From NCBI RefSeq assembly GCF_014174405.1, contig NZ_JACEGA010000001.1:2823501-2887500 (forward strand): DNA of 64,000 nucleotides, read 5' to 3'. Shown piece after piece: positions 1-64,000 of the stretch. Below the pieces are notes generated by a model, which did no database searches, was not told the origin of the DNA, and saw nothing but the letters and a program-made list of their open reading frames with translations. The stretch comes from Variimorphobacter saccharofermentans. GTDB taxonomy: Bacteria; Bacillota; Clostridia; Lachnospirales; Lachnospiraceae. The position numbers and the translations under genes were made by a program. Each line of letters begins with the position of its first letter. Within the stretch, counting starts at the first letter, position 1.

Positions 1-1841
1 TTAATTCCCTGATAACCATTCCAGTCAAAGATATTGCCATACCAGGCATTCACCGCATTCTGTATATATAATAGGGACATTCCGAAAAGAATGAGTCCGA
101 ATACAGATACCCGTCTCTGCCGCCTTGTATGTCCAAAGCAAAGTAATCTTGTAAATATATAGCCAAAACCGATACCAAACATAATAAACGCCTGATATGT
201 CAGCTTGAACATCGTATTTGCCCGTTTATAATCTCCGGAATAGATATCTACAACATAGAATATCTCTGGTAGAAGCACTAAACCAATTGCGCATAATCCG
301 GTTAATATAATAAACTGGTCTGATAAGGACATTTCTTCAAAATAATGAAAAAAAGCAGGTCTTAACCTTACAGGCTCCTTTACCCTAAGATCGTTTCGTG
401 ATCTATTAAAATCCGCTATGGAAAAGCATAGAAATGATACTATAATAAATATCGGCAGTCCCCATAATATAATTAACTGATTTAGTGGTGTATTAGCTTC
501 TACCAGGTTAATATTCGTAGAAATCTGATCAAAATTCAAAGTAAATGGTAGTGCAATAATCTTCGAAATAATAACCACCGCTATACCCTGAAGCGCAGTT
601 ACAAGAAATCCATTCCTGCTAAACCTGTATACAGCTAAATTGGTAAATAGAATAATTGCACCCGACACAATAAAATAAATTGGAAAGTCCCAAAAATTTG
701 TTGTATGAAACAAACCGATAAAAAAAGAAACTAATAGAATGGCCGGATGAAACACTTCCTTCCAAAGGGGCATCTTCTGATCAGACAACTCTTTGCGGGA
801 ATACGACCAAGCCAACAGTATTCCCAGTACCGTAAGTACAAACATAATATTGATTACATGGGCGTGCAAATCTCCTAATACAAAGGAATAGGCCGGGAAC
901 TCATGAATCGTTTTATCGGTGGTCTCAGGATGATATCCGATAAACCGGGTAGCATCGGGAAACCAATAATGATAGGTTCCTTCTTCCATTCCAAAGAATT
1001 TGCGAACCAATGGTTCAAAGAACATATAAGTCGGATAATGCATATTCCCGGCAAAACATACGGCTACACCACCAATTAAACCGCTGATTGCCGGAAGAGC
1101 CCTAAACTTTTTCTTCTGCTCCCTGATGTAATTCAGGGTTAACTGATATACCAAACTGTAAGGCAGGATAAATGCAAATGCCCCTACCATCATCAACATG
1201 AGATTATAGCCTAATTCTACTTTTACCAAACTATATCTGGTTAGGAAGGTTGCCATATATTGCCCTACATAATAATAATTGAGCTTCGTTCCTGAAAACC
1301 AGAAATCCTGCGGTGGCATATAATCGCTACGCATCATGCTTGTCATAAAGCCATAGTCCATGAATTTCTCAGTACCGTACGCTTCCGGCTTAAAGCCACG
1401 TATATAGGTAAAAAAAAGGAATAATCCAAAGAATAGTAGTTCCTCTGATATGATGGAGTCAAGAGTGGATTTCCATACCGAGTAAGTATCTTCTATAATA
1501 TCACTCTTCTTATGTTTTCGTTTCATTAACAACAATAGTAAATTGAATACCAAGCATATTATCACCGTAATATAACAGGAAAGCTGGTTAAACCGCAGTA
1601 AATGCAGGGAGGAAAATAGCCACATCAAATATCCCGCTATTGCAATTCCAATTACTTTGGAAAAGAGATACCCTTTATCATGGAACGGTTTCATAATCAA
1701 TGTCGTCATTGGCATAAATATAATACCCAAGGTGAAAACCGCTGCCCACCATTGCAAAAAAGCAATATAATCTCCCCGTAGCAACACTCTTCCGCCGATA
1801 ACTAAAATAACAGCAATAATTGAATATATTATCTTTTTCAT
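1..1841 (-). CDS. DUF2298 (YYY-type) polytopic membrane protein, 3' end beyond window
   Basis: The frame is open from an ATG at 1841 to the window edge, about 613 codons, so the C-terminus is missing. The protein starts with a hydrophobic segment (MKKIIYSIIAVILVIGG) and has many predicted membrane helices. Near residue 185 it carries the NYYYVGQ motif that gives the Chlor_Arch_YYY/DUF2298 family its name, preceded by QDFWFSGTKL and followed by an FGMEEGTYHYWFPDATR stretch. Members are large membrane proteins often found beside glycosyltransferases and are suspected GT-C-type lipid-linked sugar transferases; the biochemical role is not established. Here it follows a GT2 gene and UDP-galactopyranose mutase on the same strand, which fits cell-surface glycan assembly. 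The ribosome binding site is weak (AAAGG about 13 bases upstream). Family call is confident; function is inference. Confidence 0.8.
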   Translation of the reverse strand, partial: MKKIIYSIIAVILVIGGRVLLRGDYIAFLQWWAAVFTLGIIFMPMTTLIMKPFHDKGYLFSKVIGIAIAGYLMWLFSSLHLLRFNQLSCYITVIICLVFNLLLLLMKRKHKKSDIIEDTYSVWKSTLDSIISEELLFFGLFLFFTYIRGFKPEAYGTEKFMDYGFMTSMMRSDYMPPQDFWFSGTKLNYYYVGQYMATFLTRYSLVKVELGYNLMLMMVGAFAFILPYSLVYQLTLNYIREQKKKFRALPAISGLIGGVAVCFAGNMHYPTYMFFEPLVRKFFGMEEGTYHYWFPDATRFIGYHPETTDKTIHEFPAYSFVLGDLHAHVINIMFVLTVLGILLAWSYSRKELSDQKMPLWKEVFHPAILLVSFFIGLFHTTNFWDFPIYFIVSGAIILFTNLAVYRFSRNGFLVTALQGIAVVIISKIIALPFTLNFDQISTNINLVEANTPLNQLIILWGLPIFIIVSFLCFSIADFNRSRNDLRVKEPVRLRPAFFHYFEEMSLSDQFIILTGLCAIGLVLLPEIFYVVDIYSGDYKRANTMFKLTYQAFIMFGIGFGYIFTRLLCFGHTRRQRRVSVFGLILFGMSLLYIQNAVNAWYGNIFDWNGYQGI

Positions 1842-1986
1842 AATAATATCCAAGCCTTTCATGAACAAAACTTTTACTTACAAAATATGTGTCAAATATC
1901 ATCCGATTAATAATTCATTGAATATTAGCGTATTTATATTCGCTAATATTCATTTCACTATCCAGATCATACCTTTGACGTCGCAA

Positions 1987-2691
1987 TCAAATATACTGAT
2001 TTATTTTCCTGAAATCCGAGAAGGCCTGTCTGCCTATCCTGATAATTTTCTTCATATTAATAGAATTGATTCCTCCCTGTCTAGGGCGGAAGGTTACCGG
2101 TATATATTTTACCGCCAATTTCTTCTTAGCGTATATAACGGATATTATTACATTGGACAGATTATAATTCTCCGGTATCAGCTTTATCTGCTCCTTTAAG
2201 GTTGCTGATTTCATTAAACGATACGGTGTATTGGCATCGGTGATACTTACATGAAAGCATATTCTCAATACAAATTTCAAGGTTTTTGTTACGAATTTTC
2301 TTGAAAAGCCATCCTGCCGGCCCTTTCTATGTCCGATTAACATATCATATTGCTCTCTCTGCTCCCAAAAAGGCCAGAATTCCTCCGGAAGTGTCTGCCC
2401 GTCCGAATCCGTTTGGAAAATATAATCAGCGCCAGAATTGATCGCATAATTGTATCCATATAGAACAGTCGCTCCATGTCCACTATTTGGTTTTGTAACA
2501 GGCTCAAAAGCCTCCAGTGTCTGAGCAGACTCCTTCATGATACGGTAGGTGGAATCCTTACTCCCATCATCGATAATTACTAATTTACTACCATTGCCGA
2601 TTCGTTCGACAACGGGATACCAATCCCTGATTACTGCTTTGATATTCGCTTCTTCATTGTATGCCGGGATAACGATATATAATTTATCCAC
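1987..2691 (-). CDS. Family 2 glycosyltransferase (dolichyl-phosphate mannosyltransferase-like)
   Basis: 234 residues forming a single GT-A domain. The N-terminus YIVIPAYNEEANI is the usual GT2 nucleotide-binding start, followed by VIIDDGSKDSTY and the metal-binding DSDGQT near residue 95. No C-terminal membrane helices are visible, unlike GtrB-type enzymes, so it probably acts peripherally on the cytoplasmic face. It should transfer a sugar from a nucleotide sugar to a lipid carrier or glycan. It lies between the DUF2298 protein and glf, separated from glf by a large inverted repeat. The acceptor cannot be told from sequence. Confidence 0.85.
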   Translation of the reverse strand: MDKLYIVIPAYNEEANIKAVIRDWYPVVERIGNGSKLVIIDDGSKDSTYRIMKESAQTLEAFEPVTKPNSGHGATVLYGYNYAINSGADYIFQTDSDGQTLPEEFWPFWEQREQYDMLIGHRKGRQDGFSRKFVTKTLKFVLRICFHVSITDANTPYRLMKSATLKEQIKLIPENYNLSNVIISVIYAKKKLAVKYIPVTFRPRQGGINSINMKKIIRIGRQAFSDFRKINQYI

Positions 2692-2722
2692 CTATCTCTC
2701 CTCCATATCTCACAAATGATTC

Positions 2723-2869
2723 GGTAATTGCGAAACTTAATAATTGTGGCCATTGCATATACTGTGGATACATGTTCCGAAGCAAACCATAGTGGAAGGA
2801 GCGGGTTTGCGCAGAAATATGTATCTGCTGTATATGCAATCAAGATATCTTCAGAGTTTCGCAATTGCC
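2723..2869. repeat. Large imperfect inverted repeat between GT2 and glf
   Basis: The outer arms GGTAATTGCGAAACT (2723-2737) and AGTTTCGCAATTGCC (2855-2869) are exact reverse complements. Pairing continues inward imperfectly through TTGCATATAC...GATACAT and ATGTATC...GTATATGCAA to a centre near 2795. The whole unit can fold into one hairpin of about 147 bases, which is why similar reading frames appear on both strands. It fills almost the entire spacer between the stop of glf and the start of the GT2 gene. It does not share obvious sequence with the other hairpin repeats in this window. It may be a MITE-like element or a processing/attenuation structure. Confidence 0.8.
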
Positions 2870-2881
2870 TATCACAAATAG

Positions 2882-3985
2882 TTATTTCGGCAGTTCATGG
2901 AATGCATCCAGCGCCCTTCGAACAACACCATCCATGTTGTAGTACCGATATTCCGCCAGTCGCCCGATAAAGATAACATTAGGTTCCTTCTTCATGTCTT
3001 CTTCATATAAAGCAAACTGCTTCTTATGCTCCTTCGTCGGGAACGGATAATAGGGTTCTCCCTCAGCACAGGGAAATTCCTTGCTGATTGTTGTCTTAGG
3101 ATGCTTCTGCCAGGTCAACTGTTTATACTCCGTAATCCTTGTATAATCATAATCATTTGGATAATTTACTACAGGTGCCTCTTGGAAGCGTTCCGTGTCA
3201 TAGGTTTCAAACAAAAACCTCACACTGCGATAGGCCAGTCTTCCATGTTTATAATCAAAGTATTCATCCGATGCACCGGTATAGATTAGAGTGTTATAGG
3301 TAATCTGATCCTTTATCTCTCTGAAATCTGTATTCAGCATTACTTTAATCTTATTGTTTTCAATCATTTTTTCACACATCTTCGTATATCCATGCTTAGG
3401 CATTCCCTGGTATTTGTCAGCAAAATACCGGGTATCACGATTATATCGAATGGGTATACGGGAAATAACGGAGGTGTCCAGCTCACCCGGATCAATGCCC
3501 CATTGTTTCCTGGTATAGGACTCAAAAATCTTTTCATAGATATCCTGTCCAACCTTACTTAGAGCCACATCCTTGCTAGTCTTAATATCCTTAATATCAA
3601 CTGCTTGCTTTTTCAAGAATTCTTCTACCTGGGAGCAATTCAGGTTCAGATTATATAACTGATTGATGGTCTCCACTGTAATCGGCATAGGAACCAGATT
3701 ACCATCTACATAGGTCAATACCCTGTGCCAAAAATCATTCCATTTTGTAAAGCGAGATAAATACTCGTAGACCTCTCGATCATTTGTATGAAAAATATGC
3801 GGACCGTAATTATGAATTAAAATACCATCCTCATTATAGGAATCATAAATGTTACCCCCAATATGGCTTCGCTTTTCAATGATTAACACAGTTTCTTTTC
3901 GTTCATTTGCTATTCTTTCTGCCATTGTTAATCCTGCAAGCCCAGCACCTACAATTACATAGTTAAACTTCATTTGCTTTACCAT
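2882..3985 (-). CDS. glf: UDP-galactopyranose mutase
   Basis: 367 residues, the usual length for bacterial Glf. The N-terminal FAD dinucleotide-binding motif VIVGAGLAGLTMAERIA is followed by the family's HIGGNIYD signature. HNYGPHIFHT and the C-terminal FIGRLAEYRYYNMD block are also typical. The flavoenzyme interconverts UDP-galactopyranose and UDP-galactofuranose in the cytoplasm, supplying galactofuranose for surface glycans. Its neighbours are two GT2 enzymes and two polytopic membrane proteins, so the cluster probably builds a galactofuranose-containing polymer. The start is uncertain between the first ATG and one four codons later. Confidence 0.95.
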   Translation of the reverse strand: MVKQMKFNYVIVGAGLAGLTMAERIANERKETVLIIEKRSHIGGNIYDSYNEDGILIHNYGPHIFHTNDREVYEYLSRFTKWNDFWHRVLTYVDGNLVPMPITVETINQLYNLNLNCSQVEEFLKKQAVDIKDIKTSKDVALSKVGQDIYEKIFESYTRKQWGIDPGELDTSVISRIPIRYNRDTRYFADKYQGMPKHGYTKMCEKMIENNKIKVMLNTDFREIKDQITYNTLIYTGASDEYFDYKHGRLAYRSVRFLFETYDTERFQEAPVVNYPNDYDYTRITEYKQLTWQKHPKTTISKEFPCAEGEPYYPFPTKEHKKQFALYEEDMKKEPNVIFIGRLAEYRYYNMDGVVRRALDAFHELPK

Positions 3986-4067
3986 ACCTTTCCGGTAATT
4001 ATTGTTATTCTTTCCACATTTTATTAGTATACCAAGTATAGATCAATTTTACTAGTCCAACCTACAA

Positions 4068-6128
4068 TTAATGCATTTTATTTGTGTCATAGATAGAAAG
4101 CTTATTCACTCCTTCTCCTTCCTCATATACACATTCATAGGTGGCTTGTATATTTTCTTCATTCACTGTATAATCCGTACTCTCACGGTTATCCCGATCA
4201 ATCACGATATAACGGATTCCATTTTCTCGTATAAGCTTCATGAGTTCTGCAGGAGTAGCTGCTTCATACATCTGTTTCACCTTCTCCTCGCGTCCATAGG
4301 TGTCGTATCCGGCAGACCAGGGGTAATATGGCCATCCCTCATACATCATGGCTCCTCCCAATACTAACTGATTAATCGTATAATTTGATGTCAGAAAGAT
4401 GTCCCTGGAGGTGGTGTTTTCTTTTACCCATTGGGTAAGCGGATCCTTCAAATCCAAGACAATCGCATTATCCGGTGAATTCTTCTTTAATACCGTTGTG
4501 AAATCATATATTCCAGTGGAGGTCAGAAGCAGTATTGCGATTGCTCCAATCAGCTTTCTTATTACACTTCGGTCTTCGAATAGCATCCATACCGTTTTAG
4601 CTGCATAAATACCTAACAGGATGCAGCTGATCATGATATATTTGTGATTCACGGTTACATCCACCGTCAGAGATACTGTAAAAGCGAAGATCAGAGGAGC
4701 CGTAAATGCCAAAATCAGATACTTTCCAACCTTCTTCTCTAAGCATAATGCTACAATTAATACGATTGGGAGTATTCCTAACAGGCGATCTACGTAGGAT
4801 GCCACCCCAAATATTGTCTTATTCTCTGCGATAAATCCAAACAGAAATTCCGGTTCTACTGCAGAACCATTGATAAACAGCTTCGTCTGTAATACCGACA
4901 TCAGAATCGCAATACCCGCAACAATTGCATACTCCAGTCTTCTATTTGATAAAATAGCCATAACAAATAAAACTAGCAAACAGCCTATCACTGCTGCCCC
5001 ATGAAAGAACGACAAACTTCCCAGTAAGATTCCCACAGCAATTGATAACCGAAAGTCCTTGACCTTCCATCCGTCTCCAGTTAAAAAAAGATATCGAAAT
5101 GTGTCGATAAACGATTTTCTAGTGTTATCATTTTTATTCGCCCTGTCTGAGGATGTTTGTTCTAGCCCATGAAATAAAGCATATAGCCTGGGCAGGAATA
5201 ATATAATTACTAGAAAAATTACTGTAAGCCCAAAGGCCAGATGCCTTTGATTACAATATACATTCAGATTCCATAGCCCCCAATCCTCATTGGGTGTATC
5301 ACTGATGAATTCCATGTTACTTGCCAGCGCATCCCATATGTTCGTGCCCTTGGGTAGTCTGCTCAGATAGGTAAATAACGTCTTAGAGCTTCGAAATGCG
5401 AAGAACAGGCATGCTAATATTCCCACTCCTGACTTTCCTGATATCTTAACAGCCAGAACATACAGAAGGAAGAATGCACTGATAAAACTGATCATACTTG
5501 GCAGATTAAATGCATAATCCAAACGCAGTCCCAGATATTCCAGATTACCGGCCAAGAATTGAAACATGAAATGATATTTAATATCTTCCCCTGCATAATG
5601 TGGATACCAGGTAGGAAAATTATTGCCATAGGAAAAGGATCTGATCATACCTACATGGGGAGAAAAGTCGCTAAAGACCGAAACCCCAATATATAATTTG
5701 TCTCCATGAATGAAAAACGTAGTCCACATCAAAAGAAAAGCAAGGATAAATACCCCAGCTGTTAAAATTTCTTCTATGTGTAAGCTTCTTTTATTGTTAC
5801 AAAGGATTGCCACCTTCGGTAATGCCTTTCTTTTTCGCACCAAATAAGTAAGAACACTACCGAGGAATGCAACTAGAATTACTATCAGATTCGCATAGAA
5901 CAAAGGTTGCTCTTTATTCTGAAATACCATGCCGAGAAGGTAGGTTGCCCAGGTCATGGCTAAGGTTCCGGTAACATACCATGAAGGTAACAGTATCAGG
6001 AATGGGCTGACAGAAATGTCTCGCTTCCTATAATCCAACCGGGTAAGTGCTCCCAGCTCCGGAAGTACATAGGAGCAAATGGCCCAACCTACTGTAAAGT
6101 TCAAGACAAGATAGAGTAAACCAATCAT
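4068..6128 (-). CDS. Large polytopic membrane protein, probable GT-C-like glycan enzyme
   Basis: 686 residues with roughly 12-14 hydrophobic segments and a soluble C-terminal tail of about 110 residues (PLTQWVKENTTSRDIFLTSNY...). Around residue 185-210 the stretch YAGEDIKYHFMFQFLAGNLE occupies the place that FSGTKLNYYYVGQYMATFL has in the DUF2298 protein at the window start, suggesting a distant shared fold. The C-terminal tail resembles extracytoplasmic sugar-handling domains of GT-C proteins, with ELMKLIRENGIRYIVIDRD. The start ATG overlaps the stop of the upstream GT2 gene by four bases, so the two are translationally coupled. Exact family not recognised; a role in lipid-linked sugar transfer is inference. 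Confidence 0.7.
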   Translation of the reverse strand: MIGLLYLVLNFTVGWAICSYVLPELGALTRLDYRKRDISVSPFLILLPSWYVTGTLAMTWATYLLGMVFQNKEQPLFYANLIVILVAFLGSVLTYLVRKRKALPKVAILCNNKRSLHIEEILTAGVFILAFLLMWTTFFIHGDKLYIGVSVFSDFSPHVGMIRSFSYGNNFPTWYPHYAGEDIKYHFMFQFLAGNLEYLGLRLDYAFNLPSMISFISAFFLLYVLAVKISGKSGVGILACLFFAFRSSKTLFTYLSRLPKGTNIWDALASNMEFISDTPNEDWGLWNLNVYCNQRHLAFGLTVIFLVIILFLPRLYALFHGLEQTSSDRANKNDNTRKSFIDTFRYLFLTGDGWKVKDFRLSIAVGILLGSLSFFHGAAVIGCLLVLFVMAILSNRRLEYAIVAGIAILMSVLQTKLFINGSAVEPEFLFGFIAENKTIFGVASYVDRLLGILPIVLIVALCLEKKVGKYLILAFTAPLIFAFTVSLTVDVTVNHKYIMISCILLGIYAAKTVWMLFEDRSVIRKLIGAIAILLLTSTGIYDFTTVLKKNSPDNAIVLDLKDPLTQWVKENTTSRDIFLTSNYTINQLVLGGAMMYEGWPYYPWSAGYDTYGREEKVKQMYEAATPAELMKLIRENGIRYIVIDRDNRESTDYTVNEENIQATYECVYEEGEGVNKLSIYDTNKMH

Positions 6129-7102
6129 TTCTTCTCACCGCCCCTAATGCATTTTGATATAAGATACCTGGGTCTGTTCTTCACCTCTTTATAGATTTTA
6201 GTCAAATAGATACCAATCATCCCCAGACTGACCATAATTGAACTGCCGATAAGAAGCTGAAGCAGAATCACCGTAGTAAATCCATCCATGGCCTTGCCAG
6301 TGAACTTCATATACAGAGTCTGTATTCCTAATACGATGGTCCCCACAAACATAATAATCCCCAGAATAGTAATGCAATGAAGAGGAACGGATGTATACGA
6401 TGTTATGGCATTCACAGCGAGCCGTATCAGGCGAAGAAATGACCATTTGGACTTACCATTCACTCTCTCTGCCACATCAAATTCTATCTGCTTTCGATCA
6501 TAACCCAGCCAGGCTGACATTCCACGGAAGAATATCGCACGCTCCGGCATCTCTTTCCAGGCATCTACCACTCTTCTGTCCAGAAGCTTAAAGTCGGAGG
6601 CCCTTCCCAAATTAATATCAGCAGTGCGATAAATCACATAATAGAAGAACTTCGCGCACAGGTGATAGATTAGATTTTCTTTTCCTCTTGACTTTTTGAC
6701 GCCCTCAACGACATCATAATCACCCTCTCGCCAAGCTTGTACCATCTCAGGAATGAGTTCCGGTGGATGCTGTAAGTCTGCATCCATAACAAGAACCATA
6801 TCACCGTCGGCATACTCCAATCCCGCACAGAGTGCAGATTCCTTTCCGAAATTCCTGCTCAGTCGTAATGCTGATATATGGACGTTGTCCTTTGCCATCT
6901 GACTGATCTCACTCCAGGTATTATCTTTTGACCCGTCGTCTACTAAGATAAACTCATAGCAAAGATTGTTTTTTATTAAGACAGATTCAATCACTCCAAT
7001 GGAACTTCGAATGTGACTCCCCTCCTGATAAATAGGGATAACCAAAGATAATTTAGATTCCAAGGATCTATTTTGTTTTCTGTCAATTTCATTAATTACC
7101 AT
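6125..7102 (-). CDS. GtrB/DPMS-like family 2 glycosyltransferase with C-terminal membrane anchor
   Basis: 325 residues. The GT-A domain (about 15-240) has LVIPIYQEGSHI, ILVDDGSKDNTW, the conserved LSRNFGKESAL and the metal-binding DADLQHPPE. Two hydrophobic helices follow (about 235-260 and 275-300), the usual layout of enzymes that load a sugar onto undecaprenyl or dolichyl phosphate. The likely reaction is nucleotide sugar plus polyprenyl phosphate. The product would be flipped and used by a GT-C enzyme, which fits the four-base overlap with the polytopic protein downstream. The ribosome binding site AGAAGAGG lies six bases before the ATG. Confidence 0.9.
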   Translation of the reverse strand: MVINEIDRKQNRSLESKLSLVIPIYQEGSHIRSSIGVIESVLIKNNLCYEFILVDDGSKDNTWSEISQMAKDNVHISALRLSRNFGKESALCAGLEYADGDMVLVMDADLQHPPELIPEMVQAWREGDYDVVEGVKKSRGKENLIYHLCAKFFYYVIYRTADINLGRASDFKLLDRRVVDAWKEMPERAIFFRGMSAWLGYDRKQIEFDVAERVNGKSKWSFLRLIRLAVNAITSYTSVPLHCITILGIIMFVGTIVLGIQTLYMKFTGKAMDGFTTVILLQLLIGSSIMVSLGMIGIYLTKIYKEVKNRPRYLISKCIRGGEKK

Positions 7103-7117
7103 ATGATACCTCTTCTA

Positions 7118-7498
7118 TCATTGTTCGTTTGGTTTAGAACTCACTCCATTATTTTCTGGAATACTTCGAAAATAGATATGATTACCGTCGGGATCACAAA
7201 AAAGCATATTCTTTGCTCCCCATGGCTGTACTTGGGGTGGTTGAATTATTTTTACCCCCAAGCTCAGAAGCTTCTCATATTCCTTATCCACATCATCAAC
7301 AGTAAAGGCCAGACTGATATTCTGATTTTGATTGTTCTTCACTGTTCCATCATTATAAATCGTAAGTATTGTTTCTTCCGTTAGGATGAATTGATGCACT
7401 TCATCCTTACAATCCCCTTCTATATTTAATATTTTCCGATAAAAATCTGCTAATGCGATTACATTGTTTGTCTCAAGACATACTTCCCCTATTTTCAT
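7118..7498 (-). CDS. VOC-family (glyoxalase/bleomycin-resistance-like) protein
   Basis: 126 residues, one vicinal-oxygen-chelate module pair. The N-terminal beta-alpha unit MKIGEVCLETNNVIALADFY and the second unit ISLAFTVDDVDKEYEKLLSLG show the paired fold. The end has the typical CDPDGNHIYF motif. Such proteins bind a metal or small hydrophobic ligand; the substrate cannot be predicted. The ribosome binding site GGGAGGG is eight bases upstream of the ATG. It is on the same strand just before the glycan cluster and is probably unrelated to it. Confidence 0.85.
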   Translation of the reverse strand: MKIGEVCLETNNVIALADFYRKILNIEGDCKDEVHQFILTEETILTIYNDGTVKNNQNQNISLAFTVDDVDKEYEKLLSLGVKIIQPPQVQPWGAKNMLFCDPDGNHIYFRSIPENNGVSSKPNEQ

Positions 7499-7831
7499 TC
7501 GTTATACCCTCCCTCGGATCATTTGTTATTCATTAAAGCTATTAATGTGTAGCCCATTCTTAATTATATTCCAAAATCATCCTTATTGCCAACTATTTTT
7601 ATAAGCAATTCTGCCTTTATTAAGTATTCCGACCGGAGGATAAGATCGGTATTGCCGTTTTGAGCTCTATATTGCTTCTGCTGGTAAATTTAATCCTATT
7701 CATGCTACCTGAGTTTGTGTTTCACAATGTTAACTGGAACTATCTGATTATATGGAATCCTTTTACTGTTCAGCTCCTTATATTCCATAGTTATTTGCAT
7801 TTGGATGCTCTACATCAAGTATTTCATTCAA
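7499..7831. other. Spacer with possible decayed plus-strand membrane-protein fragment
   Basis: 333 bases without a convincing gene. On the plus strand 7624-7869 is open and reads FRPEDKIGIAVLSSILLLL, then a hydrophobic stretch and VNWNYLIIWNPF. This looks protein-like, but it has no good start codon, only a GGAGG at 7634, and it runs into the 3' end of the convergent DUF5057 gene. It could be a gene fragment; evidence is thin. Confidence 0.3.
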
Positions 7832-10800
7832 TTACTCCAGGTCAAATAATCCTCGCCTTACCAGGGTAACTCTTCGATCTGAAATAATGGTTTTTGACGA
7901 ATCCTTTCCATAAGTAAGTGTGACTCGAATTAAGGTAGTCTTCCCCTTGTTCTCGTAATTCAGATTGTCCAAGGGTACCTCAATATAATACTCCACTTCG
8001 CTATCCAGCTTCGCAACCGTAGCATTGGTGTCAAGCCGCCTGGTATCATACCCCTGTTTACTCAGAGCTCCGTTTATCGGATCCACTGTAAAGTATTCCA
8101 CCGTTAGTTTTTTATTGTAAAAGATATTATAATCCTTTACACTAAACTTTAATTTCTGACAGGTTCCCATTCCGGTCAGTTCTTTTCCAAAGGACTGCTC
8201 CGTATTATAGATATCATAGTCCACATATACATAATAATTTCCGTCAGCATCCATGGACTTATTAGAATTCGTCACTTCAATCTCCAGATTCTTGGCTGCT
8301 GCTGAATATGCTGCGAGTAGGGTATTAATAAACAGCTTCATTTCCATAACCGCACTGGAGTTGCCAGGATTCTCAGAAATTGCTGAATGTCCCATTCCTG
8401 AGTAAATAATGTTACCTTTACTATATATGTAATAATTGTTTCGAGCATCATTAGGTGTGCTGCTGTAGATCCCTGCTCCTTTCCCTGAGGCATCCTTGAT
8501 ATTGTCAGACAGGCAGTACCATACCACGATATCATCACATTCCAGGTCCAATTGGTAATACTGGCTATGGGTAACAGCCACTTGAAATCTCCTATCAATC
8601 TCATATGGATATAGGGTCAGTTGTCCATTATTTACCCTCGTTACATATTGATCATCAATATTCCGATCCGTAGGAAAATTGGGGTTGCTAAAGTATTGTC
8701 CTGGTAACGACATGCGATTGAGCATGGTATCACTATAGCCTTGTATATACCCATCCGTTGTATAATCTTTGCCCGCTGCAATCCTCTGTTCCTCGTTCCC
8801 ATAGGAAGTCACACCAAATCGATCCATACCTAGGGTTTCACGAAACCGCTTATTGATTTGGTATCCCCAATGGGGATAATCCGTCGACGAGTAGATACCC
8901 GAGGGTAGATTGCAGAAGGAAGTGGTATCATGGGTAAACAGTACCGTATTTCCCTTATCGATATATTCCTCCAGATTCCGTAACGCATTTTCATTGGCGA
9001 TATCCTTATATATATCTGCAAAGCCCAGAATCAGTATATCTACATTGAATAAACCATCGTGATCATAATCCTCCCATTCATAGCTTCCATATGCATTCTT
9101 GATATTATTTGATATTTCGTTACGATCCTCAAGGATATATCGATAGGTTCCATTCCCGCACAAAGCTTCATAATCGCTAATAGTGATTGACTTCATATGC
9201 AATATATAATCATTTAGGTTTTCCGTGTATTTTTGGAATAACGAATGCTCTGCTAAGTTAAGATTATTACCACTGTCAGCCATAATTTGAAGTACATTAA
9301 TATGTATTTTACTTGCTTCTGCTCCCTTTAAAGCACAATAATTAATCATACTATCCCGGTTATCGGTATTCGATTGATCGATTATTTCAAGCTTCCAGGG
9401 AATGATGCCATAGAAGCTCTCCTCCAGATTATGGTATAGGGTATAATTGACTCCTGCCTTCAGATTATTCTCGGCTACCGCATAACCATCCTCATCCAAT
9501 AGTATTAATCCACCGACATTCTCCATTAATGGTTCATATTTGCCATCTGCATTCATATCAATGTATAGATTTACCCGATAAGTCTTATTCGTGTCACTAT
9601 GATCCTCAATATAGAATCGATATCGCAGTGTCCTATAACTGGAATCAGAACCATTCACATAAATCTTATCATCCGTCAGTCCACTATATTTGGTTTTATC
9701 CCGGTACACAATCGGATAGCAGTTCTCTTCCATAACAGAGCCGTCCGTTTTCCCGAATACAATACGGCACTTCGGTGTAGTCAGTACCTGTTCTAATTGC
9801 TTCACATTCAAATTATCTTCATAGAATAAGCAAGGACTTGCAATGCCCGCTAATGAATAGATGATTGAATTGCTATCTATTTTCATTGTGTTCAGAGCTC
9901 CGGCTCCGGATAAAAAGCCCTTTGCAAGTACTACCGGATAGCCAGCCTCCATAAACTCAATTAATTCCTTCTTCTTTACTGCTGTGATGTCATTGCCCGC
10001 AAACCGGTAATAATCCTCCGTGTCTCCATTGCCGAAGACTCCTCGGAGTTCCTTACTTGCCTTAATACGATCTCCTACATGCAAATAAATCTTCCCATTC
10101 AGTGAGGAATCATTATAGATGGTTTTACCACCGGAATTCTTTCGCATTGCTCCATCCTTTAATCCGAATAAAATCATATCATAGGTACTTCGTAAATCCT
10201 CCACCTTACCGACGAACTCCCGTGAGGTCATGGTAGTTATTTTTACTTGTCCGGTATAATGCGGAAAGAAAGAGGCAAAATACTGTCTGGCATAGGCGCT
10301 TCCATTATAGGAATCCTCATCTGGTGATTTCTTCGGGTTCCAATACTCCTCCGTACCATCCCAGATAAAGTCATTACAGGGTTCAATTTCAAGAACATGC
10401 AGCTTTGATTGATGATAGACAGGGACTTTCCTGCCAAATAGCAAATAATAGATTGCTTCTGCCGGAGTGAGACTGGTGGGTCTTACTCCCCCCCGATCTT
10501 CCTGATAGAAGTCAAATGCCTCCGTATTATAGAAATTCTCATTGATGTTATGCTCTAAAATTATCTGTGTAATGCTGTTATCTCCATTATACGCATAAAA
10601 CCCATGTCGAATGCTTTTATGGGTTTTATCCCCATCATAGGTGAAAAAGCGGTATCCAAGCTCCTCCATCGCTTTTGTTCCATTCAGAGAAGTATAGTTT
10701 TCAAATAAATGATAGGGTAATAGCGTATGAATATTCCATACTGCTGCGTCATCCGCTGTTTTTCTGGTATAATATTCCTTATTTTTATCCTCCGCAAGCT

Positions 10801-11836
10801 CCAGGAAATATCCTGTGGTCATAGGTATTCCGGTATCTACCATTGGATTTCCATTGGTGTCCTTAACCTTAATTGCTTTTACTCGTCCCGTTACGATATA
10901 TTCATTATAAAATCTGCTTGGCTCCATTAATTGCATAACCATGTAGAGCTTTGCTGCGTTAGTGGTATAACCGGTGGCACTGATGCTACCCACCTTCGTT
11001 CCATTGCTGTAATACTTCACAGGTTCGATACTGCTTCCATAGCTTGTATCGGTTGAAAAGGTAGTTACATCAAAGATAATCGGAGCAGGATCGTCACTCA
11101 TAACTGCCTTTTCCAGAAGCCTTACTGTTGTTTCCCAGGTTAGATCATTGGAATAGAAATTCTTTGGCTCATCCTCAATTTTTTTATCTGGATGATAGGT
11201 TTCCCATATCCCAACAAAGCTATCTCCATAATGTGTCTTGGGATTCAGGTATAATAAATCCGCCCTATCAATTAATCTGTAGTTCTCCGGATGATTCAAT
11301 TCATCCGGCGTTATAGTTATTACTTCGATTTCATAATTCTTTATTTGATCCTCCGGAACTCCCAGAGCATACTTTAAAAAGCTATTCTTACTGGTGAAAT
11401 AATTCCGATAACGCACATACAATCCGGTTCCGGAATTATATTGCCATTCTCCCGGTCCATTTCCAATCACATCACCCTCTCCCAGGGACTCGGTATATTC
11501 TTCCTTCCATTCACAGGTCATTCCCTGTGTGGATGCCAGTGTTCCACCAGCAAAGGTATCAAAAGCAGCCTTCTCCAGGGGGATGGGTTCACATCCTTCT
11601 ATCATATACCCAATTTCAGCATAGCCTTCATATGGGACAATTTCCAGTATGACAAAGGGATTTGTTATACTTCCCTTTTTCCCTTCCTCGGGAAAATCAG
11701 GAATTGTGGTATCGGATCCAAAATAGGAAGCAGCCTTTACATGGTTTTCATTCTCCCTTTGTCCTAGAAACCCTGTTGTTCCTACTATGAGAACAACCAA
11801 TAAAATGCCCAGGATACCGTATAATACCTTTTTCAT
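7832..11836 (-). CDS. DUF5057-type secreted/anchored giant protein of the pilus cluster
   Basis: 1,334 residues from the ATG at 11836, which has AGGAGG five bases upstream. An earlier in-frame ATG at 11872 overlaps the upstream gene and lacks this site. An N-terminal signal or anchor (KKVLYGILGILLVVLIVG) is followed by an extracytoplasmic protein. The N-terminal part has FVILEIVPYEGYAEIGYMIEG, which I associate with DUF5057. A repeated scheme of LEIEPCNDF, LHVGDRI and ILILGFADIYKD segments hints at Rossmann-like or ThuA-like modules that examine a gap or threshold (VLFTHDTTSF). A beta-rich C-terminal part follows. It is the last gene of the pilus operon, 16 bases after a PilW-like pilin, so it is probably a pilus-associated surface or adhesin protein. 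No catalytic site is recognised. Confidence 0.75.
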   Translation of the reverse strand: MKKVLYGILGILLVVLIVGTTGFLGQRENENHVKAASYFGSDTTIPDFPEEGKKGSITNPFVILEIVPYEGYAEIGYMIEGCEPIPLEKAAFDTFAGGTLASTQGMTCEWKEEYTESLGEGDVIGNGPGEWQYNSGTGLYVRYRNYFTSKNSFLKYALGVPEDQIKNYEIEVITITPDELNHPENYRLIDRADLLYLNPKTHYGDSFVGIWETYHPDKKIEDEPKNFYSNDLTWETTVRLLEKAVMSDDPAPIIFDVTTFSTDTSYGSSIEPVKYYSNGTKVGSISATGYTTNAAKLYMVMQLMEPSRFYNEYIVTGRVKAIKVKDTNGNPMVDTGIPMTTGYFLELAEDKNKEYYTRKTADDAAVWNIHTLLPYHLFENYTSLNGTKAMEELGYRFFTYDGDKTHKSIRHGFYAYNGDNSITQIILEHNINENFYNTEAFDFYQEDRGGVRPTSLTPAEAIYYLLFGRKVPVYHQSKLHVLEIEPCNDFIWDGTEEYWNPKKSPDEDSYNGSAYARQYFASFFPHYTGQVKITTMTSREFVGKVEDLRSTYDMILFGLKDGAMRKNSGGKTIYNDSSLNGKIYLHVGDRIKASKELRGVFGNGDTEDYYRFAGNDITAVKKKELIEFMEAGYPVVLAKGFLSGAGALNTMKIDSNSIIYSLAGIASPCLFYEDNLNVKQLEQVLTTPKCRIVFGKTDGSVMEENCYPIVYRDKTKYSGLTDDKIYVNGSDSSYRTLRYRFYIEDHSDTNKTYRVNLYIDMNADGKYEPLMENVGGLILLDEDGYAVAENNLKAGVNYTLYHNLEESFYGIIPWKLEIIDQSNTDNRDSMINYCALKGAEASKIHINVLQIMADSGNNLNLAEHSLFQKYTENLNDYILHMKSITISDYEALCGNGTYRYILEDRNEISNNIKNAYGSYEWEDYDHDGLFNVDILILGFADIYKDIANENALRNLEEYIDKGNTVLFTHDTTSFCNLPSGIYSSTDYPHWGYQINKRFRETLGMDRFGVTSYGNEEQRIAAGKDYTTDGYIQGYSDTMLNRMSLPGQYFSNPNFPTDRNIDDQYVTRVNNGQLTLYPYEIDRRFQVAVTHSQYYQLDLECDDIVVWYCLSDNIKDASGKGAGIYSSTPNDARNNYYIYSKGNIIYSGMGHSAISENPGNSSAVMEMKLFINTLLAAYSAAAKNLEIEVTNSNKSMDADGNYYVYVDYDIYNTEQSFGKELTGMGTCQKLKFSVKDYNIFYNKKLTVEYFTVDPINGALSKQGYDTRRLDTNATVAKLDSEVEYYIEVPLDNLNYENKGKTTLIRVTLTYGKDSSKTIISDRRVTLVRRGLFDLE

Positions 11837-11852
11837 TGCAGCCTCCTTTAGG

Positions 11853-12380
11853 TTATGGACTAACCAGTTCATTTCGAAATTTTACATTTCTTGCAACATT
11901 GAATTCTTTTGAGTTATTCTGAAATGTGACTGTTAAGGTGATCTTTTTTTGATTCAACAATTCTTCTTTGCTATCAGGATATAAGCTGACATCCGACACA
12001 TACTTACCCATAAGATTTTCATCCTCTGCATAGGCAATGGAAGCAAGGCTTGTAACTGATCCCGTACTCAGGTTCGGTATGTAATACAGCTGGCTGTTTA
12101 ATTTATCCAGGAATACCACATCACAGACAGTGGAATGATAGATTACCAATGCCTTGGTATTGGCATCGATATTCTGACATTCCACCCAGTTCGCTTCCAA
12201 CATCATATCAAACAGTTGATTCATCACAGTTTGTGATTCCATCTGTAGATCCGTTTCTTCACTTGCATAGGAATAGCTCCGAGAATTTGTTACCAAGAAT
12301 GATATGACAATGGTTACAACTATCGTTGTAACAAACATACCAACGACTAATTCGATTAAAGTATATCCCTTATTATTCAT
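11853..12380 (-). CDS. Type IV prepilin-like minor subunit (PilW-like)
   Basis: 175 residues. The short leader MNNKG precedes YTLIELVVGMFVTTIVVTIV, giving the prepilin-peptidase site G/Y, Glu5 and the N-terminal hydrophobic helix. The rest is a small extracytoplasmic domain (VTNSRSYSYASEETDLQMES) of the PilW/PulJ kind. It would be processed by a prepilin peptidase and inserted at the pilus tip or base. The site AAAGGGG lies seven bases before the ATG. It sits between another pseudopilin and the DUF5057 gene. Confidence 0.85.
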   Translation of the reverse strand: MNNKGYTLIELVVGMFVTTIVVTIVISFLVTNSRSYSYASEETDLQMESQTVMNQLFDMMLEANWVECQNIDANTKALVIYHSTVCDVVFLDKLNSQLYYIPNLSTGSVTSLASIAYAEDENLMGKYVSDVSLYPDSKEELLNQKKITLTVTFQNNSKEFNVARNVKFRNELVSP

Positions 12381-12437
12381 AAACGATCCCCTTTGAGTTT
12401 CTCTTCACTTACAATATACTTTTTAACCTATAGAGGA

Positions 12438-12962
12438 TTATTCCTCGATATAGTGTTTTCCAGTTTTTGTTACCATAAATATGGTTGTTGTATTGCTCCT
12501 GGAAGAAATGATAATTTGCTTCCAGGTAGTTCGAAATGCTCCACTATCAGGCTTCATACTGATTAATAGACAAGGATTATCCCGATTGATTGTAAAGATA
12601 TTCGTTCCGTCTAACCGATCCGAATATTGTATCGTAATATTACTATCCGCTATCAGATTTGAAGTAATGGTATCTGCATCCGTTCTCCATGTACTCTCTG
12701 TCAACTCACCAGAGGAAGTTACCATATTCAGATAATAATTCTTTTCTAAATCATTCCATTCAATTACTACATAATGGTATTTCATTCCCTTGCTAAGGGT
12801 TTGCAATCTTAGTTTATTAAGAATAACATCAATTTCCTTTGCACATTTTTTTGTATCTGCAAACACTAGCAAATTCAAACTAATAAATGCTCCCCCGATT
12901 AAAATGGAAGAGATTGCAATGACAATAATAACTTCAATCAGAGAAAAGCCTCGATCATTCAT
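12438..12962 (-). CDS. Type IV prepilin-like minor subunit (GspH/FimT-like)
   Basis: 174 residues. Leader MNDRG then FSLIEVIIVIAISSILIGG, with the cleavage site G/F and Glu5. The globular part is beta-rich with ITIQYSDRLDGTNIFTI, as in GspH/FimT minor pilins. GGAAGG lies eight bases before the ATG. It follows the PilX-like gene by 14 bases and precedes the PilW-like gene, matching the usual fimT-pilV-pilW-pilX grouping though in another order. Confidence 0.85.
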   Translation of the reverse strand: MNDRGFSLIEVIIVIAISSILIGGAFISLNLLVFADTKKCAKEIDVILNKLRLQTLSKGMKYHYVVIEWNDLEKNYYLNMVTSSGELTESTWRTDADTITSNLIADSNITIQYSDRLDGTNIFTINRDNPCLLISMKPDSGAFRTTWKQIIISSRSNTTTIFMVTKTGKHYIEE

Positions 12963-12976
12963 TCTTCATTCCTTCC

Positions 12977-15094
12977 TTAATTCTTTTTCCAGTTTTCATA
13001 GTGAATCAAGTTCGATACATTGATATAGCCCTTGTCCGACGTGGAGGTAAAGGCACGAAAATACCTAGCTACATCAGCGTCCTGAGATAATATTCGGCTT
13101 ACCAGATCGGATGCCGCTGTGATTTGGGCTGCACTCAAATCAATGGTTTTGTTCGATATAATTAAGCCAGTAAAATTCCGTTCAACGCTAACATCTCCGG
13201 TTGCTATAATAATTCCCTTCTTTCCGGATTGATCATAATGATATGTTCCACCTGCCTCATTATCGATAATGATTACATAATAATGATCTGTTCCAATGAG
13301 AGCTTCCTTTTCCAATACAATCCCACCAGGGTTTCCCATGGCATCTGCTCTGATTTTATCGACATCCAGAATATTTTCAAAGACAATATCCTCGGATAAA
13401 TCTCCTATTCCTTTTTGATGTTTTGTCAAGGTAGCAGTTAGATGCTGATACTCATTCCGATAGTGGTTCGTAAAGGTGGCATTAATTCCCCTTATCAGCT
13501 TCAGCTCCGAATCATAAAGCATCAAATTACCGGCTGTTATATAGGCTCCCGGTGTATTATTGATTATTATCCCTTCCACAGGAAATCCGTTATATATTCG
13601 TTCCGGATAACATAGCATATAATTTTTATAGTATGTAGTCGCCAATTCCTTGGATTTAAAATTCAAATAATAATAAACCACATTGTCGTTGGATCCAAAT
13701 TTATAAAAGGCCTTTTTTACTGGTTGAAGTTCATTTAAATAATACATTAGACGGCACTCGTCCGCAGAAAGAGCTGAGGTATGAAACACTTCAGCATCAT
13801 GGGGAATCGACACCAAAGTATCTGTATTGGTTATGGTATCGTAATAAGCTACATATTCGTCCCAAGTCACCGGATTATGCCCAATGGCAATATATTCGCT
13901 GGGAAGAAGATACACATTCTGACAGCCCTTTAATACCAGAGATTCCCCAGTCGGAATATTGCAATTAGAGTTCGTCCCTGCACCATAACGATCATCTGTA
14001 TCATAGTTAACTGCACCTGAACCGTCATCCAGTGAGATACTGGCTCTCCCTGCCAGGTATAACTTGTTTAATCCGGATAGATCCAGTTTTGCATGAATCG
14101 CATTAATTATGATTGCACTATTTGCCTCAGAGGTCATTCCGTCACTATAGCCATAATACTCTCCTTCCATGGTTACCTTGCTTCTCTTTGCCTCTAATGC
14201 CAAATCATCCATAATATAGCATTTACCCGTTACCTTGAAGATCGTATCTCCTGACATATCCACAGCCTTATTGGTCTGAGTGGTAACCAGATTCGATGCC
14301 CATACCTCAGTATCGGATCCCTGTATTATCAAGCTCCCTCGATCCCTTACAATGATATCCCCTTTTGTAATGATACTGCTTCCAGATATGAAAAGACTTT
14401 TCCCGTTACCAGTCTGTATTCCTTTACTACCAGCATATAGATTGCCCTGTATGGTATGATCCGTGAATTTTGCCACAAGGGCTTGATCTGCAATCAGTGC
14501 ATAATCCTGATAGGGTGCCAGGGAGGATATTTCTTCCTGTTCTTCTGGAAAGTTTATTCGAATATCCGTAGTAATCGAGGTGGAATAACCCTCCGTTATG
14601 CAGACAACCCGTAATCCCTTTATCGTAATATATTTATTGGATGAAGCAGTATCAAGAATCGCAGTTCCCTGTACCTGTGCTCCATCAGCAGTCGGATTTA
14701 ATTTCTTCGTTTCTTTTAGATAACTGTTTAACTTGAGCAGAGAGATTTCTCCGGTAACGGGACTCACAGCCAGGCTCACCTTCATCTCTTCAATAAAACG
14801 ATTATGAAATAAACTTTTACGCATTGCCGGATTCTTCTTTGAATATTGCAGCATCACACTTTGATAAGCTTCAGATAATGCTTTTGATACATCTTCAACC
14901 AGTCCTACTCTAATCTCATCCAGTGCTGCCTCCGCTGTATAAAAGTTGTATTTGGACTTCCGGTCCACTGTCTTCATTTCCATATTGATCAGAACAGAAC
15001 GAACAATGATCGATCCCAGTACCATAACAAAAGCGAAGGCAATCACAACCATAATCAAAGAAGCCCCACGATTATTCAGTTTATGAGCTTTCAT
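12977..15094 (-). CDS. PilX/GspK-like large minor pilus subunit
   Basis: 705 residues, much longer than classical PilX (about 200). The N-terminus MKAHKLNNRG/ASLIMVVIAFAFVMV looks like a prepilin leader and helix, but position 5 after the Gly is Met rather than Glu, as in tip-type GspK subunits. The large remainder is beta-helix-like, with repeated short turns (TIKGLRVV, TIQGNLYAGSKGI, SLIIQGSDTEVW) resembling polymer-forming cytoskeletal or adhesin folds. It may cap the pilus. Its start overlaps the upstream gene's stop by four bases. Confidence 0.75.
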   Translation of the reverse strand: MKAHKLNNRGASLIMVVIAFAFVMVLGSIIVRSVLINMEMKTVDRKSKYNFYTAEAALDEIRVGLVEDVSKALSEAYQSVMLQYSKKNPAMRKSLFHNRFIEEMKVSLAVSPVTGEISLLKLNSYLKETKKLNPTADGAQVQGTAILDTASSNKYITIKGLRVVCITEGYSTSITTDIRINFPEEQEEISSLAPYQDYALIADQALVAKFTDHTIQGNLYAGSKGIQTGNGKSLFISGSSIITKGDIIVRDRGSLIIQGSDTEVWASNLVTTQTNKAVDMSGDTIFKVTGKCYIMDDLALEAKRSKVTMEGEYYGYSDGMTSEANSAIIINAIHAKLDLSGLNKLYLAGRASISLDDGSGAVNYDTDDRYGAGTNSNCNIPTGESLVLKGCQNVYLLPSEYIAIGHNPVTWDEYVAYYDTITNTDTLVSIPHDAEVFHTSALSADECRLMYYLNELQPVKKAFYKFGSNDNVVYYYLNFKSKELATTYYKNYMLCYPERIYNGFPVEGIIINNTPGAYITAGNLMLYDSELKLIRGINATFTNHYRNEYQHLTATLTKHQKGIGDLSEDIVFENILDVDKIRADAMGNPGGIVLEKEALIGTDHYYVIIIDNEAGGTYHYDQSGKKGIIIATGDVSVERNFTGLIISNKTIDLSAAQITAASDLVSRILSQDADVARYFRAFTSTSDKGYINVSNLIHYENWKKN

Positions 15095-16428
15095 TCTTCA
15101 TTCTCCTTTGTCAAGTGGAAGGAAGCATAGCAATTTGAAAAATCTCCTATAGATATCGCTCCTGCTTCAAATATCTCCACTTTCATGCGGTAAATCCGGT
15201 CCTTAGGACTCTGTCTAGATATCATATGATAATCCGTAATACAGGATAGAGATGCCGTATCCAGTTCACCGGTTGATAAATTGGTATATAGGGAGGTTAT
15301 AGCCATGTTTTGCTCATCCTTACGAATGGACAGATTGGCACTGCCTGTCCCTGACTGCTTTACTAACACAAGCTTTGTATTGGTACCATTATTTCTTATA
15401 TTTAAAATATCCTTAAGGACTAATCCGGATGGTGTATAAAAGATATAGATCAGGCAGTCATGATCTCCTCCATTGGAAATGCTATAGGTTTCTTCATATA
15501 ATTCATAAGTCACCTTTTCCTCACTTCCATCATGGTTCACATCCAGATGACAGGTGTATTCTATCTTACAGGTAATCATAACAGAGGTGCTTCCACTTAG
15601 CCTCTGTACGGAAATCTGTATATCTTTTTGAATTGCTTCCTTTATCTGCTCCAATGAATATTTGGCTACTGGCACTGGCGATGGCAAGCCCAATGATAAA
15701 AGACTTTCCAGGTAAGCCTGATAGGCTTCCTGTAGATTCACAAAGTATTCAATTGCCTGCTGATCTGTGGATCTGGAGTTATCATAAACTGCACTTTCTG
15801 TATCATCCGACCAGGTGGTTGTAAACCCTTCCAGATCCAGTACTGTAACTCCCTTCTGATGAAGCTCTGTTAATTGCGGCATATTATAATTATTCATTGT
15901 ATCCGGATATTTCATGCTGTCTCGGTAGGGTGTGGCATCTATTGTAATGAAAGCGTCAAATTCTTTATCGCCCTCTGAGATACCCTCAATTCCCAGGTAA
16001 TAGGTGCTTCTACCAATCGGAGGTGCATATCGGTATACCGATGGCATACCACTGATAATAATACTGCTTTGACCATCTCCCGGAATTGTTCTGACGTAGG
16101 CTCCGCCTGTATTGATATATTCCCCATACCCACCATCTGCGAAGGCTTTCATCTGATAAGCATCTGGATATCCGATTAAGTTGTTTTGAATCAATGAGAA
16201 TTCCTTAACACCATTAAACTGCATCAGAATATCCTCATTGCTGCTATTCTTTATGGCTTCAATCAGATTTTGCCCCAGATTAGTAGCCTTCTGACGAATT
16301 CTCGATTGTGTATTAACCTTTGCTGCAGAAATATAACAGTTCAAAGCAGGCAGCATCAGCAAAGCAAGAATAACGATACTTACTATTACCTCTATCAGGG
16401 AAAACCCTGCATTTTTTTCTTTCCTCAA
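15091..16428 (-). CDS. Type IV prepilin-like minor subunit (PilV-like)
   Basis: 445 residues if the TTG at 16428 is the start. That codon has GGAGG five bases upstream and gives a compact leader of eight residues (MRKEKNAG) before FSLIEVIVSIVILALLML. Upstream ATGs at 16464 and 16440 have poorer sites and would give odd leaders. Glu5 is present. The globular part is unusually long, contains LNIRNNGTNTKLVLVKQSG and has no recognised domain. The gene lies in the minor pilin block and is coupled to the PilX-like gene. Confidence 0.8.
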   Translation of the reverse strand: MRKEKNAGFSLIEVIVSIVILALLMLPALNCYISAAKVNTQSRIRQKATNLGQNLIEAIKNSSNEDILMQFNGVKEFSLIQNNLIGYPDAYQMKAFADGGYGEYINTGGAYVRTIPGDGQSSIIISGMPSVYRYAPPIGRSTYYLGIEGISEGDKEFDAFITIDATPYRDSMKYPDTMNNYNMPQLTELHQKGVTVLDLEGFTTTWSDDTESAVYDNSRSTDQQAIEYFVNLQEAYQAYLESLLSLGLPSPVPVAKYSLEQIKEAIQKDIQISVQRLSGSTSVMITCKIEYTCHLDVNHDGSEEKVTYELYEETYSISNGGDHDCLIYIFYTPSGLVLKDILNIRNNGTNTKLVLVKQSGTGSANLSIRKDEQNMAITSLYTNLSTGELDTASLSCITDYHMISRQSPKDRIYRMKVEIFEAGAISIGDFSNCYASFHLTKENEE

Positions 16429-16483
16429 TCCTACCTCCATTTGTCTGCCTAAGTTGCAGGCCATACTATCCTAAGATCTCATA

Positions 16484-17263
16484 TCAGTTTTTCATACTTG
16501 CAGGCATTTCTATGGTATCAAATATATTCTCCGTACCGATATTCACTCCTGCAATCTCCGTCTCCTCAATCTCTTTCTGAAAGCCCAGTAAATGAAACAT
16601 ATTAATCTTCATAGTTCCATTCAGATTTCCGGTCTGAAGGTCATAGGCCAGATCAATCTCTCTTATATTCTTGCGTTCCTCATGCTTATTAATAAAATCA
16701 ATACATTTTTTTAATCCCTCATAGTTCACCTTAAAATCTATGGACACGATGGAATTATAACCGATAATGGTATTCTCATTGGCCAAGGACTCGGAGACAT
16801 TATCCAGCGAAGCTGATTGTTCACCTGCTACTAGATTCATCTGCTCTGTCTCAGCGTCAATCGTTTCCTCATTGACATTCTCCTGACCCCTAGTATCCTT
16901 ATAAATAAATTCTGGATTTGAAAATCCTATTACACTGATATCAATACCGCTTTCCTGCTCTAAATTCTTTATGAACAGAATCGTTTTATCATAACTTGCT
17001 CCTGTTCCAAAACGATCCGCTATTGTATTTATCTCGTTTCTCATTGTCTCATTCATCACCTTAGTTTCCTCTAGCTTTGCTTTTTTTGATAACAGCTCGG
17101 ACTCTATTGCTTCTAGTCTCCCTATCTCTTCCTGTATCTCACTAGTTTGTTCTTCATTTTTTAAATAGATAAAACGATAGGAAGCAAATACAAGTAACAT
17201 GGCCCCTAATAGCATAAGCAGTCGAATATCCCGATTTGATATTTTTATTTTGGATATACTCAT
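16484..17263 (-). CDS. pilO: Type IV pilus assembly protein PilO-like
   Basis: 259 residues: a short cytoplasmic start, one membrane helix (LLMLLGAMLLVFASYRFIYL, about 15-35), a coiled coil (about 36-85, EEIGRLEAIESELLSKKAKL) and a periplasm-side ferredoxin-like domain with YDKTILFIKNLEQESGIDI. This is the PilO layout. PilO pairs with PilN to link the inner platform to the pilus machine. The start overlaps the stop of the fused PilM-PilN gene by four bases. Confidence 0.85.
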   Translation of the reverse strand: MSISKIKISNRDIRLLMLLGAMLLVFASYRFIYLKNEEQTSEIQEEIGRLEAIESELLSKKAKLEETKVMNETMRNEINTIADRFGTGASYDKTILFIKNLEQESGIDISVIGFSNPEFIYKDTRGQENVNEETIDAETEQMNLVAGEQSASLDNVSESLANENTIIGYNSIVSIDFKVNYEGLKKCIDFINKHEERKNIREIDLAYDLQTGNLNGTMKINMFHLLGFQKEIEETEIAGVNIGTENIFDTIEMPASMKN

Positions 17264-18720
17264 TTATTTTCCCCCTCCCTTTCCGGAGAAGTGTATCTTG
17301 CGGTTATTATGTAATCCAAGGTCACCGTGCCTACTTCATCTGTTTTCATGGTGATTTGCTCCGTCCTTACATCCGTAATCAATGGAATGGTGTTTAATTG
17401 TAGAAATGTCATGGCTGCCGTATCAATATTATCCATAGACACGTCGATTAACACATCCTGGTCATTACTACGAAATGAATGGATGGTTACTTGAGTGGGT
17501 AATTTTTTTTCCAACTCATCAATGAGAGTATTTAATTCCTCCGTCCTGCTATAACAGTTTTCCTCAATTGCTGATATTTCATTTTGAAGCTTCTTTAGCT
17601 TTTCATTTTCTTCATAATACGCTTTTACATATTCCATTCCAGCAATGGATTTCTCAAGTCGCCTCTTTTCTGCTCTCGCCTGAGTAATATTCACGGTCGA
17701 TAGAGTAATTAGTGTCAGGGAAACCGCTACTGCAAAGGCTCCAATTATTATTAGCTCCTTGTGCATGCTTCGCTTTGTTTCCAGTTCCATATATTTCTTC
17801 GGTACCAGACCCAGGGGAGCAAATGCAGCACCTATGCATTCAAGATAATCACTTTGTATCGATTTATCTGTCAGCGTATCCTGATAGAAATTCACACATC
17901 GTAATGTATTGATAAACTTAATATCTATGTTAATCTCTTTTCGAAATAAATCTTCTATTCCTGTTTTCTTAGCTCCGCTCCCAGCCAGATAAATCGATTC
18001 AAAATGTCGATCCTCCTCCTTCGCAGAATAATATTCCATTACGCGAATCAGGTTGCTGATCAGGTATTGAAGCGACTGTGCTTCATCACTTCCTGTACCA
18101 TAGGCAATTGTACGATGGAGCTTCACAATTCCGTTATTTAATATGTATACATAGGTATTCTTTTCATTGATCTGTACATACAGGTTGGTACCCTTTGTAT
18201 GAATCTGTCTCTGTATTACCTGAAGGATACTATTGCTAAGATAATCCACAGAAACAATGTTAAGCTTTAGTATTTTCGCTATCTCATAGTAGGGATGAAA
18301 CAGATTATTATGAACTGCGATAACCAGCAAACGATACTGTTTGTTCTGCATTTTTTCCAGAACAATATAGGATATGACATAATCCGATACGTTAACAGGA
18401 AAATAGTCAGAGGCTCCAGCATTTACGTAATCTTGAATGTCCTTTTGCTTCATCATTGGTATAACAATCTCATGACTGGCAATTCTGGAAGAGGAAATTG
18501 TGAAAATCACATCCGTCACGTTAATATTGGTTACCTTCAGCATCTCCTTCAATGCCTGTGCCATTCTATCCTTATTCAGAATAAATCCATCCTCCATACA
18601 GGCATAAGGTGTATCAAAGGCTTGTGTATAGTAGACCTTTGGATGCTTCCTCTGATAATCCATTACACATAATTTTGTTTTCAGTTCCCCAATTTCAATA
18701 CTCAATACCCTTTTTCCCAT
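17260..18720 (-). CDS. PilM-PilN fusion, pilus alignment complex
   Basis: 486 residues from the ATG at 18720, which has GGAGG five bases before it; the earlier codon at 18738 does not. Residues 1-325 form a PilM-like actin/FtsA fold (VLSIEIGELKTKLCVMD, VTDVIFTISSSRI, YVQINEKNTYVYIL, YLAGSGAKKTGIEDLF). A membrane helix follows at about 330-350, then a coiled coil and the PilN domain (LPTQVTIHSFRSNDQDVLID). In most bacteria PilM and PilN are separate and PilM binds the PilN cytoplasmic tail. Here they are one chain. The stop overlaps the start of pilO. Confidence 0.85.
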   Translation of the reverse strand: MGKRVLSIEIGELKTKLCVMDYQRKHPKVYYTQAFDTPYACMEDGFILNKDRMAQALKEMLKVTNINVTDVIFTISSSRIASHEIVIPMMKQKDIQDYVNAGASDYFPVNVSDYVISYIVLEKMQNKQYRLLVIAVHNNLFHPYYEIAKILKLNIVSVDYLSNSILQVIQRQIHTKGTNLYVQINEKNTYVYILNNGIVKLHRTIAYGTGSDEAQSLQYLISNLIRVMEYYSAKEEDRHFESIYLAGSGAKKTGIEDLFRKEINIDIKFINTLRCVNFYQDTLTDKSIQSDYLECIGAAFAPLGLVPKKYMELETKRSMHKELIIIGAFAVAVSLTLITLSTVNITQARAEKRRLEKSIAGMEYVKAYYEENEKLKKLQNEISAIEENCYSRTEELNTLIDELEKKLPTQVTIHSFRSNDQDVLIDVSMDNIDTAAMTFLQLNTIPLITDVRTEQITMKTDEVGTVTLDYIITARYTSPEREGENK

Positions 18721-18841
18721 TGGCGCCTCCCTCATCATACCAACGCTTCTATTTGTAATGTAATCCCACCTCCTTAGAGAAACATATCACCCGTTGAAAG
18801 AAATTATATGTTTGATAAAGAGGTGGGATTTAACGAAAGGA

Positions 18842-19282
18842 TTAATTTGTTACCGGGCCAATATCAGTTGTTCCTGCAGCTGAACCTATGTAAACTGATA
18901 ATTTCCCTGTTGATTCCTCATAATCAACATAGAGGGTCCCCGCTTTACCCTTTTTCGACTTGGCTTTTGCTTTGATATCTGCTACCGTATCCATATCACT
19001 GTCTAACAGTTTTTTGGCATTTTCCAGCGGCTTGCCTGCACCAATGACATCATCCAAAGGCTTATCATCAATGGTAGACGGTGCACTATCCTTTTCTGCA
19101 ATCGCCGTCTGAACCGCAGTAAATACCGTATGTACAATCTGTATGTCCTTCGCCTCTCTGGATGCCTCCACATACTTGAATACCTGCGGTGCTATGGTTC
19201 CAACCAGTATGGCCATAATCGCCATTACAATAATCAGTTCCACCAGTGAAAAACCTTTGTTGTTCTCCTTCCAGTCCTTCAT
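18842..19282 (-). CDS. pilA: Major type IV pilin
   Basis: 146 residues from the ATG at 19282. Upstream GGAGAAGG suits this codon (nine bases), although ATGs six and nine bases further upstream are possible. Leader MKDWKENNKG then FSLVELIIVMAIMAILVGTI, with cleavage after Gly and Glu5. The mature protein is short (about 136 residues) with a VDYEESTGKLSVYIG beta end, as in gram-positive major pilins. It is placed between pilC and pilM-N, with 121 bases before pilM-N. Confidence 0.9.
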   Translation of the reverse strand: MKDWKENNKGFSLVELIIVMAIMAILVGTIAPQVFKYVEASREAKDIQIVHTVFTAVQTAIAEKDSAPSTIDDKPLDDVIGAGKPLENAKKLLDSDMDTVADIKAKAKSKKGKAGTLYVDYEESTGKLSVYIGSAAGTTDIGPVTN

Positions 19283-19349
19283 TCTCATCATCCTTCTCCC
19301 TTCATTTATGATTTGATAAAACTTTGCTCTCATTAATAGAACAAAGCCC

Positions 19350-20567
19350 TTATCCTAATTTGTCAAAGCCCTGGTACATAGTAATCATGGGCTGAAACAT
19401 GGCGATTAATAGAAACCCGACTACAATCGCTAATACAATAATCATAAAAGGCTCCAGTACCGCTATTAAGGATCCTGTAATGCTTTCCACCTCATCCTCA
19501 TAATACTCCGCGATTTTATCCAGCATTGAGTCCGTTGTACCGGATTGTTCTCCGATTCTAATCAGATGACTTACCATTGGCGGAAACCGATGAACCGAAT
19601 CCAGAGTATCCGCTAGTGACACCCCTCGTTCCACTTCCTTGATCGAATCTGTGATTCCCTGTCCGATTATGATGTTACTCATACTTTTTGCTGTAATCTC
19701 CAAAGCCATCGTGATCGGTATTCCGGCTGACAGCATTGTACTTAACGTTCTTCCAAACCTTGCTGAAGAGGATTTGATAATCAAATCTCCAATGAGAGGG
19801 AGCTTTAATACTGTCCTGCTTAAATACTCATTTCCCTGTTTGGAGCTCTTCAGTAGTTTAAACCCTATAATCAGAACCAATATGAATAATAAGAACACCA
19901 CCCAATTCTTTGATACAACATGACTTATTTTCAAAACCGCCGTAGTGACAGCAGGCATTTCCACTTCCATCTCATCAAACATACTCATAAAATTCGGTAT
20001 TACCTTTATCAGCATTAATGCTACAACGATGACAGAGACGAAAAGAACAATTACAGGATAAATTGTTGCTTTTTTTATGACTGCCTTCAATTTTGCTTCC
20101 TTTTCAAAATGCTCTGCCATACGAAGTAAGGAGTTCTCAAAGCTGCCCGATATCTCACCTGCTTCCATCATATTGATAAATAAGATTGGAAATATATTGG
20201 TATGTGCACTCATTGCCTGTGATAAAGTATCACCTTTCTCAATACTTGCCTTCGTCTTCTTGATTGCCTCTTTTAATAACTTATTCTCCGTATCACTACT
20301 AAGCATGTCCATCGCATGTACGATACTCACTCCTGCTGTAAGAATACTGTAAAACTGTCGGCAAAACACTGCCAGGTCCTTGGATTTTACAGCGCTGATA
20401 AGATCCAGATTAATATCCTTTGTCAGTACATTCTGTTCAAGCACCTGTATTGGCATCTTTCCTTCTGCTTTCAGAGCCGTAATTAGTTTATCTTCGCTGG
20501 CAGCTTCCATTTTTCCTTTTTTCTTTTTCCCACTTTCATCTATATAGATATATTCAAAGGTTGCCAC
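19350..20567 (-). CDS. pilC: Type IV pilus platform protein PilC (GspF family)
   Basis: 405 residues from a GTG at 20567 with GGAGG eight bases upstream, giving MATFEYIYIDESGKKKKG. The upstream ATG at 20609 has no such site. Two GspF domains are seen (about 65-190 and 265-390), with FCRQFYSILTAGVSIVHAMD and FGRTLSTMLSAGIPITMALE as the repeated motif, and three membrane helices. PilC is the inner-membrane platform turned by the PilB ATPase. A strong sigma-A-type promoter lies about 100 bases upstream. Confidence 0.92.
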   Translation of the reverse strand: MATFEYIYIDESGKKKKGKMEAASEDKLITALKAEGKMPIQVLEQNVLTKDINLDLISAVKSKDLAVFCRQFYSILTAGVSIVHAMDMLSSDTENKLLKEAIKKTKASIEKGDTLSQAMSAHTNIFPILFINMMEAGEISGSFENSLLRMAEHFEKEAKLKAVIKKATIYPVIVLFVSVIVVALMLIKVIPNFMSMFDEMEVEMPAVTTAVLKISHVVSKNWVVFLLFILVLIIGFKLLKSSKQGNEYLSRTVLKLPLIGDLIIKSSSARFGRTLSTMLSAGIPITMALEITAKSMSNIIIGQGITDSIKEVERGVSLADTLDSVHRFPPMVSHLIRIGEQSGTTDSMLDKIAEYYEDEVESITGSLIAVLEPFMIIVLAIVVGFLLIAMFQPMITMYQGFDKLG

Positions 20568-20664
20568 CTGCCATTCCTCCTTATATGCGAATTTAGTATC
20601 ATATTGCACCTTAATTTTTAACGCTGTCGTAAATGGTAATTTTTGTAAATCAATTTATGGTTCT

Positions 20665-20693
20665 ATTTTAGCTTACATATTTTTCCATGTCAA
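20665..20693 (-). promoter_or_regulatory. Sigma-A-type promoter for pilC and downstream pilus genes
   Basis: Read on the minus strand, TTGACA (20688-20693) and TAAAAT (20665-20670) are 17 bases apart. This is a near-consensus vegetative promoter about 98 bases before the pilC GTG. It suggests that pilC-pilA and later genes can be transcribed apart from pilB. Confidence 0.75.
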
Positions 20694-20778
20694 TATGTGG
20701 AGTATGTTTTATACAAAAAAAGTTCCTAATTCTATAATTTTGTTAATAATTGGTAACATATATCAATCCCTGTAATTC

Positions 20779-22485
20779 CTATACCTCTGCTATCGCAATT
20801 CGTCTCATTTCAGATAATGATGTAACCCCATCCAACACCTGCTGCCTTGCATTTACATACAAAGTACTCATTCCTTCAGACAATGCAGCCTGATGGATCT
20901 CATCTGAGGAGCCTTTTCGATTAATAATACTTCGTATCTTCTGTGTAACCGGCATAATTTCATAAATACCGATTCTGCCCAGATATCCAGTACCATTACA
21001 ATGAATGCAGCCTTCGGGTTTATATAGCTGCAGTTCCTCAGAATCACATCTAAGATATTCCCTTTCCTCTTTCGTAGCATAGTATCCCTTTTTGCAACCA
21101 CACAACCTCCTAACCAGGCGCTGTGCGATAACCCCGATGGTTGCATCTCCAATCAAATACGGTTCGATGCCCATATCCACCAATCGGGTAATGCTGCTTG
21201 CTGCACTATTCGTATGTAATGTACTTACCACAAGATGACCGGTTATGGATGCCTTAACAGCAATTCCGGCCGTCTCGCTATCTCTTATTTCCCCAATCAT
21301 GATGATATCCGGATCCTGTCTTAGGATTGCACGTAATGCAGTTGCGAAGGTTAAATCTGCTTTCGTATTCACTTGTACCTGATTGATTCCATCAATATTT
21401 GCTTCTACCGGATCTTCAACAGTAATAATATTTACCTCATTTTGATTCAATTCACTTAATACCGTATATAAGGTTGTAGATTTTCCACTTCCTGTAGGGC
21501 CTGTTACTAATAACAGCCCATGAGGAGTCTGAAGCAAACGATTGAATTTTATCAGATCACTATCCGTAAGCCCCAACTCTGCTTTATTGCGATTTAACAT
21601 CCTTGTCTCCGAAAGTCGCATAACAGCCTTTTCACCATAGGAGGTTGGTAGAATGGATACGCGGATATCGAACTCCTTTCGGTCTACCTCTATAGTAATT
21701 CGTCCATCCTGGGGCTTCCTTTTTTCCGCTATATCCATTCCTCCAAGAATTTTAATTCTTGCAATGATGGCAGATAATAAAGCGGATTGATAGGCTGCTG
21801 CTTCTTTTAATACCCCATCCACACGGTAACGAATTCGAACTCTTCTCTCCAATGCCTCTATATGAATATCACTGGCACGCTGCCTTACTGCTTGCTCAAT
21901 CATATTTCGTACCAGCTTGACTATGGGAGAACGATTCACCTCCAGTTTATTGTTCTCCTCTAATTCTTCCAACGCATATTGTCTCTTTTCCCATTCCATC
22001 GCATAAGAGTCTGCAATCCTTTTATTCTCTGCATTTCCATAATACTTATCAATTGCAGATTTAATGTCACAGGGTGTTGCAATAACCGGTTCAATCTGAT
22101 AATTTGTCAGGATACTCAAGTCATCAATCGCAACGATATCCATGGGATCCGCCATTGCTACACGAAGTATACTGGGAGTATCCTGATGAAAGGAAAATGG
22201 CATAACCACATACTTATCAAGAATTTCCCGTTCTGATATTAGATTGACAACCTTATCCGGGATTTTATATTCTGACAGCGTAACAAACTCTGTATGAAGC
22301 TGCTGCGTCAAAGCGCATGCTATTTCTACTTCCGACGTAATACCCATATCAACAAGGGTCTCTCCCAGTTTTTTCCCCTTGTTAAGCTTTTGCTCCTCAA
22401 GGGCCTTCTCAAGCTGTTCCGAAGTAACAACTCCGGAATCCAGCAAAATATTGCCCAGTTTTTTCTTTTCCCTAAAGTTTCCCAT
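20779..22485 (-). CDS. pilB: Type IV pilus extension ATPase PilB (GspE family)
   Basis: 568 residues from the ATG at 22485 (GGAGG five bases upstream; a TTG 12 bases earlier is less likely). The N-terminal MshEN-type region has two related motifs, KLGNILLDSGVVTSEQLEKA and KLGETLVDMGI. The ATPase has Walker A GPTGSGKST, the Asp box and the Walker B DIIMIGEIRDSETA. A tetracysteine zinc site follows (CGC...CIHCNGTGYLGR). It powers pilus extension at the membrane. The tandem motif matches the pattern known for c-di-GMP binding in MshE; that it binds c-di-GMP here is inference. Confidence 0.93.
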   Translation of the reverse strand: MGNFREKKKLGNILLDSGVVTSEQLEKALEEQKLNKGKKLGETLVDMGITSEVEIACALTQQLHTEFVTLSEYKIPDKVVNLISEREILDKYVVMPFSFHQDTPSILRVAMADPMDIVAIDDLSILTNYQIEPVIATPCDIKSAIDKYYGNAENKRIADSYAMEWEKRQYALEELEENNKLEVNRSPIVKLVRNMIEQAVRQRASDIHIEALERRVRIRYRVDGVLKEAAAYQSALLSAIIARIKILGGMDIAEKRKPQDGRITIEVDRKEFDIRVSILPTSYGEKAVMRLSETRMLNRNKAELGLTDSDLIKFNRLLQTPHGLLLVTGPTGSGKSTTLYTVLSELNQNEVNIITVEDPVEANIDGINQVQVNTKADLTFATALRAILRQDPDIIMIGEIRDSETAGIAVKASITGHLVVSTLHTNSAASSITRLVDMGIEPYLIGDATIGVIAQRLVRRLCGCKKGYYATKEEREYLRCDSEELQLYKPEGCIHCNGTGYLGRIGIYEIMPVTQKIRSIINRKGSSDEIHQAALSEGMSTLYVNARQQVLDGVTSLSEMRRIAIAEV

Positions 22486-22693
22486 AAGCCCCTCCAATAT
22501 GCCTTTTTATAAGGTTAAATTACCTCTCTCCTCAGTTGTATTAACTATATTACATCCAAATATTGTAAATTACAATAGCATTTGTTAATTATTTACAGCA
22601 TAAATACGTTCACGATCGATATATAAATCTAAAACAGAGTTTCACTTGTAAAATCCTCGAAGCTTGTTGAACAAGCTTTGCTGGTAAATAAAT

Positions 22694-22713
22694 AGCCGGG
22701 GTTTTCCCCGGCA
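22694..22713 (-). terminator. Strong GC hairpin between pilB and recG
   Basis: GCCGGGG (22695-22701) pairs with CCCCGGC (22706-22712) across a four-base loop. On the minus strand it is followed by TATTTATTTA, a moderate T-rich tail. It could end recG transcription, about 230 bases after its stop. Confidence 0.55.
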
Positions 22714-22744
22714 TATGTATTCTTATAATTCTAATCCAATAAAT

Positions 22745-22924
22745 GAGGACTGCCTGCATAATATCTGCAGGAATATAACTTACCGTTGAAAGAACTTGTT
22801 GCTGTATCTTATATGAATCAGGCGAATGTTCAATTCACAAGTGACATACAAAATCAGTAACAGGTACTTTTGTCTGTGTGTGAGGTAAGCTATATCCCTG
22901 CTGATAAATTATGCAGCAGCCCTC
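22745..22924. repeat. Hairpin repeat, family A, single copy
   Basis: An imperfect inverted repeat of about 180 bases. GAGGACTGCCTGCATAAT on the left pairs with ATTATGCAGCAGCCCTC on the right, then AACTTACC with GGTAAGCT, and inner arms with several mismatches. It shares core blocks with the copies at 27.3-27.7 kb: GAAAGAAC.TGTTGCTGTAT, ACATACAAAATCAGTAA and GTCTGTGTGTGAGGTAAG. It lies just beyond the recG stop. Confidence 0.8.
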
Positions 22925-22943
22925 TTCAAATCCTATCCAATTA

Positions 22944-24980
22944 TTATAAGGTTCCTGTCCCTTTATGTAGTATTTTATTTTCTAAGCCGGGATCCGCTTC
23001 AAAGATTTTATCCACTTCCCGGTCTGACAGCTTCTTTACAGCATCCGCAGCTGCCTTCAATATGCTTGCATCCTGGAAGATATCTCCCAGCTTGAATTCC
23101 ATCTCTCCGCTCTGTCGGATACCGAAGATATCACCGGGCCCTCGTAGCTTAAGATCCTCTCCCGCAATGAAGAAGCCGTCATTTGACTTATTGAGAATTT
23201 CAAGTCTTTCCCATGCATCACGACTACTGCTTCCACATACAAAAATGCAATAGGATTGAAACTCTCCACGTCCAACACGTCCTCGAAGCTGATGAAGCTG
23301 TGCCAACCCAAAGCGCTCTGCATTCTCTACCATCATAACTGTGGCATTGGGCACATTGACACCAACCTCCACTACCGTTGTAGAGACCAGTACATGGATT
23401 TCTCCATTGGCAAAACGCTCCATAACATCATTTTTCTCTTTTGGTTTCATCTTACCATGTAAATACTCTACTACTACCTGGGTAGCAAGTGTTTCTCTTA
23501 ATCTATCCGTATATTCCATAACATTTTCTGCTTCTATTTCATCACTTTCCTCTACCATAGGGCATATTACATAAGCCTGTCTTCCCTCTGCCACCTGCTT
23601 ATCAATGAAACGATAGGCATTCGGCCGGTAATTCGTATCTACGACGCAGTTCTTAATGGGTAATCGTTTTGCCGGCAGCTCATCCACAATGGAAATATCT
23701 AGATCGCCATAGAGTATGATTGCCAGAGTTCTGGGTATGGGTGTTGCGCTCATTACAAGAACATGGGGATGTCCTCCCTTATTCATTAAGGCTTCTCGTT
23801 GCTTTACACCAAATCGGTGCTGCTCGTCCGTAATCACTAAAGCCAGATTGTCATACTCCACCTTCTCCTGAATCAATGCATGGGTTCCAATAATCAAATC
23901 CACTGAATGGGACTTTATGGTTTCATATGTCTCCCTCTTCTCTTTCGCAGTCATTGATCCAACTAAAAGACAGGTTCTGATGCCAAAGCTCACAAGCATT
24001 TCCGTCAGGGACTTATAATGCTGCTTTGCAAGAACTTCTGTTGGTACCATCATACAAGCCTGATAACCATTCTTGGCCGCCATAAGTAATGCCAAAATGG
24101 CAAGTACCGTTTTACCGGAACCAACATCACCCTGAATTAAGCGGTTCATCACAAAATCACCCTGTAAATCATGCTTCACCTCTTGCCATACTCGTAGCTG
24201 TGCATTGGTCAATTGATAAGGGAATTGTCTGATCAGCTGATCACATTCCTCACATTCCTGCATCCGATATTCGGAATGCTGTTGTGTTCTTTTCTCTTTC
24301 AGTTTCCTAAGTGCCAGAATATACAGGAAAAACTCATCAAACACCAAGCGCTGCCGGGCATTCATCATACTGTCGCGATCCTTCGGAAAATGTACCTCCC
24401 TAATAGCCTTGGTACGATCCATCAGTCCATATTCTCTGGTGATTGATTTTGGAATATAATCCTTAGCAAAGGACAGCTCTGACAATATCTGCTTCACTGC
24501 CTTTGTTACCATATTATTCGTCAACCCTTCGGTAAGAGGATAGACTGGCTGTAATATCCTTAATAATTTATAATAGCTCTCCTTCTGGTAAATACCCGGT
24601 TGCTCCATAACCAGGACTCCATTCTTACGTACCACTTTACCCCGGAATATATAATGATAACCGGAGCGCAAGGATTTCTGTAAGAATGGCATGTTAAACC
24701 ATGTGAGATACATGGAGGCAGAGGAATCCTTCACCTGTACATTAACTATCTGCAGATTTCGGACCTTTTTTAACTTGGGTGTCATCGCTATTCCTGCTTC
24801 AATTGATGCTGTAATCCCCTCTGTCAAAGAAGAAATGGGAACAGGTCTTTCAAATTCCTCATAACCTCTGGGGTAATGTTCCAGCAAATCCTGTACCGTT
24901 TCTATTCCCAGCTTATGAAATACCTTCTCTGTCTTATCCCCAATTCCTTTAATTACTTTAATCTTGTCACTCGCTTCCAA
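22944..24980 (-). CDS. recG: ATP-dependent DNA helicase RecG
   Basis: 678 residues from a TTG at 24980 with GGAGG seven bases upstream; an ATG 15 bases earlier overlaps that site. The N-terminal wedge/OB domain starts DKIKVIKGIGDKTEKVFHKL and includes YPRGYEEF. Helicase motifs are IQGDVGSGKTVLA (Walker A), ITDEQHRFGVKQ (DEQH), MSATPIPRTLA and ERFGLAQLHQLRGRVGRG (motif VI). RecG reverses stalled forks and handles branched DNA. It is usually near the DAK2/Asp23 genes, and it is here, about 3.4 kb apart because a transporter operon lies between. Confidence 0.97.
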   Translation of the reverse strand: MEASDKIKVIKGIGDKTEKVFHKLGIETVQDLLEHYPRGYEEFERPVPISSLTEGITASIEAGIAMTPKLKKVRNLQIVNVQVKDSSASMYLTWFNMPFLQKSLRSGYHYIFRGKVVRKNGVLVMEQPGIYQKESYYKLLRILQPVYPLTEGLTNNMVTKAVKQILSELSFAKDYIPKSITREYGLMDRTKAIREVHFPKDRDSMMNARQRLVFDEFFLYILALRKLKEKRTQQHSEYRMQECEECDQLIRQFPYQLTNAQLRVWQEVKHDLQGDFVMNRLIQGDVGSGKTVLAILALLMAAKNGYQACMMVPTEVLAKQHYKSLTEMLVSFGIRTCLLVGSMTAKEKRETYETIKSHSVDLIIGTHALIQEKVEYDNLALVITDEQHRFGVKQREALMNKGGHPHVLVMSATPIPRTLAIILYGDLDISIVDELPAKRLPIKNCVVDTNYRPNAYRFIDKQVAEGRQAYVICPMVEESDEIEAENVMEYTDRLRETLATQVVVEYLHGKMKPKEKNDVMERFANGEIHVLVSTTVVEVGVNVPNATVMMVENAERFGLAQLHQLRGRVGRGEFQSYCIFVCGSSSRDAWERLEILNKSNDGFFIAGEDLKLRGPGDIFGIRQSGEMEFKLGDIFQDASILKAAADAVKKLSDREVDKIFEADPGLENKILHKGTGTL

Positions 24981-25127
24981 AGATCCACCTCCCATAGCAT
25001 TGCATATCTATATAGGAAAACTTCTGTAATATTATTCATAAGAGTATTCGAATAATCTCATTATAAATCATATAAGTACAATGGAAAAGCAAAAAAATAT
25101 TATAGCTCACAATGTTACAGTCCACTC

Positions 25128-25258
25128 AGAGCGGAAATATATCCTTCGCAAAGCCGCTTTCGCTTAATTGTACTTAGTAACGGTATATAAGGCTTCAAGG
25201 AGCAGAGCCTAAGTACCGACTAGTACAAATGCTCTGCTATGGATATATTTCCAGCTCT
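25128..25258. repeat. Hairpin repeat, family B
   Basis: AGAGCGGAAATATATCC on the left pairs with GGATATATTTCCAGCTCT at the right end with one base difference. An internal block GCAGAGCCTAAGTACCGACT is shared with a shorter copy near 37.4 kb. It occupies the space upstream of the ytr-like operon. Function unknown; its two copies point to a dispersed element. Confidence 0.7.
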
Positions 25259-25301
25259 AGATGAACCATTATCTCATTATAAAATTTTTTTAAAAAGAGT
25301 A

Positions 25302-25369
25302 TTGACATATCTAAGAAGTAGTTGTATTATTGTATTAACCACTTAGTACATTAATACAGTAATACAACT
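25302..25369 (+). promoter_or_regulatory. Promoter with overlapping palindromic operator of the ytr-like operon
   Basis: TTGACA (25302-25307) and TATTAT (25325-25330) are 17 bases apart. Arms AGTTGTATTATTGTATTAA (25320-25338) and TTAATACAGTAATACAACT (25351-25369) are reverse complements with one mismatch in 19. The left arm covers the -10 element. A dimeric GntR repressor bound there would block RNA polymerase, so autoregulation by the next gene is likely. Confidence 0.85.
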
Positions 25370-25387
25370 TTTGAAAGGAGAATTAAA

Positions 25388-25765
25388 ATGCAATGGGATC
25401 TTGATAGTGAACGACCTGTTTATATCCAGCTGATTGAACAAATACAAGCAGGAATAATCTCAGGTCAATTTAAACCAGGTGATAAGCTTCCTTCTGTCAG
25501 AGATTTAGCAGCGGAAGCAACGGTCAATCCAAATACAATGCAAAAAGCCCTGGCAGAACTCGAAAGAACCGGACTCATTTACACTAATCGAACCAGCGGA
25601 CGATATATTACCTCGGATGAGACCATGATTAAAAAATTAAAAATGACCTCCGCTAAGGATCTGGTATTTGAGTTTATCGAGAAAATGAAACAGCTTGGAA
25701 TTGAACCGGATGAAACAGTAACTTTGGTAACTGATTTTGTAAAGAATGAAGAATATAAGCGTTAA
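25388..25765 (+). CDS. GntR-family (YtrA subfamily) transcriptional repressor
   Basis: 125 residues. The winged HTH (about 10-75) contains YIQLIEQIQAGIISGQFKPG, then DKLPSVRDLAAEATVNPNTM, the standard GntR signature. The short C-terminal tail (about 50 residues) is typical of YtrA rather than the long ligand-binding FadR or HutC types. It is the first gene of an operon with an ABC ATPase and a permease, as in the ytr systems that respond to cell-wall stress. GGAGA is the ribosome site. The ligand or signal cannot be read from the sequence. Confidence 0.92.
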   Translation: MQWDLDSERPVYIQLIEQIQAGIISGQFKPGDKLPSVRDLAAEATVNPNTMQKALAELERTGLIYTNRTSGRYITSDETMIKKLKMTSAKDLVFEFIEKMKQLGIEPDETVTLVTDFVKNEEYKR

Positions 25766-25786
25766 CGCAGATGGGAGTTAAGTAAA

Positions 25787-26485
25787 ATGAATGCTATTTT
25801 AGAGTGTAAATCGCTGACAAAAAGTTTTTCAAATCTCACAGCCCTGAATAATGTTAACCTGACTTTGGAACGGGGTAGGATAATCGGACTCCTGGGTCCA
25901 AATGGGAGTGGGAAAACGACTTTAATTAAATTAATTAATGGTCTATTAGTGCCGGATGGTGGCACACTATTGGTTAACGGCTACCAGCCTGGATCAGAAA
26001 CGAAAAAGATCGTATCTTATCTGCCGGAGAGAACATACCTGCCGGAATGGATGCGGATCTCTGATGCAATTGCATTTTTTCAGGATTTTTATCAGGATTT
26101 TGATAAGAAAAGAGCCTATGACATGCTAGATCGCCTTCATTTGGATCCAAGCAAACGTATGAAGACCTTATCAAAAGGAACCAAAGAAAAGGTTCAACTG
26201 ATTCTTGTCATGAGTCGTAATGCGGATTTATACTGCCTTGACGAACCAATCGGTGGTGTTGACCCTGCTGCCAGAGATTATATCCTGAATACTATATTGT
26301 CCAATTACAATGAGAATGCTACTGTTCTCATATCCACACATTTAATCTCTGATATTGAAAAGATATTGGATGAAGTTGTATTTATCAAAGATGGCTTTGT
26401 TACTTTGCATTCTTCTGTAGATGATATTCGTGTTAAGGAAGGCAAATCCATCGATACATTGTTCAGGGAGGTATTCAGATGTTAG
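25787..26485 (+). CDS. ABC transporter ATP-binding protein
   Basis: 232 residues, one nucleotide-binding domain. Walker A GLLGPNGSGKTTL, signature region LSKGTKEKVQLIL (degenerate relative to LSGGQ, as is usual in YtrB-like ATPases), Walker B LYCLDEPIGGVD and the switch His in LISTHL. It pairs with the permease downstream, overlapping it by seven bases. Export of a drug, peptide or lipid is plausible; the substrate is unknown. Confidence 0.93.
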   Translation: MNAILECKSLTKSFSNLTALNNVNLTLERGRIIGLLGPNGSGKTTLIKLINGLLVPDGGTLLVNGYQPGSETKKIVSYLPERTYLPEWMRISDAIAFFQDFYQDFDKKRAYDMLDRLHLDPSKRMKTLSKGTKEKVQLILVMSRNADLYCLDEPIGGVDPAARDYILNTILSNYNENATVLISTHLISDIEKILDEVVFIKDGFVTLHSSVDDIRVKEGKSIDTLFREVFRC

Positions 26486-27264
26486 GTAAACTATTTAAAC
26501 ATGAAATGAAAGCAACAGCAAGATTATTATTGCCTTTGTATGTTGTAATTGTAGTATTAACGATAATGGACCGGATTGTACTTAATCTTGATGTCTTCGA
26601 AGGTATTATGTTTTTTATTCCCGGTATGCTTACAACCCTTTATGTCATTTCCCTGATCGCAATTGTAGTCGTAACAATTGTTATGCTGATTATCCGATTT
26701 TATAAGAATCTGATTTCAGATGAAGGATATTTGATGTTTACATTACCAGTAAAAACACATCAGTTAATTAATGCGAAAATGTTTGCTTCTACTATATGGA
26801 TCATAGCCAGTATTGTAGCAGTGTGTACATCAGTATTTGCATTACTGATTACTCCTAACGCCTTTGCCGATATAATAAGAGAACTTCGAAGGATATTCTC
26901 CGAAATAATATCGACTTTAGATGCAAATGCCGCTCTATTCTACACAGAGCTTATACTATTAACTCTATTTAGTATCATTAATAATATTTTAAAGGTCTAT
27001 ATGTCCATTGCAATCGGTCAATTGCTTAACAGATATAAAATACTGGGTGGTATCGCTGCCTATATTATCATTAACATTGTACTTCAATTTATTGGCACAA
27101 TACTCCTAGTAGTCGGTGCTAGTGTATTTGAGAAAAGGATGTATGAGTTTTCTGTATTACCTCAAATAGCAATGCCATTAACGTTATTGTTAGTCATCCT
27201 ATTAAGTATTATATATTATGTTGTAACACATTTCATCTTCAGTAAGAAGCTTAATCTTGAATAA
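26479..27264 (+). CDS. ABC-2-like membrane permease
   Basis: 261 residues with about six hydrophobic segments, beginning LFKHEMKATARLLLPLYVVIVV. ISDEGYLMFTLPVKTHQLINAKM is the usual cytoplasmic loop of ABC-2 type permeases. It begins within the ATPase gene. It would dimerise with the ATPase subunit to move an unknown substrate, under control of the GntR protein at the operon head. Confidence 0.85.
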   Translation: MLGKLFKHEMKATARLLLPLYVVIVVLTIMDRIVLNLDVFEGIMFFIPGMLTTLYVISLIAIVVVTIVMLIIRFYKNLISDEGYLMFTLPVKTHQLINAKMFASTIWIIASIVAVCTSVFALLITPNAFADIIRELRRIFSEIISTLDANAALFYTELILLTLFSIINNILKVYMSIAIGQLLNRYKILGGIAAYIIINIVLQFIGTILLVVGASVFEKRMYEFSVLPQIAMPLTLLLVILLSIIYYVVTHFIFSKKLNLE

Positions 27265-27306
27265 TCGAAAGAACACGCTCCACTACTACCCCTGGTTGTT
27301 GAAAAG

Positions 27307-27665
27307 GCCGCTGCACAATATAAATAACAGAAGGGAGTATGACTTACCATAATACACTGTCGGAAGAACATGTTGCTGTATTTTGTATGAAACAGGTGAA
27401 TATTTATGTTCACCTGAGACATGCAAAATCAGTAAAATGTACTTCCGTCTGTGTGTGAGGTAAGTCATACTCCCTTCTGTTATGTTATATTATGCAGGGA
27501 TTGTGAATTACCATAATACACTGTCGGAAGAACATGTTGCTGTATTTTGTATGAAACAGGTGAATATTTATGTTCACCTGAGACATACAAAATCAGTAAA
27601 ATGTACTTCCGTCTGTGTGTGAGGTAAGTCATACTCCCTTCTGTTATGTTATATTGTGCAGCGGC
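27307..27665. repeat. Hairpin repeat, family A, with internal tandem duplication
   Basis: The outer arms GCCGCTGCACAATATA (from 27307) and TATATTGTGCAGCGGC (ending 27665) are perfect reverse complements. AACAGAAGGGAGTATG pairs with CATACTCCCTTCTGTT. Inside, a block of about 148 bases starting CATAATACACTGTCGG occurs twice, at 27349 and 27512 (163-base period), with very few differences. Each block holds AGGTGAATATTTATGTTCACCT as its central hairpin. The element fills the space between the ABC permease and the DUF1653 gene. Confidence 0.9.
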
Positions 27666-27674
27666 ACTTCATGA

Positions 27675-28217
27675 TTAACGTAATCTTCTATCTTCAAATC
27701 GACTCATGGCTTCCAGACAAACGATCAGCTCCTGAATACGCTCCTCCAAAGGACCTTCATCCACCGTACAATCCAAAGAAATCGCCATATCATTAATAAT
27801 ACGGTCATTTATATGTTTCCGGTTGGAGGTCAGAATTTCCAGTTTTTTTCGATATGAGCTTGCATCTAAGAATTGAAGCAACAGATTACTTACTGGATCC
27901 ATATTATCCTGATGAATATCTTGAGACGACACATTTGTATCAGTTGATGCTGGTATGCCTGAATTCATGGTAGATACTTGCTTCTGCGGATCTGCTTCAT
28001 GTATATCATCCTTAACTACCGTTAAATCACTTTGATAGCGTTCCTCCATATAAAGCTTCAATGGTTGCACCAGAAAACGGAACTCACCGAATAATTCCTG
28101 ATATACCACCATTTTTTCTGATGTATGCGTATGAACCGCAATCGTAATTATTTGATAGGGTTTATCCTTTACATAATAGATTTCACCCGGCGCCGGTATT
28201 TTATTACTGTCTCCCAT
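27675..28217 (-). CDS. DUF1653-domain protein
   Basis: 180 residues. The N-terminal part (about 8-55) PGEIYYVKDKPYQII...EKMVVYQELFGEFRFLVQPL matches the small DUF1653 fold (PGxYxHxKGxxYxVL...VVYxxLYG). The remainder is a linker and a helical tail with EILTSNRKHINDRIINDMAI. GGAGG precedes the ATG. Function of DUF1653 is unknown. Confidence 0.8.
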   Translation of the reverse strand: MGDSNKIPAPGEIYYVKDKPYQIITIAVHTHTSEKMVVYQELFGEFRFLVQPLKLYMEERYQSDLTVVKDDIHEADPQKQVSTMNSGIPASTDTNVSSQDIHQDNMDPVSNLLLQFLDASSYRKKLEILTSNRKHINDRIINDMAISLDCTVDEGPLEERIQELIVCLEAMSRFEDRRLR

Positions 28218-28334
28218 TACAATCCTCCCTCAAGTCTGAACATCAGCGAATTAATTACTAATGCATTAAAATATTACTAAATAGAAACACACTCTCTATA
28301 CTTTTATAACCAGGTCATTTCAATTGAATAAAAT

Positions 28335-28360
28335 AGTGGTTCGCAAAAATACGAACCACT
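28335..28360 (-). terminator. Intrinsic terminator after the DAK2 kinase gene
   Basis: AGTGGTTCG and CGAACCACT pair across an eight-base loop. On the minus strand the tail is ATTTTATTC. It is 33 bases past the stop of the DAK2 gene. Confidence 0.7.
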
Positions 28361-28393
28361 AAAATCATATCACTTATTCTCGAACTTGTAAAC

Positions 28394-30070
28394 TTATTCC
28401 ACTGAAATAACATAATAATATATTGGTTGACCACCATAATGAACTTCTACATCCAGATCAGGGTAAGCACTCATAATTTCATCTCCAAGCAGATTGGCTT
28501 CCTCTTCATTGATATCCTCACCATAATACAGACTGATGAGCTCGGACTCATCATCTGCCAGGCTTTGAATAAGCTCCAGCGTGGTCTCCTTGACATCACT
28601 TCCTACGGAAAGTATGGTTTTCTCACCGATTCCCATAATATTACCCTGCTTAATCTCTTTACCATCAATGCTGGTATCTCTTACTGCATAAGTCACCTGA
28701 CCGGATTTCACTTTTTTCATTTCTTCTGTCATCCTGGCTGCATTTTCTTCCGGTGATTTATCATATACGAAATTAATCACAGCCGTAATACCCTGAGGTA
28801 TGGTTTTAGAAGGGATAACATAGATATTCTTATCCTCGGTCAGGTGCTTTGCCTGATCTGCTGCAAGAATAATATTCCCATTATTCGGTAAGATAAATAT
28901 ATTATCTGCATTTACTTTGCTAATCGCATTCAGCATATCCTCCGTACTTGGGTTCATGGTCTGACCACCTTTGATGATGTAATCAACACCCAATCCGGTA
29001 AATATCTCATCCAGTCCTTCGCCCATGGATACAGCGATAAATCCGACTTTCTTTCTAGGTTTATTTTCAACCGCTTTCTCTTCCTGCTTCTTTTGCTCAG
29101 CGGCGGCTTTTTCTGCATCTTTTATAACTTTCTCATTATGCTCTTCCCGCATATTATCAATCTTCATACGGGTTAAGGATCCATACGTCAACGCCTTCTG
29201 AATTGCTAATCCGGGGTCATTCGTATGTACGTGAACCTTTACGATATCGTCATCCGAAACAACCACCAAAGAATCACCAATGGATTCCAAATAGGTCTTA
29301 AACTCTTCTTCTGTCTTCTGGCTGTATTCCTTTTCCAGCATGATTATAAACTCTGTACAATAACCAAATTTGATATCTTCCGTTGAAATACGTTCAATAT
29401 TGATACCAGTTGACGGGAGATTATTCGAAGTAATATTGTCAAGGGATACTTCTTTACCAAGTAATGCATCATATGCTCCCTTAACTATTTCTAAGAGTCC
29501 CTGTCCTCCTGAATCCACAACACCGGCTTCCTTTAACACCGGTAAAAGTTCCGGAGTATTCTTCAGTACTGTTTCCATATGCGCAATCACTTCTTTTCCG
29601 AAATATACCAAATCATCCGTCTCTGATACTAATTGTGCTGCTCGCTCAGCACCACCTCTGGCAACCGTCAGGATCGTTCCTTCCTTAGGTTTCATAACAG
29701 CACGATACGCTGTCTCAACAGCCTTCTGAAACGCATTGCTCATAATTGTAACGTTGATTTCCTTATAGTCTTTAATCTCCTTCGTAAATCCACGGAACAA
29801 CTGTGATAGAATTACTCCTGAATTACCTCTTGCTCCACGAAGAGATCCACCGGAAATAGCTTTTGCTAATTCTTCAATCGAAGGGTCAGAAAGAGCATTC
29901 ACTTCCTTCACAGCTGACATTATGGTTAGCGTCATATTTGTGCCTGTATCTCCATCTGGTACGGGGAATACATTCAACTCATTTATATATTCCTTTTTTG
30001 CTTCGATACTCGAAGCTCCAGCAAGAAACATCTTTTTCAGGGTTTTTGCATCTATCGTCTTAATAACCAC
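28394..30070 (-). CDS. DAK2-domain fatty acid kinase-like protein (YloV/FakA)
   Basis: 558 residues from a GTG at 30070 with GGAGG eight bases upstream. The N-terminal DhaL domain has NVFPVPDGDTGTNMTLTI and GGSLRGARGNSGVILSQLFRG, the nucleotide and Mg-binding motifs. The central and C-terminal parts include GFIAVSMGEGLDEIFTGLGV and IPQGITAVINFVYD, as in YloV. It is likely the kinase subunit that phosphorylates DegV-bound fatty acids; no FakB partner is in the window. It is 35 bases downstream of asp23, the common Firmicute pair. Confidence 0.92.
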   Translation of the reverse strand: MVIKTIDAKTLKKMFLAGASSIEAKKEYINELNVFPVPDGDTGTNMTLTIMSAVKEVNALSDPSIEELAKAISGGSLRGARGNSGVILSQLFRGFTKEIKDYKEINVTIMSNAFQKAVETAYRAVMKPKEGTILTVARGGAERAAQLVSETDDLVYFGKEVIAHMETVLKNTPELLPVLKEAGVVDSGGQGLLEIVKGAYDALLGKEVSLDNITSNNLPSTGINIERISTEDIKFGYCTEFIIMLEKEYSQKTEEEFKTYLESIGDSLVVVSDDDIVKVHVHTNDPGLAIQKALTYGSLTRMKIDNMREEHNEKVIKDAEKAAAEQKKQEEKAVENKPRKKVGFIAVSMGEGLDEIFTGLGVDYIIKGGQTMNPSTEDMLNAISKVNADNIFILPNNGNIILAADQAKHLTEDKNIYVIPSKTIPQGITAVINFVYDKSPEENAARMTEEMKKVKSGQVTYAVRDTSIDGKEIKQGNIMGIGEKTILSVGSDVKETTLELIQSLADDESELISLYYGEDINEEEANLLGDEIMSAYPDLDVEVHYGGQPIYYYVISVE

Positions 30071-30105
30071 TGGTACTTCCTCCTTAAACGTTGTTCATCT
30101 CAGAA

Positions 30106-30462
30106 TCAGTCAATTACTCTGACACCTTCAACAAAAATATTGATTTTTTTAACCTCAAGTCCTGAGAATTCTTCAACATTATATTTCACATTGCTGATAA
30201 GATTATCAGCTACAGCAGAAATACTAACTCCATAGGAAACGATAATATGCAAGTCGATCGTTATTTTATTATCTTCAATTGATACATTGACACCATGACT
30301 TAAGCTTTCACGTTTGAGTAGTTTTACAATACCATCTTTCATGTTAACAGATGCCATTCCTACTACTCCAAAACACTCTACGGCTGATGCACCGGCATAT
30401 TTAGCGAGTACATCGTTATCAATAACTATATCTCCAATATCTGTATTCATATGTCCTTTCAT
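30106..30462 (-). CDS. Asp23/Gls24-family alkaline shock protein
   Basis: 118 residues. GDIVIDNDVLAKYAGASAVEC, then VNMKDGIVKLLKRESLSHGV and a DLHIIVSYGVSISAVA segment, are typical of YloU/Asp23. These proteins help envelope stress tolerance. GGAGG six bases before the ATG. It is the usual partner of the DAK2 gene. Confidence 0.93.
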   Translation of the reverse strand: MKGHMNTDIGDIVIDNDVLAKYAGASAVECFGVVGMASVNMKDGIVKLLKRESLSHGVNVSIEDNKITIDLHIIVSYGVSISAVADNLISNVKYNVEEFSGLEVKKINIFVEGVRVID

Positions 30463-30639
30463 ATTAACCCTCCTATCTATTTAACTATTTCACAGTGGAT
30501 ACTTCTGCTTTGATACCTCTATATTATTATTTGATAAGCAATTATTAATATTCCGATTCATTTTGATTATATTTTGAGATAACCTTCTCGAAACCCGCAT
30601 AATATATATTACTACGATCAAGGATTGGAAGTGACAATT

Positions 30640-30777
30640 ATGAAGAGAATGATAGGGTTTATTCTTTTTTGGATTGCCATCGGAATGACTATTATGCTTT
30701 TCATTACCAACGGAATTCTGGCAATATGTATTATAATTCTATGCCTATTGCTTGGTTATAATTTATTCTGTAATTGA
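30640..30777 (+). CDS. Small hydrophobic membrane protein (45 aa)
   Basis: A plus-strand ORF between two minus-strand genes. It starts MKRMIGFILFWIAIGMTIML and ends with LLLGYNLFCN, predicting two membrane helices. GGAAG lies about nine bases before the ATG. It has the character of a conserved short membrane protein of this group, but I do not recognise a named family. Spurious ORF is possible. Confidence 0.55.
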   Translation: MKRMIGFILFWIAIGMTIMLFITNGILAICIIILCLLLGYNLFCN

Positions 30778-30843
30778 AACATTTGATTCGCCACTTCTGA
30801 TATTAAGAAATGAAAATGTTTCAAATGATACCATCCATTGTTC

Positions 30844-30885
30844 TGAAAAAAAGTGGGTGTCAAGATCCCCTGACACCCATCACTT
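30844..30885 (-). terminator. Intrinsic terminator of rpmB
   Basis: On the minus strand GGGTGTCA pairs with TGACACCC across an eight-base loop, extended by flanking pairs, followed by ACTTTTTTT. It begins four bases after the rpmB stop. Confidence 0.9.
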
Positions 30886-30888
30886 TCC

Positions 30889-31074
30889 TTATGCGCGTTC
30901 TACTTTGCCGGATCTAAGACAGGAAGTACAAACATACATTTTTCTTGCTGCGCCGTTAACATTAACCTTAACGGATTTCACATTAGATTTCCACATCTTA
31001 TTTGATCTTCTATGAGAATGACTCACAGCGATTCCAAAGTGAGCACCTTTATCACATATTGAACATTTAGCCAC
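30889..31074 (-). CDS. rpmB: 50S ribosomal protein L28
   Basis: 61 residues from a GTG at 31074 with AGGAGG eight bases upstream. A longer reading frame reaching 31119 has no support. The sequence MAKCSICDKGAHFGIAVSHS, then HRRSNKMWKSNVKSVKV and YVCTSCLRSGKV, is L28 with four Cys that form a zinc site. Stands alone with its own terminator. Confidence 0.96.
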   Translation of the reverse strand: MAKCSICDKGAHFGIAVSHSHRRSNKMWKSNVKSVKVNVNGAARKMYVCTSCLRSGKVERA

Positions 31075-31217
31075 CGAAAGCACCTCCTTAGGTATATTGT
31101 GAATAAAACATTCACTCATCTACATATAGGACCTATTGACCCTACAAACATAATTATTCTACCAGAATATATTTTATAATGCAAGCAGAATTTTGTCTAT
31201 AAAATGATGGGTGTTGT

Positions 31218-31622
31218 TTATATGGTCTCTTCGGTTTGGTTTTTCAGTACTTCCTCCACCTTACTGTCTACATTATCATCCTTCTTTTTTCCCTTACCAA
31301 ACTTATTGATGATATCAGGTACCATATCAAGTACTTTGGTTACAGTATCCTGATTCTTAATGTTAACCAGCTTGGTTGTACCATCCTGAATTACAAGAAC
31401 TGAGCTGGGAGTAATCTTACCCCCCATACCACCGCTTGCATTATTCTTTTTCTCACCTGCGAATGCGCCTGCTGCAACTCCAAAACTAACCTCAACTAAA
31501 GGTAATATAATTGTTCCATCATCAAATTTTACAGCGTCACCTACCACTGTCTTAGTGGATAAAAAACTGTCCATTCCACGGAATAGTGATTCAACCGTTG
31601 CATTAAAATTATTATCTGCCAT
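31218..31622 (-). CDS. ytfJ: GerW/YtfJ-family sporulation protein
   Basis: 134 residues. VGDAVKFDDGTIILPLVEVS and GGMGGKITPSSVLVI are the family's conserved core. In Bacillus YtfJ (GerW) is needed for proper spore germination. GGAGG lies upstream. It follows the DUF2953 gene by one base, the same ytfI-ytfJ pair seen in Bacillus. This supports a spore-forming host. Confidence 0.92.
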   Translation of the reverse strand: MADNNFNATVESLFRGMDSFLSTKTVVGDAVKFDDGTIILPLVEVSFGVAAGAFAGEKKNNASGGMGGKITPSSVLVIQDGTTKLVNIKNQDTVTKVLDMVPDIINKFGKGKKKDDNVDSKVEEVLKNQTEETI

Positions 31623-32657
31623 TTATAACGCCTCCTTTAATAATTGAATATTTTTCTTTAACCGTTTAAATCTAATATCTAACATAAGCTTAATTACTAT
31701 TATAAGTATTGTAGCTAATCTTATTCTTCCTCTGGCATCATGTTTTCCTTCCAGCCTTGCCTGCTCAAAGTCCGGTGTGATCTGTATCTTATCCCCATAA
31801 AAGCTATAAAGTATGGATAACAATCCTAAGACTTGTCCTGTGGAACATGGATCACCTGTTCCGAATACAACTATGGTTTGAAGCTTTCTGGGTAATATAT
31901 GTTTTAACAGCTTCTTTAAGCTTGCATAGGTTACTTGAAAACCTTCCCGGTTAATCTCATCCTGAATAAATTCATAAATCAAGCTAATCTTATTCTTAAT
32001 ATTACGTACTGATTGAAAGAACTGTATTAGCTTTTCCTTTATGCTTCGAACGAAAGCCATCAGCTTTTCCTTCAAACAGCACAGCTTCTGAATGATTCTT
32101 CGGAATATTGGCTGTCTTTTTCTTTTCTTTTTATCTTTCCTTAGATCATCATCATTTAATGCCTTGTCAATTCCTATTATGTCCGATTTGTCTTCATATT
32201 TGTGATACTGTTTCTCAGCATCATAATCATCTGCCGTATCTGACAGGAGTTGCTGCGCACGATCGGTCGGTAATTCTGAACTATCCGTGTCTGCATACTG
32301 CGTTACAGGTTCTTGTATATTCTTATTGGTTTGATTTCTTTTCTTGGAAGCGTTACGAGCAAAGGCTTTCTTTTTCTTTGCTCTAGTTTTCCTTGGCTTG
32401 TCACTATCATAAAATAAGAATCCGAATATTCTGATTTGGATATGGGGTTTTCCTGCATGATGGGTAAACTTCGCATGAATAAAATGCAACAACCAGCTTG
32501 CCCTGCCCTCCATATCAAACGCTTCTCCATGTTCCAATGCCACTTTATATCGAATTGGTACCAGCAGGATCAGAAGCAGGGTAAACAGTAATAAACCGAG
32601 CAAGCTAAGAAGGAGTATCCCGATTATTTTTAATATCATTAGAATTATATGTAGCAT
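31623..32657 (-). CDS. DUF2953 membrane protein (YtfI-like)
   Basis: 344 residues. An N-terminal membrane helix (ILLLSLLGLLLFTLLLILLV) is followed by VPIRYKVALEHGEAFDMEGR, a Lys-rich, low-complexity middle and a C-terminal part with IVVFGTGDPCSTGQVLGLLS, which is the DUF2953 hallmark. Placed in an operon with ytfJ. Probably a sporulation envelope protein. Ribosome site is weak. Confidence 0.85.
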   Translation of the reverse strand: MLHIILMILKIIGILLLSLLGLLLFTLLLILLVPIRYKVALEHGEAFDMEGRASWLLHFIHAKFTHHAGKPHIQIRIFGFLFYDSDKPRKTRAKKKKAFARNASKKRNQTNKNIQEPVTQYADTDSSELPTDRAQQLLSDTADDYDAEKQYHKYEDKSDIIGIDKALNDDDLRKDKKKRKRQPIFRRIIQKLCCLKEKLMAFVRSIKEKLIQFFQSVRNIKNKISLIYEFIQDEINREGFQVTYASLKKLLKHILPRKLQTIVVFGTGDPCSTGQVLGLLSILYSFYGDKIQITPDFEQARLEGKHDARGRIRLATILIIVIKLMLDIRFKRLKKNIQLLKEAL

Positions 32658-32756
32658 TTACCGTATCTACCGCCCATCTTTTCATGATATAGTTCTAAAT
32701 CAACGTTCCTTCAATTACCTATCAATACTTTTGACACCCTAATTATACATTAATCC

Positions 32757-33065
32757 TTATGTAAAGTAGGTTCTTACATCAAAATCTCCTGTCTCACGGT
32801 AAACCTCCATAAGCATATCTACCACAAGCTCCAATGCTTCTTCTTTACCTTTCGCAAGTCCGGCAATCCGTATATCGTATTTGCTGTAATGAGGAAATAA
32901 GAGCTCATTCGCATCCATAATATCAAATAGATTTCCTGGATTTGAGGCAAATGCGATACAATAAACCCCAAAGGTAGCTTCCCTGTTGTTAATGGAAGCA
33001 ATTGCTTTTTTCTTACTCTTTCTCATTTTATTTCCAACATAGAGTCTTGAATTCCACAAAATCAT
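32757..33065 (-). CDS. Conserved hypothetical protein, 102 aa
   Basis: AAGGG lies five bases before the ATG. The body FGVYCIAFASNPGNLFDIMD, then YDIRIAGLAKGKEEALELVV, suggests a small alpha/beta fold. No signal peptide or membrane helix. I do not recognise the family; it is separated by 99 bases from the DUF2953 gene. Confidence 0.65.
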   Translation of the reverse strand: MILWNSRLYVGNKMRKSKKKAIASINNREATFGVYCIAFASNPGNLFDIMDANELLFPHYSKYDIRIAGLAKGKEEALELVVDMLMEVYRETGDFDVRTYFT

Positions 33066-33150
33066 AAAAAGCCCTTACCTTTACCAGAATGGTTGTACAA
33101 AGTATTCCTTAATGGTAAGTATACCACATTTTACCATCAATAATACAGTC

Positions 33151-34569
33151 CTATTCATTGATTATTTCATTTATTATTTCATAGCATGCGGATTTTTCAT
33201 ATGCATCTGAACAGCGTTCCACACTATAACGAACATACTCCATTACTTCCTTGTGATTATCAAAGAAAACTGGCATGATGCGTAAGGTATTAGCCATTAC
33301 AGCACGGTTAATCATCTTGTCATGGGAAGCGAAAAATGCGGACAGTGCTTCTTCCATTTGGCTTGAAGCTGCTGAGATCATCGCTTCATTTACTTTTTCC
33401 TCCGAAGGCATTTCATCCAAATCGATAAATAAGCTTTCCGACATTAGCTTCTGTGATCGAAGCAATACCTGTAACAGATGTTCCAGCATAAGGCTCTTCG
33501 TTATAGCACAATGCTGATGCTGCACTACATATAGTGCTTCCTCCAATATGTTAAACTCCATTGAAAGGGCTTCCTGAACTCCTTCCAAATCTGTGAACTT
33601 GTCTACAAATTCCTTAGACAACTCTTGTTTCTCCATAAGTAAGTAAATGGGATTAATATCCTGAATGATGGATAAAGCTACAGAGCCTGAGTCTTCCATA
33701 TCGATACCGGAAAAGCCAATATAAGGCGCACATAAGAGAATGACATATATATCATTCACAAGCTCCGCAAGGCTTAAATAAACAGTAGATTCTGTTTCCA
33801 GGCTTATGGTTGCCGATTGAATAGCAAGTATTGCCTGGTCATATTGTTCCTTGGAGATATCCTGATATTTCAACCGGGATAAGAACTCTTTTTTCTCCCA
33901 CAATGCAGGATAACAGGTATCCATTCCTTCTCCCTCATATAGCATGGTGGAGGTTCTTAACATATAAAGATAGGAATCAAAGGAAGATTGATCCGCTCCA
34001 AGATAGGTCTGCATACTTTGATTTAATAAATCAAAATACTTTTGCCTCGTAATCCGTATCGGTAGTTGTCCTATTATCTCTCTTATCTTATCATTAATAA
34101 TCACATTATCCTCGGAATCAAAAATATATCTTAGAATATCTCTCGCAAATTCCTCCCCCTCTACAGGAAGTAAATTGTCCCTAAACCGATATTCCACACG
34201 ATTCAGTACATATTCATAGGTTTCAAATACATCCGTATAAGCGGTTAATAAATCCATTCGCTTCATTATTTCTTTCCGAAGGGTATCCACCTCACGAATT
34301 GCCCCTTCCCTGTTATGTCCACTGGTGCGTGTGAGAATATTGCTTTCAATCAATTTATTAAGACGAATAACAATATCCTGTATATCCTTACTCCAGCTAT
34401 ATTCATCGTCACAATATGCCTCATATAGCGTAAAATAATTCAAGGCCAAACGGACCATAGCCATTGTATGATAATCATCCGCCAAACGATTCAATAATTG
34501 AGGAATATTCTCCTCTAATTGTATTCCGCTGCGAATATTTTGATTCATTTTCCTGATATTAATATTCAT
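33151..34569 (-). CDS. Unrecognised soluble helical protein, 472 aa
   Basis: A long acidic, almost entirely helical protein without signal or membrane helix. The N-terminal part reads SGIQLEENIPQLLNRLADDY and the middle VEYRFRDNLLPVEGEEFARD. No nucleotide-binding or catalytic motif is visible. Codon use matches its neighbours, so the gene is real. AGGATGG about ten bases before the ATG is a weak site. Neighbours give no direct functional hint. Confidence 0.7.
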   Translation of the reverse strand: MNINIRKMNQNIRSGIQLEENIPQLLNRLADDYHTMAMVRLALNYFTLYEAYCDDEYSWSKDIQDIVIRLNKLIESNILTRTSGHNREGAIREVDTLRKEIMKRMDLLTAYTDVFETYEYVLNRVEYRFRDNLLPVEGEEFARDILRYIFDSEDNVIINDKIREIIGQLPIRITRQKYFDLLNQSMQTYLGADQSSFDSYLYMLRTSTMLYEGEGMDTCYPALWEKKEFLSRLKYQDISKEQYDQAILAIQSATISLETESTVYLSLAELVNDIYVILLCAPYIGFSGIDMEDSGSVALSIIQDINPIYLLMEKQELSKEFVDKFTDLEGVQEALSMEFNILEEALYVVQHQHCAITKSLMLEHLLQVLLRSQKLMSESLFIDLDEMPSEEKVNEAMISAASSQMEEALSAFFASHDKMINRAVMANTLRIMPVFFDNHKEVMEYVRYSVERCSDAYEKSACYEIINEIINE

Positions 34570-34758
34570 GTGACATATACCATCCTATTCTATTCAATCC
34601 TTATGCTAGTACTTACTGATCCGCTATTATAAGAAGTGCTTATTATTTTATCATAATAAGCACTGTTCGTATACCAATCTGCATTTTTTTCTTCATATTA
34701 TCTCTTCAAATCCTGAACTATACCTTTAGGCATGTCCCCTCTCAGAGCAAACCCAAGG

Positions 34759-35613
34759 TTACCTCTTCACATGCTCATGTGTAAAAAGATGATCCATACA
34801 ATACTCATAATTCCCATCGCATTTTGAGCAAAAACGAAACTCCAACTGTTCATCATCCAATTCGGTTCTTCCACATATAGCACATTTATGACGGGTGATC
34901 GTATTACGTCCTCTAAACTGAGTCACATTACCCTGCTTTCGTCCCGAATTCATCTGTTGACGAAATACGGCTTTTCTCTTTATCTCACTTGGAGAAATCC
35001 TTCGATAATTCCTCGTAGCAAAGAAGAAAATCAGGAAATTTCCAATGGAAACAACCACTGGTATGATTAATAAATACTGTCTATAAATAATGTAATTCAT
35101 AATATCATAGATATAGAATGCTATTCTAAACCATGCCAGATATTTAACCTTTATTGGAATGATAAAATATAACAGGATTTTTTCGTTGGGATTGATTACT
35201 GCATAAGCCAAAAACAACGTACTGCATACCACATCCAGGGAAGGTGATAAAGTAAATCCCGTAATCAAATAAAGAATCAAGGATGATAACAGATTAAACA
35301 GCACCCCTGAAAAAATATATAAGTTAAATCGAAATGCACCCCAATAATATTCTAATGCTGTACCGAAAATGTAATAAACATATACAGAAATTAATGTGAA
35401 CAGTATACCTCTTAATGTAGTAATCGGAATAAGATAGGTAATCAGTCGCCATACCTGCCCCTGACGGATTAGATTAAAATTAAGAGCAAGAAATTCATAT
35501 GGCAAAACTGAACCAATCACCACTCCGATTCCATATAATGCCACAATGTACTTCATTAAATTATGAATAGCATACTTACCAAATTTTCGTTCCATTTTAT
35601 TAAGAATGTTCAT
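34759..35613 (-). CDS. Rhomboid-like membrane protein with C-terminal zinc finger
   Basis: 284 residues. Six or so hydrophobic segments (about 20-200) with GQVWRLITYLIPITTL, the rhomboid/derlin WR motif. The GxSG serine motif and the catalytic His of active rhomboids are not visible, so it is probably a pseudoprotease. Residues about 235-284 are cytosolic with CAICGRTELD, FCSKCDGNYEYCMDHLFTHEH, a Cys/His zinc module. Role unknown. Confidence 0.75.
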   Translation of the reverse strand: MNILNKMERKFGKYAIHNLMKYIVALYGIGVVIGSVLPYEFLALNFNLIRQGQVWRLITYLIPITTLRGILFTLISVYVYYIFGTALEYYWGAFRFNLYIFSGVLFNLLSSLILYLITGFTLSPSLDVVCSTLFLAYAVINPNEKILLYFIIPIKVKYLAWFRIAFYIYDIMNYIIYRQYLLIIPVVVSIGNFLIFFFATRNYRRISPSEIKRKAVFRQQMNSGRKQGNVTQFRGRNTITRHKCAICGRTELDDEQLEFRFCSKCDGNYEYCMDHLFTHEHVKR

Positions 35614-35650
35614 ATTACAAAACCTGTACCTTTCAAGTAAAACTAGTAAA

Positions 35651-36586
35651 CTAGAAGACCTTCTTCTTACGGAATATCAATACAATAATCGCAGTTAATA
35701 CCAATGCCGCCAGGGTAATAAGGTAGAAGCCATAGGGATTATCTTTTCCTGGTATTTCAACAAAGTTCATACCATAGAAACTCGCAATCATGGTTGGTAT
35801 GGATAATACTATGGTTATGGCAGCTAAAAACTTCATCACGATATTCTGATTATTGGAAATGATGGATGCAAAGGTTCCCATAATTCCAGTCAAAATACCG
35901 TTATAAATATTAGCCATCTCAATGGCCTGTTTATTTTCAATAATCAAATCCTCCAGCAAATCTTCGTCTTCCGGATAATGCTTTATTGTTTCCAGCTTTA
36001 ACATTTTTTCGAAGACCACTTCGTTTGAACGTAATGAGGTTGTAAAATAAACAAGACTTTTCTCTAACTCCAATAAATCGATTAATTCCCTGTTCTGAGT
36101 GGAAATATGCAACTTACGCTCAATCTCTTCACTTTTTCTGTCAATCGTTCTCAGATACTGAAGGAACGTAGACGCATTCCTGTATAGCATCTGCAGAATA
36201 AAGCGGGTTTTTTTATAGGTATAGAAGTCACGTACACGCCCATCAATGAAGCATTTTAATATGGATGTTTCTTCCAGGCATACCGTGATCAGATAATCCT
36301 GAGCAACAATGATGCCCAGAGGAATTGTTACATATCGATCCTTATCGTTGCGCTTTTCAAGAGAGGGAATGTCAACTAATATTAAGGTATAGTTATCCTC
36401 AACTTCAATTCTCGCTCTCTCTTCTTCATCAAGCGGTGCTCTAAGATGATCAATATCAATACCAGTAGCCTCCGCTATTTCCAATAATTCAGTCGCAGAG
36501 GGATTCGTCATTGCGATCCAGGATCCCTCCATAATTTCAGTTAATTTCAGTAATGTACCTTCGGATGTTCTGAAAATTTCGATCAT
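35651..36586 (-). CDS. CorA-family magnesium/divalent cation channel
   Basis: 311 residues. Long N-terminal cytoplasmic domain and coiled stalk, two membrane helices near the C-terminus, with the signature YGMNF between them followed by VEIPGKDNPYGFY. The tail ends in lysines (FRKKKVF). It transports Mg2+ or Co2+ as a pentamer. AGGAG lies five bases before the ATG. Confidence 0.93.
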   Translation of the reverse strand: MIEIFRTSEGTLLKLTEIMEGSWIAMTNPSATELLEIAEATGIDIDHLRAPLDEEERARIEVEDNYTLILVDIPSLEKRNDKDRYVTIPLGIIVAQDYLITVCLEETSILKCFIDGRVRDFYTYKKTRFILQMLYRNASTFLQYLRTIDRKSEEIERKLHISTQNRELIDLLELEKSLVYFTTSLRSNEVVFEKMLKLETIKHYPEDEDLLEDLIIENKQAIEMANIYNGILTGIMGTFASIISNNQNIVMKFLAAITIVLSIPTMIASFYGMNFVEIPGKDNPYGFYLITLAALVLTAIIVLIFRKKKVF

Positions 36587-36896
36587 AAATGCTCCTTTCT
36601 ACTGCATTATGAGCAGTAAAAAGCAAAATATGCATTACGATCAAAAGGGAAAAGCTTCACCAGCCAATCGAATCATATTACGTTCACTACTCAATGCAGT
36701 ATTAAAATTTCTATGCTCCTGCCTTCGTATATGACTACTACCGGGGCCAGCTTCCATCCTTACCACTCCCTTTTTTCTAAATTGAACATTACTTTCCAAC
36801 AATTGATTCAAACTCATTATATGTTTTTCTGATATCTTTGTCAAACAAAAGAATATTAGAATTGTGTAATAAAACTATAAACTTATCTGGGGTATT
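36587..36896. other. 310-base spacer between corA and the LysM gene
   Basis: No supported gene. A 67-codon minus-strand frame (36641-36844) has a TTG start, no ribosome site and an unbiased composition. I see no clear promoter or repeat. Confidence 0.5.
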
Positions 36897-37247
36897 CTAC
36901 AATGTTATATTATCATCATTTTCATCAATAATCGGCATCTGAATTGTCGTTCCGGGCTGAAGATAAATGTCATCTAAATTGTTCAGCTGCATAACATCAG
37001 CAAGATTCACATTATGCTTCTTCAAAATACTTCCCATGGTGTCTCCTTCTTCTATTAAATAAGTAGTATAGTGACTGTAATTATTAGAGGGAATACTTAC
37101 TGGTACACAGATTATCTCTCCCGGGAGAAGATGATAAACATTCACCATTGGATTTGCTTCTATAAGTGCTTGCAATGGAATATTAAAATGCCTGCTGACA
37201 CTGTAGAGTGTATCTCCCTTTTGAATAACATAATTAATACAATACAT
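36897..37247 (-). CDS. Protein with two LysM domains
   Basis: 116 residues from the ATG at 37247, which has GAAGGAG seven bases upstream. First LysM YVIQKGDTLYSVSRHFNIPL with MVNVYHLLPGEIICVP, second YLIEEGDTMGSILKKHNVNL with QLNNLDDIYLQPGTTIQMP. No signal peptide is seen, so it may act inside the spore or mother cell, or be exported by another route. It binds peptidoglycan or chitin-type glycans in known members. Confidence 0.9.
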   Translation of the reverse strand: MYCINYVIQKGDTLYSVSRHFNIPLQALIEANPMVNVYHLLPGEIICVPVSIPSNNYSHYTTYLIEEGDTMGSILKKHNVNLADVMQLNNLDDIYLQPGTTIQMPIIDENDDNITL

Positions 37248-37406
37248 GAAGCTTCTCCTTCCATCTGACAATGATTTCTGATAAGGCAATTATCCAATAT
37301 AATATATTCATCGTCTTTCAAAATGTTCAAGAAATAATCGAAATGGAACGCTTTCGCATATACTGTATATGTTAAAATAGAATTACTTTTGCATTCAACC
37401 TAAACA

Positions 37407-37464
37407 CAGAGCCTAAGTACCGACGCGTGCAAATTTTCCGACTCTGGATATATTTCCAGCTCTG
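37407..37464. repeat. Hairpin repeat, family B, shortened copy
   Basis: CAGAGCCTAAGTACCGAC and CTCTGGATATATTTCCAGCTCTG are shared in order with the right half of the 25.1 kb element. The left half is missing. It lies upstream of the promoter of the activase gene. Confidence 0.65.
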
Positions 37465-37507
37465 CTCTTACGTTTATCCCATCCAATTTATCTGTTGAAT
37501 TAATATG

Positions 37508-37536
37508 TTGAACTTTAAAAATTTGTATCGTATAAT
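37508..37536 (+). promoter_or_regulatory. Promoter of the dehydratase-activase gene
   Basis: TTGAAC (37508-37513) and TATAAT (37531-37536) are 17 bases apart, close to consensus. The main ATG is about 158 bases downstream, leaving a long leader. Confidence 0.7.
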
Positions 37537-37628
37537 AAAGAAAGTTATCTTGATACCATATATTTACGGTAGAAGATAAATGACCGATTTACACACAAAT
37601 TATGTGATAGCATTTGCTCAGGAGGGGA

Positions 37629-37697
37629 ATGTTTGCTACCATATATAAAGAAATAGAGTATGCGATACCTAACGCAGTATTATGGAGGTTATCATGA
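37629..37697 (+). CDS. Possible 22-aa leader ORF coupled to the activase gene
   Basis: AGGAGGGG directly precedes this ATG. The ORF reads [20 protein letters not shown] then two residues, and its TGA overlaps the ATG of the next gene (ATGA). The spacing of the ribosome site is short (three bases), so translation is uncertain. No amino-acid run typical of attenuation is seen. Confidence 0.3.
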
Positions 37698-40600
37698 CAA
37701 ACAATTATAATTTAGGAATCGATATCGGTTCTACTACGGTAAAGATTGTAATTATAAATAAAGAAGGGGAGCTTCTTTTTTCTGATTATGAAAGACATTA
37801 TGCAAATATACAGGAAACTCTCGCAGGATTAATGAAAAAGGCCATGGAATTATTCGGTGACTTAACCGTATCCGCTGTTATCACAGGATCAGGCGGTCTT
37901 ACAATTTCAAAACACTTGGATGTTCCCTTCGTTCAAGAGGTAGTGGCAGTTTCAACATCCTTGCAGGATTATGCTCCTCAAACTGATGTAGCCATTGAGC
38001 TTGGTGGAGAGGATGCTAAGATAATCTATTTCACGAATGGTATTGAGCAACGAATGAATGGTATCTGTGCCGGTGGTACTGGTTCTTTTATTGATCAGAT
38101 GGCAAGCTTATTAAGAACGGACGCTGCCGGACTTAACGAATATGCAAAAAGCTATAAGGCAATCTATCCTATCGCGGCAAGATGTGGTGTATTTGCCAAG
38201 ACGGACATACAACCTCTGATTAATGAAGGCGCTACGAAGCCGGATCTTTCTGCCTCCATATTCCAAGCCGTGGTTAATCAGACCATCAGCGGACTGGCAT
38301 GTGGTAAACCAATTCGTGGAAATGTTGCATTTTTAGGTGGACCGCTCCATTTCCTAACAGAATTAAAAAATGCATTTATTCGGACCTTAAATCTCACGGA
38401 AGATCAGGTAATTGCACCGGAGCACTCCCATCTGTTTGCTGCAATTGGTGCTGCAATGAATTCAAAAGCAGATATCAACACCGAATTATCCAAACTTTAT
38501 GAACGATTATCCCAGGGTATCAAGATGGATTTCGAAGTAAATCGTATGGTGCCGCTGTTCCGAAACGAAGAAGAATATAAGGAATTTCAAAAGAGACATT
38601 CTGTACATACCGTAAAAAAAGGGGATTTAAAAACCTATGAAGGAAATTGCTATCTTGGAATTGATGCTGGTTCTACAACCACTAAGGTAGCGCTGGTAGG
38701 CGAAGATGGTTCCTTACTGTACTCATTCTATAGCAATAATAACGGAAGCCCGTTAAAAACAACAATTCGATCGATCAAAGAAATATATGATATTCTGCCT
38801 GAGAAGGCTCATATTGTACGCTCCTGTTCTACTGGATATGGAGAAGCATTAATCAAGGCCGCCCTAATGCTTGATGAGGGTGAGGTCGAAACTGTGGCGC
38901 ATTATCATGCGGCTGCATTCTTCGAGCCTGAGGTTGATTGTATTCTTGATATTGGTGGTCAGGATATGAAGTGTATTAAAATAAAAAATCACACCGTGGA
39001 TAATGTACTTCTAAACGAAGCCTGCTCCTCCGGTTGTGGTTCCTTTATTGAGACCTTTGCGAAATCTCTTAATTACGAGGTAGAGGACTTTGCAAAGGTA
39101 GCACTCTATGCAGAAAATCCGATTGACCTTGGTACCAGATGTACGGTCTTTATGAACTCAAAGGTAAAACAGGCTCAAAAGGAAGGTGCTACTGTCGCTG
39201 ATATCTCTGCTGGTCTGGCGTATTCCGTTATAAAGAATGCTCTGTATAAGGTTATAAAAATAACCAACCCGAAGGATCTTGGCGAAAAGATGGTAGTACA
39301 AGGTGGTACCTTCTATAACGATGCTGTTTTACGAAGCTTTGAGACAATATCCGGTTGTAATGCAGTTCGTCCTGATATAGCAGGAATTATGGGAGCCTTC
39401 GGAGCCGCTCTGATTGCTCGTGAGCACTATGATGGTGAGGTAAGCACCATGCTTACTATTGATCAGATTAATGAGTTAAAATTCGAGACTTCCCTTGCCC
39501 GCTGTAAGCGTTGTACGAATAACTGCTTGTTAACCATTAATAAGTTCACTGGTGGCAGACAGTTTATCACCGGTAACCGCTGTGAGCGTGGCCTTGGTAA
39601 GGAGAAGAACACAGATAACATACCAAACTTATTTGAATATAAATTACAGCGTTACTTCTCCTATTTCTCTTTACCTGAGGATAAGGCACCACGTGGTGTT
39701 GTTGGTATTCCGAGAGTTCTTAATATGTATGAAAACTATCCTTTCTGGCATACCTTCTTTACCGAATTAGGATACCGAATTATATTAAGTCCTACCTCCA
39801 GCCGAAAAATCTATGAGCTTGGTATAGAATCCATTCCCAGCGAATCAGAGTGTTATCCTGCGAAGCTGGTGCATGGGCATGTGAAATGGTTAATCGATCA
39901 GGGTGTGAAATACATCTTCTATCCAAGTATTCCTTATGAACGTAAGGAAGTGGATGGAGCTAACAACCATTATAATTGTCCTATTGTAACATCCTATCCG
40001 GAAAACATAAAAAACAATGTAGAAGAACTAAGGGATCCATCCATTGTATTTGATAATCCCTTCCTATCCTTTGAAAGTGAAGAAATTCTGCGGAACAGAC
40101 TGGTTGAAATCTTTGCCGAAAAGCCCGGCATATCTGCTTCTGAGGTTAAGCAGGCCTTTACTGCTGCCTGGAACGAGCTCTCTGTTGCCAGAGATGACAT
40201 GCGTAAAAAAGGTGAAGAAACCATGGCTTATCTGAATGCCTCCGGAAGGAAAGGTATTGTATTAGCTGGTCGTCCGTATCATATTGACCCGGAAATCCAT
40301 CATGGTATTCCGGAATTAATCAATTCCTACGGTGTCGCCGTATTAACCGAAGATTCCATTTCTCATCTGGGTGAAGTGGATCGCCCCACTATTGTTGTAG
40401 ACCAGTGGATGTACCATTCCAGACTATATGCTGCGGCATCCTTCGTACGAACACAGTCCAATCTGGAATTGATCCAGCTTAACTCCTTTGGATGTGGACT
40501 GGATGCGGTAACCACGGATCAAGTATGTGACATTCTGACGAAATCAGGTAAAATATATACCGTATTAAAAATCGATGAGGTTAACAATCTGGGGGCAGCC

Positions 40601-41923
40601 AGAATCCGTATCCGATCTCTGTTATCCGCTGTCCGTGAACGACAAGCAAAGCATATTGAACCAAAGGTGGTTGATACCGCTCATCACCGGGTTATTTTCA
40701 CAGAAGAAATGAGAGAGACCTATACCATCCTGGCACCACAAATGTCTCCAATCCATTTTGACCTGCTTGAGCCAGCATTAAGAAGTGGTGGATATAATGT
40801 GGTAGTTTTACCAAATGATAATCGTCGTGCTGTTGATGTGGGACTTCAATATGTAAATAACGATGCTTGCTTCCCTTCCCTGATGGTTGTTGGGCAAATA
40901 ATGGATGCTTTACTTTCCGGAAAGTATGACTTGAACAAGGTGGCTGTAATGATTACCCAGACCGGTGGAGGCTGCAGAGCTACCAACTACATCGGTTTCA
41001 TTCGTAGAGCCTTGGAGAAAGCCGGTATGCAACAGATACCTGTAATCTCCTTAAGTGCATCCGGTCTCGAAAAGAATCCGGGTCTTAAGATTACACCGAA
41101 GCTTCTCATAAAAGCTATGGAAGCTTTGGTATATGGCGACGTATTTATGAGGGTGCTCTATCGCACCAGACCTTATGAGAAAGAACCTGGCTCAGCCAAT
41201 GCTCTGCATCAAAAATGGTGTGACATCTGCATTAAGAGTCTTGAAAATGGAGGCTGGAGTACTTTCAAGAAAAACATTCGACAAATTGTGAAGGAGTTTG
41301 ATGAGCTTCCAATTCATGAGGATATGAAAAAGCCGAAGGTCGGTGTTGTAGGAGAAATACTTGTTAAATTCCTACCTTCAGCCAATAACTATCTGGTTGA
41401 GCTACTTGAATCAGAGGGCGCAGAAGCGGTAGTTCCGGACCTTCTTGATTTCTTCCTATATTGTGCATATAACAATAATTTTAAAACAAGATATCTTGGC
41501 AAAAAGAAATCAAGTGCGCGCATTAGTAATTTGATTATATGGGCATTGGAAAATCTACGGAAAGAAGCCAAGAAAGCCCTGGCTGAAAGTAAACGCTTCG
41601 CTCCACCTGTTCCAATTAAAACACTGGCTGAGTATGCTGAACCGGTAGTATCTACTGGTAACCAAACAGGTGAAGGCTGGTTTTTAACTGGCGAAATGTT
41701 GGAGCTGATCCATTCCGGAGTACACAATATTGTATGTACACAGCCCTTTGCCTGTCTTCCCAATCACATCGTGGGTAAAGGTGTTATCAAGGAGTTGCGA
41801 AGACAGCACCCGGAAGCCAATATTGTTGCGGTAGATTACGATCCCGGAGCCAGTGAGGTAAATCAGCTCAACCGTATTAAGCTGATGCTGGCTACTGCAG
41901 TAAAGAATATGAATAAAGCTTAA
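37694..41923 (+). CDS. Giant 2-hydroxyacyl-CoA dehydratase activase-like fusion protein
   Basis: 1,409 residues from the ATG at 37694 (GGAGG five bases upstream). Two ASKHA ATPase domains are fused: residues about 1-265 starting [15 protein letters not shown], with [15 protein letters not shown], and about 320-580 with [15 protein letters not shown] and [15 protein letters not shown]. The Cys in these loops bind the shared 4Fe-4S cluster in the known activator HgdC. A DUF2229 region follows (CKRCTNNCL) and then a large C-terminal part with an FeS/dehydratase-D-like domain ([31 protein letters not shown]). The role is ATP-driven electron delivery to a radical dehydratase; no dehydratase subunits are adjacent. 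Confidence 0.93.
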
Positions 41924-41963
41924 TACAGGACAGCATAAAAATGCGTTTTGTAATCCATAGAAT

Positions 41964-42037
41964 AGAACAACCTTGTAATGGTCTGTCATTATCAAATAAA
42001 TATTCGATAATGGCAAATCGATACAAGGTTGTTTTCT
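41964..42037. terminator. Long hairpin between convergent activase and permease genes
   Basis: AGAACAACCTTGTA (41964-41977) pairs with TACAAGGTTGTTTTCT (42022-42037). Inner TGTCATTATC pairs with GATAATGGCA with a mismatch. A likely bidirectional terminator for the convergent gene pair. Confidence 0.75.
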
Positions 42038-42057
42038 ATAAAATGACTATGATATGG

Positions 42058-43521
42058 TCACTCTTGATTATCACTATCGTCATTTTTTTCCTTTTGACAT
42101 TTCATGGATTTCACTTCTTTAGGGCACTTTGTTAATTCCTCCGAGAACTCATTCGTAAATTGAGCCTGATACGGTTTTGAAACCGTGCTCATATTCTTAG
42201 TAATTCTCGTTTTTGTGATATAATAAATTCCGCAGAACAATATGGTCATCACAATACCTGCTATTAACCCTGAGGTCTGTCCGGATATAAAAGGCATGCT
42301 AACGATCACAATTAGAATACTGATCAGTGCAATCCAGGAAGTATAGGGATAACCGGGCATCTGGCATTTCCCCTCTGGAGGGCATCCGTTGCATTTACGA
42401 AATCGAATGTGGGTTGCGACAATTGCAGCATAGGTAAATAACGTTGCATAACCACCCGAGCTGATTAAAAACAGATACACCCTTGGAAAGAATAATCCTG
42501 CTCCCAAACCAAGTAACATCGCTAATCCTGAGAATAAAATTCCTCGATAGGGTACATCCTTCCGATCCACTAACCACTTCGGTGCATGCCCTTCGTCGGC
42601 TATGGAACGCATCATCCTTCCGAGACCGAACATGGAAGCCAGCATGGTTGATAGAATTGCAGTAACTAATATGATATTGATAACGGAGCCTGCCCATTCC
42701 ATCCCCCATTTACTCAGTGCAGCTACCATAGGGCTTACATCCTCCGTTAATTCCGTCGTTGCTATTAACGGGAGCAATACCAGGGTAGATAAAATGTATA
42801 AACCAACCAAACTAATTACCGTATATAAAATTGCTCTGGGTATTGTTTTATTTGGATTTTCTGCTTCTGAAGCGGCCAAACCAATAATTTCAAAACCAGC
42901 ATAAGAGAAAATGACGATCAGCATGCTTCCGGCAATACTTTGAATTCCCCCGGGCATCATAGGTTCCGTAGCCAATTCTCCTAAGCCCACTGCGTCCACC
43001 CCGCGAATTGCTCCGACAATTAATAAAAATGCGATTACAATAAAGGCAACTACAGCAAATATCTTGACCAGCGCGAGACTGCTTTCCAGCTTACTAAGCT
43101 TATCCGCTCCCAGTAAATTGAGCAAGGTAACTCCGATAATAATAGCACTGCCAAGTAGAGGGATAGACACTCTGGGATACCATTCCCGTATTAAGATAGA
43201 GACCGCTGTTGCTTCACTGGACATGGCAAATATCATTCCAGTCCAATAAACCCAGCCTACGACAAAACCGGATCCCGGTCCAAATACTTGTGCAGTGAAA
43301 GTATAAAAAGACCCAGAATCCGGATTAGCAACTGTCATCTCTGATAATGCATAGAGAATAAAATAAACTAAGATCCCACTTAATATAAATGAAATTAAAA
43401 TAGCTGGCCCTGCTGCCTGAATTGCAACTGCCAAACCCAGAAAAAAGGAACCGCCAATCACAGAACCCATCGCCATCATTGTCAGTTGCCATGCATTCAG
43501 TCCTTTATCATGTTTCTTCAT
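42058..43521 (-). CDS. Amino acid permease (APC superfamily)
   Basis: 487 residues with about 12 membrane helices. LNAWQLTMMAMGSVIGGSFFLGLAVAI is the APC start with its glycine-rich first helix, and PNPNKTIPRAI-like AENPNKTIPRAI follows helix 6. The C-terminal tail is charged (KCPKEVKSMKCQKEK). It should import an amino acid by proton symport or antiport; substrate unknown. GGAGG precedes the ATG. Confidence 0.92.
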   Translation of the reverse strand: MKKHDKGLNAWQLTMMAMGSVIGGSFFLGLAVAIQAAGPAILISFILSGILVYFILYALSEMTVANPDSGSFYTFTAQVFGPGSGFVVGWVYWTGMIFAMSSEATAVSILIREWYPRVSIPLLGSAIIIGVTLLNLLGADKLSKLESSLALVKIFAVVAFIVIAFLLIVGAIRGVDAVGLGELATEPMMPGGIQSIAGSMLIVIFSYAGFEIIGLAASEAENPNKTIPRAILYTVISLVGLYILSTLVLLPLIATTELTEDVSPMVAALSKWGMEWAGSVINIILVTAILSTMLASMFGLGRMMRSIADEGHAPKWLVDRKDVPYRGILFSGLAMLLGLGAGLFFPRVYLFLISSGGYATLFTYAAIVATHIRFRKCNGCPPEGKCQMPGYPYTSWIALISILIVIVSMPFISGQTSGLIAGIVMTILFCGIYYITKTRITKNMSTVSKPYQAQFTNEFSEELTKCPKEVKSMKCQKEKNDDSDNQE

Positions 43522-43624
43522 AATCCTGACCTCCGACTAATATAACAGATTTATTAGCTATTATTCCTTAAATCAGGAATTACATTCTAAATTATGAAGA
43601 AAAATGACACTCAAATATCGATGC

Positions 43625-43971
43625 CTATTCCATAAATTTAACTTCCTTCAGGATAGGAAGAATGCGGTCCTCCGATGACTTATTCCATTCCTGATAGAAC
43701 CATTCGTAGTAATGAGAATACCCATCTCTTTCCATGTTGTGTGGGTAGTCAAGCCAATCTTGTGTTCCGGACTAACCAATCTTTCTATTTCCTCCTGAAT
43801 TTCTCTATTCGTCATATGCTTATATGTATCATAATGAATTACGCCATTCCTTAGCCGCTCTTTATAACCCTTCTCCTTCGAAGCAGAATATCCAAGCACC
43901 ACTCCTAGCATTGGGAAGCATCTCTCCTTTGGCAGGTTCAAAAGCTCATAAATCTTATGGAAATCCCTGTA
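43625..43971 (-). pseudogene. Nitroreductase-family remnant with frameshift
   Basis: The frame reads DFHKIYELLNLPKERCFPML, then VVLGYSASKEKGYKERLRNGV and IHYDTY, as near the C-terminus of nitroreductases. In another frame the text continues ERDGYSHYYEWFYQEWNKSS to a stop at 43625, so a frameshift occurs near 43735. Stops lie upstream (TGA TGA at about 43972), so the N-terminal part is lost. Confidence 0.75.
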
Positions 43972-44025
43972 TCATCATTTTACTCATTAATCCAGTCAGT
44001 CCGGTCAACTGGTTGTTTTCCTTCA

Positions 44026-44700
44026 TTATATTGAAGGAATTTGCCAGTCTATCGGCTCTACCCCATGTTTCATTAAGAATTGATTTGCTTTGCTAAAGGG
44101 CTTACTACCAAAGAACCCACGGTAAGCAGAAAGCGGACTCGGATGGGGGGCCTGTAATATCAAATGATTTGGATTCGTCAACATCGCCCTTTTCATCTGT
44201 GCCGGTCTGCCCCATAAAAAGAATACGATAGGTCGGTCCTGTGTATTCACTGCCTGTATGACAGCATCCGTAAAGCGTTCCCAGCCTCTGCCTTGATGAG
44301 AATTAGCCTGATGAGCCCGAACCGTTAATACAGTATTCAAAAGCAATACACCCTGTTTTGCCCACTTTTCCAAGAAGCCGTGGTTCGGTATATAGCAACC
44401 CAGGTCATCATGTAACTCCTTATAGATGTTCTCTAAGGAAGGTGGTATCTCCACATCCGGCTTTACCGAGAAACACAGGCCATGTGCCTGTCCCTCATTA
44501 TGATACGGATCCTGACCCAGGATGACCACTTTTACCTGACTTAATGGAGTTAAATGGAACGCATTAAAAATATCATCTGCTTTCGGATACACCACATAGT
44601 GACTATATTCAGATTTTACAAATTGATACAGCTCAGCATAATAGGGCAGGCGGAACTCTTGTCCAATCGCATCTAACCAATCATTGTTTATTGCACCCAT
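44026..44700 (-). CDS. ung: Uracil-DNA glycosylase
   Basis: 224 residues from the ATG at 44700 (AGAGGGGG seven bases upstream); a longer frame to 44805 is not supported. VVILGQDPYHNEGQAHGLCF carries the catalytic Asp and the uracil pocket, LLNTVLTVRAHQANSH follows, and HPSPLSAYRGFFGSKPFSKAN is the DNA-binding loop with the catalytic His. Removes uracil from DNA. Confidence 0.97.
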   Translation of the reverse strand: MGAINNDWLDAIGQEFRLPYYAELYQFVKSEYSHYVVYPKADDIFNAFHLTPLSQVKVVILGQDPYHNEGQAHGLCFSVKPDVEIPPSLENIYKELHDDLGCYIPNHGFLEKWAKQGVLLLNTVLTVRAHQANSHQGRGWERFTDAVIQAVNTQDRPIVFFLWGRPAQMKRAMLTNPNHLILQAPHPSPLSAYRGFFGSKPFSKANQFLMKHGVEPIDWQIPSI

Positions 44701-44839
44701 AGGATATCCCCCTCTATTCTTAATATGGCTGTATCTATATTCTCTGGTAGAATATAGGATTATAGCGACTCCTTCTTCTAACCAGCCTAATATAGCTACA
44801 GCCATCGTAAATTCATTCTCAATTACATATATCTATTAT

Positions 44840-45601
44840 TTATAGCCTTACACTAATTCCTCTATCTCTAAGATAATGCTTCAAATCCATAATTTCCATC
44901 TCTTTATAGTGGAATAAAGAAGCAGCCAATGCTGCATCTGCTTTCCCTTCTGTTAAGGCATCATAGAAATGCTCCATGGTACCCGCTCCACCGGAAGCAA
45001 TAACAGGAACTGGTACATTCTCAGAAATTGTTCTGGTCAACTCCAGATCATAGCCATCTTTTGTTCCGTCACAGTCCATACTGGTAAGCAATATCTCACC
45101 AGCACCTAACTCACATGCTTTAATTGCCCATTCAACAGCATCGATACCCATATCCACTCTACCACCATTTTTATAGATATTCCAGCCAGATCCATCATCT
45201 CGCCTCTTAGCATCAATAGCCAACACCACGCATTGACTTCCGAATTTATCTGCTGCTTCACTGATTAAAGTAGGATTAAGGATTGCTGCGGTATTCACTG
45301 CTACCTTATCGGCGCCCTCCCTAAGTATCATCTTAAAATCATCAACTGTACGAATACCGCCTCCCACCGTAAAGGGAATAAACACGGTCTCAGCTACTCT
45401 TCGTACCATATCTATTTTAATCGTTCTGGCATCGGATGATGCAGTAATATCAAGGAAAACCAATTCGTCAGCACCTGCTTTATCATAAGCTGCACCTACT
45501 TCAACCGGATCACCGGCATCACGTAGATTGACAAAATTGATTCCTTTTACAACACGTCCGTTATGCACATCCAAACATGGAATAATTCTTTTCGTAAACA
45601 T
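44840..45601 (-). CDS. hisF: Imidazole glycerol phosphate synthase cyclase subunit
   Basis: 253 residues, full TIM barrel. [15 protein letters not shown] has the first catalytic Asp, and [16 protein letters not shown] the second. [11 protein letters not shown] and [11 protein letters not shown] are the phosphate loops. Together with HisH it makes IGP and AICAR in histidine synthesis. GGAGA before the ATG. Follows hisH by 41 bases. Confidence 0.97.
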
Positions 45602-45642
45602 GTTATCTCTCCTATCGCTTCGTTCATCCTAATTAATCGCTA

Positions 45643-46248
45643 TCATAAAGCTGCAAAATTCTTTAGTATAGTCAGGCCAACATCACCGCTTTTTTCCGGG
45701 TGAAACTGGCACCCAAAAATATTGTCCTTTTCAACAGAAGCATGAATGATTGTGCTATAATTCGTTGTGGCTGCAACCTCTGCTTCATTCTCAGCCTTCA
45801 GATAATAAGAATGAACAAAATATACATAGGATTGATCCGGTATTCCCTGATACAATTTAGCTCCGGGTCTGATCAATAAAGAATTCCATCCCATATGAGG
45901 TATTTTCAATCCAGGGCTATCCGGAATTTTAAGAATTTTACCTTTTAATATGGCAAGACCCTCTACTCCATCAACTTCATCACTGCTCTCAAAGAGGAGC
46001 TGCATACCCAGACATATTCCCAGAAAAGGTGTATTCTTGGAAGCCACTTGTTTTACTACGTCAACCAAATCGTAATGATGCAGTTTATTCATCGCATCGC
46101 CAAAGTTGCCAACACCTGGTAGAATTACCTTATCGGCATTCAATATTTGTTCTCTATCTCTCGTAACAATAGGTTTTTCTCCCACATACATTAATGCCTT
46201 CTCGACACTTTTAAGATTCCCTGCATCGTAATCAATGATAGCTATCAT
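45643..46248 (-). CDS. hisH: Imidazole glycerol phosphate synthase glutaminase subunit
   Basis: 201 residues, class I glutamine amidotransferase. GICLGMQLLFESSDEV has the nucleophile Cys, and GCQFHPEKSGDVG the His-Glu pair. It feeds ammonia to HisF. It is directly upstream of hisF; no other his gene is in the window. Confidence 0.97.
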   Translation of the reverse strand: MIAIIDYDAGNLKSVEKALMYVGEKPIVTRDREQILNADKVILPGVGNFGDAMNKLHHYDLVDVVKQVASKNTPFLGICLGMQLLFESSDEVDGVEGLAILKGKILKIPDSPGLKIPHMGWNSLLIRPGAKLYQGIPDQSYVYFVHSYYLKAENEAEVAATTNYSTIIHASVEKDNIFGCQFHPEKSGDVGLTILKNFAAL

Positions 46249-46274
46249 AGTTCTACATCCTTTTCTGCCTATAC

Positions 46275-48317
46275 TTAGTTATTCATATTCTGTAAAGCAA
46301 CCTCATATACTTTCTTGCTGTAATCCGCTATATCCTCCATTGATGCTATCTGAAGTGCTTCTTCTTCAGTTAAATGGAAAACCGAATCTAACTCAGATAG
46401 GATTTGATTTCTGACATAATCCATATCGTCGTCGATTCCGAGCATTGTGGCTAATTCAATATATCTGTCATATCGATTCAATCCCTTCAGTAAGGAATCC
46501 AATGCTTCCGGATACTTCTTCATTTCATAATAACTGTGATAAGAATTTAACTGCTTGTTAACATACATAACTGTCATTATCTTGTTATATAGCACCTCAT
46601 CCTTTTCATCAACATCTATTCCATAGATTTCATTATAGGCTTCCGTATATTTATGATATTCAAAGTATTTGGAAGCATTATTAATATGCAGATTATAGGT
46701 AGCAACATTAGTACCAACTAATACAATAAGGGCAAGTAATCCAAAGAAGATAAATACAATCGCCGCACCTACTCGGTTGATTCTTCCTTTATCCTCATCT
46801 ATTTCGTCTAGTACCTCAATTACCTCTTTGGCTTTCTTCTTCTTTTCTTGCTTCTCTTTCTTTTTAAGTGCTTTCTTTACCTTCTTGTCATCTAAAGCAT
46901 CTTCCAGATTTTCTGCTCCATCTGTCGAAGAAGCATTCTCATTCTTTTTCTTTGCTTTCTTCTTACTCTTTTTCTCAGATGACTTTGAGGTTCCTCCTAA
47001 TGAGAAAATCGAAGACTCATCCTCATCATCTTCCTCTATGTTAGCAAAGAGACGTTGCCAAAAGCCTTTCTTCGGCTGGTCATTCGCTTTATCTTCCTTA
47101 GCAGCCAATTCCGCCTTCATTTTCTCTTTGAGCTTTTGTTTTTTGGCTTTTCTATCCTTTTTCTCGTTTTCTATTTCAACTACTTGCTCTCCTAAGGAAG
47201 CTTCCTCCAGGCTCGGATCATCTAAATCAGTAACGACCTGTAATGCATCGGAAAATACTTCTCCGACGTCGGCAGGGAATTCTTCCTCTACAGGAATTCC
47301 TTGTAACATATTATTAATCGCCTTGACATCTGAAGCAACAGGATCATCCGGTTCTATCTGATTCAGCAGACTCAGTAAGTCCTCTTCTTCCTCAGTCTGC
47401 TCAGTAGCTTCAGTCTCTTCCAATTGCTTGGCGTCTTCTTCCCCTATCATTGTCATAGAGTCAGATAAGGGTTCTACATCCGAATCATCCACATTATTTA
47501 GAAAATCACTGATATCTCCAGGATCAAAATTCTCATCCTCAAGCAGTTCCTCTTGATTTAAAACCTGATGTAAGGCATCCGTGAGAGAATCCTCTTCTCC
47601 CTCAATTTCATTTGTATCTTCTATCTCTTCAGCTTCTAAAGTACCGGCTGTCTCCGCCTGTAAATCATCCATTGTCGAAAGACCGATACCCTCGTCTTGT
47701 TGTAACTCATCTTCCTCTTGTACCTGAGCTTCTTCACTTACTTCTGTCTCTTGCTCATCATTATGAAGTGGCTCTTCCTCCGATAACTGCCCATCCGTTA
47801 ATTGTTCTTCTACTGGTTGCTCTTCTATAGATTTTTCTTCTATCGATTTTTCATCTATAGGTTTCTCATTCGTCAGTTCTTCTGTTTCAGTAGCTTCCTT
47901 TTCGACGTCACTTTTCACTTCATTATCATCCTGTGAGTGAAAATCTGATAAGCTTTGTCCATACAATTCCTCTTCACTGATAAAGTCATCATTGTTAAAT
48001 TCATCGTTGTTAAATGCCTCGATGTCTGCATCAATATTGTATTCTTCAAAGTCTTCAAGATCTGCTTCGCTTACTGGAAAAATATCCTCTGACTCCTCTT
48101 CCGGTTCATGAGCTATATTATCATCTTCAGAAGCACTTCTCTTGGGTTTCGTATTCTTTTTGTAAATATCTTCTGCTCCGGGCTTCGTATCCTTTACCGA
48201 GTTTAATAAACTATCAAGATAGGATTCCTTAAGCTTACCACTTTCTTTTTCTTGACATTCAGAGCAATATTCCGTACCATCCGGGATTACTTTATTACAC
48301 TGTTTACAATTCGCCAT
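46275..48317 (-). CDS. Acidic zinc-ribbon membrane protein, 680 aa
   Basis: The ATG at 48317 gives MANCKQCNKVIPDGTEYCSE, a CxxC-CxxC zinc ribbon. A very acidic, low-complexity region (about 60-340; EEKSIEEQPVEEQ-like repeats) is followed by a Lys-rich region and one membrane helix (about 530-555, AAIVFIFFGLLALIVLVGTN). An extracytoplasmic helical domain (YFEYHKYTEAYNEIYGIDVD) with TPR-like character ends it. The zinc ribbon is cytoplasmic and the C-terminal domain is outside. Function unknown. Confidence 0.75.
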   Translation of the reverse strand: MANCKQCNKVIPDGTEYCSECQEKESGKLKESYLDSLLNSVKDTKPGAEDIYKKNTKPKRSASEDDNIAHEPEEESEDIFPVSEADLEDFEEYNIDADIEAFNNDEFNNDDFISEEELYGQSLSDFHSQDDNEVKSDVEKEATETEELTNEKPIDEKSIEEKSIEEQPVEEQLTDGQLSEEEPLHNDEQETEVSEEAQVQEEDELQQDEGIGLSTMDDLQAETAGTLEAEEIEDTNEIEGEEDSLTDALHQVLNQEELLEDENFDPGDISDFLNNVDDSDVEPLSDSMTMIGEEDAKQLEETEATEQTEEEEDLLSLLNQIEPDDPVASDVKAINNMLQGIPVEEEFPADVGEVFSDALQVVTDLDDPSLEEASLGEQVVEIENEKKDRKAKKQKLKEKMKAELAAKEDKANDQPKKGFWQRLFANIEEDDEDESSIFSLGGTSKSSEKKSKKKAKKKNENASSTDGAENLEDALDDKKVKKALKKKEKQEKKKKAKEVIEVLDEIDEDKGRINRVGAAIVFIFFGLLALIVLVGTNVATYNLHINNASKYFEYHKYTEAYNEIYGIDVDEKDEVLYNKIMTVMYVNKQLNSYHSYYEMKKYPEALDSLLKGLNRYDRYIELATMLGIDDDMDYVRNQILSELDSVFHLTEEEALQIASMEDIADYSKKVYEVALQNMNN

Positions 48318-48389
48318 TTTAGCACCATCCAATTTTCTGTAAATGAATGCTGTTATGCCACATCATTTACTGATAATTAATCATTCGTA

Positions 48390-48869
48390 CTACGCAAGAA
48401 CCATGGTTGGATTGATCTCGTTGATAATCTTTCTAAATTCAAGTATTTCTGCCTTCAGGGTATCATTTTTATATATCCCTATAATAACATCTCTTAAACT
48501 CGTGCTGACTTTCTTACCTGGTTTTATAATGTCAGTTGTCATGATTCTTTGAATTCCCAACACACTATCAACATGGAATGCAATATTCTGATCCTTTATG
48601 CTCGTTACGATCAGCATCTCATTCTTTGCTTCATCAGAAGCTTCCAGTTTTAGACTTTTTTCTAAGCTGATAATCGGAATCAAAAAATCACGCGGCATTA
48701 TGATTCCCTCGATAAAAGGATGCGCGTTAGGTATAGGTGTGGCCTTTTTATTATACGGTAGTATTTCTTTTATGTCATTAATGTCAACTCCATAAGAGAA
48801 ACCCCCTACTTTAAACAGTAGTAGCTCAATTTCGACTGATTCTCCATTAAAGATTAGCTCCTTCTCCAT
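48390..48869 (-). CDS. CheW-like signalling coupling protein
   Basis: 159 residues from the ATG at 48869 (GGAGG seven bases upstream). ELLLFKVGGFSYGVDINDIKEIL and PHAHPFIEGIIMPRDFLIPI-like NAHPFIEGIIMPRDF are CheW SH3-like features. Such proteins couple receptors to CheA, or act in other signalling scaffolds. No receptor or kinase is adjacent. Confidence 0.9.
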   Translation of the reverse strand: MEKELIFNGESVEIELLLFKVGGFSYGVDINDIKEILPYNKKATPIPNAHPFIEGIIMPRDFLIPIISLEKSLKLEASDEAKNEMLIVTSIKDQNIAFHVDSVLGIQRIMTTDIIKPGKKVSTSLRDVIIGIYKNDTLKAEILEFRKIINEINPTMVLA

Positions 48870-49169
48870 ACCCATACCTCCATAATTAGTGCCTAATCAA
48901 CATTTTTCTCCTAAATAACAGGATAATCTTATTTCTATTATAATGTTAAACAAATATTTTGTAAAGGGCACAAAAACATCTTTCGAGGCTCGGGCTATAG
49001 TGAATTTTCCCCATATAGAACCAGTCCATGGTACGTGTTTTATCGTTTTTCAAAGATATTAATCACCTGAATAAATGTTGTCGCTATAAATCTCCCTGGC
49101 ATCAGTATGATATAGATTTCTTCTTTCAAACAAAATCTCAAATAAACTCATATTCTATATCCTTTCGCT

Positions 49170-49472
49170 TTATTTCGTATTTACTACATTTTTACTTTGT
49201 TTTTTCATTATCCATAGCAAAATAGCAGTAATAACGATGAATGGAATATATTTTAAATAAAAATCATTGGTGAAGTCCCCAAAATACGAGGTCACTTGCC
49301 TTTGAATATTACCCATCGGATTATTCTCAATCATTCCGATTATTATTAATGGTAATAACATCAATCCTTGTAATATGCTAATTACCCATTTTTTCTTTAG
49401 TACTTTCCATACTATAATCGCAAATATAACCGGAAATACAACGATCCATAATAGATAACTAATGATTTCCAC
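49170..49472 (-). CDS. Small membrane protein, three helices
   Basis: 100 residues from a GTG with AGGAGG seven bases upstream. Hydrophobic segments at about 5-25, 33-50 and 75-95 (IPFIVITAILLWIMKKQ). Family unknown. It lies 22 bases downstream of the DUF6054 gene, likely one operon. Confidence 0.7.
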   Translation of the reverse strand: MEIISYLLWIVVFPVIFAIIVWKVLKKKWVISILQGLMLLPLIIIGMIENNPMGNIQRQVTSYFGDFTNDFYLKYIPFIVITAILLWIMKKQSKNVVNTK

Positions 49473-49494
49473 TTGATTTCCTCCTTGCTCTGGC

Positions 49495-49842
49495 TTAAGA
49501 GTGAGTCCTAATATAACGTTCTACCGATTCTCTGCATTGTTCAAGAAAGGTTTCCTCACCCCAAGTATTAATTTTGAAAAAGAGTGCCTGACTCCCTCCG
49601 GAGGTTATGGCGGATACAATGAGTTCCCTGTCATCGCCAACCAGGGTAACGTTCAGGCTTACTCTATTGCCACCTGCCACGCTGTATCTTTCATATACTC
49701 TGACTGCTATCATTGTCCGGCCTAAAGTAATGTCACTTCCGTCTTCAAAGCTGGCAGAAACACTTCCTTTGGTAATATCACTGTGTATCCATTGTAGTAG
49801 TTCATGAAAATCTCCTTGTAAATGTTTTTCATATTTAGCCAT
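49495..49842 (-). CDS. DUF6054-like protein
   Basis: 115 residues: MAKYEKHLQGDFHELLQWIH, then SASFEDGSDITLGRTMIAVR and VYERYS. A small alpha/beta protein that I associate with DUF6054. AAGGAG before the ATG. Function unknown. Confidence 0.7.
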   Translation of the reverse strand: MAKYEKHLQGDFHELLQWIHSDITKGSVSASFEDGSDITLGRTMIAVRVYERYSVAGGNRVSLNVTLVGDDRELIVSAITSGGSQALFFKINTWGEETFLEQCRESVERYIRTHS

Positions 49843-50243
49843 ATTTTTTTCTCCTTTATTGAATAAAATTCATTATTGCGACTATTGGTATTCCGTCATA
49901 ACATTTATGATTCTATTATATATACTCCTCCGATAACTACATTAGTATATGATTAACTTTGAATAAATTACAGATTAATTCAATGTTATATTACATCCGA
50001 TTAATGTTTCAAATTATACCACATAAGACTAGAAAGTAAAGTAATCATTTCCTAATAGAATTTAACGTTCCATTACATAGCCCACTGTGGATCTATTAAA
50101 ATAAGGTAAAATCGCAAAGCTTATTATCTATTATCATGAATTACATTAATAAAACCAGGTTGCTCCATTGACTATAATATCAATTGGGCTTCCTGGTTTT
50201 CTTTTTGACCTCTCCTATCCATTAAACTATGGATACCAGTCTG
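49843..50243. other. 400-base spacer with terminator at its left-strand gene end
   Basis: A/T-rich, no ORF of note. 50151-50205 contains a strong hairpin (listed separately). Nothing else recognisable. Confidence 0.6.
50151..50205 (-). terminator. Terminator after the DUF3795 gene
   Basis: AAAACCAGG (50151-50159) pairs with CCTGGTTTT (50192-50200), with an inner CATTGA/TCAATTG pairing. T-rich on both strands, so possibly bidirectional. It follows the DUF3795 stop by about 40 bases. Confidence 0.85.
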
Positions 50244-50780
50244 TTATGTCTGATTTCTCGCCCAGCAACGTAATACCCCAAGTCTTCCACCACTAGGTTT
50301 GTCTCCATGCTCCTGATCAAGGCATGAATAGGTATAAAGCTGTTCACATGGCATATTGGGACATTCCCCGCAATGCATGTATCCATTATTTTGACAGCAT
50401 ATTGCAACAGGGCATTCACCATGGAACGGATGACCTTTAGTTTCCAAGCATCCTCCACATCCACAAGTTTCTTTATATTCACATTCGTTGCACAGAAGTC
50501 CGCACCTTGATTGAACAACTGACTGTTCCTTCATTAATTCTTCCAAGTGATTTATTCCATTCGAATTCCATTTACTTGTGGTATCGATCAACATTTTGCA
50601 GGGAAAATCAGCACAAAATCCACAATGAAATAGTTGCTTATCTGCAGCACATTGATAGATGGTACAACCGCTCTCCCACATCTTAACACAACCGGCTTCT
50701 TCTCTGCATCCTGCACATTCATCGTTTACAAGGTGTTGACAACCATCGCAATACTCTCCGCATATCGTTACATTCCTCAT
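50244..50780 (-). CDS. Cysteine-rich protein with duplicated DUF3795
   Basis: 178 residues. Two related Cys-rich units: residues about 1-65 (CGEYCDGCQHLVNDECAGCR, then CGFCADFPCKMLID) and 85-150 (CGLLCNECEYKETCGCGGCL, then CGECPNMPCEQLY). Each matches DUF3795. The Cys sets suggest metal or FeS binding. GGGAG before the ATG. Function unknown. Confidence 0.85.
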   Translation of the reverse strand: MRNVTICGEYCDGCQHLVNDECAGCREEAGCVKMWESGCTIYQCAADKQLFHCGFCADFPCKMLIDTTSKWNSNGINHLEELMKEQSVVQSRCGLLCNECEYKETCGCGGCLETKGHPFHGECPVAICCQNNGYMHCGECPNMPCEQLYTYSCLDQEHGDKPSGGRLGVLRCWARNQT

Positions 50781-50842
50781 AATAATTCTCCCATAACTAA
50801 CATGTTATCCCCTTGTTCGACTGGTTAACCAGAACATATTAT

Positions 50843-51664
50843 CTAAGACTGACACTTCTCACAATAATATATGGTACCTCCCAGATAACTCTCCTTGTGT
50901 AGTTCATAGCCACATTTTGTGCAAGGTGTAAATGCCGTCTTCTTGCTAAGATAGGTCTGATACCCTCCAAAATTGCCAAAGAGGTCCTTTTCCGTGTCTC
51001 TTCCTCCCTGTTCCGTCATATGTAAAAGTGTACCTTTGACTGTCTTAAACAGAGCTTGGAATTCCTCTTCGGAGACATCCTTCATTTTTCTCTTGGGATG
51101 TATTCCGGCCAAAAACAAAATATCCTGTAGCACTCCATTACCCAAGCCGGGTATTCTCTGCTCTGTTGCTAAAAAGGCTTTCGAAGATAATTTACTCGTC
51201 TTATCCGTTCTTAAGCCTTTAAAATATTCATAATCAAACTGATCCGTCAACGGAGAAGGCTTTTCCTTTGCTCCAATATAGTAAGGGTTGTCGAATTCAC
51301 CTTCATGGAATGCCCATATCCCACCATACATCTGAATAGTACACACCAGTGCTGTTCCATCATCAAACTCTACATATAGCTGATGTTTCTTGGGTATTTT
51401 CTTAAGATCATCATAATAACGAGGTGTGGTACCATCTCCGAATACGATTCTGCAATCTTCCACATGAATTTCAATCATACCGGCTCTTGCATAGGACATA
51501 CCTATGATTTTACCGGAAAGTAATTCATCATATTCTTCCGGATTGCCATAGTACCACGCAAAGGAATGTGGTGATTGATTTGCTTTCACATAGCGAATAG
51601 TTTTACCTTTAATGGTTTGATTTAACTGCTTAACGATGACAGCGCTCTCTGGAATCTCTAACAT
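50843..51664 (-). CDS. Fpg/Nei-family DNA glycosylase-like protein lacking Pro2
   Basis: 273 residues from the ATG at 51664 (GGAGGGGG upstream). The start MLEIPESAVI aligns to the family's MPELPEVE start but position 2 is Leu instead of the catalytic Pro; the Glu is kept. The H2TH region (QRIPGLGNGVLQDILFLAGI) and the C-terminal zinc finger (CTKCGYEL...YYCEKC) are present. Such members may have changed activity. Confidence 0.85.
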   Translation of the reverse strand: MLEIPESAVIVKQLNQTIKGKTIRYVKANQSPHSFAWYYGNPEEYDELLSGKIIGMSYARAGMIEIHVEDCRIVFGDGTTPRYYDDLKKIPKKHQLYVEFDDGTALVCTIQMYGGIWAFHEGEFDNPYYIGAKEKPSPLTDQFDYEYFKGLRTDKTSKLSSKAFLATEQRIPGLGNGVLQDILFLAGIHPKRKMKDVSEEEFQALFKTVKGTLLHMTEQGGRDTEKDLFGNFGGYQTYLSKKTAFTPCTKCGYELHKESYLGGTIYYCEKCQS

Positions 51665-51786
51665 ATTCTGCCCCCTCCATAATCTGGTATTTCTTTCATA
51701 ATAAAACATATGTTCGATTTTGTCAATAAAATTCTATTTTATGGAATTCACAGAATTAGATAACCATTAAGCTTGTCTTAAACACT

Positions 51787-52365
51787 TTAGAACCCCATAG
51801 CATGCTTTACAATCTCCATGCTTTCCTTAGATGTCAGAAGCTCTAGCAATGAAAAAGCAACCCCTGCTGCCGTCTCCGGACAGTAGGAAGTGATAATATT
51901 TTTATCAATTACAATTGGCTCATTTATGACATTGACACCGAACTCTGCCAATTGTTTTTGGCGACGTCCGCCTCCCAAGTGATATGTAGTAGCGTTACGG
52001 CCTTTTAATACTCCGCTCTTTCCTAACGGCAAGGCTGCCACACATACTGTAGCAATGAACTTTTTCTTTGAGTCAAATGCCCGAATCAGTTCAAGAAAAC
52101 GTTCATCATACACTTCTTCATAAAATCCAAACTCCTCAAAGCCTCCCGGAATTGCCAGAGCATCATAATCGTCCACATTAATCTCATTAATAAGCTTGTC
52201 AACGATGACAGGAATATGAAAGGTGCTGATTACTTCCTTTTGAAAGCCACAGGTTTCAACCTGAACATCATGGCCAAAATCATGTCTGGCCCACCCCAAT
52301 ACATCAACAAATCCACTAAACTCCATAGTTTCAAAGCCCTTTGCCAAGAATAATAACGTTTTCAC
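51787..52365 (-). CDS. DJ-1/PfpI-family protein
   Basis: 192 residues from a GTG at 52365 with AAAGGAG five bases upstream; an ATG 21 bases earlier lies across the site. [20 protein letters not shown], then [20 protein letters not shown] and [17 protein letters not shown] with the nucleophile Cys, then ATTYHLGGG. Typical of DJ-1/PfpI chaperone/deglycase/protease group. Exact activity unknown. Confidence 0.9.
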
Positions 52366-52439
52366 GAATGCTCCTTTCAAGGTCATATACCTGATATAGT
52401 CTTATCGAAATATAGTGTATTCCCTAACAAAGAATCATT

Positions 52440-53030
52440 TTACAAATCAATTTCTTCTCCAGCTGAAATAATTAAACGATTCTTTGCCTTGAATTTTTCT
52501 GCCATAGCCATATCGAATAAATCTAGCGGCTTCATATGAATTGGAATAGAATGCTTTGCAGCTACTGTATCAGCTGCCTTTGTTGCCTCTTCTGGACCCA
52601 TATTATAGATGCCGTCAATCGGATATAGGGCATAATCCAAATTCAACGCGGCAAATTCTTTCATTTCCTCCGTTGTTGAAGTGTCGCCCGCAGCATATAC
52701 TTTAACATTGTCCACCGTAATGATATAGCCCACTGACTCCTCTCGCTTATGATTGGCGTTGTATGCGGAGACAGCTTGAATCTCAATATCCTTTACCGTG
52801 AATTTCTGATATTTACTGTTAACTAATGCATCGTTATTCTGGATTATTACCACATCTGATTTCTTTTTAACAATTCCTAGTTGATTGTGATCTCCATGCT
52901 GATGGGTTACCAGGATTAAATCCGCTGCCTGATCATACCCTTCACCAGCAAAAGGATCTACATAAATTACAGTCCCCTTATTACTTGTAATACGAAAACT
53001 TCCATGTCCTTGAAATAATAATTTAGCCAT
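52440..53030 (-). CDS. Metallo-beta-lactamase-fold hydrolase (UPF0173-like)
   Basis: 196 residues. VTHQHGDHNQLG is the HxHxDH metal motif, AAGDTSTTEEMKEF the second site and IPIHMKPLDLF the third. A small MBL-fold hydrolase of unknown substrate. GGGGAG before the ATG. Confidence 0.9.
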   Translation of the reverse strand: MAKLLFQGHGSFRITSNKGTVIYVDPFAGEGYDQAADLILVTHQHGDHNQLGIVKKKSDVVIIQNNDALVNSKYQKFTVKDIEIQAVSAYNANHKREESVGYIITVDNVKVYAAGDTSTTEEMKEFAALNLDYALYPIDGIYNMGPEEATKAADTVAAKHSIPIHMKPLDLFDMAMAEKFKAKNRLIISAGEEIDL

Positions 53031-53067
53031 TTTATACTCCCCTTTTTAATATATAATTTACCGCCCG

Positions 53068-53229
53068 TTATTTAGCGGTAGTAAACCTAATCTGCCTAAC
53101 TGTTCCTTCGGCACACTCGATCACTTTCGTAAATCCAATATCGCCGATATATTCATGGGTATTCCTATCTTTAATTGCAGAAAAATACTTTGCTCTATTT
53201 GATTTATTGGCTTCCTTTCGAATCAAAAC
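53068..53229 (-). pseudogene. GNAT acetyltransferase remnant
   Basis: Reads RKEANKSNRAKYFSAIKDR, then NTHEYIGDIGFTKVIECA, ending FTTAK and a stop. This resembles the middle of GNAT/RimJ-type domains (GYIGDIGF). There is no start or C-terminal half; a stop lies upstream at 53230. Confidence 0.55.
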
Positions 53230-53303
53230 CTATCCGTATTAATCATTATCATGACATATCCTCCACGCCTGTCCATAGTTCGAACATTGTCAAGCTCATA
53301 AAA

Positions 53304-54002
53304 CTAGCAATTCTCTTCTATCCATTTCTGTAATTGCGCAACATATTCCGGTTTATGAATATAATGTTCGCACCCCTCCAAGACAGTAAGATTGGAGTGA
53401 TATTTCGATGTAAATGCATCAACTACCTCTCGTTCCGTAAGATTATCCTCAGAACCATATATTATCGAAGTTGGTACATCCCACTTGATAATCGGATTTT
53501 CTTTTACATAGCAGTAATAATCCCAGTATAGCGTTTCGCCCATTGGCGTCGGTATTTCCTTTTGATTTTTTAGTGTTTCTTCAGATATTTGAAACCACTT
53601 CATCATATTCCTGATTAAACGTTCCATGTCAAGAATGGGAGAAATCATCAGACATTTTTCCAAAGGATAGTCATTATAAGCCAACAAGCTAAAATATGCT
53701 CCTAAGCTACTACCAATAACACTAATATCATCCCATCTTTGCTGTACATAGCTTCCTATGCATTTTAGATCATGTACACCATTCCATACATGGCATTGAT
53801 AATCAGGTATATTCTTTCGCTCTCCATGCTCCGGCAGGTCAAAGCTTAGAACCTGGTATCCTTTCGCTGTGGCTACTTCCGAAAATCCCTCTGCATCTTC
53901 TTTACATGACATTTTTCCATGAACAAAGATATATATTTTGCTGCTTTTCTCTCCCCATATAATAGCTGGTATTCCATCAATATCTATTCTTTCTTGTCTC
54001 AT
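53304..54002 (-). CDS. Alpha/beta hydrolase
   Basis: 232 residues. IYIFVHGKMSCKEDAEGFSE, the GxSxG site in VIGSSLGAYFSLLA, the Asp region IYGSEDNLTEREVVDAF and the catalytic His in GCEHYIHKPEYV. Serine hydrolase without signal peptide. Substrate unknown. AGGAG upstream. Confidence 0.9.
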   Translation of the reverse strand: MRQERIDIDGIPAIIWGEKSSKIYIFVHGKMSCKEDAEGFSEVATAKGYQVLSFDLPEHGERKNIPDYQCHVWNGVHDLKCIGSYVQQRWDDISVIGSSLGAYFSLLAYNDYPLEKCLMISPILDMERLIRNMMKWFQISEETLKNQKEIPTPMGETLYWDYYCYVKENPIIKWDVPTSIIYGSEDNLTEREVVDAFTSKYHSNLTVLEGCEHYIHKPEYVAQLQKWIEENC

Positions 54003-54211
54003 CCCTTGTTCTCCTGAGTCATTTGTTTTTAACTGATACTATTTTCGTTTAAACGATTGGATTTCATTACATTAAACCTTTGAACATGCTCTATCCCAAA
54101 TTATAACACATATGTAAAATGATGAAAATATACTAGTTTTTTTATAAATAAAATCCGACATATTTATCTAACTCTAATACTTAAGATTGTCGTAAAAAAT
54201 AACTTAATTAA

Positions 54212-54247
54212 GGGGCTGTCGCACTAAGTAATTAGTGCGACAGCCCC
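54212..54247 (-). terminator. Strong hairpin at the left edge of the element
   Basis: GGGGCTGTCGCACTAA and TTAGTGCGACAGCCCC are perfect arms with a four-base loop. On the minus strand a T-rich tail (TTAATTAAGTTATTTTT) follows. It ends the LuxR gene's transcript. Confidence 0.85.
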
Positions 54248-54280
54248 CAGTTAAACCCTATATTTATGTGATTTTATGTA

Positions 54281-55693
54281 TCATCCAACCGTTTGGTTTT
54301 TCAGCAGGGTGCTGATGAGTTCTGCTCGACTACCTACATCATATTTTGAAAAAATATTCCTTGCATGTGTTTTTACAGTACTCTCACTGATAAACAAAGC
54401 CCCGGCAATTTCGCGATTGGATTTGCCTGAAAGGATTAGCTGCAATACCTCTTGCTCCCGGACGGTCAGCGGGTCAAGAGTTTTAATTTGACGAACAATG
54501 TCAGTTTGCTGTGACTGACTCATATTGTCATAAGCGGCAAGGTAGGCATGGCTTTTCAGCAGTAAAACAAGCTGATGGTTCAGCGGCGGCAGCATAACCA
54601 GTGTAACGCAAACCACAGTAAGGGCAATCACCGCAACCTCCGCACTGGGAAGCCCAATGGATGTTACGGTCATTCCCAAAACGCCTCCGCAAAGCACGCC
54701 GAATACATTGGCGGAAAGCCCAATACCAAAGGTATGTGCAGGGTTGTCGCTATAATCCAGCATTTCTCCAAGGATGCTCCACCAAAACAGATCGAAAATA
54801 CCGCAAGCACCGAGCATCAGCGTATCCACAATCAGATAGTCGGAGGTGTTTCGCCCTAACAGCATAAAGCTGATGAACGCTCCCATAATCATTGCCATCC
54901 CGATATACAAAATTCTGGAACGATTTGCTTTCATAGGCAGGTTGCGCATAATGGCGAGCGCTACGATATAAGGCACGGCCCAATACCAGCTCACCAGCCC
55001 CGTCAGATGCTCAAAAGCGGGGTTGATGACCTGATACATCAGTCCTGAATTAATTGTTATGATGAAGACAAAAAGGCACAGCAATATTAGCGGGGTTTTA
55101 ATGCCGCCAGGGGTCTTATTTATAAATGTTTTGTTCTGCTCATTCTCCTGCTCCAACGGCAGCATCCAAATAAACACCGCTCCGATTACAAGACAAAGCA
55201 TAGAGAGGCCAAGCCCGATAAAGGTTGACCGGTTCATGGCAATTACGTTGACTGCAATCATCAGCAAATTGGAATAAATCAGAGCATCGGCGCAGGATTT
55301 AATGCGCTCGTTTTTGGGTGTAAAGGCTCTGAGAAAAAACCCCCATGACGCCACCGCACAGCCGCTAAAGTATCCGCTGACAATCAAGCCGCCCATCCAT
55401 AGAGCGGGGAGAGGAAAAAAGAAGGGGACAGTGGCGGCTAAGCATAAGCCCATGCCGCCGAGCATCATGCTTTTGGCGGCCGCCTGCGACTTGACAAACA
55501 GGCCGCAGGTAAAAAGCCCCGCGAAATGCGCGATAATTGCAGCCAGTATGTAACGGTAGGCGTCTGTTCCAATCAGATCCAGCAGGCTGTACAGCACCTG
55601 CCCCTCAAACTGAAACGACAGAATATAGGCAAAGAGAAATGAGAATCCGGCAACAGAAAGCCTGCGGGCATTTAAAGTCTTAAATCTGTTCAT
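54281..55693 (-). CDS. LuxR-family regulator with 12-helix membrane domain
   Basis: 470 residues. Residues about 10-375 hold some 12 hydrophobic segments of MFS-like layout. The C-terminus (about 400-465) is a LuxR/NarL HTH: LTVREQEVLQLILSGKSNRE, then IAGALFISESTVKTHARNIF. The membrane part may sense a small molecule. The start overlaps the stop of the HTH gene by four bases (GGGAGG before the ATG). Similar proteins are common in gut anaerobes; the signal is unknown. Confidence 0.88.
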   Translation of the reverse strand: MNRFKTLNARRLSVAGFSFLFAYILSFQFEGQVLYSLLDLIGTDAYRYILAAIIAHFAGLFTCGLFVKSQAAAKSMMLGGMGLCLAATVPFFFPLPALWMGGLIVSGYFSGCAVASWGFFLRAFTPKNERIKSCADALIYSNLLMIAVNVIAMNRSTFIGLGLSMLCLVIGAVFIWMLPLEQENEQNKTFINKTPGGIKTPLILLCLFVFIITINSGLMYQVINPAFEHLTGLVSWYWAVPYIVALAIMRNLPMKANRSRILYIGMAMIMGAFISFMLLGRNTSDYLIVDTLMLGACGIFDLFWWSILGEMLDYSDNPAHTFGIGLSANVFGVLCGGVLGMTVTSIGLPSAEVAVIALTVVCVTLVMLPPLNHQLVLLLKSHAYLAAYDNMSQSQQTDIVRQIKTLDPLTVREQEVLQLILSGKSNREIAGALFISESTVKTHARNIFSKYDVGSRAELISTLLKNQTVG

Positions 55694-55899
55694 TTGATAG
55701 CCTCCCGCTCATCGGAGGCTCCGCCTTTTTTAACCCATTCGTCTATATCAGCAGCTTTGAAACGCCAGAGTTTTCCCACCTTTGATGCGGGCATACCGCG
55801 CTGATCAATCCAACGCATGACCGTGTGGCGCTTCACGCCAAGATAATCGCAGGCCTCTTGCAGGGATATCCATCTGTATTGAATGTTGTTTTCTGGCAT
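55690..55899 (-). CDS. Excisionase-like HTH (MerR/HTH_17) protein
   Basis: 69 residues from the ATG at 55899 (GAGGTG upstream), starting MPENNIQYRWISLQEACDYL. The HTH_17 motif YLGVKRHTVMRWIDQRGMPA, then KVGKLWRFKAADIDEWV, is standard. It could assist excision or regulate the element. Coupled to the LuxR gene. Confidence 0.85.
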   Translation of the reverse strand: MPENNIQYRWISLQEACDYLGVKRHTVMRWIDQRGMPASKVGKLWRFKAADIDEWVKKGGASDEREAIK

Positions 55900-56058
55900 G
55901 GCAAGCACCTCGCTTTCTTTCAAAGGCATATGACTAATCATGTGATAATGATACTCCAGACAAGGCATAAAAGCAATCTCTATTGTAGTTTTATGTAGTA
56001 TTTAGTTGTTTAGCGAATATGGCTCCCCAATAATTGCCTTGCAAATTTTAATAAATTA

Positions 56059-57147
56059 TTATTCCATTTTAATTTTCTCCAGCATTTCTTCTCCCGTAAT
56101 TTTCCCATCAAGGTAATCACTTCGAGCCTGACATGCCATCTTTGCCCACTTGGAGAATTTCTCCAAGGACATGTCCTTGCCGCTAAACTCTTCTGGCAAT
56201 TTACCGTCCGCACGGTAACGGCGAGAGTACACCTTGTTGTACTCGGTCAGGAAAGCGAGCAAATAATCGTTTCCCTGCATGCCCTGATCATAAAACAGCT
56301 TTGCTCCAACCTGTTTGCAGGTGCGATTGCCGTTATAAGGCCGGTCGCAAAAATCCCGCTTACGTTTATCGGTCAACACAAAATAGCGACTACACAGTTT
56401 GCAACGCTTAACGAACCGTGCATTTTTCAGCATTTCGGTAAACTCATAATAAAGCAGCTCATCCAAATACTCAAATAAATAGTATGGCATCAGACTGACG
56501 CCCTCGCCATCTTGGTGCATGATTTCCAAAAGCTCGTCTGTTTCCCGTAGATTCCAATCATGGATATCCTTAAGCGTATCCATATCCACCTTGCCATTTT
56601 TCTTCGGCAGCAACTCGTATTTTATTTTCACAGCAACCTCGGCAAAGCCGGGGTACTCCGATACAAACTCACAAAGCCGCTGGGACATTTCCTTGTCCGA
56701 GTGGCTTTCTTTATCTAAACAGGTGGTAACCGCTTTCGTGCATACCTCCTGTAGCTCTAAAATGTGTTCCAATTCATCGATGCAGGTTGTAAGCGGTCTG
56801 AGCAAGGCGGCCTCAAATTCGTTTTTGGCATGAATGGGTTCTTTCAAAATGTTGTTCAGTAAGCCCACTAAAAAGAAATAAACATAGCGGTGCTTGTCTG
56901 CAATGGTTTCCGCAACATCAAATATTTTGTTTCTGATTGACTGGTAATTTTCCATAATGAGCGGAATGGCTTTCGTTTCGGTGAGCAATGTTGTGTATTT
57001 CTCGAAATCCATTTCCACAAATTCAATCAGTCCATTTCCAATAAACTTTTGCGCGTACTGAGTCACCTTGTCCGGATAGGCATAAGCCATGGAGTAAAAC
57101 AGCTTATCGCTTCCCTCGAAAACTTTGATCAGTGGATATTGTTCCAT
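56059..57147 (-). CDS. DUF6076-like protein with Cys-rich C-terminus
   Basis: 362 residues from the ATG at 57147 (AGAGGAG five bases upstream); a longer TTG-initiated frame to 57261 has no ribosome site. The C-terminal motif CKLCSRYFVLTDKRKRDFCD with RTCKQVGAKLFYDQ is a CGNR-like zinc finger. The N-terminal part is helical. Often found in mobile elements; function unknown. Divergent from the RepA-like gene. Confidence 0.8.
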   Translation of the reverse strand: MEQYPLIKVFEGSDKLFYSMAYAYPDKVTQYAQKFIGNGLIEFVEMDFEKYTTLLTETKAIPLIMENYQSIRNKIFDVAETIADKHRYVYFFLVGLLNNILKEPIHAKNEFEAALLRPLTTCIDELEHILELQEVCTKAVTTCLDKESHSDKEMSQRLCEFVSEYPGFAEVAVKIKYELLPKKNGKVDMDTLKDIHDWNLRETDELLEIMHQDGEGVSLMPYYLFEYLDELLYYEFTEMLKNARFVKRCKLCSRYFVLTDKRKRDFCDRPYNGNRTCKQVGAKLFYDQGMQGNDYLLAFLTEYNKVYSRRYRADGKLPEEFSGKDMSLEKFSKWAKMACQARSDYLDGKITGEEMLEKIKME

Positions 57148-57315
57148 AGGCGCTCCTCTCGCAAATAATCGATTTTCCTCAAACCAGCGTTTCTGCGATT
57201 CGCTGTGTATTTCTGTTTCTGGATATAGGACAATGGTATCACAAGGAATAGAAGTTTTCAATATTCGATTTATTGCACCTTTTAAAGCAAATTGAATTAA
57301 GAGGAGGAATCACAA

Positions 57316-58416
57316 ATGTCAAGAAAGTTAAAAACCATGGATGCGGAAACCTTGATGACCACACCCATGGAGCCGCTGAAATTTATTGTCAGCGGTTTGC
57401 TGCCTGAAGGACTGCATGTGCTGGCAGGCTCACCGAAAATTGGCAAGAGCTGGCTGGCACTGTGGATCTGCTTACAGGTGGCAAAGGGTGAAAAGGTATG
57501 GGGATTTGAAACGCTACGAAGCAAAGTCCTGTATCTGTGTTTAGAGGACAGCTTCGTCCGTATCCAAAGCAGGCTGTTTGAAATTACCGATGAAGCACCG
57601 TCGACACTACACTTTGCGATTATGAGCGATGCTATCGGTCATGGTCTGGAAAACCAAATTGAAAGCTTTATCAAAGAGCACCCTGGCACAGGACTGATTG
57701 TGATTGACACCCTGCAAAAGGTTCGCAAAACCGTTTCCGCAAATGTCAATCCCTATGCCTCCGATTATGATGACATCAACGCACTGAAGCAAATTTCGGA
57801 CCGTCACCATCTTGCTATCCTGCTCGTACATCATCTTAGAAAAACAGGCGATGCTGATCCGCTCAATATGATTTCGGGCACCAGTGGTATTGCTGGTGGT
57901 GCTGATACAAACTTTGTATTGCAAAAAGATAAGCGAACTGGAAATACCGCAAAGCTCATCTGCACCGGCAGGGATATCGAGGGGCGGGAATTGTTCTTGG
58001 AGTTCAACAGGAACAAATTTTTATGGGAGCTGCTGGAACCGATTGAAATGGGGCAGCTAATCATACCGGATGAAATTTTTCTTCTCTGTAATTTTATAAA
58101 ATCGGCGGACAGCTTCACGGGGACGGCAACCGAGCTGATAGAAAAACTCAATCTCGATTGCAGCCCTGCAATTCTGAAAAAGAAAATCATCAAGCACATG
58201 GAGCATCTTCAAAAAAACGGTATTCATTATTCGGAGAACAGGACTTTTGAGCGGCGAGAATTTACTCTCCGTTATGACGGTAATGACGATATGACGGCAC
58301 AATTAAGCCCCCAAAACTTGCCGTCTTTGCCGTCAGCACCGTCACAGGGCTGCAATCTCGCCGCCGTTGCCCCCTGTTCGCCCCTGTATGGCGAGATTGA
58401 GGGTGGAGTGGGATAA
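57316..58416 (+). CDS. RepA-like AAA family ATPase
   Basis: 366 residues. Walker A AGSPKIGKSWLALWI, LYLCLEDSFVRIQSR, Walker B GLIVIDTLQKVRK and LLVHHLRKTGDADPLNMISG-type sensor place it in the RepA/DnaB-like AAA_25 group. A C-terminal winged-helix-like part follows. It may help replication or maintenance of the excised element. AGGAGG region precedes the ATG. Confidence 0.88.
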   Translation: MSRKLKTMDAETLMTTPMEPLKFIVSGLLPEGLHVLAGSPKIGKSWLALWICLQVAKGEKVWGFETLRSKVLYLCLEDSFVRIQSRLFEITDEAPSTLHFAIMSDAIGHGLENQIESFIKEHPGTGLIVIDTLQKVRKTVSANVNPYASDYDDINALKQISDRHHLAILLVHHLRKTGDADPLNMISGTSGIAGGADTNFVLQKDKRTGNTAKLICTGRDIEGRELFLEFNRNKFLWELLEPIEMGQLIIPDEIFLLCNFIKSADSFTGTATELIEKLNLDCSPAILKKKIIKHMEHLQKNGIHYSENRTFERREFTLRYDGNDDMTAQLSPQNLPSLPSAPSQGCNLAAVAPCSPLYGEIEGGVG

Positions 58417-58479
58417 CCCCTCACCTAACCCGAATAAACCCGTAAATTGAGCCGCTGTTGCGGACAACTTCGGATTCGT

Positions 58480-58640
58480 CCTTGTTTCCGATGAAATGTG
58501 AGCGCTTCGGCTGCTATTTCTCACCCCTTGGGTGAGGCGAGCAGAGCGTCGGGCTATACGCCCGCCACAGTTCGCTCGGGGCAGAAGCCCCGGACCCCAC
58601 TTTATGGAGCGCCGTTGTCGCAATGAAAATCGAAAGGAGA
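58480..58640. other. Candidate oriT/nic region upstream of mobC
   Basis: GC-rich non-coding stretch with short inverted repeats GGGCTATACGCCC and GGGGCAGAAGCCCC directly before mobC. Placement and structure suit an oriT acted on by the MobC/relaxase pair. No nick site can be assigned without comparison. Confidence 0.45.
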
Positions 58641-58647
58641 ACCGCCA

Positions 58648-58953
58648 ATGAAAAAGAAACCCTTTGCCTTTCGCATCAGCGAAAGCACCTATCAAACACT
58701 GAAACAAAAATCCAAGCGTGGCAAGGTTACCATGACGGAATTTTTAGAACGAGCCATAACCGATAAGGAAATCGTTGTGGTAGACGGGATGCAGGAGCTT
58801 ATCAGTGAGCTAAAAGCCATCGGCAGAAACCTCAATCAGCTTACCACTCTGGCTAATATGGGGAAAGTGGATGCCGTTTACCTTGCAGAAACCAAGGCGC
58901 AGCTAAGCGGTATCTATGAAAAGCTGTCTGCTCTTTGTGAGGTGAATCGGTAA
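58648..58953 (+). CDS. mobC: MobC-family mobilization accessory protein
   Basis: 101 residues. FRISESTYQTLKQKSKRGKV gives the ribbon-helix-helix N-terminus and GRNLNQLTTLANMG is the MobC signature. It binds oriT to help the relaxase. GGAGA before the ATG. The stop overlaps the relaxase ATG (TAATG). Confidence 0.9.
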   Translation: MKKKPFAFRISESTYQTLKQKSKRGKVTMTEFLERAITDKEIVVVDGMQELISELKAIGRNLNQLTTLANMGKVDAVYLAETKAQLSGIYEKLSALCEVNR

Positions 58954-59753
58954 TGGCAACAATCAACTTCATCCCCTGTAAAAAGCAAAACGCTTTCTCT
59001 ATGCGCAATGAACTCAAATATATTTTGCAGGATTTCAAGGTGTGCATCGAGCCAGAAAAATTAAATTGTGACCACACCGTCAACTATCAAACCTATTCCG
59101 AGTATGCGGATAAGACCGGCTGTATCCGCTTAATCTCCGGTAAGGACTGCTGTCCAGAAACAGCTTTTCAAGAATTTATGGCGACCAAAAACAGCTTTAA
59201 AAAGGCTGATCAAACCATGTTTTATCATTACGACCAAGCCTTTAAGGATGGTGAAACCATCTCACCCAAAACCGCACATGAGATTGCTGTTAAATTTGCG
59301 GAGGATAATTATCCCGGTTATGAGGTAGTCATCGCCACCCATGTGGACAACGAGCATCTGCACTCCCACTTTATTATTAACTCGGTCAGCTTTAAAACAG
59401 GAAAGAAATTGCATCAAGGCCCCAAAACACTATTAAAGCTTCGGGCATATTCAGACCAAATTTGTCAGCAATATGGGCTGACTACTCTGGAACCGTACAC
59501 AGGCGGCAAGTCTCAAAGTCTCGCCTCTCGGGAATACCGCGCCGCCGCCAAAGGACAGAGTTGGAAGTTTTCGTTGATGAACGCAATTGATACGGCGATG
59601 AAAACCAGCGGCACAAAACAAGATTTTATTAAAAATATGGAGCGACAGGGCTATGCCGTTCGATGGGAGAACAGAAGAAAATACATCACCTATACCTGCC
59701 CCAACACCATGTCCTGCCGAGATATTAAACTCCATGACCACCGCTATTTATAG
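58953..59753 (+). CDS. Relaxase (MobA/VirD2-type), N-terminal part ended by in-frame TAG
   Basis: 266 residues. The HUH motif ATHVDNEHLHSHFIINS (H130, H135, H137, H139) is present, and the N-terminus MATINFIPCKKQNAFSMRNE is typical. It ends RDIKLHDHRYL and TAG; the same frame continues EMMEREFELRRIE. Known relatives have a Lys codon at this place, so the stop looks like an AAG-to-TAG change. The nuclease part is intact. Confidence 0.88.
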   Translation: MATINFIPCKKQNAFSMRNELKYILQDFKVCIEPEKLNCDHTVNYQTYSEYADKTGCIRLISGKDCCPETAFQEFMATKNSFKKADQTMFYHYDQAFKDGETISPKTAHEIAVKFAEDNYPGYEVVIATHVDNEHLHSHFIINSVSFKTGKKLHQGPKTLLKLRAYSDQICQQYGLTTLEPYTGGKSQSLASREYRAAAKGQSWKFSLMNAIDTAMKTSGTKQDFIKNMERQGYAVRWENRRKYITYTCPNTMSCRDIKLHDHRYL

Positions 59754-59756
59754 GAG

Positions 59757-60335
59757 ATGATGGAGCGTGAATTTGAGCTTAGAAGAATTGAAACAGCGGA
59801 ACGCAAGTTCAAACTCAACGATGATACAGCCTACACAGCCGCTGCAGACCCCCCAACCCTGTCCGCTGACACAGGAAAAGCTGGACAGTCTGTTTTACAA
59901 CCAGAGCGTGATTTGGAATGGGATAGCCCAGCTGCAGGAACAGGTGAAATTCCTCCAACAGCAGAACTGCAGCCTCAAAACACAGCTGGACAATCTGCCT
60001 GCGAAGTCGGAGATGGAGACAATCAGCAAGATACTCTCCCAAATTCAGCAAACAGTATCACAGGCTGGGAAACAGAAAGAGAAATCTTTTTCTCTGCCGA
60101 AGCTACGGTTGCCGCACCTGACATGGACGCCGCTATGGATTATCATTCCCTTGACCTTGCTGGCATTGGCAGCAGTGTGGTTCAGCTGGGGCGCGCTTTG
60201 GAACGGCTGGACAACCCTGTTCCCCTAAAGGATGCCTCTATGAAACCACCGCAGCACACCGGCAGGAAGAAGAAATTAGCGGTCGGTCAAAAGGAAGATG
60301 ACCACAGTGAACACGGTTTTGAAATGAAGATGTAA
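59757..60335 (+). pseudogene. Relaxase C-terminal part after the TAG
   Basis: 192 codons in the same frame as the relaxase. MMEREFELRRIETAERKFKL, GWETEREIFFSAEA and KKKLAVGQKEDDHSEHGFEM resemble the C-terminal end of clostridial relaxases. Could be made by readthrough or by re-initiation at 59757, or be lost. It overlaps a second frame. Confidence 0.7.
59767..60228 (+). CDS. MobB-like membrane protein in an overlapping frame
   Basis: 153 residues from a GTG; GGAG lies ten bases upstream at the relaxase stop. Coiled-coil region (LFYNQSVIWNGIAQLQEQVK), basic stretch KLRLPHLTWTP and a C-terminal membrane helix (LWIIIPLTLLALAAVWFSW). It lies completely inside the relaxase C-terminal frame, as mobB lies in mobA of ColE1/RSF1010-type plasmids. 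Protein-like in sequence; homology to MobB not proven. Confidence 0.65.
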   Translation: MNLSLEELKQRNASSNSTMIQPTQPLQTPQPCPLTQEKLDSLFYNQSVIWNGIAQLQEQVKFLQQQNCSLKTQLDNLPAKSEMETISKILSQIQQTVSQAGKQKEKSFSLPKLRLPHLTWTPLWIIIPLTLLALAAVWFSWGALWNGWTTLFP

Positions 60336-60347
60336 AGGAGATGCGAT

Positions 60348-60641
60348 ATGACAAACGAGAAATTAGCGGCACAGCATTATCTGAAAACCAATATCCTCGG
60401 CGCTTACGAAACCGCCGATATCATTTGGCAAAGCGACAGTGAAGGCAGCACTCACCGTACCTTTACAGACAGCTTTGTTTACACAGATGAATCCTCCCAT
60501 ACCATTGAGCGGGATATGGTGGTGGAAGACAGAGTGTTCCGGGTTCATTCTGTGTTTCCACTAAAAAGTGCTTCCACACCCACAAAAAAAATGCTTACGG
60601 TGATTGAAAACGACCTTGAAAAAACGCTTAAAAACGCTTGA
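60348..60641 (+). CDS. Unrecognised element-encoded protein, 97 aa
   Basis: AGGAG six bases before the ATG. Body EKLAAQHYLKTNILGAYETA, DRVFRVHSVFPLKSAS. A small alpha/beta protein, probably soluble. Regular neighbour of relaxase and recombinase genes; role unknown. Confidence 0.7.
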   Translation: MTNEKLAAQHYLKTNILGAYETADIIWQSDSEGSTHRTFTDSFVYTDESSHTIERDMVVEDRVFRVHSVFPLKSASTPTKKMLTVIENDLEKTLKNA

Positions 60642-60652
60642 TTTCAGTAGAC

Positions 60653-60703
60653 TTGTGGAACCTGTTACGGTATGCTTGGGTTACCGTATTCAGTTTGCCA
60701 CAA
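60653..60703. promoter_or_regulatory. Nested inverted repeat before the recombinase gene
   Basis: TTGTGG (60653-60658) pairs with CCACAA (60698-60703), and ACGGTA (60667-60672) with TACCGT (60682-60687). It ends about 20 bases before the recombinase ATG. May be a regulatory or recombinase-binding site. Confidence 0.5.
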
Positions 60704-60724
60704 CAAGAAGGAGGATTTTAAACG

Positions 60725-62425
60725 ATGGCAAACAACGAAAAATTTACGATACTCTACGGCAGACTGAGCCAGGAGGATGATCGGGAGGGTGAAAGCAACA
60801 GCATCCAGAATCAGCGGTTGATCCTCACCAGGTACGCAGAGGAAAAGGGCTTTGGCAATATTCGGTTTCTGTTCGACGACGGTTTCAGCGGCACAAACTT
60901 CAATCGTCCTTCGTGGAACGAGATTATGGAGCTGATTGAAAGTGGACAGGTGGAAACCCTGATTGTCAAAGACATGAGCCGTCTCGGCAGGGATTATCTG
61001 CAAACAGGCTTTCTCATGGAGCACACCTTTCCCAACCACAATGTTCGGTTTATTGCGATCAATGATGCCGTGGACACACTCTACGGTGACAACGATTTTG
61101 CTCCGTTTCGGAATTTATTTAACGATTTCTACGCGAAAGACTGTAGCAAAAAGATTCGGTCGGTGAAGAAAGCACAGGCTGAGCGCGGAGAACGGGTTGG
61201 AACAAGGCCGCCCTATGGGTACAAAAAAGACGAGAGCAATCCCAAAAAGATTGTTCCCGATCCAGAAGCCGCCGAGGTGGTCAAGTATATTTTCAAGCTG
61301 TGTGCCGAGGGTAGAGGTCCCAATCAAATCGCAAGGCAGCTCACCGAAGAGCAGGTGGTAAATCCAAGCAACTACTATTTTAATCAAACCGGAGTGGCAT
61401 TGACGAACTTAGATACCACCAGACCCTACAGGTGGAGAAGTAACTCAATCGTCAATATTTTAGATGATGAAACCCATCTCGGACACACCGTCAGCATGAA
61501 ACACACCACCGCATCCTACAAAAACAAAAAGCAGATCATTCGCCCGGAATCTGAATGGCTCAGGTTTGAAAACACCCATGAGGGCATCATCGACCAAGAA
61601 ATCTGGGATATTACCCATGCGGTTCGCGAGCACAAAAAGCGTCCGAGAAAAAACATGGAGGACCCTAACCCTTACTCGGGACTGGTCTTCTGCGCTGATT
61701 GCGGAAAGCCTTTAATTTTGCACCGTGCCCATACCATGGACGAAAGCAAGAACAATTTCGCCTGCTCCACATACAAGAAGTATGGCAAGGAAACCTGCTC
61801 CGCCCACTACATCCGGGAAAGTCAGCTTGCAGCGGTAATTTTGGATGACCTGAAGCGTGTCACCCACTTTGCAAGACAGGACGAAGCGCTGTTTGCGGAG
61901 TGCATCAACCGCAAAAACACTGCTGATACGAGGAAGGAAATTACTGCGCTGCAAAAAGAACTGGAGACTATGCGAAAAAGAGATTTGGAGCTTACCGCAC
62001 TTTTCAAACGGCTCTACGAGGACAATGTGCTGGGGCGTATACCCGATGAGCATTACCGAACCCTGTCCGATGAGTACACCGTAGAGCAAAAAGCCTTACG
62101 GGAACGTATGCCAAAGGCCGAAGTGAGAGTGGATAAGCTCAAAAATTCCCTTACCAATGTAGACAGGTTTATTGAAAAGGCAAAGAAGTATACCGACCTT
62201 ACCGAGCTGACACCGGAACTGCTCCGCATGTTTATTGCCAAAGTTGTGGTGGGTGAAAAGGCTGAGAAATACTCCCGTACTGCTCCGCAGGATATCTGGA
62301 TTTACTACCGTGATATTGGGATGCTGAACGATGTCAAAGAGGAATATGACATTCCATCTATGGAAGAATTCTATGGAATGGATGATGAAATGCTGTTTGA
62401 TGATGAACTGCCAGCTGCAATTTAA
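60725..62425 (+). CDS. Large serine recombinase (TnpX-like)
   Basis: 566 residues. The resolvase domain starts ILYGRLSQEDDREGESNSIQ with catalytic Ser15 and IVKDMSRLGRDYLQTGFLME. A recombinase domain (GTRPPYGYKKDESNP) and a zinc ribbon (CADCGKPL...CSTYKKYGKETCSAH) follow, then a coiled coil and a DUF4368-like end. It should excise and insert the element. AGGAGG before the ATG. Confidence 0.95.
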   Translation: MANNEKFTILYGRLSQEDDREGESNSIQNQRLILTRYAEEKGFGNIRFLFDDGFSGTNFNRPSWNEIMELIESGQVETLIVKDMSRLGRDYLQTGFLMEHTFPNHNVRFIAINDAVDTLYGDNDFAPFRNLFNDFYAKDCSKKIRSVKKAQAERGERVGTRPPYGYKKDESNPKKIVPDPEAAEVVKYIFKLCAEGRGPNQIARQLTEEQVVNPSNYYFNQTGVALTNLDTTRPYRWRSNSIVNILDDETHLGHTVSMKHTTASYKNKKQIIRPESEWLRFENTHEGIIDQEIWDITHAVREHKKRPRKNMEDPNPYSGLVFCADCGKPLILHRAHTMDESKNNFACSTYKKYGKETCSAHYIRESQLAAVILDDLKRVTHFARQDEALFAECINRKNTADTRKEITALQKELETMRKRDLELTALFKRLYEDNVLGRIPDEHYRTLSDEYTVEQKALRERMPKAEVRVDKLKNSLTNVDRFIEKAKKYTDLTELTPELLRMFIAKVVVGEKAEKYSRTAPQDIWIYYRDIGMLNDVKEEYDIPSMEEFYGMDDEMLFDDELPAAI

Positions 62426-62435
62426 GGCATAGCAA

Positions 62436-62463
62436 AAGGCGGACAGCCGAAACTGTCCGCCTT
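62436..62463 (+). terminator. Hairpin after the recombinase gene
   Basis: AAGGCGGACAG and CTGTCCGCCTT are perfect arms across a six-base loop. The tail has few T. It begins ten bases after the stop. Confidence 0.75.
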
Positions 62464-62581
62464 ATACCCCGCATTTTTAGGCGGTTCACAAAGTATCCTT
62501 ATGAACACCCGCCAAATATTCTGTCAATTTAATTATTAACGGGTTTGTACGTAAGAACAACATGAATTAAGCTTTAAATAC

Positions 62582-62608
62582 AAAAAAACCTCGAGCATAT
62601 ACTCCAGG
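62582..62608 (-). terminator. Terminator of the rRNA operon
   Basis: On the minus strand CCTGGAG and CTCGAGG pair with one mismatch, followed by TTTTTTTG. It lies about 105 bases after the 23S 3' end. Confidence 0.65.
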
Positions 62609-62711
62609 CTTCTAATTTTCCTTATTAATTGACTAAATCCTACACAAGAAAATGTACATCCAAGAGCTTCGTCTTCCGACTCCACTCTTCCACTATAAAC
62701 CCTTTTTAGGT

Positions 62712-64000
<1,289 letters not shown>

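Follow-up and report, generated by a model that had tools for sequence, protein, structure and literature searches.

The large non-pilin protein PilY1/PilC of diderm type IVa pili is encoded near the minor pilins FimU, PilV, PilW and PilX (the H-I-J-K set), and PilX, which lacks Glu5, is placed next to PilY1 in the accessible part of one account (PMC7541494). Monoderm minor pilins can themselves bear grafted adhesive domains, as in PilB and PilC of Streptococcus sanguinis, with their vWA and lectin modules; the accessible part of that report mentions no secreted non-pilin partner (PMC8179133). ComZ of Thermus thermophilus (PDB: 6QVI) is a GspK-like pilin whose last strand is preceded by an inserted beta-solenoid, and it is reported to recognise DNA. 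The tapirins of Caldicellulosiruptor (PDB: 4WA0, 6N2B and 6N2C) are reportedly encoded next to a pilus operon and, in the original study, were thought to be specific to these thermophiles. Cellulose binding and a beta-helix are described for them in the available portion of one paper (PMC7142884), and attachment to pili is mentioned in that of another (PMC10267330). A literature search, to which most subscription papers were closed, found no description of tapirins as pilins and no paper that names DUF5057 or PF16480.

The locus described here, in a window of 64,000 nucleotides of the Variimorphobacter saccharofermentans genome, shares elements with each of these systems. Like diderm PilX, its PilX-like subunit lacks Glu5, and like PilY1, its DUF5057 protein is a large non-pilin encoded near an H-I-J-K set; unlike PilY1, DUF5057 has predicted ThuA-like and Ig-like domains, and no PilY1 propeller was found in it. 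Where S. sanguinis has vWA and lectin modules, the window has a predicted solenoid, accompanied by the DUF5057 protein; this solenoid is closer to the tapirins than to ComZ. Compared with the Caldicellulosiruptor tapirins, the host genome groups with Lachnospiraceae by its named relatives, there is one K gene rather than two in a row, a DUF5057 gene follows, and cellulose binding by the insert is putative. The features are as follows (all on the minus strand).

22695–22712, minus strand: 7-bp all-GC hairpin, then a T-rich stretch, between recG and pilB (pattern scan); possibly the end of the recG unit
20779–22485, minus strand: PilB, extension ATPase with an N-terminal MshEN c-di-GMP-binding motif (Pfam: T2SSE 452.6 bits, MshEN 60.5 bits)
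19350–20567, minus strand: PilC, platform protein (T2SSF 195.6 bits, two stretches)
18842–19333, minus strand: PilA, major pilin (N_methyl 34.2 bits; Glu at +5; position after PilC)
17260–18738, minus strand: PilM-PilN fusion, 492 aa (PilM_2 38.1 bits, cut-off 27)
16484–17263, minus strand: PilO-like protein (position and conserved order in relatives)
15091–16428, minus strand: PilV-like minor pilin, I-type, 445 aa (N_methyl 31.8 bits)
12977–15094, minus strand: PilX-like minor pilin, K-type, 705 aa, without Glu5 (alignment and AlphaFold model)
13025–14533, minus strand: predicted tapirin-like beta-solenoid insert of the PilX-like protein, residues 188–690
12438–12962, minus strand: FimT/GspH-like minor pilin, H-type (N_methyl 35.5 bits)
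11853–12380, minus strand: PilW/GspJ-like minor pilin, J-type (N_methyl 27.2 bits)
7832–11836, minus strand: DUF5057 protein, 1334 aa, hydrophobic signal-like N-terminus (PF16480 188.1 bits)
9320–9772, minus strand: predicted Ig-like domain of DUF5057, residues about 689–839
8927–9994, minus strand: Pfam DUF5057 match inside the DUF5057 protein
8288–9331, minus strand: predicted ThuA/class I amidotransferase-like domain of DUF5057, residues 836–1183
7835–7858, minus strand: conserved extreme C-terminus of DUF5057, RRGLFDLE, proposed docking strand

Results

The ten open reading frames, from pilB (ATG at 22485) to the DUF5057 gene, are tightly packed, with 4-bp overlaps in two neighbour pairs; the widest gap, of some 211 bp, separates pilB from pilC. 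The pilC frame is open from 20609, with a GTG at 20567 as the likely start read from the sequence, and the PilV-like frame is open from 16464; the best start for DUF5057 is the ATG at 11836, 16 bp past the PilW-like stop and with AAAGGAGG just upstream. The open reading frames and Pfam matches bear out the preliminary description of a one-direction set of PilB, PilC, major pilin, PilM-PilN, PilO, four prepilins and DUF5057, and its sizes for the PilX-like, DUF5057 and PilV-like proteins hold, the last if read from 16428. PilB additionally matches the NF053729 c-di-GMP motif (60.1 bits; cut-off 38), while the PilN half of the fusion (20.3 bits; Pfam cut-off 22.8) and the PilV-like protein (TIGR02523 PilV, 38 bits) score below their cut-offs. 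The PilO-like protein has no Pfam or NCBIfam match; its assignment rests on position and conserved gene order.

The PilX-like protein likewise has no match in Pfam or NCBIfam at E ≤ 0.01, and it is a K-type pilin as judged by alignment and predicted model. Glu5 is present in all aligned rows of the PilV-like (27/27), FimT-like (25/25) and PilW-like (24/24) proteins and in 0 of 51 rows of the PilX-like protein; the four minor pilins show the pattern of an H-I-J-K set, with K alone lacking this residue.

A pattern scan found no terminator-like site on the operon strand in any internal gap, and it placed a promoter-like site ahead of the next gene in the 333-bp gap 3' of DUF5057. Because the site counts are no higher than in shuffled sequence (13 versus 11.4 for terminator-like sites and 65 versus 66.5 for promoters), the scan is weak evidence either way, also on the point, raised in the preliminary description, of a promoter and terminator that might set DUF5057 apart from the operon. 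No c-di-GMP riboswitch or other known RNA reached gathering scores before pilB, and the only known RNA in the window is 23S rRNA.

The absence of pilT, a prepilin peptidase and a secretin from the window, pointed out earlier, was followed up in the whole genome. PilT (C1:2791080–2792141; L015 5081–6142) and PilD (C1:2790266–2791183; L015 4267–5184) adjoin each other ∼31 kb to the left of the window. In relatives, pilD lies between pilA and pilMN in 29 of 30 loci spanning both genes, and several loci have a PilT-like piece ahead of pilC. In the window's genome, pilT and pilD seem to have been relocated out of the operon together. A secretin search of the genome, which is 96% complete, gave no match, the same search matching in 6 of 14 control genomes. 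With PilB, PilC, a major pilin, a PilM/N/O operon, PilT and PilD, and no outer-membrane secretin found, the machine has the composition of a monoderm type IVa pilus. The genome also carries two Tad-type loci.

The AlphaFold model of the PilX-like protein (mean pLDDT 86.5, pTM 0.70) has a predicted solenoid placed between the last two strands of the pilin fold. Foldseek alone gave weak matches for this model (best E 0.028) and for that of DUF5057, and VIA-align was used for both as a second structural comparison; with it, the PilX-like model matches tapirin and ComZ structures. The predicted domain is a long beta-helix of the 4WA0 type, in a protein with a prepilin-like N-terminus whose gene, like those of tapirins, comes right behind that of PilV in a type IV pilus operon. 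Profile A3 (50 pilX genes from the loci plus that of the window; A8 comprises 38 of these 51 rows) retrieved no tapirin from the PDB among matches up to E 10, and the Lachnospiraceae insert is barely alike in sequence to the classical tapirins (hhalign, 19.3%). The loci behind the insert profile were all DUF5057-positive. Because sequence similarity is weak, the link between insert and tapirins rests on predicted fold and gene position.

For DUF5057, the model of residues 45–1200 (pLDDT 90.7, pTM 0.85) includes a predicted ThuA-like/class I amidotransferase fold at residues 836–1183 (PDB: 4JQS); relative to known proteins of this fold, the domain sits in a multidomain, apparently secreted protein, and catalysis is putative. 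Residues 478–720 resemble residues 842–1185 (hhalign, 89.7%), the first domain was matched to no fold, and residues 55–330 and 478–720 gave 1.2% by hhalign. No PilY1 beta-propeller (PF05567) was detected, PF16480 being the only family found at E ≤ 0.01, and a search for PilY1 elsewhere in the genome gave no match, the control genomes also giving none. DUF5057 shares with PilY1 that it is a non-pilin with a secretion signal, as judged by hydrophobicity only, encoded with minor pilins. Relatives of DUF5057 were drawn from the best 120 of 742, with 37 entering profile A1 and 92 profile A2; the C-terminal motif pattern ends 115 of these best 120 proteins, and several short forms retain a recognisable extreme C-terminus.

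Scanning named genomes yielded 246 relatives, from which 80 loci were kept. The retrieved stretch spans pilX in 61 of them, in every case with the insert (61/61). Among the 69 loci with an upstream neighbour, the gene immediately before DUF5057 is a prepilin in 57, a contig-cut neighbour in 6 and a small open reading frame or frameshifted piece in 6; the other 11 loci start close to the end of a contig, or right at it, or have no neighbour within the limits used.

We extended the comparison to 298 genomes of the window's family. Pfam detects DUF5057 in 64 of them; a sensitive profile, applied to G018 and to 24 of the 234 genomes negative by Pfam, adds another 5, for a total of 69. DUF5057 regularly occurring without pilus genes, the pattern that the preliminary description had named as speaking against it, is not what these genomes show: pilMN is present in 68 of the 69. 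Linkage was judged by position in all 68 and by gene-by-gene reading for the retrieved loci; the two genes are at most 17 kb apart on the same contig in 59 genomes, on different contigs in 9 and far apart on one contig in none. In the exception, G018, PilB, PilT and a truncated PilC are followed directly by a truncated DUF5057, an arrangement that looks like a deletion remnant. DUF5057 also lies within a pil operon in a genome of the same class and another family (G621).

A clear pilMN match without DUF5057 by profile is seen in 17 of the 298 genomes; the insert is absent in 14 and present in G013, G224 and G084. The gene that comes next in G013 and G224 codes for a protein with a signal, and of the open reading frames compared this one scores highest against an extended DUF5057 profile (E 1.8e-6, with a bias exceeding the score, and 5.3e-5). 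DUF5057 was not found in G084, a weak match on another contig not being confirmed. The pilMN genomes thus divide into 68 with insert and DUF5057, 3 with the insert only, none with DUF5057 only and 14 with neither (Fisher p 1.8e-13, ignoring kinship), leaving out G117, which has a weak insert match (E 1.2e-4) and no listed pilMN match. The K proteins of 12 insert-negative loci are 189–348 aa long in 5 and 487–784 aa in 7, the match of the long ones being confined to the pilin part. Three DUF5057-negative operons counted as insert-less (L112, L114 and L119) may, by sequence comparison, carry a diverged insert (hhalign, 68.4%), which would change the table to 68, 6, 0 and 11; three other long K proteins of insert-negative loci show no similarity to it. 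Mapped onto a 62-row PilMN tree, the insert switches state 6 times and DUF5057 does so 8 times; the tree offers only 3 independent pairs with support, all of them concordant (sign test p 0.25). Taken together, the data are suggestive, not proof, that DUF5057 goes with the tapirin-like insert and not with every such pil operon.

In a phylum survey of 398 genomes, the insert profile was found in 18, including four species of one genus. We identified this genus as Caldicellulosiruptor: in L145 the pil operon adjoins a GH9-GH48 cellulase, an arrangement that fits Caldicellulosiruptor, and in a sister species one protein aligns with tapirin 4WA0 across the whole chain (639 bits). The 897-aa K protein is matched in all 12 species of the genus that were compared, over its whole length in 4 and in its N-terminal part only in 8; the insert profile matches this protein (L145; hhalign, 98.5%). 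We read eight pil loci. The K protein is 897–900 aa long in L145 and L149–L151, two successive tapirin-type genes stand directly after PilV in L170, L171 and L173, and a 638-aa K protein occupies that place in L172. Outside these eight loci, separate M and N genes in relatives (L146–L148) match the two halves of the fused PilMN profile, which is also matched by pairs of smaller proteins in L170–L173. The tapirin N-terminus resembles the PilX pilin-domain profile (hhalign, 92.5%), and the K protein of L145 matches PilX_N above cut-off, which suggests that tapirins are K-type tip pilins. A secreted protein of L145 considered as a tapirin was rejected as such, being a vWA protein; the tapirins are present in the sister species.

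Discussion

Gene order, co-occurrence, the Glu5 pattern and the predicted folds of the K subunit and of part of DUF5057 lead us to regard it as likely that the locus encodes a retractable monoderm type IVa pilus with a specialised tip, composed of the K solenoid and of DUF5057 as a PilY1-like cap. PilV, PilX, FimT and PilW would form the usual I-K-H-J complex that initiates the filament, and the K solenoid would bind an insoluble polysaccharide or a similar surface, polysaccharide being our candidate ligand class. DUF5057, presumably exported by the Sec pathway, would be held at the tip next to the solenoid by the minor pilins, probably via its conserved C-terminal strand, and would play the role that PilY1 has in diderms, capping and priming the filament and serving as a further adhesive module. 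PilB, its activity probably adjusted by c-di-GMP, would extend the tip, and PilT would retract it. The tapirin-like fold predicted for the PilX-like protein speaks for the substrate-binding tip proposed in the preliminary description, and co-occurrence for the membership of DUF5057 in the pilus, both of which we infer.

Operon position alone would equally suit a secreted passenger or surface protein, exported or regulated by the pilus or by pseudopilus-like minor pilins and absent from the tip. The ThuA-like, enzyme-related fold predicted for DUF5057 would agree with this, as would the type II H-I-J-K complex, which contacts secreted effectors according to the accessible part of one source (PMC10191384). 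Yet DUF5057 follows a single domain of a single minor pilin, conservation of its extreme C-terminus extends recognisably to several short forms, and PilT is present in the genome. A monoderm, moreover, can release a Sec substrate without any pseudopilus, and we consider a passenger improbable. A DNA-binding tip for natural transformation, made of DUF5057 and the K insert in place of a polysaccharide adhesin, has a precedent in the proposal for Thermus ComZ; we hold this to be very unlikely.

The association of DUF5057 with the insert might also be a mere consequence of common ancestry within a single operon type, with no bearing on contact, a reading favoured by the small number of independent events on the PilMN tree. 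Against it, insert-negative operons occur at several places in the tree, and DUF5057 is concordant in every supported pair, so that we think it rather unlikely, if worth keeping in mind. Returning to the pilus with a solenoid and cap at its tip, its extension beyond the window is more finely balanced: we see an even case for tapirins being one branch of a widespread class of solenoid K tip pilins, with DUF5057 as their C-terminally docked cap in Lachnospiraceae and secreted vWA or carbohydrate-binding proteins in that place in other lineages.

If the tip is built in this way, monoderms would own an exchangeable non-pilin pilus tip of a kind so far described for diderms; the non-pilin cap, PilY1 in diderms according to the available part of one source (PMC10191384), is suggested to have monoderm counterparts. 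The DUF5057 family would acquire its first testable role, and such a tip may be what many Lachnospiraceae, among them Roseburia faecis and an Agathobacter genome, use to hold on to fibre or mucus.

Occupants of the position after the minor pilin genes

In four loci of a genus identified as Caldicellulosiruptor (L145, L149, L150 and L151) and in L147, a relative with separate pilM and pilN genes, vWA proteins that look secreted are encoded after the gene for the PilX-like (K) or PilW-like (J) minor pilin, in the slot that is taken by DUF5057 in Lachnospiraceae; profile searches covered those of L145 and L147. The PilW-like pilin preceding DUF5057 is itself enlarged, to 676-1099 residues, in five relatives (L040, L060, L067, L088 and L092); Pfam finds the prepilin motif alone in four of these proteins and Ig domains as well in the fifth. 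At the locus of the Lachnospiraceae genome G018 (L125 7879-13838), genes for PilB, PilT and a truncated PilC are followed by a truncated DUF5057, an arrangement that is apparently a deletion remnant.

Motor and processing genes

PilB (window 20779-22485) carries a c-di-GMP-binding motif of the MshEN type that scores above the NCBIfam cut-off, and no c-di-GMP riboswitch was found within the 64-kb window. In the same genome, pilT and pilD lie side by side away from the pil operon, outside the window (L015 4267-6142); among loci of relatives, pilD is located between pilA and pilMN in 29 of 30, and a PilT-like piece precedes pilC in several relatives.

Neighboring and other loci

Downstream of the pil operon, a topoisomerase I-like gene is found in six relatives' loci (L062, L096, L111, L117, L123 and L124), accompanied in some of them by flagellar-like genes; both names are presumed from the N-termini. 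Elsewhere in the genome of the window there are two Tad-type loci (L017 3833-7914 and L016 2789-7365); judged by eye, the last part of the TadB-like ORF in L017 does not resemble TadB, and this ORF may be interrupted. Close to the pil operon, two glycosyltransferase genes and one for UDP-galactopyranose mutase (window 1987-7102) suggest a surface glycan containing galactofuranose.
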